DNA from: an uncultured bacterium
GTDB taxonomy: Bacteria; Verrucomicrobiota; Kiritimatiellia; RFP12; UBA1067
Direction of reading: 5' to 3'
NCBI GenBank assembly: GCA_902775595.1
Contig: CACYNF010000016.1
Coordinates: 1 to 35,923 of the forward strand
Length of the DNA: 35,923 nt
A program made the position numbers and the translations under genes. Positions 1 through 35,923 of the stretch are shown here, one piece after another (position 1 is the first letter of the stretch; every line of letters begins with the position of its first letter). The notes under the pieces were generated by a model. The model was given only the letters and a program-made list of their open reading frames with translations. It did not search any database and was not told the origin of the DNA.

Positions 1-141
1 GGGAGAAATTATCCACTCCATCGATCACATCCAGGAGAATCAATGCACTCCGCAGAACTAAACGTTCCCCAAAACCATGTTTACCTTTTCAAACCACACC
101 TTCGCCCGCCACCGCCCCAAATTGCGACAAGTATGGTATAA
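1..141 (+). other. Open frame from window edge, possible gene tail or small ORF
   Basis: Frame 1 is open from the first base to a TAA at 139-141. It could be the 3' end of a gene lying mostly outside the window. It could also be a 32-residue ORF starting at ATG 43, which has a good Shine-Dalgarno AGGAG at 33-37. The peptide is Pro-rich near the end and I do not recognise it. The last codons, ATG GTA TAA, lie inside the -10 element of the mfd promoter. Since TGGTATAAT contains a TAA by itself, the overlap may be chance. Low confidence that it is coding. Confidence 0.2.
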
Positions 142-142
142 T
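134..142 (+). promoter_or_regulatory. Extended -10 promoter of mfd
   Basis: TGGTATAAT at 134-142 is a perfect -10 hexamer (137-142) with the TG extension. No convincing -35 is visible 17 bases upstream. Transcription would start near 149, only about 7 bases before the mfd ATG at 156, and no Shine-Dalgarno precedes that ATG. The mRNA may therefore be leaderless or nearly so. The same element precedes several - strand genes in this window. Confidence 0.65.
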
Positions 143-155
143 CTACTGCGGCTAG

Positions 156-3100
156 ATGAAAGACGCGCTTGAGCTTTTCGCATCGCGCTTTGCGCCCCCC
201 TCCATGAAGGAAGGCGGGGCGGTGGCCATTTCGTCTCTTACCGGCGCGGCCGACGCCTTTCTCGCACTTGCACTCACCAAGGGCTCTCGCCTCGTCCTCG
301 CGGCGACGCCAGGACTCCCCGACGCCGACCGCCTTGCCGACGACCTGCACACGCTCTCGGCAACGATTCCGTCTGCACGCAACATTCGCGTCCTCGAATT
401 CCCCCCGCCTCTCGCCGGAGACGTCGGTGCGCTCGGCACACGGCTCAAGACGCTCGCAGCCCTTCGTGCCTGGCCACTCTCCCCTTACCCCTGCGTTCTT
501 GTCGTCTCATCGCCGGCCCTCGCTTCCCCTGTTCCGACTGGCGCTCCCCCCGTCATTTCTCTGGGGACAGACCCCGAAAAATTGGGGACAGACCCCATAA
601 AGTTTGGCGAAATTTGCGAGAAACTCACCACTTTTGGCTACAATCGCGTTCCAATGGTCGAACAAGTCGGCGATTTCTCCGTGCGCGGCGGCATCGTCGA
701 TGCGTGGAGCCCGGGAGAGGAATTCCCGATAAGAGCCGAGTTCTTCGGCGACGACCTCGAGAGCATCCGCACCTTCGACGCCGCCACGCAGATGTCGATA
801 GAGCGCGTCGAAAAGGCCGCGCTGCTGCCCGCCGGAGGCAAGGACGAAGAGCCCGGCAGGCAATGCTCGCTTCTCGACATACTCCCCGACGGCTCGGCAG
901 TCCTCGCGCTTGAGCACAACGACTACTCGCTCCCTGTTCCACGCACGGTCGCATCGGAGATGCGCCCCTACCAGTTCACTTTCGTCTACACAGGCGACCC
1001 CGCGCCGCGCGGCGTTCCCACGGGGAAGTTCCAGACGACGCCCCTTCCCGGCTTCGCCGAACTCGGCGCAGACGAAGCGCACCATCCCGAGCTCTTCGAC
1101 GCTGCCCGCGGCCGGCTCGAACGCCATCTCGCCGCCGCGAAGAAGCGCGGCGACCTCGTCCTCACAATCGACGACCTCTCCGGCGGCTTCGAACTCTCAG
1201 CGCCGGCAGCGAAGGACGGCGCGGACGGGAGGTCCCTCCTAGTGGTCGCCAAGTCCGACCGCGTGTTCGCGAAGAGGAAGACCCACCTTCGAAACGCCGC
1301 GCTCGCGAGAGGCGCGCGCCTCAACGACTTCGACGAACTCGAGCCGGGCGAATACGTGGTTCACGTCGACTACGGCGTTGGACGGTTCGTCGGCTCGTCA
1401 GAAATCCTCGTGAACGGCAAGCGCTCCGAGGTCTTCACGATAGAGTATGCCGACGGCGCGAAGCTACATGTGCCGGCAGCCCACGCACATCTCCTCTCGC
1501 GCTATGTCGGCGTAAAAGGCGAGGCGGTCCGGCTGCACCGGCTCGACGGCAAGCGCTGGGCGAAGGACAAGGCCGATGCGCAGAAGGCGGTCACCGACCT
1601 CGCCGCGGCGCTCCTCGAGACGCAGGCGCGGCGCGAACTCGTGCCGGGATTCGCCTACGATGTGGAGTGCGACGGAATAGACGCGTTCGAGGCTGCGTTC
1701 CCATACGAGGAGACGCCCGACCAGGCCGCGGCAATAGCCGCCGTCAAGAAGGACCTCGCGGCGCAGAAGCCGATGGACCGCCTTATCTGCGGCGACGCGG
1801 GCTACGGCAAGACGGAAGTCGCGATGCGGGCCGCCTTCATAGCCGCGATGAACGGCAGGCAGACGGCGGTTCTCGCGCCGACCACGGTCCTTGCGGAACA
1901 GCACTTCGAGACCTTCACCTCGCGCTTCGACGGGACGCCCATACGAATCGAGTCCGTCTCGCGCTTCCAGTCCGCGGCGACGCACAAGGGGACATTCCAG
2001 CGGCTTGCGACCGGTGCCTGCGACATCGTCATCGGAACGCACGCGATACTCTCGTCGAAGATCGCGTTCCGCGACCTCGGGCTCATAATCATCGACGAAG
2101 AGCAGCGCTTCGGCGTGAGGCACAAGGAGTTCCTGAAGCGGCTCCGCGCGACCGCCGACGTGCTGACGCTCTCGGCGACGCCGATCCCAAGGACGCTGTA
2201 CCTGTCGATGACGGGGGCGCGCGACCTCTCGCTCATCCGCACGCCGCCGCGCGAGCGCGTCGCGGTCGAGACGAAGGTCGTGCGCGACCTGCCCGATGTC
2301 GTGCGATCCGCGATAGAGGCGGAGATCGCCCGCGGCGGACAGGTGTTCTTCCTCCACAACCGCGTGTCCACGATCGGGAAGACGGAGAAGCACCTCGCGC
2401 AGATATGCCCGGGCGCGCGCATCGTGGTCGCCCACGGGCAGATGGACGCGAAGACGCTCGCGCGGAAGATGCGCGACTTCGAGCGCGGGAAGTTCGACAT
2501 CCTGCTTTCGACGACGATTGTTGAATCCGGCATCGACATTCCGAGGGCGAACACGATAATAGTCGACCACGCCGAGATGTTCGGGCTCGCGGACCTCTAC
2601 CAGCTGCGCGGCCGCGTCGGGCGCTCGTCGCGCGAGGGGCACGCGTACTTCCTCCTGCCCTCGGAAGGCCTCGTTGACTCGGACGCACGCGAACGCCTCG
2701 CCGCGCTCCAGCGGCACGGCGCGCTCGGCTCGGGGTTCAACCTCGCCGTCCGAGACCTCGAGCTCCGCGGCGCGGGCAACCTCCTCGGCTCGCAGCAGTC
2801 GGGCCACATCGCGGCAGTCGGCTTCGGGCTGTACTGCCAGCTGCTGCAGCGCACGATCGCAATGATGAAGGGGGAGAAGGTGCAGGACATCGTCGAGGTC
2901 AAGCTGCACCTCGACTTCATCGACTACTCGCCCGCGAGCGAGGACGACGCAAGCGCGGCAGCGCTTCCCTACTCGTATGTCGAGGAAGACGTCCAGCGCA
3001 TGAGCTTCATGAAGCGCTTCGCGGAGGCGGCGGACGAGAAAGTGGTCGCCGCGCTTGCCGCGGAGCTGCGCGACAGGTTCGGTCCACTGCCGCCTGCGGC

Positions 3101-3296
3101 GAAGCGGCTTGTCGCGCTTGCAAAGCTCCGCGTCGCATGTGCCGCGGCGAAGATCAGCAACATCGACGTGAAGGACCGCCGCGCGGTGTTCTACAAGGTC
3201 GGCTCGCGCGACGTCGCTTTTGTCCGCGACCTCAGGGGCAAGACTCCCGACCGCAAGATCGCAGAACTCGCCGCCTTCGTCGCGGGAAAGAAATAA
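156..3296 (+). CDS. mfd: Transcription-repair coupling factor Mfd
   Basis: Mfd is an SF2 DNA translocase that removes RNA polymerase stalled at lesions and recruits UvrA for excision repair. The protein is 1046 aa, somewhat shorter than E. coli Mfd (1148 aa), mostly in the N-terminal UvrB-like part. The CarD-like RNA-polymerase interaction domain starts near residue 385 (PGEYVVHVDYGVGRF). The helicase core shows Walker A GDAGYGKTE near residue 546, the DEEQ box (IIIDEEQRFGVRHKE) near 646 and motif VI QLRGRVGRSSR near 817. A C-terminal TRCF domain follows. ATG 156 fits the promoter spacing. Oddity: residues 136-147 are encoded by two copies of a REP-like 14-mer inserted in frame. The gene is monocistronic and ends 3 bases from the convergent djlA-like gene. 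Identification is very secure. Confidence 0.97.
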   Translation: MKDALELFASRFAPPSMKEGGAVAISSLTGAADAFLALALTKGSRLVLAATPGLPDADRLADDLHTLSATIPSARNIRVLEFPPPLAGDVGALGTRLKTLAALRAWPLSPYPCVLVVSSPALASPVPTGAPPVISLGTDPEKLGTDPIKFGEICEKLTTFGYNRVPMVEQVGDFSVRGGIVDAWSPGEEFPIRAEFFGDDLESIRTFDAATQMSIERVEKAALLPAGGKDEEPGRQCSLLDILPDGSAVLALEHNDYSLPVPRTVASEMRPYQFTFVYTGDPAPRGVPTGKFQTTPLPGFAELGADEAHHPELFDAARGRLERHLAAAKKRGDLVLTIDDLSGGFELSAPAAKDGADGRSLLVVAKSDRVFAKRKTHLRNAALARGARLNDFDELEPGEYVVHVDYGVGRFVGSSEILVNGKRSEVFTIEYADGAKLHVPAAHAHLLSRYVGVKGEAVRLHRLDGKRWAKDKADAQKAVTDLAAALLETQARRELVPGFAYDVECDGIDAFEAAFPYEETPDQAAAIAAVKKDLAAQKPMDRLICGDAGYGKTEVAMRAAFIAAMNGRQTAVLAPTTVLAEQHFETFTSRFDGTPIRIESVSRFQSAATHKGTFQRLATGACDIVIGTHAILSSKIAFRDLGLIIIDEEQRFGVRHKEFLKRLRATADVLTLSATPIPRTLYLSMTGARDLSLIRTPPRERVAVETKVVRDLPDVVRSAIEAEIARGGQVFFLHNRVSTIGKTEKHLAQICPGARIVVAHGQMDAKTLARKMRDFERGKFDILLSTTIVESGIDIPRANTIIVDHAEMFGLADLYQLRGRVGRSSREGHAYFLLPSEGLVDSDARERLAALQRHGALGSGFNLAVRDLELRGAGNLLGSQQSGHIAAVGFGLYCQLLQRTIAMMKGEKVQDIVEVKLHLDFIDYSPASEDDASAAALPYSYVEEDVQRMSFMKRFAEAADEKVVAALAAELRDRFGPLPPAAKRLVALAKLRVACAAAKISNIDVKDRRAVFYKVGSRDVAFVRDLRGKTPDRKIAELAAFVAGKK
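562..596 (+). repeat. Two REP-like GGGGACAGACCCC copies inside mfd
   Basis: TGGGGACAGACCCC occurs at 562-575 and again at 583-596, separated by 7 bases. Each copy has GGGG/CCCC arms round a short loop. The pair is in frame and encodes two LGTDP peptides. Very similar GGGGACAGACCCC/GGGGTCTGTCCCC repeats are dispersed in many bacterial genomes. No further copy was seen in this window. Confidence 0.8.
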
Positions 3297-3299
3297 GGC

Positions 3300-4127
3300 C
3301 TAAATGCCGCGGGAGCGCTTGATCTCTTCCCACGCGCCGTTGATGCGCGCCATCTGCTCCGTTGCGCGCGAGATCATCTCCTCCGGGAGGCCTTGGGCGC
3401 GAAGGAGGTCTGGATGGTGCTTCTTCGCCTGAGCGCGATAGGCGCGGCGCAGCTCGTCGTCGGACGCGTTCGCGTCGCAGCCGAGAATTTCGTATGGCGA
3501 CGGCTCGTACGAATAGCGCCGGCGCGAAGACTGGCGCGAGTTCAGTCGGCGACGGCACTGCTCGGCAAAGAGGGACGGCCGTATGCGGAGCTGCGTGACG
3601 ATCATCTCTAGGATGCGTCGCTCGCCTGCGGACACTTCGCCGTCCGCACAGGCGACATCCCAGAGGATGTCGTACATCAGCTCGCGCATTACGACGCCGC
3701 GCGCTACGGCGGCAAACGACTCGGCGTAGTCGAAGACCGTGTGGTAGTCGGTCTTCGCCGCGCGGAACGCGCGTATGCAGATCTCGCGACTGCCGGGGGT
3801 GAGCTTAAGACGCTCGAAGGCCTGCTCCGCGGCCGCTATCTCCGACTCGTCCACATGTCCGTCTGCCTTGGCGAGCTTCGCCATCATCGCGCCGACGGCA
3901 GTAAGGAAGACGATCTCGCGCTCACGCGGGGAACTGGCGCGAGACGAGGCGCGGCCGCGCGCATTGCCATACGACCTTTGCGCTCGCGAACTTCCGTCGG
4001 CGAGTTTTGCAGCGCCTTCGCCGAGAAAGTTGCCGATCTTGTTCCCGATTACGGCGCCGAGAATACCGGCAAGCGCACCGAAGCGGGAGCCCACCAAAAA
4101 GCCGATTGTTCCCCCTATCCAGCCCAT
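3300..4127 (-). CDS. djlA: DjlA-like membrane co-chaperone (TerB + J domain)
   Basis: A probable DnaK co-chaperone anchored in the inner membrane. The 275-aa length matches E. coli DjlA (about 271 aa). Residues 1-35 form a Gly-rich membrane segment with repeated GxxxG spacing, as in DjlA. A TerB-like helical domain covers roughly residues 65-185, and a C-terminal J domain (about 205-275) carries the obligatory HPD within KKHHPDLL. The start ATG overlaps the stop of the preceding chorismate mutase-Nudix gene (TGATG), and GGAGAG lies just upstream. It is the last gene of the eight-gene block that starts near 12840. It ends 3 bases from the mfd stop, so there is no room for a dedicated terminator. 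The architecture is clear; the partner chaperone is inferred from the family. Confidence 0.85.
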   Translation of the reverse strand: MGWIGGTIGFLVGSRFGALAGILGAVIGNKIGNFLGEGAAKLADGSSRAQRSYGNARGRASSRASSPREREIVFLTAVGAMMAKLAKADGHVDESEIAAAEQAFERLKLTPGSREICIRAFRAAKTDYHTVFDYAESFAAVARGVVMRELMYDILWDVACADGEVSAGERRILEMIVTQLRIRPSLFAEQCRRRLNSRQSSRRRYSYEPSPYEILGCDANASDDELRRAYRAQAKKHHPDLLRAQGLPEEMISRATEQMARINGAWEEIKRSRGI

Positions 4128-4753
4128 CAGCCGCTCTCCGGAATCAGGCGGCGAATGTCGACCGGCAGCAGGTTGGCGGCGTCAAGGTTGGAGAGCGGGC
4201 ACCATTCGAACCCGATCCAGTCTTCTTGCGCCGCGACATCGCCGCCAGAGAGAGTCAACTCGTAGACGAGGTTTATCTCGCAGTGTTTTTCGCCATGCTG
4301 GAGAAAAGAATTTTCTACGACGCCGAGAAGCTTCCCCGCCGTCGAGTCGAGACCCGTCTCTTCCTTCATTTCGCGGACAAGCGCCTCTGCGCCTGTCTCG
4401 CCGAATTCGATATGTCCGCCGGGAAGGTAGGTCGAGCCAAGCCCTTTTCCCCTGCACAAGAGAACCTTGCCGTCCTTCACGCATACACCACGGGCGATCG
4501 TCTCGATCTCGCCGCGCGTACCCGACAGGATTCGCTCCCACACGCCGCAGACGGTGTCGCGCTTCGCCGGAGGAACCGCCGCCGCGACGCGTGCGAGGAT
4601 CTCGCGCTCGCGCTCCGCGTCGACGCGTGGCAGGCCTTCCCGGGCCTTCAGCGCGCGGATGCGGTCGGTAACGTCGAAGCGCCGCTTTAGCGCGGCGAGG
4701 ATCGCGTCGTCCGCCGCATCGACTTCATTCCTCAGCTCGTCCAATTCGCTCAT
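4127..4753 (-). CDS. Chorismate mutase-like / Nudix hydrolase fusion
   Basis: Residues 1 to about 80 look like an AroQ-type helical chorismate mutase: the start LDELRNEVDAADDAIL matches the conserved LR..ID..D..L beginning, followed by a basic KRR, a Lys at 36 and a DAERERE segment at 45-51. Residues 85-205 are a Nudix hydrolase with a perfect Nudix box at 113-135 (G-x5-E-x7-REMKEETGL). The Nudix part probably hydrolyses a nucleoside-diphosphate-linked substrate; the substrate cannot be read from sequence. The late Gln expected in an active chorismate mutase was not found with certainty, so the N-terminal domain may be regulatory or structural. The ATG overlaps the upstream stop by 4 bases (ATGA), implying translational coupling. 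The combination of domains is unusual. Confidence 0.8.
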   Translation of the reverse strand: MSELDELRNEVDAADDAILAALKRRFDVTDRIRALKAREGLPRVDAEREREILARVAAAVPPAKRDTVCGVWERILSGTRGEIETIARGVCVKDGKVLLCRGKGLGSTYLPGGHIEFGETGAEALVREMKEETGLDSTAGKLLGVVENSFLQHGEKHCEINLVYELTLSGGDVAAQEDWIGFEWCPLSNLDAANLLPVDIRRLIPESG

Positions 4754-6396
4754 CGCTCATTCTCTTTCGCAATCTCGAACTCGATGTTGGGTTGCTTGGT
4801 TTTGGTTCTTATCATGCCACGGACTTCATATTGGACAATCTTGCCACCGTTCTCCATCTTCGTCTGGCGTATCATGAATTGGCTGGAGGTTACCCTTTTA
4901 TTGTCGTCGCCTAGCTTGAGCGCAACTTCATCTCTCATGTCTCCTAAGGCGCCGTCCATCTTGACGCCAAAGCGCTGTTCAATGTCGGCTGCAATATCGC
5001 GCACCGTCTTGCGGCAGTCGGCGAGCGAAAGCTTGTCGCCATCCTGGAAGAGATTGATGGCAAAAAGAGCTTTCTCCTCACCCATGAAAGTCAGACTCAT
5101 CTTGTCAAATCCGAAGTAGGGCGTAGCAAGTCGGGCGAAGCCGTGGTATTGCAGATTCGTGCCGTAAGAGTAAGTCCCGTTCACGGGGGAAGAGGTCAGC
5201 TGCGCGCCGAGCAACTTGGCGGCTTCCGGCGAGCCGATGCGCAGGTCGAACGGCGAGTCAACGACCAATTCGCCGTTTTCCATTCGCATGTGCTCCTCTT
5301 TGTAGGCATCAGGAAGCATGGGCACGGCGGATTGTGCACTGCCCGTTTCAACCGACCTCTTCCTCAGCTCGTCAAGCGCCTTTTGCAGCTCCGCTCGCTG
5401 GACCGCTCTTTGCTGCCTTTGCTCCTCTCTTGCGCGAATCATCGCCTTGGCACCGAAGAGGCCGGAGACTGAACAGGAAAAGACTCCCAGCAAAAGCAGC
5501 GCCACGACTACTGAACGCGTTGGGCCGCGGCGGATGCTCTCGGGCAAATCAGACGGCTCGACGGTGCGAACCCAGAAAGTCGTCAGTGCGACTGGCATGA
5601 AAAGACCGCCGAAACTTGCAATGAGGTCGCCGAAAAACAGCACGCCCGTGCGCGCCAGCACGGTGCCGGACGGCGCGGGCAGACCCACCATCTCCCCTCT
5701 CGAATACCATGATGCCAACAAACTGGGAATCGCAGAGATTCCCGCCATGACAAGCCAGGCGGCGACAACCATGAGGAGACTGCATGCGAACCGGCCGCGC
5801 ACGAAGTGCGACGATGCGCCCATTGCCGTCGAGCCCATAATCGGATGGATGGCGCTTAGGACGACGGAAAAGCTCCAGCGCACGAGAATCCAGATTATGG
5901 CAACGGCCAACGGGGCCAGTACTATGCACGCGAGGATGGCGGAAAGCGTCGACGCCGATCCGCCGACCTGAGTAAGCTGTGCGTTGGATGCAAAACCAAT
6001 TACAATGACAAGCGCAATGATCGCGACGACGATAAGGGCGACCTCGGCGAGCATACGCAGGAATCCCGTCGCCATCATGCGTCCCCAGGCCGCGGCGATT
6101 CCGCCGCCGGACGGACGACGCTGCCCGGTGCACTTTAGAAACACGCTGTCCACGACAATCGCAACTGCGACAAGCCCAAGCGTCAGGCTGAGCGCTGTGA
6201 CGACAAAGTTCTCGAACCTGATGTTGGTAAGATTCTCCGCGCCGCTTGACGCGACGGAATAGCGATAGAGCGCCATCACAAGCTGGAGTGGCACGAAGAC
6301 CGCGAGGAGCGCCGGCCATTTTTCCTTGATGACCTGCCAGTAGACGTGAAGCGCCTCGATCAGCGTTTCCCAGACATTTGCGGAATAGCGTTTCAT
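4750..6396 (-). CDS. Seven-helix membrane protein with C-terminal soluble domain
   Basis: I do not recognise the family. The 548-aa protein has about seven predicted transmembrane helices (roughly residues 28-50, 68-90, 115-138, 152-178, 205-230, 246-275 and 293-320). A charged, Gln/Arg/Glu-rich coiled-coil stretch (about 320-350) and a mixed alpha/beta soluble domain of about 200 residues follow. With a cytoplasmic basic N-terminus (MKRYS), seven helices would place the C-terminal domain outside the membrane. The gene begins 16 bases after the second SPFH gene and its stop overlaps the start of the chorismate mutase-Nudix gene. It may be a membrane partner of the SPFH proteins, by context only. 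The ribosome-binding site before ATG 6396 is weak. Confidence 0.75.
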   Translation of the reverse strand: MKRYSANVWETLIEALHVYWQVIKEKWPALLAVFVPLQLVMALYRYSVASSGAENLTNIRFENFVVTALSLTLGLVAVAIVVDSVFLKCTGQRRPSGGGIAAAWGRMMATGFLRMLAEVALIVVAIIALVIVIGFASNAQLTQVGGSASTLSAILACIVLAPLAVAIIWILVRWSFSVVLSAIHPIMGSTAMGASSHFVRGRFACSLLMVVAAWLVMAGISAIPSLLASWYSRGEMVGLPAPSGTVLARTGVLFFGDLIASFGGLFMPVALTTFWVRTVEPSDLPESIRRGPTRSVVVALLLLGVFSCSVSGLFGAKAMIRAREEQRQQRAVQRAELQKALDELRKRSVETGSAQSAVPMLPDAYKEEHMRMENGELVVDSPFDLRIGSPEAAKLLGAQLTSSPVNGTYSYGTNLQYHGFARLATPYFGFDKMSLTFMGEEKALFAINLFQDGDKLSLADCRKTVRDIAADIEQRFGVKMDGALGDMRDEVALKLGDDNKRVTSSQFMIRQTKMENGGKIVQYEVRGMIRTKTKQPNIEFEIAKENER

Positions 6397-6412
6397 TATG
6401 TTTCTCGGTTTC

Positions 6413-8224
6413 TTACTTCTTGCCTTGCGCCGGGACCGCGAGGGACGCGCCCTTCAGGTCGGTCCAGAGCGTGCCTTCGCCGGAGTGGATCACGCGGATG
6501 TTGACGGCGGGGTTGAGCGCGTCGGCAAACACGAGGTCGGCCCAGAGCGACGGATCCTTGAACGCAGAGGCGCGGCGCTTGATGCCGAGCGCCTCCTCGT
6601 TCTCGACGAGGAACTTCGCCTTGACCTCGGCGGAGCCGCGCGTCTCGGTGATCTTCGCCTGTATCTTCGCGCACTCGAGGTCGATCTCCGCCGCCTTGAG
6701 CTTCGTCTCGGCGTTTATCTCGGCGACGTCCTTCTTCATCTCTGCGGCGACCGTCGCAACGAGCTTCGCCGTCTCCTGCTCGACCTCGCGCTTGAGCTGG
6801 TCGACCTTGGCGATTTCGGTATTGAGTTCGGCGCGGCGCTTTTCCGTGTCCTGCTGGGTCTTGTTCGTGAGGTCCTGCTCCTTCGCGACGGCGGCGGACT
6901 GGATCGGCGCGAGAATCTCCTCCGGGACCTCGACGTGGCGGACGATCGCGTTCCTGACGAGAATGTGCTTCTCGCCGAGGACGCGCACAAGCTCGGCCGT
7001 CATCTCCTCCTGGAACTTCTGGCGGCCTTCGCCGTCGATGAACTCGCGGGCCTTGTAGTCCGAGCCCTTCATGCGCGAGATCGAGAGGATCTGCGGCATG
7101 ATGATCTTCGAGACTACGGCCGGAAGGTCTCCGTAGAGCATGAATATCTTCGAGATCTTCTCGGGCATCAGCTCGAACTCGACCGTCATGTCGAGCATGA
7201 TGGCGAAACCGTCGGACGACGGGAACTGCACGAACTGGTTCATGCCGAACGCGACCGAATCGTTCGCCGGAAGCTGCGACTGACTGGCGCTCGCGCGCTG
7301 CTGCGCCGGCATCGCGGCTTCTTCGCGCGCGGCGGAAGCGGTCTGCAAATACCGATTGCCGCTCGCGGCCACCTTGCGCGCCACCGGCGCGCGGGAGAGC
7401 GAGCCGAGCGTGCTCTGCGCGTAGTTCGAGAAGTTGCGTGCACTGTCTTCGTCGACGATTCCGAGGTCTGCGTTCTGCGTCACGTACTCCGCGCGCTTCT
7501 GCACCTGCTTCTGGAGCGTCATGCGCTGGAGCTCGTCGAGTCCGTTCGCGCTCTGGCTCTGCGCCTTCGTGAGGACGACCGTTCCCGACTTGCCGACAAT
7601 CGAGACCTGGTTCATGCCGATCTCCACGACGTCGACCTGGTAGGCGCGCGGGTTAACGTAGTAGAGCCCCGGCTGCAGGACCTTCTCCATCACGCCCTTC
7701 TCGCCGGGTCCGGCGAACGAGCCGGCGGCGGCGGGCCTTCCGGTCTGGCTCGTCACGACGCCGACATAGCCGATCGGGATGTTTATCGCGCTCATCACCT
7801 TGACGTCGTATCCCTCTGGGTTGAGGCGATACCTGCCTGGGCCCAGGACGTCCTTCCACACGCCCTTCGAGTCGCGGTCTGGCGCGAGGATTTCGCCGGG
7901 GGCGAGTTCGCGGCCGTTCTTCGAGGTAACGACGCCGACCGAACCGGCGGGGATCGTAATCGCGGCGACGATACGCCAGTCATGCGTCACGGGATCGAGG
8001 AAATGGCGACCTTCCCCGAGGGGGATTCTCTGGACGCCCTTCTGCCCCGGCTCGGCGAGAATCGCTCCGGGCGGCAGCTCGTCGCCGGTCTTCGAGGTGA
8101 CGATGGCCATCTCGCCCGGGCCGACATAGACCCTGCAGCAGGTCCACACGAACGCAAACACGCCAAGCGCGAACAAGGCGACAGCTGCGACGATTGCAGA
8201 TGCGAACTTTCCGAAGTTGTTCAT
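6413..8224 (-). CDS. SPFH/Band 7 protein with N-terminal tandem beta-repeats (paralogue 2)
   Basis: A 603-aa membrane-anchored protein of the stomatin/prohibitin/flotillin/HflKC superfamily. One transmembrane helix (about residues 9-30) is followed by three repeats of about 60 residues, each with a PGxxGVVTSxxGR-type start and an ending like VLGPGRYRLNPEGYDV (up to about residue 200). A roughly 100-residue Ala/Gln/Ser-rich linker leads into the SPFH core. A long Lys/Glu/Ala-rich coiled coil and a C-terminal tail follow. SPFH proteins oligomerise into membrane rings or cages. The ATG overlaps the stop of the upstream paralogue (ATGA), and its Shine-Dalgarno AGGAGGTG lies in that gene's last codons, so expression is coupled, as in hflK-hflC. 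Function beyond membrane organisation or protease control is unknown. Confidence 0.85.
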   Translation of the reverse strand: MNNFGKFASAIVAAVALFALGVFAFVWTCCRVYVGPGEMAIVTSKTGDELPPGAILAEPGQKGVQRIPLGEGRHFLDPVTHDWRIVAAITIPAGSVGVVTSKNGRELAPGEILAPDRDSKGVWKDVLGPGRYRLNPEGYDVKVMSAINIPIGYVGVVTSQTGRPAAAGSFAGPGEKGVMEKVLQPGLYYVNPRAYQVDVVEIGMNQVSIVGKSGTVVLTKAQSQSANGLDELQRMTLQKQVQKRAEYVTQNADLGIVDEDSARNFSNYAQSTLGSLSRAPVARKVAASGNRYLQTASAAREEAAMPAQQRASASQSQLPANDSVAFGMNQFVQFPSSDGFAIMLDMTVEFELMPEKISKIFMLYGDLPAVVSKIIMPQILSISRMKGSDYKAREFIDGEGRQKFQEEMTAELVRVLGEKHILVRNAIVRHVEVPEEILAPIQSAAVAKEQDLTNKTQQDTEKRRAELNTEIAKVDQLKREVEQETAKLVATVAAEMKKDVAEINAETKLKAAEIDLECAKIQAKITETRGSAEVKAKFLVENEEALGIKRRASAFKDPSLWADLVFADALNPAVNIRVIHSGEGTLWTDLKGASLAVPAQGKK

Positions 8225-9690
8225 TTCGCACCTCCTTTCTCGTTTGCGAAAGCGCTTTTGGCGGGAATCCCCATCATCTCGCGCGGATCGTCTGCCGTCA
8301 CGACGTCCGTCACGCGCGGCGCAGTCTTCTCGTATAGCCGCGCCCTCAGGTAGTCGCGCTCGTCGTCATATACTGCGACTTCGCGCTTCATGACCTCGGC
8401 CTCGGCAGTCGTCCGCGCCTCGACGACCTTGCGATCTGCCTCGGCCTTGGCGAGCTTCGCGGCGGCCTCGGCTTCCGCCGCCTTGAGCTCCGTCGCGGCG
8501 ACCGTAAGACGCGTCTCGGCGGCGATCGTGACTTCTGCCCTCGACTGCTCTGCGGCGATCTTCTTCTGTATGCGCTCGGTCTCCGCGGCCACGACCTTGG
8601 AGTTGCGGTCGGCGAGCGACTTCTGCTTGCCGAGCTCTGCGAGCGACTTCGCCTGGACGATCTGCTGGTCGATCTTCTTCGCCTCCTGGACGGCGAGTTC
8701 GCGCGCGCGGATGATCGAGGCCACTTCCTGCGGCGCGAAGATGTCGCGGATGAGGACGGAGTTGAGCGAGATGCCCCACGGCGCGCAGACGCCCTTCAAG
8801 TACGCCTCGAGCGAATTCTGGAACGCCTGGCGGGACTCGCCGACGATGAACTCGGTCGCGACCTTCTTCGAGCCCTCGATGCGCGAGAAGCCGCGCGCGG
8901 AGGGAAGGATGATCTTCTGGAGGATGTCGTCCATGTCGCCGACTTCGTGCGAGAGGAGCGCGACCTTGTCGAGCTGCAGGTTGAATTCGAGCGTTCCCTC
9001 GGCCTGCACCGTGAAGCCGTCCTGCGTGAGGAACGTTATCGCGTCCGCTCCGGAGAGCTCGAAGCGCTGGCTCTGCACGTTCACGATCGAGACGGAATAA
9101 AGGAACGGGTTGAGGCGGTGCGTTCCTTCCTTGAGGATTCCGTCCGTCACGCCCTTCGCGCCCTCTCCGACGAGAAAGCCCGTGCCAGTCGCGGCGTCTG
9201 CGCCTTCGGAAAGGATGTCGGAGCCCGTGAGACGCGTCACGACGCCGACGTGCCCGGGCTTGATCGTGATGTCGTCATAGAGCTTGACGTCGTAGGCAAA
9301 GGGATTTATGCGGTGGCGGCCTGTGCCGAGAACGTCGCGGACGATGCCCTTGAAGGAATCGTCGCGGGCGATGATCTCGCCGGCGGGAAGGTCCTTGCCG
9401 AACTTCCTGACGAGGACGCCGAACTTCCCTGCGGGAATGTCCATCGCGCGGAAGTACTTCCACTCCCACGTCCACGGATTGCGGAAGTAGCGGCCTTCCG
9501 GCAGCACATCCGCCTGTATTCCCTTGTACTCGGGTCCGGGCGATAGGATCGCCTCTGGCGGGAGGTCCTTCCCGGTCTTCTTCATTAGGACTGCGATCTG
9601 CCCGTTCTCGGGCTCGATGCGCCAGCCCCACCATATCCACGCCGCGAAGACAACCAGCGCGGCCGGAATTACAAACGCGAGACTCTTCAT
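8221..9690 (-). CDS. SPFH/Band 7 protein with N-terminal tandem beta-repeats (paralogue 1)
   Basis: A 489-aa paralogue of the next gene. An N-terminal transmembrane helix (residues 4-24) is followed by about three repeats sharing the signature G(I/V)xxxVLxxGRYRxNPxxYxV (residues about 27-200), then an SPFH domain (about 205-335). A long heptad-like coiled coil rich in Ala, Glu and Lys (about 335-450) precedes a short tail. It lacks the linker seen in paralogue 2. The start is certain: a full GGAGG lies just before ATG 9690, inside the last codons of rsmI, with an ATGA overlap. By analogy with HflK/HflC the two proteins probably co-assemble into a hetero-oligomer. HflKC identity itself is not supported, because the repeats are not part of that family. 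Confidence 0.85.
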   Translation of the reverse strand: MKSLAFVIPAALVVFAAWIWWGWRIEPENGQIAVLMKKTGKDLPPEAILSPGPEYKGIQADVLPEGRYFRNPWTWEWKYFRAMDIPAGKFGVLVRKFGKDLPAGEIIARDDSFKGIVRDVLGTGRHRINPFAYDVKLYDDITIKPGHVGVVTRLTGSDILSEGADAATGTGFLVGEGAKGVTDGILKEGTHRLNPFLYSVSIVNVQSQRFELSGADAITFLTQDGFTVQAEGTLEFNLQLDKVALLSHEVGDMDDILQKIILPSARGFSRIEGSKKVATEFIVGESRQAFQNSLEAYLKGVCAPWGISLNSVLIRDIFAPQEVASIIRARELAVQEAKKIDQQIVQAKSLAELGKQKSLADRNSKVVAAETERIQKKIAAEQSRAEVTIAAETRLTVAATELKAAEAEAAAKLAKAEADRKVVEARTTAEAEVMKREVAVYDDERDYLRARLYEKTAPRVTDVVTADDPREMMGIPAKSAFANEKGGAK

Positions 9691-10400
9691 TTTACCTCCT
9701 TACTTGTATCGACGTTTCTTGCAAACTTCGGATTCGACCCCGCGATCACGAGAGCGACCTCGCCCTTGACCTTGGCGTCCTTGAACTCGTTGACGAGATC
9801 GGAAAGATAGCCGCGACTGACGCGCTCGTGCATCTTCGTAAGCTCGATGCACACCGCCGCCTCGCGGTCGCCAAGCGCGTCAAGCGCGGCGGCGAGCGTC
9901 GCGCCCACGCGGAACGGAGACTCGTAGCATATCAGCGTGTGCTCCTTGTCAGCATCTTCTGCGAACCAGTTGCGGAGCGCGCCGGGCCCTCGCGGCGGAA
10001 AGCCGCGGAATGTGAACGACGAAGTCGAAAGTCCCGACATCAAAAGCGCGACCTCGACCGCGCTCGCGCCGGGAACGACTTCGTAGGGGATCCCTGCCTT
10101 GGCGCAGGCGCGGATAAGCCGGTAGCCGGGATCGGAAATGCCGGGGTATCCGCCGTCCGAGCAGAGCGCGACGTCCTTGCCCTCCGCGAGAAGAGACAGC
10201 ACCTTCTCGGTGACGCGCTCCTCGTTGCCTTGCCTGTACGAGAACATCTCCGCGGGGCGCGGTATCTCGAAGTGCGTCAGGAGCTGCCATGTGCGCCGCG
10301 TGTCCTCGCAGGCGATCGCGGCCGCGCCCCTAAGCGCGGCGAGAGCGCGCGGCGAGAGGTCGGCGAGATTTCCGATCGGTGTTGCGACGACGTGGAGCAT
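9687..10400 (-). CDS. rsmI: 16S rRNA (cytidine-1402-2'-O)-methyltransferase RsmI
   Basis: RsmI methylates the ribose of C1402 in 16S rRNA, near the ribosomal P site, using S-adenosylmethionine. The 237-aa protein begins with the family's start VVATPIGNLADLSPRAL. It carries CEDTRRT (residues about 31-37), SDGGYPGISDPGY in place of the usual SDAGTPGISDPG, VVPGASAV, and the late FRGFPPRG and YESPFR motifs. It is somewhat shorter than E. coli RsmI (286 aa) because the extra C-terminal region is absent. The start lies 3 bases after the mscS-like stop with a poor ribosome-binding site, so translation probably depends on coupling. The stop overlaps the first SPFH gene. Confidence 0.95.
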   Translation of the reverse strand: MLHVVATPIGNLADLSPRALAALRGAAAIACEDTRRTWQLLTHFEIPRPAEMFSYRQGNEERVTEKVLSLLAEGKDVALCSDGGYPGISDPGYRLIRACAKAGIPYEVVPGASAVEVALLMSGLSTSSFTFRGFPPRGPGALRNWFAEDADKEHTLICYESPFRVGATLAAALDALGDREAAVCIELTKMHERVSRGYLSDLVNEFKDAKVKGEVALVIAGSNPKFARNVDTSKEVK

Positions 10401-10403
10401 GTC

Positions 10404-11291
10404 TTATTTCGCGGAAGCCGTGTGGACTTCGATCTGCGGGAACGGGATCTTGATGCCGGCCTTTTCAAGCGCAGACTTGACTTCGGTGAGCGTAGCCGCC
10501 GCAACAGGCCAGTAGTCGGCGCTCTTCGCCCATGGGCGGACGTTGATCTGCACGGCGCTGTCGTTGAGCGACGCAACGGCGACGGCGGGCGCAGGATCCT
10601 GGAGAACGCCCGGCACGTGGGCTATGGCCTCGCGAATCACATCGACCGCACGCGTGACATCCTCGCCGTAGTCGATGCCCACCTGGAGGTCGACGCGCCT
10701 CAGGCCAAGCGCGTTGTAGTTGACGATGGGCCCGCCCCAGACGCTCTTGTTGGGAAGGACGATGCGCTTGTTGTCGGCGGTCTTCATGACGGTCGCCATC
10801 ATGTTGACCTCGAGGATAACGCCGGAGTGTCCCGCGGCGTCAACGACATCGCCGACCTTGAACGGTTCGTTAAGGGCGATCATCATGCCGGAGGCGAGGT
10901 TGCCGAGCGATTCCTGGAACGCGAAGCCGAGGATGAAGCCGGTGACGCCGAGCCCGGCGATGAGAGGCGTGACGTTTACGCCGAGGCGGCCGAGCACCAT
11001 CACGATCAGCACCGCCCAGCAGGCCTTCGTGACGACGGAGCAGATGAAGTCGGCAAGCAGGCGTCCCTTGGCCTTGCCGCGCATCAGCGTCTTGCGAACG
11101 GTGAAGGCGATCAGCTTTATGGCAAGCCAGCCGACGAGCAGTATAACAAGCGCGAACACGAGGTTCATCGCGAAGTCGAGTCCCTTTTCCGTGAGCCAGG
11201 AAGTAACCTGCGCGGCTGTCTCCCTGCCTTCGCTGAACTGGGCTCCAATGGCGCCAGTCACCTTTTCCACCACAGTCGTTTCGTTAGTCAT
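10404..11291 (-). CDS. mscS: MscS-family small-conductance mechanosensitive channel
   Basis: A 295-aa inner-membrane channel that releases solutes on hypo-osmotic shock. Three transmembrane helices lie at about residues 40-62, 80-102 and 105-130. The pore helix and following loop read VTPLIAGLGVTGFILGFAF then SLGNLASGMMI, the characteristic Gly/Ala-rich TM3 of MscS. A beta domain (EPFKVGDVV) and the C-terminal alpha/beta domain ending in AGIKIPFPQ follow. Length matches E. coli MscS (286 aa). ATG 11291 has a good AAAGGA site. It is the second gene after the promoter at 12840, 25 bases downstream of the DUF4091 gene. Confidence 0.92.
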   Translation of the reverse strand: MTNETTVVEKVTGAIGAQFSEGRETAAQVTSWLTEKGLDFAMNLVFALVILLVGWLAIKLIAFTVRKTLMRGKAKGRLLADFICSVVTKACWAVLIVMVLGRLGVNVTPLIAGLGVTGFILGFAFQESLGNLASGMMIALNEPFKVGDVVDAAGHSGVILEVNMMATVMKTADNKRIVLPNKSVWGGPIVNYNALGLRRVDLQVGIDYGEDVTRAVDVIREAIAHVPGVLQDPAPAVAVASLNDSAVQINVRPWAKSADYWPVAAATLTEVKSALEKAGIKIPFPQIEVHTASAK

Positions 11292-11316
11292 GTTTTGTTC
11301 CTTTCATTTAAATCCT

Positions 11317-12780
11317 TCAGCGGTTCACGGCATCCTGCACGGCGCGGCGCAGCCCCTCGTAGTCGGTGCCCTCGAGAAGCTTCTTCAAGTCGAACTTCGC
11401 GGCAAGGGCGTCAAGCTCGGCGTCGCGACCACCCTGCTCGCGGAGGATGCGGAACTTCTCGGCGGCGACGATGCCGTTCTTCAGCTCCAGGAACCGCCAG
11501 CTCGGGGAGCCGTCGGGGTAGACGAGAGCAATGTCGCCCGCGGTCCAGCGGCTGTAGGTCATGTCGTTGTTCGAGTCCTCGCCCCAGCTGTTGTAGGCCC
11601 AGCGAAGAAGACCGTCAAGCCCGCAGGCTGCCGGGTAGAAACCGCAGACAAACGCCTCGCCTGGGCCGGAGCTCATGAAGGTGTTGGGCCTCGCGGGTCC
11701 GCAGCAGATATAGTAGGTCGTCGTCTTGCCCTCCTTGCGGCGCGCGGCGACTTCGTCGAGGAAGGGCCTGTCCACATGGTGCATGATCTGGGAGTAGTTG
11801 TCGATCTCGATGCCCTTGAACTCGCTTGGACGGCGGTTGCCGGCCATCGCGATCCTGAGCCGGGGCGCGACGCGGCGCACGAACGCGGCGATGTAGGCGA
11901 GGTCTTCCGGCGAACGCTCGTCCATCGCGATGAACGCGTCCTTGAGCCACCCCTTCTCCTCGAGGTGCTTCGAGAAGTCGACGAGAAAATCACCCCAGTA
12001 TTCGTCGAAGAACGGCTTGCGCGGCCGCGCCTCGGCGCGAACCTTCCTGCCGTCGGCGTCGATGTAGTCGACCTTGTAGCCCCAAGGGCACATGGTGTAG
12101 CATGCGATGTGGGGACCAAGCCCGCACTTCCTGCCGAACTCCACGTACTTGTCGAAGACGGAGTAGTCGAACGACCATTTCCCGTTCGCGTCCCTGCGGC
12201 GCCCGATCATCGTGCCGTACGCGTCGTAGCACTGGTGGTTCCAGGGCTGGTCGACAAGCGTGACCGTGAGCGCCTTCTGACCGGCGGCGGCGAGCATCTT
12301 CCAGAGCGGCTCCATCGCGGCGTAGTGCTCGGGCGAGAACGGCTTCACGCCGTTTACGCGCGCGACGGCCCACGGATGCTGCCAGAGGTCGAGGAAGTAT
12401 TTCCACTCGCTCGGCGGCGGCAGGACGCGGTCGAGGACCTTCACCTTGAGCTGGCCGAAATCGTACTCGCCCGCCTTCGCGTCTGCCGCGGCCGAAACGG
12501 TCGCGAAATGGAGACCCGCCGCCTTCGATCCATAGACTGCGCGATCGGCGACGAACCTGTATTCAAGGGATTTGATGCTCGTGTTGTACCGGACGGGCAG
12601 GAGAGTGCCGCGGCGCACCGTGACCCCCTGCGCTTCACCTCCGATTTCCGGGAACTCGTCGGACACAAGGAACGACGAACTCTCGCCGCGCCAGACCGTC
12701 ACGCTCATTACATCTCCCCTTGCTGCAACGCCCGCACAGCACATCGCGAAAGCCAACGCCACCCGACTCAGTCTGTTCAT
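11317..12780 (-). CDS. Secreted DUF4091 / glycoside hydrolase-like protein
   Basis: A 487-aa exported protein. The start at ATG 12780 was chosen over a longer frame because it begins a clean signal peptide (MNRLSRVALAFAMCCAGVAARG), has AAAAGGAG 8 bases upstream and lies downstream of the promoter at 12840-12832. After an N-terminal beta-sandwich-like region (to about residue 135), the body resembles a (beta/alpha)8 domain related to the GH123/DUF4091 group. The C-terminal RWAYNSWGEDS and YPDGSPSWRFLELKNGI segments match DUF4091. A candidate acidic active-site stretch is AMDERSPED. It probably acts on amino-sugar-containing glycans, but the substrate is inferred from the clan only. Its place at the head of a housekeeping/envelope operon is odd. 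Confidence 0.8.
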   Translation of the reverse strand: MNRLSRVALAFAMCCAGVAARGDVMSVTVWRGESSSFLVSDEFPEIGGEAQGVTVRRGTLLPVRYNTSIKSLEYRFVADRAVYGSKAAGLHFATVSAAADAKAGEYDFGQLKVKVLDRVLPPPSEWKYFLDLWQHPWAVARVNGVKPFSPEHYAAMEPLWKMLAAAGQKALTVTLVDQPWNHQCYDAYGTMIGRRRDANGKWSFDYSVFDKYVEFGRKCGLGPHIACYTMCPWGYKVDYIDADGRKVRAEARPRKPFFDEYWGDFLVDFSKHLEEKGWLKDAFIAMDERSPEDLAYIAAFVRRVAPRLRIAMAGNRRPSEFKGIEIDNYSQIMHHVDRPFLDEVAARRKEGKTTTYYICCGPARPNTFMSSGPGEAFVCGFYPAACGLDGLLRWAYNSWGEDSNNDMTYSRWTAGDIALVYPDGSPSWRFLELKNGIVAAEKFRILREQGGRDAELDALAAKFDLKKLLEGTDYEGLRRAVQDAVNR

Positions 12781-12831
12781 CAGGATCTCCTTTTCCCATC
12801 CGTTGTATTTTGGATTTTGTTTTATAATGGT

Positions 12832-12840
12832 ATTATAGCA
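12832..12840 (-). promoter_or_regulatory. Extended -10 promoter of the eight-gene block
   Basis: On the - strand TGCTATAAT occupies 12840-12832, with a perfect TATAAT at 12837-12832. Transcription would start near 12825, about 45 bases before the DUF4091 ATG at 12780. The -35 position falls inside the terminator hairpin of the upstream gene, so the promoter relies on the TG extension. Confidence 0.7.
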
Positions 12841-12849
12841 TAAACAGGC

Positions 12850-12877
12850 GCCGCGCGCCAAAAACACGGCGCGCGGC
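12850..12877 (-). terminator. Hairpin after the vWA gene
   Basis: A perfect 10-base-pair stem, GCCGCGCGCC (12850-12859) against GGCGCGCGGC (12868-12877), encloses an 8-base loop. It lies 8 bases beyond the vWA stop codon on the - strand. The following U-tract is poor (TGTTTA), so termination may be partial. The hairpin ends about 10 bases before the next -10 element. Confidence 0.65.
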
Positions 12878-12884
12878 GGGAGAA

Positions 12885-15278
12885 TCAGAGGTCGCCTTCG
12901 ACGGGGCGATTCCCAGCTGGGGCGGGTGGCGTCTGTGGCGCTGGCGGCGCGAGAAGCTGCGCAGTCTCGACGAGACGGATGAATTCGGCGCGATAGCCCT
13001 CGAGGTCTTCGCCCTTCGCATGGCGCGCACGGTCAAGAATCTTGTCGAAGGACGCACTGCCCTTGAACTTCGAGTCGGACGCGAGAAGCGCGAATTCTGC
13101 GACAGCAGACGCGAAGCGGAAGCCTTCCGACGGCGTCTTCGAAGTGATCTGCGCTTCGGAAATCGGAATCTCCTTGAGCATGCTCGTGTCGCCGTCCGGC
13201 TTCTTCCAGCGGAGCTTTACGGTGCAGACCTCGCCACGCCCGGACTCCGTGCGCTTCTGATACTTGAGAGGATCGACGTCCGCAATCTTCTCATCAGAAC
13301 CTGCGGGGACGATCTCGTAGAACGCCGTCATCGTATGGCCGGAGCCAATCTCGCCCGCGTCCTTCTTGTCGTCGTTGAAGTCTTTCGCGGCAAGCTTTCT
13401 GCTCTCGTATCCAAGCAGACGATAGCCCTTCACCTCCGCAGGGTTGAACTCGAGCTGGAGCTTAACGTCCTTCGCGACGGTGAAAAGCGTTCCGCCAAAC
13501 TCGTTCATCATCACTTTCTTCGCCTCTAAGACCGAATCGAGATACGCGTAGTTTCCGTTGCCCGCAGTCGAAAGCTTCTTCATGTTCGCGTCCTGGTAGT
13601 TGCCGCGTCCGACGCCAAGCACCGTGAGGAAAATTCCGCTCTCGCGCTTCTCGGCGATGAAGTCCTCAAGCGCCTTCGGCGTCGAGATTCCGACGTTGAA
13701 GTCTCCGTCCGTCACGAGTATCACGCGGTTGTTCGCCTTCCTGTCGAAGCCCTTCTTCGCCTCCTCGTAGGCGAGCTGGATCCCCGCGCCGCCCGCAGTT
13801 CCGCCGCCGGAGACCAGCCCGTCAATCGCGGCGCGTATCCGCTCCTTCTCCGCCCCTGGCGTCGACCCGAGCAGCACACGCGTCCCGTTCGCGTACGTGA
13901 CGATCGCCACGCGGTCCTCCGGACGGAGCTTGTCGACCAGCATCTTGAGCCCGGCCTTCGCCATCTCGAATCCGCCGTTCCATCCCATCGAGCCAGAGAC
14001 ATCGACAAGAAACGTCAGGTTGCACGGCGGCAGCTTCTCGACAGGAACTTCCCGCGCCTGCACGCCGACCCTGAGAAGCTTGTGCGTTGGCGCCCACGGG
14101 CAGACGCCCATCTCGCACGCGATGGCGATCGGATCGTCGCCATTCGGCTGCGGATAGCGGTACTTGAAGTAGTTAATCCACTCCTCGAGTCGCACCGACT
14201 CCCTCGGCGGCATGCGCTTCATCTCGGTGATATAGCGCCGCATCGTCGTGTAGCTGGAAGTATCGACGTCGAGTCCGAATGTCGAGAGCGGCTCGCTCGT
14301 GGGATCGCGATATTCGTTCTCCTGAATCTCCGCATAGCGCTCGGAGCCGACGGGCTGTTGCTCCGCCAGTCTCTCAGGAGAAAAGCGCCGCAGGCGCTCG
14401 GACGAAGCAATCTCACGCCTCATCGACCCAATGGAGCCAGGAGTACGCGAGCCGGTCAAAGTCTTCATCGTCACTGGCGCGCTTATGGTCATGATCGTGT
14501 CCTTCGACTTAGCTCCAACGGAAAGCGATGGAGGGGGCGGTGGAATCGTTGTCCCCGCCGGTATTAGCGCTTCCTTGCGTTGTCCGGCGACAAGATCTTT
14601 CGCAAAGTCTATTTCCGCATCAGGTTCGGGCTCACATTCGCAAGGCAGATACTCTTCAGTGGCTGCCTCATCAACATTGGCAATATAGCAACAGAGTCGA
14701 GGACCAGTGTCGTTCTGCGAGTTTAACACATACACGGAAACGCCAAGTAAGACAACAAAGCATGCGGCAAGTCCGCAGACCCTGCGCCAAGAGACATGCA
14801 CGACGCGAGGGATGCACTTGTCGACGAGCGGAATGAAGTCTCCGCCCGAGACGAGGAACTCGCGCTCGTATTCCGCGACGATTCCGTCTGCGGCAAGTTC
14901 GGTCCGCGCGGCACATCTGCCGCGGATTTCTGCGAGCACGTCGGCGTCTATCTCGCCGACGCGCCAGCTGCGCGCGACGAAACTGCGCGCTGCCGTGCAG
15001 GCGTTCCATAGCTGGTAGACCCTCTCGCCTTCGAGCGCCTCGCGCGGCGAGGCGGGGACGGTGAACGGCGAGACGGGAATTATGAAGAACCCGGCATTCC
15101 CGCGATCCTCCGCGACAAGCCCGACGAACGGACGCGCCATGTCGGCGAAGATCCTTATTTCGCCAACCTTCACCGGCGAATCGAATTCCGCGTCGCCGCG
15201 CGGCGCCTCGCCCGCGAATGACGGACGCTTCCCGCCCGCCTTGTAGAGATTCCATTCCTGCTCGAATGTCTTGTTCAT
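12885..15278 (-). CDS. Membrane-anchored von Willebrand factor A protein, YfbK type
   Basis: A 797-aa protein. Residues 1-160 are predicted cytoplasmic. One transmembrane helix lies at about 164-183 (VCGLAACFVVLLGVSVYVL). A low-complexity periplasmic linker is followed by the YfbK N-terminal segment (FGLDVDTSSYTTMRRYI, about residues 330-350). The vWA domain has a MIDAS motif DVSGSMG near residue 429, a conserved Thr region (SGGGTAGGAG) and TDGDFNVG. The C-terminal YfbK-associated domain follows. The Pro-rich end is typical of exported proteins. The start overlaps the upstream sigma-like gene's stop (ATGA), with AGGAGGTG before the ATG. The cytoplasmic N-terminus of a protein encoded directly after a sigma-like gene could act as an anti-sigma factor; this is inference. 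A metal-dependent adhesion or scaffold role is known for vWA domains. Confidence 0.85.
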   Translation of the reverse strand: MNKTFEQEWNLYKAGGKRPSFAGEAPRGDAEFDSPVKVGEIRIFADMARPFVGLVAEDRGNAGFFIIPVSPFTVPASPREALEGERVYQLWNACTAARSFVARSWRVGEIDADVLAEIRGRCAARTELAADGIVAEYEREFLVSGGDFIPLVDKCIPRVVHVSWRRVCGLAACFVVLLGVSVYVLNSQNDTGPRLCCYIANVDEAATEEYLPCECEPEPDAEIDFAKDLVAGQRKEALIPAGTTIPPPPPSLSVGAKSKDTIMTISAPVTMKTLTGSRTPGSIGSMRREIASSERLRRFSPERLAEQQPVGSERYAEIQENEYRDPTSEPLSTFGLDVDTSSYTTMRRYITEMKRMPPRESVRLEEWINYFKYRYPQPNGDDPIAIACEMGVCPWAPTHKLLRVGVQAREVPVEKLPPCNLTFLVDVSGSMGWNGGFEMAKAGLKMLVDKLRPEDRVAIVTYANGTRVLLGSTPGAEKERIRAAIDGLVSGGGTAGGAGIQLAYEEAKKGFDRKANNRVILVTDGDFNVGISTPKALEDFIAEKRESGIFLTVLGVGRGNYQDANMKKLSTAGNGNYAYLDSVLEAKKVMMNEFGGTLFTVAKDVKLQLEFNPAEVKGYRLLGYESRKLAAKDFNDDKKDAGEIGSGHTMTAFYEIVPAGSDEKIADVDPLKYQKRTESGRGEVCTVKLRWKKPDGDTSMLKEIPISEAQITSKTPSEGFRFASAVAEFALLASDSKFKGSASFDKILDRARHAKGEDLEGYRAEFIRLVETAQLLAPPAPQTPPAPAGNRPVEGDL

Positions 15279-16099
15279 AGTGCACCTCCTGTCCGCTCGC
15301 GCAGCGACTTGGGTGCCGACGATTCACAGGCCGCGAGAAGCAGGCGACCGAAGAGCGGGCTATCCGCGCTCTCCATCGTCTTCGCCTCTTTCCTGAACTC
15401 GTCCATCGTCTTCTCCCTCATCGCGTACGCACGCGACTTTCCTACGCCTAGGCCCTCGAGGAGCACCGCATCCGTCAGCGGCATGTCCTGGGCCGTCGCA
15501 TACAAAAGGGCCGCGACATGCGACTTTTCCACTTTTATCTTGAGGGAGATTCTTTCGAGGAGCGCGTCGATCTCGCGGCGCATCGGTTCGAGGTCGAGAA
15601 GCGCGGCGGGGTCTTTCTGTGAATATGGTTCGAGCGCGGCGATTTCGGCTGGGCCTGCGCTTTCCCATTCGATGTGGCGGTAGCCGTCGGGGCCCTTCAC
15701 CTTGCGCGGACGCCAACCCTTGATAGAGGTAATCCAGTCAAGGACGATATCGTGGACGCGTCCTGCGCCTGAGCCGAAGAGAGTGCCGCAGACAAAGTCG
15801 GCGAGGCGCAGCCCCTCGGCCTTGATGCGGTAGGCGAAATAGGACTTGAGCGGCTTCTTCGTTTCGCGCGAGCCCTTCAGCTTGAAGTAGGCGTCAAAAA
15901 CGGCTACGGGATCATCCGCCCCCGCCTCCTCGCGCGAGACGCCGCGCTTCAAGAGAGTGGAATACATCGCGGACTCCACCTGGCGGCGGAGCGCGGCGGA
16001 ATGCTCGGCCGGGCATCCGCCCACCGAGCAGATGTCGAACCAGTCCTGCCACGCCTCGTCTCCGGCGTAGCGGTCAGGCGTCAAAGTGTTATCGTTCAT
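15275..16099 (-). CDS. Putative sigma-70-like regulator paired with the vWA protein
   Basis: A 274-aa soluble protein with weak resemblance to ECF/sigma-70 factors. Residues about 80-125 (KKPLKSYFAYRIKAEGLRLADFV) could be a region-2 helix. Residues about 205-245, ending GVGKSRAYAMREKTMDEF, resemble a region-4 helix-turn-helix. The -10 recognition residues are not obvious, so it could also be a DNA-binding protein derived from a sigma factor. ATG 16099 was chosen because GGAGGTACC lies directly before it; a longer frame from 16144 has no such site. It overlaps the DUF4186 remnant upstream and the vWA gene downstream, each by ATGA. Sigma-like genes next to YfbK-type vWA genes are a known context, which raises confidence modestly. 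Confidence 0.55.
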   Translation of the reverse strand: MNDNTLTPDRYAGDEAWQDWFDICSVGGCPAEHSAALRRQVESAMYSTLLKRGVSREEAGADDPVAVFDAYFKLKGSRETKKPLKSYFAYRIKAEGLRLADFVCGTLFGSGAGRVHDIVLDWITSIKGWRPRKVKGPDGYRHIEWESAGPAEIAALEPYSQKDPAALLDLEPMRREIDALLERISLKIKVEKSHVAALLYATAQDMPLTDAVLLEGLGVGKSRAYAMREKTMDEFRKEAKTMESADSPLFGRLLLAACESSAPKSLRERTGGAL

Positions 16100-16275
16100 C
16101 GGTACCTCCAACTCATAAAGGGACGCCGCCATGAACTTTTCCACACTCGGCGGATCGTCTCCATGCCCTTCTCGGCGATGTATTGCCGGTCGTCGGCAGA
16201 GAGATGAAAGCGCGAGCGGAACTTCGACTTTGCGAGCCGCCTAAATGCATTCTCCCTTCCTGCCAGAGTCGTCAT
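16096..16275 (-). pseudogene. Truncated DUF4186 gene remnant
   Basis: A 59-residue frame from ATG 16275 to a TGA that overlaps the sigma-like start. Residues 12-43 (RRLAKSKFRSRFHLSADDRQ, then YIAEKGMETIRR) resemble the beginning of DUF4186 proteins, which run to about 120 aa and carry a later conserved Cys/His-rich part. After TIRR the similarity stops and the rest is Trp/Arg-rich (VWKSSWRRPFMSW). This looks like a fusion of the domain's first third to unrelated sequence. No strong ribosome-binding site precedes the ATG. It may survive as a short leader ORF coupled to the sigma-like gene. The family match is from memory of the family, not from a search. Confidence 0.45.
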
Positions 16276-16294
16276 AAGGGCATCAATCCGCCAA

Positions 16295-16378
16295 TCAGAC
16301 GACGACTTTTCCCGACTGTTCCAGCGCCCGCGCCAGCTGGTCGGGGCAGGAAGTTCCAGTAGTCTTGAATGTAGTCAT
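16295..16378 (-). CDS. Possible 27-residue ORF
   Basis: ATG 16378 is preceded by a strong AAAGGAGGAACAA ribosome-binding site and opens a 27-codon frame (MTTFKTTGTSC, then PDQLARALEQSGKVVV) ending at 16295. I do not recognise it. It may be the broken start of the gene whose remnant follows at 16275, because the reading changes frame between them. The 15-mer containing this Shine-Dalgarno recurs in the fic gene linker (23774-23788). Confidence 0.35.
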   Translation of the reverse strand: MTTFKTTGTSCPDQLARALEQSGKVVV

Positions 16379-16402
16379 TTGTTCCTCCTTTTTCTTACCA
16401 CT

Positions 16403-16457
16403 GACGGGACATCCGAGACGGACGGGACATCCAGGACAACCAGGACCTCCGGGACTT
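16403..16457. repeat. Degenerate decamer array downstream of the four-helix gene
   Basis: Read on the + strand this stretch consists of variants of (G)ACGGGACATCC: GACGGGACATCC at 16403-16414, GACGGGACATCC at 16421-16432, then AGGACAACC and AGGACCTCC variants. It lies just beyond the 3' end of the four-helix-bundle gene. Its 13-mer GACGGACGGGACA (16417-16429) is the exact reverse complement of 13-mers in the array on the gene's other side. Confidence 0.75.
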
Positions 16458-16484
16458 GGTTGCCATGGTTGGCCCCCTCCCCTG

Positions 16485-17174
16485 TCATTTCCAGCCCTTC
16501 CGTTTCTTGATGCTCCAGACCGCCTGATCGACCTTGCGCTTGATCTCGGCAGCTCTGGACTCTAGCTCCATCACATCTGCGGCGGCGTCGAGGCGAGAAT
16601 ACGCGCCCTTGTCCCATTCTTCGCCACGAGCGGCTGTGCGAGCGGCGTGCATCCGCTCGCGAACCCCGCCATGCCTCTTGAAGTCTTCCTCCTGCGCGGC
16701 AATCATCTTGTCGAGCATATAGCGCGTCTGATGGCAGATGGTGAGCATCAGATTCGCCACCGTTTCCGCCGGACGCGTCTCGAAGAACTTCTGCCAATCA
16801 GGCCAGTCAGAATGCGCCTTGGAATAGTCGCGCGCGGCAATGCGCCGCTCGTCGTCGGACGGCCACTCTGCGAAACCATGCGACTTGAGCCAGTCAAGGT
16901 AGTCCTCAATCAGCTCGTCAAGCGTGGCGCGGGCGACATTGGTGAGCTTGATTTCCGTTTCCTTGCTCGTGCCGCTCGCCGCGCTCCCCTCAGCGATGTT
17001 CTGCTTGCAACTGCGTGCGGCTTGCGTCATCTGGTCAACGGTGCGATCACCGTGAGCTGAAAGGAATCGGCGACAAAACACGACAGTGCCCTGGTAGATC
17101 ACATCGCTCTTGCGATAGACAATGAGCTTCTTGTACCCGCCATGCGGCAACACAATCTTTGGAATATCAGCCAT
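16485..17174 (-). CDS. Four-helix-bundle protein (S23/IVP-like, suffix-domain type)
   Basis: A 229-aa protein. Residues 10-105 show the S23/IVP-like pattern: YQGTVVFCRRFL, then DQMTQAARSCKQNIAEG and KLTNVARATLDELIEDY. Proteins of this family include those encoded inside 23S rRNA intervening sequences and the Avd accessory proteins of diversity-generating retroelements. A second helical part (about residues 120-229) corresponds to the four-helix-bundle suffix domain and ends in a Lys-rich tail (SIKKRKGWK). Basic helices suggest nucleic-acid binding. ATG 17174 begins the conserved segment; a longer frame to 17213 is less likely. A promoter lies at 17364, giving a leader of about 175 bases filled with decamer repeats. 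No reverse transcriptase or rRNA is adjacent, so function is open. Confidence 0.8.
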   Translation of the reverse strand: MADIPKIVLPHGGYKKLIVYRKSDVIYQGTVVFCRRFLSAHGDRTVDQMTQAARSCKQNIAEGSAASGTSKETEIKLTNVARATLDELIEDYLDWLKSHGFAEWPSDDERRIAARDYSKAHSDWPDWQKFFETRPAETVANLMLTICHQTRYMLDKMIAAQEEDFKRHGGVRERMHAARTAARGEEWDKGAYSRLDAAADVMELESRAAEIKRKVDQAVWSIKKRKGWK

Positions 17175-17249
17175 GGACCCGCGTTCCTTTCCACGGCAGT
17201 TCCCGTTGCACAATAAGTCTCGGTTGTCCCGCTTGCCGCGCCGACTTGT

Positions 17250-17279
17250 CCGCCAAAGCGAAAGCTTTAGCGCAGGCGG
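17250..17279. repeat. REP-like palindrome in the four-helix gene leader
   Basis: The stretch starts CCGCCAAAGC and ends AGGCGG. Outer arms CCGCC/GGCGG and inner arms AAAGC/GCTTT can fold into a hairpin with a few unpaired bases. It lies between the decamer array and the ATG at 17174, in the transcribed leader. Confidence 0.6.
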
Positions 17280-17280
17280 G

Positions 17281-17331
17281 TCCCGTCCGTCCTACTTGTC
17301 CCGTCCGTCCCGTTTGTCCCGTCCGTCCTGT
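17281..17331. repeat. Degenerate decamer array upstream of the four-helix gene
   Basis: On the + strand the stretch is made of TCCCGTCCGT, CCCGTCCGTC and TTGTCCCGTCC variants. TGTCCCGTCCGTC occurs at 17297-17309 and again at 17315-17327. These are exact reverse complements of the 13-mer at 16417-16429 on the far side of the gene, so the two arrays could pair in a transcript. Confidence 0.75.
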
Positions 17332-17341
17332 TTGTTCTCCC

Positions 17342-17400
17342 AGGTTCATCGACATATTATACCATTCTTTTCACTTCCCGAATCGACAGACCGATGCCCA
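17342..17400. repeat. Duplicated promoter/gene-tail segment, copy A
   Basis: By eye, 47 of 59 bases match 17955-18013. On the - strand both copies contain TTCGGGAAG(C/T)GAAA followed by AATGGTATAATATG. In copy B the sequence is the end of a real gene (protein tail ...REAKEMV). Copy A keeps a similar readable tail (GIGLSIREVKRMV) but has no gene body, so it looks like a remnant of a duplicated gene end carrying its promoter. Confidence 0.7.
17356..17364 (-). promoter_or_regulatory. Extended -10 promoter of the four-helix gene
   Basis: TGGTATAAT reads from 17364 to 17356 on the - strand. Transcription would start near 17349 and pass through the decamer array and palindrome before the ATG at 17174. 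Confidence 0.65.
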
Positions 17401-17437
17401 ACGAAAGCCCGCGCCCGCGCCGTAGGGTTTGCCGCCA

Positions 17438-17923
17438 TCATTCCATCCCTTCGCGAAGGTATGTGTGAACATTCTCCTTGTTCGTACAGATGATCCTACC
17501 GTCCACGAAATCAATACCGTAGTGTTCCAACGATTCTTCGGCGTACCGAAAGAGTGCGTCAGCTCGCCATGCATACCACTCCTCGGCTATTCCAAGGTTA
17601 TTGACCGCGTCTTTAAACCTCCTGAATGGATGCTTCTCCGACAACACATCACAGAGCCGTTGCGACTGCCCGCCTGGGCGAGACAATGCGAACCGCTCCA
17701 TGATGGAATGGCTTTCGTGCGAGTCCAACGGCTCAATGGAAACCACTTCGTGTCCATGCAGCCAGTCGTTCACATCTGGGTCGCTATAGGCCGAATCCAT
17801 CACGGTGGCAACTATCTGGTCGGTCAAGTCAACCACGGGATAACTCTGATCGAAGCAGCTATCAAATTCGTCTGCCAGTTCCTTTATCAACTGCTCCTTT
17901 GATGTTATCTTTTCACCGAACAT
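17438..17923 (-). CDS. UPF0158 family protein
   Basis: A 161-aa acidic soluble protein. The C-terminal half carries the family pattern: SEKHPFRRFKDAVNNLG followed by EWYAWRADALFRYAEESLEHYGID. Aromatic and acidic residues are conserved, and no catalytic site is known. The N-terminal half holds DQIVATVMDSAYSDPDVNDW, which resembles the usual start of these proteins. UPF0158 has no established function. ATG 17923 has AGGAG 7 bases upstream and a promoter at 17977. The gene is a single-gene unit between the membrane protein gene and the four-helix gene. About 70 bases of remnant sequence follow its stop. Confidence 0.75.
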   Translation of the reverse strand: MFGEKITSKEQLIKELADEFDSCFDQSYPVVDLTDQIVATVMDSAYSDPDVNDWLHGHEVVSIEPLDSHESHSIMERFALSRPGGQSQRLCDVLSEKHPFRRFKDAVNNLGIAEEWYAWRADALFRYAEESLEHYGIDFVDGRIICTNKENVHTYLREGME

Positions 17924-17954
17924 GGGTATTCTCCTCTATGGGTCTCTGGCGCTC

Positions 17955-18013
17955 AAGTTCACAGTCATATTATACCATTTCTTTCGCTTCCCGAACCGCC
18001 AGGCCCACGCCCA
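17955..18013. repeat. Duplicated promoter/gene-tail segment, copy B
   Basis: The second copy of the segment at 17342-17400. It spans the final codons of the membrane protein gene, its TAA stop, the TGGTATAAT element and the first transcribed bases. The part from AAGTTCACAG to ATTATACCATT (+ strand) recurs with two mismatches at 24593-24617 in front of the fic gene. Confidence 0.7.
17969..17977 (-). promoter_or_regulatory. Extended -10 promoter of the UPF0158 gene
   Basis: TGGTATAAT reads from 17977 to 17969 on the - strand. The TAA stop codon of the upstream gene (17972-17970) lies inside the hexamer. The predicted start point is near 17962, about 40 bases before the ATG at 17923. Confidence 0.65.
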
Positions 18014-18554
18014 GCGACGCAATGCCCAGAACACCTGCAGGGATTGTACTAAATGCCGATGCGTAGATGGTAGAGTAAAGCGTATACAACCAAATCGCAA
18101 GAACGGATTCAGGATCGTCCACCTGTCGCAATTCAGAATCAAAAGAGGCAAAGGCGGACAAAATCAATCCGACATCTGGATTGGGCTGACGTACAGCAAC
18201 CATGCTTATCCCCGCAACAATATTCCATTTCACAAGAAAGGCGTTGTCACTCGCCGTCAACCGCCGCCCGGTATCAACGATCCGCAAGTTCAGCGACACG
18301 GCAAGCGCACCAACATGAATCATCCGCTGTTCGCGCACATCCTGCGACACATTCGGCTCAAGGCAATCAAAAACAGCAAAACAAAAATCCTCCACATCCC
18401 GAAGCATTTCCGTCTGGCAGCGCACGCAATTAGCAACCGCAAAATCGCGCAACCTTGTCCATAAGGCTTGCGGATCATTACGCTTCGCCTCAATTTCTGC
18501 ACAGATATTCTGTAACATAGGCAGTATCCATTTCAAAGAGTGAGAGTTATTCAC
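17970..18554 (-). CDS. Small membrane protein of unknown function
   Basis: Not recognised. The 194-aa protein has a soluble N-terminal part with several Cys residues (NICAE, NCVRCQTEML, DFCFAVFDCLE). It has a strongly hydrophobic C-terminal stretch (about residues 150-187), long enough for one or two transmembrane helices. The protein ends ...VREAKEMV. The GTG at 18554 is the longest start, but its ribosome-binding site is weak, so an internal start is possible. It lies 22 bases after the repeat-protein gene and is probably co-transcribed with it. Its stop codon is part of the next promoter. Base composition is closer to the AT-rich island than to the flanks. Confidence 0.55.
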   Translation of the reverse strand: MNNSHSLKWILPMLQNICAEIEAKRNDPQALWTRLRDFAVANCVRCQTEMLRDVEDFCFAVFDCLEPNVSQDVREQRMIHVGALAVSLNLRIVDTGRRLTASDNAFLVKWNIVAGISMVAVRQPNPDVGLILSAFASFDSELRQVDDPESVLAIWLYTLYSTIYASAFSTIPAGVLGIASLGVGLAVREAKEMV

Positions 18555-18576
18555 ACAGCCATTAAATCAATAACAG

Positions 18577-21552
18577 TTAATCTCGAAACTCAATGATATC
18601 GGAAGAATCAACACCTCCACCATACATATCATTCCATCCCGATTCTTCTCGCCAATCTGGATAATCATCATACCAATCATCATCAACATTTCTATTTCGA
18701 TTAGTTTCTCTTCTAACAAATTCCTGCGCCATATCAACGATGGTTGACACCGGATACTTTGAATACTTGTGCGACGAACGCGACTTATACTTTCCTGCAA
18801 ATTGCTCCTGTCTACCTATCAATAGCATCCAATTCTTTTCAGACATTCCATCCCAGCCATTACATGCGTCACATTTTGCCGCAAATTGAGGCTGCTTTGA
18901 CAATAGCACTTGCCAATCCAGACCATTAAATATCGACCAACCATTATAAGCGGCACACTGCTTTTCAAATTGCGGGCAGCAAGCCAAAAGTTTCGCCCAC
19001 CCTATGTTATCCCACTCATGCTCACGCGCACCAAATAACGTCCACCCACTGTGCTCGTCGCAGAATGTTATCAATTTGCTTTCATATTCTTTCCCTGGTT
19101 CTTGACTCTGACCTCTGGACACCAGTGTCCTAAACATGGATATCCAGCTGTTAGCATCAACATCATCCCAATTAATATAGCGATGACAATACTCCATCAG
19201 ATTCGGATTCCTTTCCACCAGCTGGCGCAGCTCATCATCCGAAAATTTACTCCATCCGCCATGCCGCTCACAAATATCAGCGAATTGTGGCGCACACAGA
19301 AGGCAATTCTTCCAAAAATTTGAATCTAAGGAAATTGAAGTTTTCTCAAGAAATTTCCAATGAGGATGCAATAACCGCTCCCAATCTTTGGCATTGAATC
19401 GTTTCCACTCATTACCAGACATATGGGACGCCCATTCGGGTCGATGTCTGATAAGATACGACCACGCATGGCACCTTATATATATTTCATCACTTCCAGA
19501 ATATTCATAATAGCCCGTCAAATTATCAAGGAATCTTGGCCAAGCAGCGATCACCGCATCCCAGAAAGAATCAAACCAAACGTCAGGGCAATCGCCATAA
19601 TCATAATCAAAAAACGTCGCGACTTCATTGACAAAGTCCGTCCCTTTCCCAAGTGCAATCTTCCAGTCGTCTTCCGTAAAAGTCTTCCATACATCAGCTA
19701 CATTGTAAGTCGATGCATTAAGAAATGCATCAATTCCTCCTTTTCGGAATTGTTGGCGGAATGCATATATCCAGAAGCGCTTATCTAACGCGCAAAGTAT
19801 TTGAGCTGCCTCATTATCGCTGATATCTTTCACCCAGCAAAACAAATCCATTCCTGTAGCGCATTCTCCTGCAGAACAGTATTTTTCTCGATTAAATGTA
19901 TCATACGGCACATCGCTATATGACATATGTTCATACTCACTATAATTTACTACTTCATCCCATTCTTCCTCACTATACTTATATTCTTTTGGGCAGAAAT
20001 CAAACATCAATTTCCAACCATTCAAGGAATCGCATTTACGCACAAACATTGGCTGAGCAGACAAAAGACGATACCAGTCGAAGCCATCAAATGTGCTCCA
20101 TCCGTCTACCGCATCACATTTCTCCGCAAACTTGGGTTGTATTTCGAGCAACGCCGCCCAACATACGCAAGGAGAATCTTTCCCCTCCCTCGTCCTATTT
20201 TCTCCTGTAAGAAATTTCTTCCAGCCGTTAAAGCTGTCACATCGTTCGGCAAACTGCGGTTGCATCCGCAATAACTCAGTCCAATCAAACGCATCAAAAC
20301 ACTCCCACATATTATATTCGTCACACTTACTCGCAAGAATCGGCGCATCTTTAAGGACAAATATCCAATCGCGATTAGACAGCAAGTTCCATCCATTTAC
20401 TGTATCGCATTTCTTGTAAAAACATGGTTGCTTGGCCAAGAGAATTCGCCAATCATATTTTGTAAACTTACCCCATCCATTATGCCTGTCACATCTGTCA
20501 GAAAATTCAGGATGGGTTATGAGAATATCACACCACAAACACTCTGCGTCGTCATATTGATTGACATGCTCACAAAAGTCTTTCCATCCATCAACAGAAT
20601 CACATCGATCTGCAAGTTTGGGATTCATACTAAGCAGTCTGCTCCAGTCATACCCATCAAATGATCCCCATCCGTCGCATTTATCACAAAAATCCACAAA
20701 TTGAGGGTGTGCAATAATTAATTCATTCCAATCATCTCCAGAAAGGTTCTTCCACCCATTATTCCGATAACAACTCTCGCAAAATGACGGTTGGACGATT
20801 AACAATTTACCCCAATCACACCCACTGAATCTTTTCCAACCATTGCATTTATCGCATCTGTCAGCCATATCGGATTGTACCGACAAGAGCGCGCTCCAAT
20901 CAACCCCATCAATCTTTTCCCACCCTTCGTACTTATCACAACGATTAATAAAGTCTGGGCACTTAGACAGCAGTGTTGCCCAATCAGCTCCTTCTAACAA
21001 CTTCCATCCTTCGTACTTATCACAATAGTGAATTATACACTGGTGCGCAATCAATATGTTCACCCAATCAGCACCTTTCGCTCTAACACTAAAGAGAAAA
21101 ATGATATCCTCACTCTCTTTAAGTGTAATATTGGGCACGCTCTCGACAGGCAGCTTTTTCCGCTCAGATAGAGGGAGCGCATTTATCTTGTCACGGAAAG
21201 ACAACCATTGTTTAATTTTTTCTGAAAGATTGTTGTGATGCCAATGTCTTGACTTTTCGTATCTATCTGAAAACCTTGGCTGGCTTCTTAATAGATCGGC
21301 CCATTCAGAGGTATTGAACCCATGCCAGCCGTGCCAGTAACTGCATGCATTTTCATATGAAGGCTTATCTTTCAGCAGACAAACCCAATCAGAAGACGAA
21401 AACAACTTCCACGCTTTGGTCAAATCACACTTCGCTTCAAACACGCTATCGCTCTTCAGCAATGTCACCCAGTCTTTGGCGCTCAGCTCTTTCCATCCGG
21501 TTACCTTATCGAGAATCTTTATCATTATCCTACATACTTCATTACTACTCAT
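18577..21552 (-). CDS. Large protein of 28-residue DW/CD tandem repeats
   Basis: A 991-aa protein with no signal peptide or transmembrane helix. It is built of about two dozen 28-residue repeats with the consensus GWxxFxGxDWxxLLxxQPxFAxxCDxxx. Regular examples are GWKLLEGADWATLLSKCPDF and GWSIFNGLDWQVLLSKQPQF. The Trp, Leu-Leu, Pro and Cys-Asp positions are the most constant. Residues 1-85 and about 165-500 are regular; 500-650 are degenerate, and repeats return to about residue 925. The end is very acidic and Trp/Asp/Tyr-rich. The pattern suggests an alpha-solenoid-like scaffold. I can assign no function, though similar repeat proteins occur in Verrucomicrobia/Lentisphaerae-type genomes. GGAGGTG precedes ATG 21552, which overlaps the 40-aa ORF (ATGA). 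The DNA is markedly AT-rich, suggesting transfer. Confidence 0.85.
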   Translation of the reverse strand: MSSNEVCRIMIKILDKVTGWKELSAKDWVTLLKSDSVFEAKCDLTKAWKLFSSSDWVCLLKDKPSYENACSYWHGWHGFNTSEWADLLRSQPRFSDRYEKSRHWHHNNLSEKIKQWLSFRDKINALPLSERKKLPVESVPNITLKESEDIIFLFSVRAKGADWVNILIAHQCIIHYCDKYEGWKLLEGADWATLLSKCPDFINRCDKYEGWEKIDGVDWSALLSVQSDMADRCDKCNGWKRFSGCDWGKLLIVQPSFCESCYRNNGWKNLSGDDWNELIIAHPQFVDFCDKCDGWGSFDGYDWSRLLSMNPKLADRCDSVDGWKDFCEHVNQYDDAECLWCDILITHPEFSDRCDRHNGWGKFTKYDWRILLAKQPCFYKKCDTVNGWNLLSNRDWIFVLKDAPILASKCDEYNMWECFDAFDWTELLRMQPQFAERCDSFNGWKKFLTGENRTREGKDSPCVCWAALLEIQPKFAEKCDAVDGWSTFDGFDWYRLLSAQPMFVRKCDSLNGWKLMFDFCPKEYKYSEEEWDEVVNYSEYEHMSYSDVPYDTFNREKYCSAGECATGMDLFCWVKDISDNEAAQILCALDKRFWIYAFRQQFRKGGIDAFLNASTYNVADVWKTFTEDDWKIALGKGTDFVNEVATFFDYDYGDCPDVWFDSFWDAVIAAWPRFLDNLTGYYEYSGSDEIYIRCHAWSYLIRHRPEWASHMSGNEWKRFNAKDWERLLHPHWKFLEKTSISLDSNFWKNCLLCAPQFADICERHGGWSKFSDDELRQLVERNPNLMEYCHRYINWDDVDANSWISMFRTLVSRGQSQEPGKEYESKLITFCDEHSGWTLFGAREHEWDNIGWAKLLACCPQFEKQCAAYNGWSIFNGLDWQVLLSKQPQFAAKCDACNGWDGMSEKNWMLLIGRQEQFAGKYKSRSSHKYSKYPVSTIVDMAQEFVRRETNRNRNVDDDWYDDYPDWREESGWNDMYGGGVDSSDIIEFRD

Positions 21553-21671
21553 CTTGACACCTCCCCAATAAAAGCACGACCTTCAATCAAATTGCAAACA
21601 AACCGACAGCATTCGTCAGACTTATCAACGCATACAATAATCGTCATGTCATTGGTATTATGATCAATCAT
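21549..21671 (-). CDS. 40-residue ORF coupled to the repeat-protein gene
   Basis: A 40-aa peptide beginning MIDHNTNDMTIIVCVDKSD, with the Cys-rich stretch ECCRFVCNL. ATG 21671 has a strong AAAGGAG site with 7-base spacing, and it overlaps the end of the RapZ-C-like gene. Its TGA overlaps the ATG of the 991-aa gene. Overlaps on both sides plus a good ribosome-binding site support translation, perhaps as a coupling leader. No family was recognised. Confidence 0.5.
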   Translation of the reverse strand: MIDHNTNDMTIIVCVDKSDECCRFVCNLIEGRAFIGEVSR

Positions 21672-22014
21672 AAATGCTCTCCTTTGCTTTCCAAAACGCT
21701 TTCGCCGCGTGCTCCACCTCAATATCCACCCCTTCAATCCCCTTCAGCCGCTCGGACATGCGCTCGGCGAAGCACACGGAACGGTGCTGACGCGGCCCCT
21801 TGCGGCCCCTTCGGGGTTCGCGCTTCGCGCTCAGGCAACCCGACCGCTTCGCGGCGGGCGCATTTCCCGTGCAGCCGAAGGCGACTTGAAGGTGGTCGCG
21901 GCCGGTGTTCAATTTTGCCAATGTGGAAATGCTGCCAGTTCCAATGTTGCCAATTGCCATTTTCTCCTCCGGCAACCCGCGCTTGTACGAGAAGGATGTG
22001 ATGGTGACGATCAT
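21664..22014 (-). pseudogene. RapZ C-terminal-domain-like gene, internally rearranged
   Basis: A 116-aa frame. Residues 1-16 (MIVTITSFSYKRGLPEE) and the segments LQVAFGCTG (42-50) and QHRSVCFAERMSERLKG (76-92) match the start and the GCTGGQHRSV-type core of the RapZ C-terminal domain. RapZ binds the small RNA GlmZ and glucosamine-6-phosphate in E. coli. The expected segment between the first two motifs (about 55 residues in the family) is replaced by a short low-complexity Ile/Gly/Thr/Ser stretch. A 24-residue basic insertion (51-74) encoded by palindromes splits the core motif. The frame is intact and has GGAGG 9 bases before ATG 22014, so it may still be translated, but RNA-binding function is doubtful. 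It starts 1 base after the AlbA_2 gene. Confidence 0.6.
21806..21854. repeat. Cluster of palindromes inserted in the RapZ-C-like frame
   Basis: Three short hairpins with TTC loops follow each other: CCCCTTCGGGG (21806-21816), GCGCTTCGCGC (21820-21830) and CCGCTTCGCGG (21844-21854). A further GGGTT (21814-21818) / AACCC (21837-21841) stem can enclose the middle one. The cluster falls between the codons for GCTG and QHRSV, i.e. inside a conserved motif, and keeps the frame. Confidence 0.75.
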
Positions 22015-22015
22015 A

Positions 22016-23359
22016 TCAAACGACCTCCCAATGCCCACTATAACCATGTCCTACGTACCTGATATTCTGGAGTTTTGCAATATGACGCTTGACCGTAACC
22101 ACGGAGCACTTCAATCGTTCAGCCAAGACTTTCACTGTTACCTTGGGATCCGCCGCTATCCATTCAACCAGCATCAAATCCACATTGCGTTTTTGCGCTT
22201 TGGCATCACCTTGAGTATCACCTTGAGTATCACCTTGAGTATCACTCCTTGCTACATTGCCATTCAGATTTGGCAACGTCACGACAAAGCAGCCGACAGC
22301 GGAATAGAACTTCGGAGCAAGACCAAGAGGATTGTGTGAGACATCTGGCGCGTACGCTCCGATGATCTTCTTGAACCCGCTTCCCTCGCGCTCCATGTAG
22401 TCGAGGCGGTCGAAGACGTCGGCAAGAATGCCGTTTCGCCTGTCGGAAGGAACGTTCATCACGTCGAGGTCCTGCACGAGCGATCCGTCAGGCATTCCGC
22501 CGGGCGACATGATCTCCATTCTGTCGTCGAATATGTCCACATGGACTTCGCTCCCAGAGATCGTGTAGTCGCGGTGGATGAAGGCGTTCACAAGCGACTC
22601 CGTAACGGCACGTTCAGGATAGTCCGGGTAGTTGTCACGCTCCGTAGGACGCTTCACCCAGCCCTTGTTCGTCTGCACTTTTATGAAGTTCTCCGCCATG
22701 TCAAGAAGTTCAAGGATGTTGCCTTGCTCCTTGCGGCTCGCCGTCGAATCAGCCGCCTTGTCTTTTCCCAGCCAGCGCGTGCAGAACAGGCGCGACTGGG
22801 GAATAGGACAATCATCAGCCAGCAACGCCCCGGCGTTTGTGAGTATGCCGCATTTCGTAATAAGACCATACGACACCAAATCCGCGTTCTTGACCTCCTT
22901 GTGGACTCGTTGCTCAAACCTGTACTTCAGCCTCTTAAACGTGAACTTCCGCGAAGACAGGCGATTGACGGTCTCCGCGCCGTCCCACGAAAGATGCATC
23001 TTGTGGAAAAGGAATTGCGTCAGCGCGAAGCCCGTCAACTGTTGCTTCGTGGATCCTGTGCGGTAGTGATATTCGCCGCGATAGGCGACAGGGAAATCGC
23101 TCTCGCGCACGACAATCTGAATGACATCCTTCTTCTGTCTCTTCACCAGAGAGACATCTGCAACTATTCCCATTGTATCGCGTATCTTGTTCGGGATGTC
23201 TTCAAGCAGTTTCTTTGCGTTTGCCACACCGACGGGCTTGCCCGCATCATCAATGCCGATCAGCAGCTTCCCGCCTTTCGCGTTCGCGAAACCGCAAATC
23301 CATTTAAGGTACTCGTCGTGCCACGACAGCTTGAATTCGGTGTTTTGCGATTCTTTCAC
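22016..23359 (-). CDS. AlbA_2/Schlafen-like ATP-binding transcriptional regulator
   Basis: A 447-aa protein of the COG2865 type. The N-terminal AlbA_2 domain starts ESQNTEFKLSWHDEYLKWIC, with FANAKGGKLLIGIDDAG (about residues 24-42) and the YRTGSTKQQL segment. The middle part has the GHKL-like ATPase pattern RAVTESLVNAFIHRDY, VDIFDDRMEIMSPGGMP and YMEREGSGFKKI. A Thr-Gln-Gly-Asp linker leads to a C-terminal winged helix (about residues 395-447) ending SGHWEVV. GTG 23359 is chosen because GGAGG lies 6 bases upstream. These proteins occur in accessory and defence-type islands; the ligand is unknown. It is the first gene of the operon that continues with the RapZ-C-like gene and the repeat protein; its promoter is at 23394. 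Confidence 0.85.
   Translation of the reverse strand: MKESQNTEFKLSWHDEYLKWICGFANAKGGKLLIGIDDAGKPVGVANAKKLLEDIPNKIRDTMGIVADVSLVKRQKKDVIQIVVRESDFPVAYRGEYHYRTGSTKQQLTGFALTQFLFHKMHLSWDGAETVNRLSSRKFTFKRLKYRFEQRVHKEVKNADLVSYGLITKCGILTNAGALLADDCPIPQSRLFCTRWLGKDKAADSTASRKEQGNILELLDMAENFIKVQTNKGWVKRPTERDNYPDYPERAVTESLVNAFIHRDYTISGSEVHVDIFDDRMEIMSPGGMPDGSLVQDLDVMNVPSDRRNGILADVFDRLDYMEREGSGFKKIIGAYAPDVSHNPLGLAPKFYSAVGCFVVTLPNLNGNVARSDTQGDTQGDTQGDAKAQKRNVDLMLVEWIAADPKVTVKVLAERLKCSVVTVKRHIAKLQNIRYVGHGYSGHWEVV
22205..22246. repeat. 12-base minisatellite encoding TQGD
   Basis: ATCACCTTGAGT (+ strand) is repeated at 22205-22216, 22217-22228 and 22229-22240, followed by a partial copy. It encodes a TQGD repeat in the linker between the ATPase part and the winged helix of the AlbA_2 protein. 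The unit is a multiple of three, so copy-number changes keep the frame. Confidence 0.9.
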
Positions 23360-23385
23360 TGTGCCCTCCTTGGTAGTGCATAGAC

Positions 23386-23394
23386 ATTATACCA
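23386..23394 (-). promoter_or_regulatory. Extended -10 promoter of the AlbA_2/repeat-protein operon
   Basis: TGGTATAAT reads from 23394 to 23386 on the - strand. The predicted start point is near 23379, about 20 bases before the GTG at 23359. A TAA within it ends a short frame (...KREMV). Confidence 0.65.
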
Positions 23395-23437
23395 TTTCTC
23401 GCTTGACAAGCCGAAAAACTCTCGTCGTTTCTCTCAT
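23387..23437 (-). other. Short frame in the fic-AlbA_2 gap, probable remnant
   Basis: The 205-base gap between the fic stop and the AlbA_2 start holds no full gene. A 16-residue frame (MRETTRVFRLVKREMV) from ATG 23437 has an upstream GAGGTGGTGAT, and its stop lies in the promoter at 23394. The tail resembles the ...REAKEMV and ...REVKRMV tails at 17970 and 17355. It is probably a gene-end remnant carried with the promoter. The rest of the gap shows nothing I recognise. Confidence 0.3.
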
Positions 23438-23564
23438 ATCACCACCTCTTATGTCATTCATCTGCCTTCCAACTGCCGGTCTTCCGCCAGTCATACCGAC
23501 CCCATGCCGCCCCAGACCCAGCTGACGGATGATACAACACTGCCCGGCGATCATGGAATCCCTC

Positions 23565-24563
23565 TCACGCCTTTTCAATTACCTCCCAATGCCCGCCCTT
23601 GTCTGGACCGACGCGGCGAAGGCGCTGCGCGTCCTTGAGCCGTTCGATATGCTTCTGAATCGCGCTACGGGAAATGCCTGTCGCGGAAGACATTTCTGCA
23701 AAGGTGATTTTCGGATTGCCGCGGATCAACTCCAATAGCCGATCGGCGGTTTTCTTACCACCTTTTCTTACCACCTTTTTCTTACCACCTTGCGACTCGC
23801 CTCTAGCCTTCAACGTCCGAAGAATCATGTCGAGCATGAAATCTACGAAGACGCGGGCATCGCCCAACTCCTGGGCGGCATGAAGCGTCTGGTAGTATCT
23901 GCGCTGGTGGCAAAGCACCATGTTCTCTATCGGCAAGGCGTAGAAGAGCTGATTCCACCGGCCAAGTATCACTGTCTGCCAGAGTCTCCCCATCCTCCCG
24001 TTGCCGTCGGAGAACGGATGGATAGTCTCGAAGACAAAGTGGAATATGCAGCTCTTCACCAACGGAGCGTCCTTCGAACGCTTCAGCCAAGCGAAAAGAT
24101 CCTTCATCAAAAACGGAACCTGGTCCCACGGCGGCGCATGAAGCATCGCCACGCCACGGGCGTTGAAGACCCCGACATTGCATTTGCGCCACTTGCCAGG
24201 ACTTTCGACCAAGTCCTTCGTCATCAGCGCATGCGCCCGCAAAAGCGCCCGAGGCGACAACGGATCAAACGCTTCGACTTTTGAATATGCGGCATGCGCT
24301 CCCTTCACTTCATCAATTTCACGCTTCGAGCCGACGACCTGCTTGCCGGCGATGATATCCGTTACCTGGTCTTCTGTCAGCGTATTGCCCTCGATTGCCG
24401 TCGTGCCGCGAATCGTTCTGATATGGTTGAGCTTCCTGAGCCGCACACCCGCCGGCCCTTCCATGACGATGCGATAGCGCTCTATCGCGGCGGCGATGTC
24501 CATCACCAGCCGCAGAGTCCTTTCGCCCGGTGTAAACCGCACCAACTCGCCAACATCAACCAT
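23565..24563 (-). CDS. Fic-family protein with inhibitory motif and winged helix
   Basis: A 332-aa probable AMP-transferase (or related nucleotidyl-transferase). The Fic active-site loop HPFSDGNGRMGR is complete at residues 183-194, with catalytic His183. The N-terminal helix carries the inhibitory motif TTAIEGN (54-60), fitting the [S/T]xxxE[G/N] rule, so the enzyme should be self-inhibited through Glu58. A Lys/Gly-rich linker (about 258-272) encoded by tandem repeats leads to a winged helix (about 275-332) ending GGHWEVIEKA. This makes autoregulation of its own promoter plausible. GGAGGTGAAAT precedes ATG 24563, and the promoter lies at 24615. The target protein is unknown. Confidence 0.92.
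   Translation of the reverse strand: MVDVGELVRFTPGERTLRLVMDIAAAIERYRIVMEGPAGVRLRKLNHIRTIRGTTAIEGNTLTEDQVTDIIAGKQVVGSKREIDEVKGAHAAYSKVEAFDPLSPRALLRAHALMTKDLVESPGKWRKCNVGVFNARGVAMLHAPPWDQVPFLMKDLFAWLKRSKDAPLVKSCIFHFVFETIHPFSDGNGRMGRLWQTVILGRWNQLFYALPIENMVLCHQRRYYQTLHAAQELGDARVFVDFMLDMILRTLKARGESQGGKKKVVRKGGKKTADRLLELIRGNPKITFAEMSSATGISRSAIQKHIERLKDAQRLRRVGPDKGGHWEVIEKA
23751..23789. repeat. Tandem 12-14-base repeat in the fic linker
   Basis: Three consecutive copies of TTTTCTTACCACC (12-14 bases each, + strand) encode the Gly-Gly-Lys-Lys linker of the Fic protein. The 15-mer CCTTTTTCTTACCAC (23774-23788) recurs exactly at 16387-16401, before the 27-aa ORF. Confidence 0.8.
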
Positions 24564-24606
24564 ATTTCACCTCCACCGCTATTCCGCATCCAAAGTTCAC
24601 AGGCAC

Positions 24607-24615
24607 ATTATACCA
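24607..24615 (-). promoter_or_regulatory. Extended -10 promoter of fic
   Basis: TGGTATAAT reads from 24615 to 24607 on the - strand, 4 bases after the tsaD stop codon. The predicted start point is near 24600, giving a leader of about 37 bases before ATG 24563. The first transcribed bases (GTGCCTGTGAACTT) resemble those at 17969 and 34372. Confidence 0.65.
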
Positions 24616-24619
24616 TTCC

Positions 24620-25810
24620 CTATTGAACGGAACCGTGGCCATGGGGCATGTTCTCGCCGATGCGCTTACCGTCGGCGTCGTGCGTCATCTTCGCGCCGTC
24701 CAAGTCGAGGCCTATCTGGAGCGAAGGCGAAACGTCGGCGCAGAATGCGGCCGCGCCAGAGACGTTACGGCGGTAGAACGCGAGGCCCGCGACCATCGCG
24801 CCGTTGTCGCCCGTGTACTTCGGCTTCGCCATGAGAAGCGGCACATGCGCCGCGGCGCAGACCTCGCCGAGGACGGCGCGGATGCGGCTGTTGAGCGAAA
24901 CGCCGCCGCCAAGGGCGAACGCCCTGTAGGAGCCGCGGCGCAGGGCAGCGCGAGTGCGGTCCGCAACTGCCTGGGCAATCGCCTCCTGGTAGGACGCAAC
25001 GACATGCGCGACGGCCGGCGGAACGGAATATCCGCCGAAGTCCTCCTTCTCCGCGTCCTGCGAAAGAAGCCCGGGGTTCTGCTGGACATGTCGAAGAAGC
25101 GCGGTCTTGAGCCCGGAGAACGACACGCAGAGTTCCGCAGGAAGCCCCGCAAGCGCCGTCACGCCGTCGCGCGGGCGACCCTTCGGGAACGGAACGAGCG
25201 GCCAGTCCGGGAAGCGGCCGCGGAAAGCCGCGGAGATGCGGTCTATCTTGAGCCCGCCCGGATAGCCGAGGCCAAGCAGCTTTGCCGCCTTGTCGAACGC
25301 CTCGCCCGCCGCGTCGTCGAGCGTCTCTCCGATGACCTCGTACTTGCCGTATTCCGGCATGTCGATCCAGACGGTGTTTCCGCCTGAGACGGCGAGCCCG
25401 AGCATGGGGCCGATTTCGCGCGGATCGGCGAGCTTCGCCGCCGCGTCGTCGGGCGCGTCGAACATAAACGGTGTGTGGAGATGCGCCTCGATGTGGTTGA
25501 CGGCGATCAACGGAACGCCAAGGGATTTCGCAAGCCCCTTCGCCGCGTTGAGCCCGACGATCAGCGCCGGCGCGAGGCCAGGGCCGTAGGTAACGGCGAC
25601 TGCATCTACCGACTGGCCTTTCATCGCGTCGCCGACGACCTGCGAGATCTTCTCGATGTGCGCGCGCGAGGCGATCTCGGGAACGACGCCGCCGTAGGGC
25701 TGGTGCAGGGGGATCTGCGTGTAGACGACATTGGAGAGGACTTCGCGTCCGTCCTTCACCACCGCCGCCGCCGTCTCGTCGCAGCTTGTCTCTATCCCAA
25801 GAATGTTCAT
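24620..25810 (-). CDS. tsaD: tRNA N6-adenosine threonylcarbamoyltransferase TsaD
   Basis: TsaD transfers the threonylcarbamoyl group to A37 of ANN-decoding tRNAs (t6A), together with TsaB, TsaC and TsaE. The protein is 396 aa, slightly longer than E. coli TsaD (337 aa). It begins MNILGIETSCDETAAAVV and carries the metal-binding NHIEAHLH (about residues 108-115), SGGNTVW, the GEAFDKAAKLLGLGYPGG block, SFSGLKTAL, the ALGGGVSLNSRIR nucleotide-binding segment and YTGDNGAM. The extra length is mainly an insertion near residues 118-132 and the C-terminal tail. It starts 7 bases after the secreted-protein gene and lacks a strong ribosome-binding site, so it is probably co-translated in the long operon headed by the kinase. 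Confidence 0.96.
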   Translation of the reverse strand: MNILGIETSCDETAAAVVKDGREVLSNVVYTQIPLHQPYGGVVPEIASRAHIEKISQVVGDAMKGQSVDAVAVTYGPGLAPALIVGLNAAKGLAKSLGVPLIAVNHIEAHLHTPFMFDAPDDAAAKLADPREIGPMLGLAVSGGNTVWIDMPEYGKYEVIGETLDDAAGEAFDKAAKLLGLGYPGGLKIDRISAAFRGRFPDWPLVPFPKGRPRDGVTALAGLPAELCVSFSGLKTALLRHVQQNPGLLSQDAEKEDFGGYSVPPAVAHVVASYQEAIAQAVADRTRAALRRGSYRAFALGGGVSLNSRIRAVLGEVCAAAHVPLLMAKPKYTGDNGAMVAGLAFYRRNVSGAAAFCADVSPSLQIGLDLDGAKMTHDADGKRIGENMPHGHGSVQ

Positions 25811-25817
25811 GGTTTCG

Positions 25818-26654
25818 TCACCAGAACTTCCACCACGGGCGGGCGACGGGCTGGACTCCGCCCGACTCCTTGTAGAGCTCCTTGACCCGCTCCGAGCCGG
25901 CCGTCTCCGGATCCCTCACGAACTCGTGCTTGTTTAGCTCAAGCGCGTCGGGAAGGCTCCAGAACTCCGAGCGGCGGAACCTGTCGCGGTCGCAGCTGTG
26001 GATCACGATGACTTCGCCCGTGCCGAGCACGGAGAGGGTCGGCTTCCTGAGACGCATAAAAGGACCGAGATCCGTCGTCGTCCACTTGCGGGACACGGAG
26101 CCCTCGTCCTGCGCCGCGAGGAAGAGATGTTCTGTGTTCCTGCGGCTCCAGGAGAGCAGCGTGAACTCGCGGCGCAGGCCTTCGGCGTTCTTGAACATCT
26201 GGAGCGCGCTCCCGACCTTCATGCCCGGCACAACGGTGAACGCGCGGAGCTGCCCCTCGTAGCGCATCCCCCCATGCACGAGCACCGGCTTCGCGAGATA
26301 CTTGCCGATCGTCCTCAGGGGATAGTGGTCTCCGAGGTAGGTCTCGAGCTTCTGCCCCTCGTTCGACTCCAAGCTGAAGCGCGAAACGAAGCGGCCCTTC
26401 CCGATCTTCTCGAGCTGCTCCATGCTGCCCGAACTGAACACCTCCACGAAGAGAGTGTCCTTCGAGCTCGGATATCCGACACTGATCGTGTCGGGCGACA
26501 TGTTCGCGACATCAACGACCGCGCGGACGCGCTCGCCCGACACATAGTCGATGCTGTCGAATTTGAGGTCAACCGAGATCTCCACCGTCTCGGCGAACGC
26601 AAAGAAGAATGCAAAATTGAAAATCAAAAACGAGAAATTGCGGATGGCGTTCAT
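25818..26654 (-). CDS. Secreted protein of unknown function
   Basis: Not recognised. The 278-aa protein starts with a Phe-rich signal peptide (MNAIRNFSFLIFNFAFFFAFA). A beta-rich body follows, beginning with VDLKFDSIDYVSGERVRAVVDVANMS, which resembles an immunoglobulin-like fold. No catalytic motif is visible. The C-terminus is basic and Trp-rich (ARPWWKFW). The signal peptide is encoded by AT-rich sequence unlike the rest of the gene, perhaps a local replacement. GGAGGAACC lies 12 bases before ATG 26654. It sits 25 bases after the metallo-hydrolase gene and 7 bases before tsaD. Confidence 0.7.
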   Translation of the reverse strand: MNAIRNFSFLIFNFAFFFAFAETVEISVDLKFDSIDYVSGERVRAVVDVANMSPDTISVGYPSSKDTLFVEVFSSGSMEQLEKIGKGRFVSRFSLESNEGQKLETYLGDHYPLRTIGKYLAKPVLVHGGMRYEGQLRAFTVVPGMKVGSALQMFKNAEGLRREFTLLSWSRRNTEHLFLAAQDEGSVSRKWTTTDLGPFMRLRKPTLSVLGTGEVIVIHSCDRDRFRRSEFWSLPDALELNKHEFVRDPETAGSERVKELYKESGGVQPVARPWWKFW

Positions 26655-26679
26655 TTTTTAGGTTCCTCCACTTTACGCT

Positions 26680-27516
26680 TTACACTTTCACCTCCAGCCC
26701 ATCGTACGCAGGCTCGACGTTCGTGCCCGCAAGCCGCGCAAGCCAGTCCTCGTGCGTCAGGTCGTGGCACATGTGGACGAGATACGCCTTTTTCGGCGCG
26801 ATGCGGCCGATGTACTCAAGCGCCCGCTCAAGACTCAGGTGCGTCGGATGCGGACGCTCGCGAAGGCAGTTGAGCACCATGACATCGACGCCCTTCGCGC
26901 GCTCAATTGTCTCGTCGGGCAGCTCGTGGCAGTCGCTGATGTACGCGATGCGGCGTGAACCCTCGGAGAAAAGGTATCCGCAGCAGGGAAAGCCATGCTC
27001 GACTTTTAGCCGCAGAGCCGCCATGCCGCCGACTGAAAACGAATCCGCCTCCGAAAACTCCACCATCGGGCGAAAGAGCCCGTTCTCCCCCCCGGCCGAG
27101 CTGATGTAGGGGAATATCGTGTGCATCTGCTCAATCGTCTTGCCCATCGCGTAGCACGTGATGGGCTTGCCGATGATGCGGTAGGGAAGGCCGCGGTAGA
27201 GCGGGTCGCCCGGTTCGCAGGGGACTTTCGTTCCGTTGATCGTGTTGAAGCGGCGGATGTCGTCGAACGCCGCGACATGGTCCATGTGCGCGTGGGTGAG
27301 CGCAACGGCGTCGACCTTGGATATGCCGCACTCTATGCACGCGAGACGGAGCTCCGGCGGCGTGTCGACGAGAAGCGCCGCGCCGTCGGAAGCCGTTACG
27401 TATGCGCCGCAGCGCCGCCGGCGGTCACGCGGATCGCGCGACGTGCACACGCGGCACGTGCAGCCGATCTGCGGCACTCCCACGGACGTGCCCGTGCCTA
27501 GAAAGCGGAACGTCAC
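26680..27516 (-). CDS. PhnP-like metallo-beta-lactamase-fold hydrolase
   Basis: A 278-aa metal-dependent hydrolase, probably a phosphodiesterase. The start is GTG 27516, which overlaps the MFS stop (GTGA), with AGAGG just before it; a longer frame reading through the MFS gene is spurious. The protein opens FRFLGTGTSVGVPQIGC and has a Cys cluster CTCRVC (19-24), as in PhnP, where such Cys bind a structural zinc. The metal motif HAHMDH is at residues 75-80. It also carries HGFPCCGY, SDCHE and the late His residues of VHMCHDLTHED. PhnP cleaves cyclic ribose phosphates in phosphonate breakdown, but no phn genes are nearby, so the substrate is unknown. Confidence 0.9.
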   Translation of the reverse strand: MTFRFLGTGTSVGVPQIGCTCRVCTSRDPRDRRRRCGAYVTASDGAALLVDTPPELRLACIECGISKVDAVALTHAHMDHVAAFDDIRRFNTINGTKVPCEPGDPLYRGLPYRIIGKPITCYAMGKTIEQMHTIFPYISSAGGENGLFRPMVEFSEADSFSVGGMAALRLKVEHGFPCCGYLFSEGSRRIAYISDCHELPDETIERAKGVDVMVLNCLRERPHPTHLSLERALEYIGRIAPKKAYLVHMCHDLTHEDWLARLAGTNVEPAYDGLEVKV

Positions 27517-29171
27517 TGCCTCTTTTCGGGCATCTTGCCGGACTTGAAGTACTGCTCGATCTCCTCGAGCGTGCGGCCCTTCGTCTCGGGGAGGAAGAAC
27601 GCCGCGGTGATGAAGTATATGACCGTGAAGCCAGCGAGGCAGTAGAACACGGCGGGGAATCCCCACGCGTCCTTCCACGCCGGGAAGATCGTCGCAATGC
27701 CCGCGGAGACGCCCTGGTTGATGATCATCGCAATCGACATGCCGGTAGCGCGGATACGCGTGGGCATGAGCTCGGAGAGCGCCAGCCACACGCAGACGCC
27801 CGGTCCGACGGCGTAGAACGCAATGAACATGAAGAAGAACGCAGTCGCGACGATGCCGGTCGTCATCGACGCGACGACGACGCCCTTCGTGATGAGGAGG
27901 AAGGTCGTCGCGACGCCGCAGAGACCGAGGATGATGCCAGAGGTGCCGAGCTTCAGAAGGAACTTGCGGCCCTTGCGGTCGACGATTGCGCACGCGACCA
28001 CCGTCATGAACACGTTGACAAGCTTGATCGCGAGGTCGGAGAAGTTGGCGAACACGCCCTCCATGCCAGTCGCCTTGAAGATGTCGACCGTGTAGTTGAG
28101 GACCGAATTGATGCCCGTCGTCTGGTTGCAGGCGAGAATCGTGACCGCGAGGAGGAACGGGTAGATGTACTTCTTCTGCAGCAGGCTGTCGCCCTGCGCG
28201 GCCTTCGCGATCGCGGCCTTCTCCGCCTCCGCCGCCTTGTCCGCGGCGATCATCTCGTCGAGAATCTCCTTCGCCTTCGCCTCGCCGTTGTTGGCGGCGA
28301 GCGACGCAAGCGCGTCCTCCCTGCGGCCCTTCTTGTAGAGCCAGCGCGGCGACTCCCTGAGCCAGAACGCCCCAAGGAAGAGGATAAGGCCGGGAATCGC
28401 GGAACAGAGGAAAATCGTCTGCCACGCGGTCGCCCAGCCCTTGCGCTGTTCAGGCGTGGTCCAGGCGCTGATCATCTTGAAATCAACCTTCTTGATGTCG
28501 GCGACCTTGTTGCCGTCCTTGTCGAGCTTCGGCTTAGGGGCTCCCGCTTCGTCAAGGACATATATCGGATTCTTGTCGGCATCGACCATCGGCTCGCCGG
28601 CGGCGTCGACTTTCTGCTCGAAGACGACGACGTTGTTCTCGACTGCCTTGGCCTTTACTACCTTGTCCGAGTCGCCGACCAGGCCCGTCACGACGAGGCC
28701 GATCACGGCGGCGAACGCGAGCCCTATCGTCAGGAGAAGCTGGAACATGCCAGTGCCCTTGCCGCGCGACTCGCTGTCGAGGCATTCGGCGAGATACATC
28801 GGAACCACCACGCCGACGAGACCTGCGGACGCGCCCTGAAGCGTGCGGCCGATCGTGAGGAGGATGAAGCTGCCGCCCTCGAACAGCCCGGAGACGCAGA
28901 TCACCGGTATCGCGATGAAGAAGCAGAACGCAGATGCGATGATGATCTTCTTGCGGCCGAGCCACTCGGAGAGCGACCCCGCGAAGAGCGAGGAAATGAC
29001 GCTTCCCCACAGCACCGCGCCCACGATGAAGCCGAGCTGCACGGACGAGTAGTCGGAAGTGTTGCGGATGTACGGAAGCGCCGCGGCGATCACGCCTACG
29101 TCGATGCCGTATATGAGGCCGCCAAGCCCCGCCATCACCAGTAGATATCTCGCGTATCCTTTGACTGTCAT
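27513..29171 (-). CDS. Sugar-porter family MFS transporter with an extra loop
   Basis: A 552-aa, 12-helix symporter of the sugar-porter group (XylE/GalP/AraE type). It shows GGLIYGIDVGVIAAALP in TM1, the LSEWLGRKK signature (about residues 67-75), LRESPRWLYKKGR after TM6, NQTTGINSVLNY in TM7 and the terminal PETKGRTLEEIEQYF. Proton-driven monosaccharide uptake is expected; the sugar cannot be named. Oddity: between TM5 and TM6 there is a hydrophilic insertion of about 75 residues (roughly 165-240), with DxDGN/DADKNP-like stretches; family members normally have a short external loop there. AGGAGGAATAGAC precedes ATG 29171. The gene follows glf by 36 bases and overlaps the metallo-hydrolase gene. 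Confidence 0.92.
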   Translation of the reverse strand: MTVKGYARYLLVMAGLGGLIYGIDVGVIAAALPYIRNTSDYSSVQLGFIVGAVLWGSVISSLFAGSLSEWLGRKKIIIASAFCFFIAIPVICVSGLFEGGSFILLTIGRTLQGASAGLVGVVVPMYLAECLDSESRGKGTGMFQLLLTIGLAFAAVIGLVVTGLVGDSDKVVKAKAVENNVVVFEQKVDAAGEPMVDADKNPIYVLDEAGAPKPKLDKDGNKVADIKKVDFKMISAWTTPEQRKGWATAWQTIFLCSAIPGLILFLGAFWLRESPRWLYKKGRREDALASLAANNGEAKAKEILDEMIAADKAAEAEKAAIAKAAQGDSLLQKKYIYPFLLAVTILACNQTTGINSVLNYTVDIFKATGMEGVFANFSDLAIKLVNVFMTVVACAIVDRKGRKFLLKLGTSGIILGLCGVATTFLLITKGVVVASMTTGIVATAFFFMFIAFYAVGPGVCVWLALSELMPTRIRATGMSIAMIINQGVSAGIATIFPAWKDAWGFPAVFYCLAGFTVIYFITAAFFLPETKGRTLEEIEQYFKSGKMPEKRQ

Positions 29172-29207
29172 GTCTATTCCTCCTGTTTGTTCTGTTTGGT
29201 TGTAAAA

Positions 29208-30272
29208 CTATATCTCGACCGCGAGCGCGGCTGCGATCGACTGGTCCATGTCGAAGTACTTGTATCCGCCAAGCCGTCCGCCGACAATGAGGTTCGGGAC
29301 CTTCGCCGCCTCTTCGCGGTACTTCGCGAGAAGCGCGCGCGACTCCTCGCAGTCAACCGGGTAGTACGGCTCGTCGCCGGGCTTCCACTGCGCGGAGTAC
29401 TCGCGCATCACCACCGTCTTCGGCGCGGACATGACGCCTGCAAGCTCGGGGTGGTAGTGCTTGAACTCGTGGATGCGCGTGTAGGGAACGGACGCCTCGG
29501 TGTAGTTGACGACCGAAGTCCCCTGGAAGTCCTTTACGTCCAGGGTCTCCGTCTCGAAGCGGAGCGTGCGCCACGGCAGATGCCCGAATTTGTAGCCGAA
29601 AAGCGCATCGACGGGCCCGGAGTAGTAGACGGGCGTATCCGCCATGTCAGAGAGGGCGAAAGGCGCATTGACCTTCACCTCGATGTTCGGGTGGTCGAGC
29701 ATCCTGTCGAAGACCGCGTTGTAGCCGTCGGCTGGAATTCCCTGCAAATAGTCCTTGAAGTAGTTGACGTCGTAGTTGTCGCGCACCGGCACGCGCTTGA
29801 TGATCGAGGGGTCTATCTCCTCCGGCGCCTTGCCCCACTGCTTCGAGGTGTAGCCGCGGAAGAACGCGTCGAAGATCGCCGCCGAGTGGCGTTCGTCCTT
29901 CATGAAGCCCGCGACCTCCCCCGGCTTCAGCTCCACGCCGAAGAACTTGTTGATGAGCGCGAGGCCGAGGGGAAGGTAGTATATCTTGCCCTTGTAGTTG
30001 GCGAGCACCTTGTGCTGGTAGCCGTTGAACTCGGTGAAGCGGCGGATGAAGTTCCACACCGCCATGTCGTGCGTGTGGAAGATGTGGCTGCCGTAGAGAT
30101 GCACCTCGATGCCCGTCGCGTGGTCGGTCTCGCAGCGGACGTTGCCGCCAACTGCGCCGCGCGCTTCGAGGACAAGAACCTTCCGCCCCGCCTCCGCGAG
30201 ACGGCGCGCGACCGTGCAGCCCCAGAAACCTGCGCCTGCGACGATCGCGTCCGATCTCACGACTCCGCTCAC
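29208..30272 (-). CDS. glf: UDP-galactopyranose mutase
   Basis: A flavoenzyme converting UDP-galactopyranose to UDP-galactofuranose, the donor for galactofuranose in surface glycans. The 354-aa length is close to the family's usual 365-390. It shows the FAD-binding start AIVAGAGFWGCTVARRLAE with VLEARGAVGGN, then YGSHIFHTHD, FTEFNGYQHKV, the FFRGYTSKQWGKAPEEI block, VPVRDNYDVNYF, YYSGPVDALFGY and, near the C-terminus, GGRLGGYKYFDMDQ. GTG 30272 overlaps the upstream stop (GTGA) and is preferred; a GTG at 30260 is an alternative. No galactofuranosyltransferase is in the window. Confidence 0.95.
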   Translation of the reverse strand: MSGVVRSDAIVAGAGFWGCTVARRLAEAGRKVLVLEARGAVGGNVRCETDHATGIEVHLYGSHIFHTHDMAVWNFIRRFTEFNGYQHKVLANYKGKIYYLPLGLALINKFFGVELKPGEVAGFMKDERHSAAIFDAFFRGYTSKQWGKAPEEIDPSIIKRVPVRDNYDVNYFKDYLQGIPADGYNAVFDRMLDHPNIEVKVNAPFALSDMADTPVYYSGPVDALFGYKFGHLPWRTLRFETETLDVKDFQGTSVVNYTEASVPYTRIHEFKHYHPELAGVMSAPKTVVMREYSAQWKPGDEPYYPVDCEESRALLAKYREEAAKVPNLIVGGRLGGYKYFDMDQSIAAALAVEI

Positions 30273-31624
30273 TTGATCGCCTGCGCTCCCTTGCCGTCCA
30301 TCGCGCCGAAGAGCTTGAGCGCGTCCTCGAGCGGATAGCGGTTGCAGAACATGTCGCACTGCGTGGTGATCGTGCCCTGGAGCGGAAGCCCGAGCATGGA
30401 CCTCAGGCCGTTGCACTTGCCCTCGTCGAGCTTCGTCGACTCGGAGTACTTCATCGAGAGGAACGCGTTCAGGTACTGCGCGTTGAGGCGGCCCTTGAAG
30501 ACGGACGGATCCTTGAGATCCTCGTTGTCCTCGATGGACTCGATGCCGTCGGTCCCCTCGAGGTCCTCGAAGTCGTCGACGCGCACCTTCGCTATGGAGG
30601 GCGAAATCGTCATCTGGATGTCGCTCTCGCGGTTCAGGAAGAACACGTTGCCGTCGATCGACTGCCTCTTCAGCGCGCCCGCGCCCTTCGTGTTGTCGTA
30701 GCCGGTGAGGACATTGAGCCCGATGATGTTGTCCTCGATCTCCGCCTCGACGCCCGTGTTGTTCCTCACGCCGAAGCCCATGTCGGCGAGGTCGTTGAGG
30801 CGCGACCAGGTGTAGAGCACGGTGTTGTTCTTGAACTCCCACTTGACGGCGGGCTTCCAGCCGGCCTTCGGCTTGTTGGGCCCGTCCTGCGGAATCGCCT
30901 TCGAGCAGAGCACGTTCGCACCGATCATGCGGTTGTTGCAGAAGACGCAGTTCTCGACGTCGACCTCGCCCTCGTACCACGTGACGTTGAAGGCGATGTT
31001 GCCGGAATTAACGAACGCGCAGTTCTTGAACGAGAGCTTGCCCGTCGCGCGGTTCGCTGTGGCGGAGTAGACAAGGTAGCGGTTCGCGGACGGAAACTTG
31101 TCCCTCGTCTTGTTCATCGCAGGGCCCTCGAGCCACATGCCGGTGTCGAAGCCTTCGGGCTTGCCCTTCGTCTCGTGGTAGGAGTTCGCGAAGCCCTCGT
31201 CGAAGATGAGTCCGTCGAACTTCATGTCGACGCCGTCAGGCTGCTTTTGCTGCTTGGTGAAGTCGATCGTGAAGACGCCAAGCCCAGTGCCTTTCTTGTC
31301 GTTGTTCTCGTTGAGGGCCTGGAACATCGTCCTGTGCTCAAGGGGATTTCTCGCCGAGAAGTCCTTTGAGTAGCCGCCGATGATCGAGACCGCCTTGTCG
31401 ATCAGAAACCAGTTCTGCTTCATCTTGCCGGGGTAGATTCCCTCGGCGAGGTGGATCGTGTCGCCGTCCTTCGCGTTCTCGAGCGCCTTCCAGAGGTTCT
31501 TTAGCGGCGCCTCCTTCGTGCCCTCGTTCTTGTTCTTCCCGGTCTCGAGCGAGACGTAGATGTCCGCCGCCGCCGCAGTGGTCGCCGCAAGCGCGGCCGC
31601 CGTCAGTGTCATGAACTTGTTCAT
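30269..31624 (-). CDS. Secreted parallel beta-helix protein
   Basis: A 451-aa exported protein. ATG 31624 begins the signal peptide MNKFMTLTAAALAATTAAAA and has AGGAG upstream; a longer frame to 31690 is rejected. The mature start DIYVSLETGKNKNEGTKEAP, with WKALENAKDGDTIHLAEGIY, is the pattern of DUF1565/NosD-like right-handed beta-helix proteins. Such folds are common in polysaccharide lyases and surface proteins. The following part has Asn-rich turns (FKNCAFVNSGNI, VENCVFCNNRMIGANV) at helix-coil spacing. No lyase catalytic residues are evident. It overlaps the upstream membrane-protein gene (ATGA) and the glf start (GTGA). Confidence 0.82.
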   Translation of the reverse strand: MNKFMTLTAAALAATTAAAADIYVSLETGKNKNEGTKEAPLKNLWKALENAKDGDTIHLAEGIYPGKMKQNWFLIDKAVSIIGGYSKDFSARNPLEHRTMFQALNENNDKKGTGLGVFTIDFTKQQKQPDGVDMKFDGLIFDEGFANSYHETKGKPEGFDTGMWLEGPAMNKTRDKFPSANRYLVYSATANRATGKLSFKNCAFVNSGNIAFNVTWYEGEVDVENCVFCNNRMIGANVLCSKAIPQDGPNKPKAGWKPAVKWEFKNNTVLYTWSRLNDLADMGFGVRNNTGVEAEIEDNIIGLNVLTGYDNTKGAGALKRQSIDGNVFFLNRESDIQMTISPSIAKVRVDDFEDLEGTDGIESIEDNEDLKDPSVFKGRLNAQYLNAFLSMKYSESTKLDEGKCNGLRSMLGLPLQGTITTQCDMFCNRYPLEDALKLFGAMDGKGAQAIK

Positions 31625-32313
31625 TCGCTTTTCTCCTTTTGTGGTAATTCGCCTGTGACGTCGAGGATCCACGCCGTGTCCGCCCAGCATGGATGGTCCT
31701 TGTCCTTGAAGATCTTCGGCAGGATGAGCTTCTTGACTTCCTCGTCACGATTGAGGACGTCGTTGAACACGAGCTCAAGGTACTCCTTGTCGATTGACTT
31801 GTCGAAGAGAATGCCTGCCAGCAGCAGGACATTGTCGTCGGAAACGAGGTTTAGCGCACGGTGGAGGCATTCGTCCTTGCGTGCATCCGGAACCGCCTTG
31901 AAAGCGGCCACGAAGGCGTCCATGTCCTTCATCGTGACCTCGCCGCCCTCCTTCTCCATCCATTTGTCGGTGAGCGAGTCGAACGCCTCGACCTTCTTTT
32001 CGTCCTCCTCTTCCCGGCGTTCCTCCTCTGTATTCCCCTCTTCGGCGTCAACGCCTACCTCGCCCGCCAGGTCTTCTGGCGCGCCTTCGCCTTCGGCGCC
32101 CGGCTCATCGTCACCAACGGACGCCTCGCCAAGCTCCGTGCTCGGCGCATCCTCCGCGGGATAGGGGTACCCCGCGCGGTGGGCCGCCGCCTTCTTCTCG
32201 CTTGCCGATTCGACAAACCAGAAAACAAGCGCAAACGCAACGGCCGCCGCGGCGGCGAGGAGCGCAAGCGCCCCCGCCGCAATCGACCAACTCTTCTTCG
32301 TTCCCTTGCCCAT
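31621..32313 (-). CDS. Single-pass membrane protein with acidic linker
   Basis: Not recognised. The 230-aa protein from ATG 32313 has a short basic N-terminus (MGKGTKKSW), one transmembrane helix (about residues 11-34), a very acidic low-complexity linker (about 55-100) and a C-terminal helical domain of about 130 residues, predicted periplasmic. Two starts compete. ATG 32313 would be nearly leaderless from the TGGTATACT element at 32329. TTG 32343 overlaps the sigma stop (TTGA), has GGAGAGG upstream and adds 10 residues. ATG gives the better signal anchor. Its place directly after the kinase-sigma pair makes it a candidate partner or target of that system, by context only. Confidence 0.7.
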   Translation of the reverse strand: MGKGTKKSWSIAAGALALLAAAAAVAFALVFWFVESASEKKAAAHRAGYPYPAEDAPSTELGEASVGDDEPGAEGEGAPEDLAGEVGVDAEEGNTEEERREEEDEKKVEAFDSLTDKWMEKEGGEVTMKDMDAFVAAFKAVPDARKDECLHRALNLVSDDNVLLLAGILFDKSIDKEYLELVFNDVLNRDEEVKKLILPKIFKDKDHPCWADTAWILDVTGELPQKEKSE

Positions 32314-32320
32314 GACCGAT

Positions 32321-32329
32321 AGTATACCA
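32321..32329 (-). promoter_or_regulatory. Possible internal extended -10 promoter
   Basis: TGGTATACT reads from 32329 to 32321 on the - strand, one mismatch from the TGGTATAAT elements elsewhere in the window. The predicted start point falls at about 32314, at the ATG 32313, which would give a leaderless mRNA for the downstream genes. It lies inside the alternative TTG-started frame. Confidence 0.4.
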
Positions 32330-32339
32330 AATTTCACGC

Positions 32340-32993
32340 TCAAGAGGCCTCTCCGTCGCCTGCGACAAGGGCCTGCCCGACGGCCACGATGCGCCTGTCA
32401 ATGCGGATCTTTATCTGGCTGACGTAGTTGCGCGATATCCTGTATTTCTCGGCGACTTCGCCTATGTCGCGGCCTTCGAGGGCGTATTCGCGGTAGACGT
32501 TCCTGTCGCGCTCCGAAAGCGCCGTCTTTGTCAGAACGTGCTCCACGGCCGACTTGAGAACGGCCTGGCGCCAGTCCTCGTCGAGCTGCTCCGGCGACTC
32601 GGACGGGGCTGCAAGGGTATCCGCGAGGGTGTCGGTGTCGTCTCCGTCGGCCGTCTTGGCCGAAGAGTCTATCGACACCTTCCTGTCTCCTGCGCGCGCC
32701 ATGTCCTTGCGATGTGCCATGTGGACCTCGTTCACGATCATCGTCGCGAGATAGGAATGGAACTTGCCCTTCTCGGGCGTGTACTTCCCCTCGCGCAGGA
32801 CGTTGACGAGCTTGCCGAGGACCTGCATCACTATGTCGTCCGCGTTCTCCTCGCCGCCCTTCATCGCGGCGAACTGGCGGATCGCCGCGGAATACGAGTT
32901 CCAGAAGCGCACCCACGCCGCCGAATCCTCGCCGGGGGCGAGGTTCTTGATCTTCGCGATCAGCGTGACGGAGGTGACCGGAAACGTACTCAT
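32340..32993 (-). CDS. ECF-like RNA polymerase sigma factor
   Basis: A 217-aa sigma-70-family protein. Region 2 lies at about residues 25-95 (WNSYSAAIRQFAAMKGGEEN, DIVMQVLGKLVNVLREGKY, FHSYLATMIVNEV). A variable acidic linker holds several Ser/Thr residues (about 100-130). Region 4 lies at about 155-205 (LSERDRNVYREYALEGRDIG, then EVAEKYRISRNYVSQIKIRI), a typical helix-turn-helix for -35 recognition. ATG 32993 overlaps the kinase stop (ATGA). No anti-sigma gene follows; the adjacent kinase is the likely regulator, as known for ECF factors controlled by Ser/Thr kinases (for example PknT/EcfP in Vibrio). The Ser/Thr-rich linker could be the phosphorylated part, by inference. Confidence 0.85.
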   Translation of the reverse strand: MSTFPVTSVTLIAKIKNLAPGEDSAAWVRFWNSYSAAIRQFAAMKGGEENADDIVMQVLGKLVNVLREGKYTPEKGKFHSYLATMIVNEVHMAHRKDMARAGDRKVSIDSSAKTADGDDTDTLADTLAAPSESPEQLDEDWRQAVLKSAVEHVLTKTALSERDRNVYREYALEGRDIGEVAEKYRISRNYVSQIKIRIDRRIVAVGQALVAGDGEAS

Positions 32994-34345
32994 CTCGCGG
33001 AGGCTTCCTGGAGTTTTTCTATCGCGTCGTCCAGCAGCATCTGGAGCGGGGCGTTGTCGCCCGCCTGCATATAGTCGGCATCGCCGAACCTGAGGGCGTC
33101 GAATGGGCTGCTGTCGGAGTCGTCCGACAGGCGATCGCGCATCGACTCGAAGTCTGCGATCGCCTTTTCGAACGTGATGTTGCCCGATGCGAGCGCAGAG
33201 AGGGTCTCGTGCGTCAGGACGAGGGCGTCCAGCTTCGCGGCCTCGAAGGCGCCGCGTGACGGCATCACCAGATTTCCGTCGTCGTCCGTCACGTCCTCCG
33301 CCTTTGCCGCCGTGGGGACCCGGAACAGATCGTCGAAAGAGGGGACGTCTGGCCTCGCCCCGGCGTTCTGGAGCTTTAGCCGCCAGACTTCGCGCTGGAC
33401 ATGGAACTCGCGCGCGCCCCAGACGAGCGCGACCGCAAGCAGAAGCGCGATGGCCCCCACATAGCGCGCGACATGCCGCGCGACATGGCCGCGGGACTTC
33501 TGCTTTAGCCAGCGCTCCTCGGCCTCGAACTCCGCCTTCTCGCGGTCGGCACGCTTCTCCTCGGCATAGGAAAGGCACTCGCGCCCCTGGGGGTTCGCGT
33601 GGAGGAGCTTCGGAACGATGCGCCGCCATACCGGGTCGTAGGTCTCAAGCGAGGAGAGGATGTCCGTCCGCGCGTCGCACCAGAGCCCCGTAAGAAGCCT
33701 GTATACTATGACTCCAAGTGCGTACCAGTCGCTCTGGGGGCTCGCCGCGACGCCCATTTCGAGCTCCGGCGCCATATAGCCTATCGAGCCCATCACGAGC
33801 GAACGGCCCTCGCGCATCTTGACTATCGTGTTGACGGCGTCGACGATCGTATTGCCGTCGCCCGACGAGTCGAACACCTTTGAGACGCCGAAGTCGGTGA
33901 GCACCGCGTGGCCGTCAGGCCCGATCAGCACGTTTTGGAGCTTCAGGTCGCGGTGCACCACGCCCTTTGAATGGATGTAGGCGAGCCCTTCGCGCAGATC
34001 GTCGTACCAGCGGCCTATCGTCTCCTCGTCGACGGAGCCGGGCTCGACGTCGGCAAGAGACTTCGGCTGGCCCGACTCGTCGAGCACCAGATCCATCACA
34101 AAATAGGGCTTCCCCGTCGCCTCGTCCGTTCCGAAGTCAGTGACCTTGACGATCCGGGGATGACTCAGCTTCGCAAGAAGCCTGCCCTCCGTCTCGAAGC
34201 GCCGCTTCACCTCCTGGTCGTCCTTCTCGTAGGTGAAGAGCTTGACGGCGTGGCGGGTACCGAGACGCGGGTTCTCCGCCTCGTAGACCTCGCTCATGCC
34301 GCCTTTCCCGAGAAGGCGGACAACGTCATAGCAGCCAATCGTCAT
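32990..34345 (-). CDS. Membrane Ser/Thr protein kinase
   Basis: A 451-aa Hanks-type kinase. The glycine loop LLGKGGMSEVYEA is at residues 11-23, the ATP-binding Lys in HAVKLF at about 35, the catalytic loop HRDLKLQNVL near 138, DFG in LTDFGVSK near 158 and APE in YMAPELEMG near 195; all key residues are present, so it should be active. One transmembrane helix (about 298-318, GAIALLLAVALVWGA) separates it from a C-terminal domain of about 130 residues, predicted outside, with no PASTA or other known repeat. ATG 34345 has AAAGGA 8 bases upstream; a GTG at 34366 would lie at the transcription start, so it is rejected. It is translationally coupled to the ECF-like sigma gene. The extracellular domain is the likely sensor. 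Confidence 0.92.
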   Translation of the reverse strand: MTIGCYDVVRLLGKGGMSEVYEAENPRLGTRHAVKLFTYEKDDQEVKRRFETEGRLLAKLSHPRIVKVTDFGTDEATGKPYFVMDLVLDESGQPKSLADVEPGSVDEETIGRWYDDLREGLAYIHSKGVVHRDLKLQNVLIGPDGHAVLTDFGVSKVFDSSGDGNTIVDAVNTIVKMREGRSLVMGSIGYMAPELEMGVAASPQSDWYALGVIVYRLLTGLWCDARTDILSSLETYDPVWRRIVPKLLHANPQGRECLSYAEEKRADREKAEFEAEERWLKQKSRGHVARHVARYVGAIALLLAVALVWGAREFHVQREVWRLKLQNAGARPDVPSFDDLFRVPTAAKAEDVTDDDGNLVMPSRGAFEAAKLDALVLTHETLSALASGNITFEKAIADFESMRDRLSDDSDSSPFDALRFGDADYMQAGDNAPLQMLLDDAIEKLQEASAR

Positions 34346-34371
34346 CGAATCGTCCTTTCCGTTCACGGCAC

Positions 34372-34380
34372 ATTATAGCA
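34372..34380 (-). promoter_or_regulatory. Extended -10 promoter of the kinase-sigma operon
   Basis: TGCTATAAT reads from 34380 to 34372 on the - strand. The TAA stop codon of the upstream peptidase gene (34375-34373) lies inside the hexamer. The predicted start point is near 34365, 20 bases before ATG 34345. The first transcribed bases (GTGCCGTGAAC) resemble those after the fic and UPF0158 promoters. Confidence 0.7.
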
Positions 34381-35923
34381 AATTAAACCTTGGCGGCGGA
34401 GGTTTTCTGCGCGCGGAGACTTCCTCGGCGAGCGCTCCAACCGCCGCCTCGAGCTGCGGGTCGCGCCCCGCGGCGATGTCGGCCGGAGTCCTTTCGACTT
34501 CGATGTCCGGCTTTGCGCCGTGGCATTCGAGGTCGGTTCCGTCGGGGAGGAAGAAGCCGATGCGCGGACGGCGCATCACCCCATAGTCGAGAAGATTCAG
34601 GTCGAACGTGCCTATGACGTCGCCCGCCGTCTCTGTGCCGACGACCTTCGCGCGGCCGAGCGACTTCATCGCGTGCGTGAACTCCTCGGCGTTCGACTGG
34701 CTGCGCTCGTTCGCGAGCACCACTACGGGGAGCGACGTTATGACGGGGCGCCCGAAGCGGGAGATGATGTATCCCTCCTCGTCGACGCCGCGGTAGAGGG
34801 TGCGGACGTGGCGGCTGCCGCAGAGGATGTCGATGAGCCTGTCGGCCGTGTATCCGCCGGTGTTGTAGCGCACGTCTATCACCACGCCGTCCTTCCCGAA
34901 GCACTCGGCGAAAACGGCGTCGGTGAACGCATCCGCGGTATCGCTGAGCATGGCGTCTATCGCGAGATACCCGAAGTTGCCCTTCTCGCGGACCCGCCGG
35001 CGCGCCTCCTTGACCTCCGCGGCGCGGAGGAGCCGGCGGATCTTCTGGAAGTCGACGGCCTCGACCTCGCGCACGATGGCGTTTGTCTCGCCCGCGCGCT
35101 GGACCAAGAGCGCGAACCTGTGCGGAAGCGGCGTGTTCATCGCCTCCGCGTAGTCCATTCCCGGGGCGACGGCCTTCCCGTCTATCGACAGGACGACGTC
35201 TCCGGCCAGGAGTCCTTCGCTGCCGCGGTCGGCGGGCGAATCGGGCACCACGTCCCTGACGCGCCACCCCTCGCCCTTCCAGTCGGGATCGAAGCGCGCC
35301 CCGAGGTGCGCGGTGATCGGCTTCCAGCTGTCGACGCCCGTTCTGGGGAACCAGCGCGCCCGCGTCGTGTCGCTCGCCCAGAACCCGAAGTGGGAGCCGT
35401 CGATCTCGCCGTATACCATCTCCATCATGCGGGCGAACACGCTCCACGCAGGCGCGTTGCGCGCGGCCAGGCGGTATTTCTCTCTGACCGCCGGCCAGTC
35501 CGTGCCGTGGAACGCAGGGTCGCAGAACCCGTCCCTCACATCGGCCCAGGCCATCAGGAACGACAGCTCCTGCCAGTCCGCGACATTGATCGTCTTGAAC
35601 ACAGTGAAGCCGAAAGTCTTGTCGCCCTTCGCCGGCAGGGAGTCGGCAACTCCGAGCACCAGCTCCTCGCCCTTCCCGTCGCCGCCAGGCGCGGTCCAGG
35701 ACTTTACGAGAACGACCTTGCCGAACATCTCCTTGTCCTTCTCGTCGGTGATTCGTGCCTTCCACGTCTTGCCGCCCCAGTTCCACCCGAGGGTGCGTCC
35801 ATCGGGCGCGAAGAACGGGTCCTCGCCTCTCATGCCGAGGTTCCGCACCCGCTCGGGAAGACCGTCGAAGACAACCCTGAAAGCCCCTTCGCGGACGCCT
35901 AGCTCCGCCTTCTCGTGCGCCTC
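34373..35923 (-). CDS. Tricorn-type S41 serine peptidase, 3' part
   Basis: An open frame of 516 codons plus stop continues to the right window edge without a start, so the gene's 5' part is outside; a GTG at 35848 is not the true start. The visible part matches the C-terminal half of tricorn protease: the end of a beta-propeller region (FFAPDGRTLGWNWGGKTW), the C1 helical domain with the DGSHFGF segment (likely holding the catalytic Ser-His), a PDZ domain (VRDVVPDSP, GDVVLSIDGKAV) and the C2/S41 core. The core has GVVIDVRYNTGG and the nucleophile region NERSQSNAEEF, then GTETAGDV. Tricorn-like peptidases degrade peptides in the cytoplasm or periplasm. Its stop codon lies in the next promoter. 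Confidence 0.92.
   Translation of the reverse strand, partial: EAHEKAELGVREGAFRVVFDGLPERVRNLGMRGEDPFFAPDGRTLGWNWGGKTWKARITDEKDKEMFGKVVLVKSWTAPGGDGKGEELVLGVADSLPAKGDKTFGFTVFKTINVADWQELSFLMAWADVRDGFCDPAFHGTDWPAVREKYRLAARNAPAWSVFARMMEMVYGEIDGSHFGFWASDTTRARWFPRTGVDSWKPITAHLGARFDPDWKGEGWRVRDVVPDSPADRGSEGLLAGDVVLSIDGKAVAPGMDYAEAMNTPLPHRFALLVQRAGETNAIVREVEAVDFQKIRRLLRAAEVKEARRRVREKGNFGYLAIDAMLSDTADAFTDAVFAECFGKDGVVIDVRYNTGGYTADRLIDILCGSRHVRTLYRGVDEEGYIISRFGRPVITSLPVVVLANERSQSNAEEFTHAMKSLGRAKVVGTETAGDVIGTFDLNLLDYGVMRRPRIGFFLPDGTDLECHGAKPDIEVERTPADIAAGRDPQLEAAVGALAEEVSARRKPPPPRFNLL

Follow-up and report, generated by a model that had tools for sequence, protein, structure and literature searches.

What does a bacterial protein do when it is built of a short repeat that matches no named family? 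This question is raised by a gene, here called the DW gene, of an uncultured bacterium of the Kiritimatiellia that lives in the gut, probably in the rumen. The window, meaning the whole stretch of 35,923 nucleotides that was analysed, is contig 16 (CACYNF010000016.1) of a 3.15-Mb genome in 203 contigs. A first-pass annotation had read the protein, from its letters alone, as about two dozen 28-residue repeats that suggest a solenoid with a metal or ligand edge, and the gene as possibly a transferred functional system. We followed up these readings by computation, and the features of the gene and its product are listed below.

18577..21552, minus strand: DW-repeat protein gene, 991 aa, ATG start
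Residues 15-97, 149-316, 354-437, 479-506 and 866-921 of the protein: full DW units, the rest being degenerate
20188..21120, minus strand: residues 145-455, the stretch modelled by AlphaFold (mean pLDDT 93.6, pTM 0.84)
18580..18735, minus strand: conserved 52-aa C-terminal tail ending in DWREESGWNDMYGGGVDSSDIIEFRD, which also ends an LRR_5 protein in another genome, G011

The DW repeat and its family

The open reading frame stands as first annotated, on the minus strand and with its ATG start, and it is directly preceded by a ribosome-binding-like sequence, GGGGAGGTG. Furthermore, an independent rumen MAG contig (CACZPB010000256.1) carries a 3,247-bp stretch with the DW gene that is identical to the window. 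The autocorrelation of the protein (BLOSUM62) has its maximum at lag 28, with a z of 18 over 200 shuffles, which confirms the 28-residue period. A profile built on 15 units of the window, with which relatives were first found in the same genus, matches 24 stretches of the protein, 22 of them above 3 bits. The count of two dozen thus agrees with the profile, but it includes fragments because residues ~517-830 are largely degenerate: starting from residue 15, there are about 15 full 28-residue units and about seven degenerate ones. Likewise, the DW, LL and CD positions had been called invariant, and in 14 aligned units this holds for the Trp at position 15 (14/14) but not for the preceding Asp (12/14), either Leu of the pair (12/14 each), the Cys at position 1 (13/14) or the Asp that follows this Cys (10/14). 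Cysteine makes up 4.6% of the protein.

The gene had also been described as AT-rich by eye, and the comparison with its flanks shows that it is: GC is 42% versus ~61-67% in most flanking genes, and GC3 is 41% versus ~75-88%, so that the third-position value drops from ~0.8 to 0.41 in the DW gene. The orthologue in a related genome, G050 (L015, 1082-3628), is 51% identical in its best segment.

Across the family the commoner unit has 24 residues, CDWSKLDGxDWxxLLxxQPQFADK, which we name the “DW repeat”, and the 28-residue unit of the window, CDxxxGWxxFxGxDWxxLLxxQPxFAxx, is a loop-extended form of it with four additional residues after CD; units of 24, 25 and 28 residues occur mixed within one protein. 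We found DW repeats in 50 of the 388 Verrucomicrobiota genomes drawn, a single genome having as many as 18 profile matches, and under a stricter cut in 21/78 and 11/36 genomes of single families; in the genus of the window, BLAST finds relatives in 9 of 61 genomes. Almost all relatives come from gut and rumen Verrucomicrobiota MAGs (Kiritimatiellae, Lentisphaeria and others), and the arrays are mostly stand-alone, of variable length, with 5 to 48 units.

The earlier inability to link the repeat to a named domain holds after searches of Pfam, NCBIfam, PADLOC and PDB sequences, none of which gave a useful match for the protein or the repeat. Pfam yielded no named repeat family, and the window protein itself matched only GST_C_6, below threshold (13.3 bits, cut-off 28). 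Among the Pfam repeat families considered (TPR, HEAT, ARM, PPR, LRR, LRV, Sel1 and ankyrin), none passed its curated cut-off in the window protein or in four relatives (L017, L018, L019, L023). PHROGs returned a single weak, unnamed match to the repeat. In sequence searches of IMG/VR and of phage and plasmid collections the window protein had no relative; the 24-residue form likewise had no match in the phage and plasmid collections, and in IMG/VR it occurs on one contig, whose repeat ORF appears identical to that of a Puniceicoccaceae genome (L057). The string CDWSKL is absent from the literature searched. The DW repeat family therefore appears to be undescribed in the libraries and papers searchable here, while repeat sensors and scaffolds as such are already known from NLR-like and MoxR-centred conflict systems.

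Solenoid model, packing core and variable face

Given residues 145-455 of the window protein together with 27 relatives, AlphaFold predicts a regular alpha-solenoid in which each unit consists of two helices and a short helical turn. The model is confident and bears out the solenoid proposed from the sequence. Foldseek found no significant match to it in the PDB (best E 0.22). VIA-align returned a mixed list of ARM, PPR and PUF structures with Z up to 10.1, a range common among helical repeats, so that these matches would mean only a similar arrangement, taken here as “alpha-solenoid”. In its two-helix units stacked as a superhelix the modelled DW array resembles ARM/HEAT, PPR, PUF and TPR arrays, but it differs from them in lacking a significant Foldseek match or a Pfam match and in its unit, which spans 24-28 residues and has a DW..LL..P core. 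LRV (leucine-rich variant) was considered as the identity of the repeat and is not claimed, as neither the structure comparison nor Pfam gave an LRV match.

Over 613 family units the conserved positions are W11, L14, L15, P19, F21 and A22, with W3 and G8 weaker. The conserved W, LL, P, F and A would form a hydrophobic packing core, which fits the model. The most variable positions of the 24-residue unit are 9, 12, 13, 16 and 17, whose spacing (i, i+3, i+4, i+7, i+8) places them on one face of the first helix. When similar units within one protein are compared, these five positions have a dN/dS of 0.83 (bootstrap 0.56-1.05), which does not clearly exceed 1, core positions one of 0.11 and the others one of 0.19; because the five positions were picked for their variability, the value of 0.83 indicates relaxed or diversifying change rather than proven positive selection.

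The metal or ligand edge of Cys-Asp and Trp that the first-pass annotation had proposed fares poorly against this pattern. The Trp, Leu-Leu, Pro and Phe-Ala positions act core-like, and the Cys is kept in only ~50% of the 613 family units, one per unit and without ligand pairs, so a metal edge is unlikely. The ligand face is likely to be the variable face of the first helix instead.

A conserved tail and partner in an exchanged island

The DW gene lies in an island. The genes of its locus, all on the minus strand, follow each other in the direction of transcription as TsaD, Fic-HTH, AlbA_2-HATPase-HTH, a decayed RapZ-C-like fragment, DW, a 194-aa partner, a 161-aa UPF0158-like protein and a 23S-IVP-like protein.

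23565..24563, minus strand: Fic-HTH protein, PADLOC SoFic model, E 1e-44
22016..23359, minus strand: Schlafen AlbA_2 / HATPase_c_4 / HTH protein, 97% DNA identity to G049 and G050
18031..22260: exchanged core in the window, with unrelated genes in its place in G049
17970..18554, minus strand: 194-aa partner, 22 bp downstream of the DW gene, of no known family
17438..17923, minus strand: 161-aa protein with weak UPF0158 similarity below cut-off, at the island border, 93.5% DNA identity to G049
16485..17213, minus strand: 23S-rRNA-IVP-like protein on the opposite island side, below the Pfam cut-off

The DW gene had been placed in an operon with a regulator. A candidate regulator exists, the AlbA_2/HATPase_c_4/HTH protein, but its gene lies ~460 bp upstream, and the 194-aa gene is the likelier operon partner. 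With PADLOC, no match was obtained for the DW protein, the 194-aa partner or the 161-aa gene, the Fic neighbour being the only strong match. No pair of a MoxR ATPase and a vWA or VWA-like protein was recognised among the scanned neighbours of the window DW gene, and no reverse transcriptase among the window ORFs scanned.

The partner is 83% identical in G050 and 81% identical in G099, and the order AlbA_2, DW, partner is kept in G050. Three genomes (G099, G108, G008) have the partner without the DW gene, and a search of IMG/VR found no relative of the partner. It is predicted to be all-alpha, at low confidence (pLDDT 58), with a hydrophobic C-terminus. The 52-residue tail of the DW protein recurs, also at the DNA level, in G011, where a 707-aa LRR_5 protein ends with it. 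Different solenoids therefore precede one tail, which a profile search of the genus finds in three proteins only. The LRR_5 island of G011 contains DUF4062-, ring-nuclease-, DUF2971- and DUF1848-like genes, names that were given by eye and have no profile matches behind them.

Exchange of the island is directly visible in G049, where the two sides are 93.5% and 96.7% identical to those of the window and 5.7 kb of other genes stand in place of the core. With its foreign composition (GC 42% against ~62%) and a core exchanged between 93-97% identical flanks, the island supports the earlier suggestion that the gene was transferred. Between the window and G050, synonymous divergence is 0.35 for the partner and for AlbA_2; within the DW gene it is 0.92 in the C-terminal third and reaches saturation in the N-terminal repeats. 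Because it climbs in this way from 0.35 to saturation, the repeats have been exchanged or shuffled and not merely mutated. In the same comparison dN/dS is 0.19 for the C-terminal third and 0.30 for the partner, which indicates purifying selection on both.

Several short elements mark this region. The IVP-like, 161-aa and Fic genes have a leader element in common, GGTATAATATGNCNNTGAACYTG, at 17341-17363, 17954-17976 and 24592-24614 (minus strand), for which 0 occurrences are expected by chance. At 17341-17363 and 17954-17976 the partner gene's 3′ end, or what is left of it, stands before the element; these 3′ ends (17338-17404 and 17951-18017) are 80% identical, and similar ones sit at junctions in G049, G099 and G050 (C19). 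Partner 3′ end and leader element together are perhaps a recombination junction. A decayed RapZ C-terminal-like fragment (PapZ_C, 1e-8) lies at 21664-22047 on the minus strand, interrupted by a palindromic sequence, and pieces of this fragment are scattered through the genus, in 48 of 59 genomes with up to 19 matches each. In the AlbA_2 protein (22176-22260, minus strand) identity with both G049 and G050 ends at one base, 22260, where the linker that leads to the C-terminal HTH contains a short GATACTCAAGGT repeat; with this shared break, the DNA-binding end of AlbA_2 therefore seems to have been swapped too.

Fusions, neighbours and the probable role

We next consider what the relatives of the DW protein are joined to. 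In two of them the array follows immune-receptor domains: a 1233-aa protein (L042) has TIR_2 (6e-10), a weak DUF7779 match and an FVGR...GVGKTELS motif before DW units at 774-1229, and a 1039-aa protein (L039) has TIR_2 (4e-10) and NB-ARC (2e-4, slightly below cut-off) before DW units at 672-1031. A third (L055) has TIR_2 (2e-23) without an NTPase, followed by DW units at 188-436; TIR_2 is above cut-off in all three. Two more proteins (L038, L044) have, by eye, an NTPase-like part before the DW units that is apparently cut by contig ends, and neither has a Pfam match. A GHKL/DNA-gyrase-B-type match is N-terminal to the units in L046 (7565-9166), as is LRR_5 in L016. TIR or NTPase parts occur in only about five of 66 family proteins, most being stand-alone arrays without a recognised extra domain. 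The window protein belongs with the latter, and the Pfam scan found in it no TIR, NTPase (NB-ARC/NACHT) or other immune domain. Among other architectures, a 1725-aa protein (L144, 5904-11081) begins with zinc-ribbon-like CxxC motifs and has its DW units, about seven of them, at 1013-1435, and in L023 (6348-8147) the units are followed by an ankyrin-looking C-terminus, with a large LRR_5 gene 16 bp away.

DW genes also adjoin a recurrent set of genes, namely PD-(D/E)XK_4 nucleases (L036/L131, L134, L062, L066/L140), pairs of MoxR and the VWA-like DUF2201 (L034/L128, L070, L040) and LRR_5 genes (L018, L023, L044, L075, L146). Whole-genome searches of 15 DW genomes for two of these Pfam families placed 3 of 7 PF14281 nuclease genes (0.05 expected, P = 1.4e-5) and 4 of 17 PF13203 (DUF2201) genes (0.13 expected, P = 8e-6) within 5 kb of DW repeats. 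The linkage is strong, not rigorous, because the P values assume random gene placement and the genome list was slightly hand-picked (three DW genomes omitted and two more omitted from the count), and clustering in islands alone would produce part of the effect. PADLOC matched 126 models near DW genes and 40 in control regions, the counts being of models and not of proteins. The window genome itself (G000) has no PF14281 or PF13203 match, and its DW island contains no nuclease and no MoxR-DUF2201 pair. By eye, one further DW gene (L143 of G543, 9096-10775) lies near a caspase-like protease, a dynamin-like GTPase and a sigma factor (14382-18756).

These contexts resemble three known arrangements. 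LRR_5, a leucine-rich beta-alpha solenoid, is found here in the BspA type beside DW genes, N-terminal to DW units in one protein and with the same tail in G011, but the DW array differs in being all-helical. In NLR-like receptors a TIR or other effector is followed by a STAND/NB-ARC NTPase and a C-terminal repeat sensor, and it is this sensor position that the DW arrays hold in L042 and L039; here too the repeat region is variable and the remainder conserved. The window protein differs in being repeat-only, without TIR or NTPase, and its repeat is DW and not LRR, TPR or WD40. Finally, Kaur et al. 2020 (PMC7159879) report for MoxR-vWA ternary conflict systems that in ~70% of the vWA proteins the effector position is taken by scaffolding domains or by repeats that form superstructures (TPR, HEAT, pentapeptide, beta-propeller), a class that a helical DW array would fit. 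That study leaves DUF2201 unmentioned in its text, and DW repeats are absent from the repeat list of its section 16. The likeness lies in diversifying islands and in DW genes next to MoxR and DUF2201 (L034/L128, L070 and L040, as above), the difference in the window gene, which has no MoxR or vWA pair beside it.

Since relatives are fused to immune-receptor domains, the most likely role of the DW protein is to recognise or hold other proteins, as part of a swappable defence cassette that is probably directed against phages. We infer, with a probability of roughly 55%, that the window solenoid serves for recognition or as a scaffold within a polymorphic conflict module, most likely an anti-phage one, of which it is a subunit. 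Under this hypothesis, the protein would act as an intracellular alpha-solenoid in which the variable faces of successive first helices form a continuous target-binding surface, the target being for example a protein of a phage or a further component of the module. Binding would be relayed to an effector step by the C-terminal third and the tail, both conserved, and by the predicted all-helical 194-aa partner. The array would diversify as repeats are gained, lost and swapped, with tail, partner and flanks kept constant; the LRR or TPR domains that serve NLR-like receptors as sensors would be a parallel.

A different role is that of a general protein-protein interaction scaffold with a regulatory or housekeeping function, borne on an island but outside defence. 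Most family members are indeed solenoids without effector domains, some contexts look ordinary (L141, L130), and alpha-solenoids such as ARM, HEAT and PPR have many roles. We nevertheless regard this as doubtful, given the sparse presence of the family in genus and phylum (9/61 and 50/388 genomes), the fast divergence of the repeats, the TIR/NTPase fusions and the nuclease and MoxR-DUF2201 linkage. It is less probable still that the two genes form a toxin-antitoxin-like or addiction pair in which the solenoid restrains a toxic partner. Their 22-bp spacing on one strand, their joint conservation in G050 and the hydrophobic C-terminus of the partner would suit such a pair, but a toxin that depends on its antitoxin is not expected in three genomes without the DW gene, and the partner model reaches a pLDDT of only 58.

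The two remaining explanations concern the repeat itself, and both are very improbable. Arrays that vary from 5 to 48 units and diverge strongly could be those of a repeat gene that expands passively, has no selected function and is maintained by island recombination; against this stand the open frame, the dN/dS of 0.11 at core positions and 0.19 in the C-terminal third, and the conservation of tail and partner. The dN/dS values for C-terminal third and partner (0.19 and 0.30), together with the NLR-like fusions and the nuclease and MoxR-DUF2201 linkage, indirectly support the earlier view of a functional system over a passive gene. The least probable reading is a Cys-rich metal-binding solenoid, to which the high Cys and Asp counts in the window units (13/14 and 10/14) and the overall Cys content of 4.6% had pointed. 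In the family half of the units lack the Cys and the others have a single one, where zinc sites typically have pairs, and the conserved positions probably serve the hydrophobic packing seen in the model.

Beyond the subunit of a conflict module favoured for the window, a broader hypothesis, which we put forward as speculative, is that bacteria have in DW arrays a modular repertoire for recognition, one that gives gut Verrucomicrobiota an NLR-like, rapidly evolving immunity with a previously undescribed repeat. Every 24-28-residue unit would then offer a small helix face that varies, and arrays with 5 to 48 such units would be resized and swapped ahead of a conserved tail, a partner or a TIR/NTPase signalling domain. 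In one and the same slot, an LRR_5 array and a DW array would be able to replace each other.

The DW repeat is missing from the family libraries searched, yet it is present in about one eighth of the sampled Verrucomicrobiota genomes and is found joined to TIR and NTPase domains. Should it be a sensor repeat, bacterial NLR-like immunity would gain a recognition module so far overlooked, and the annotation of many “hypothetical” gut proteins could start; its regular helical scaffold would also lend itself to design, with a binding face that may be read from sequence.
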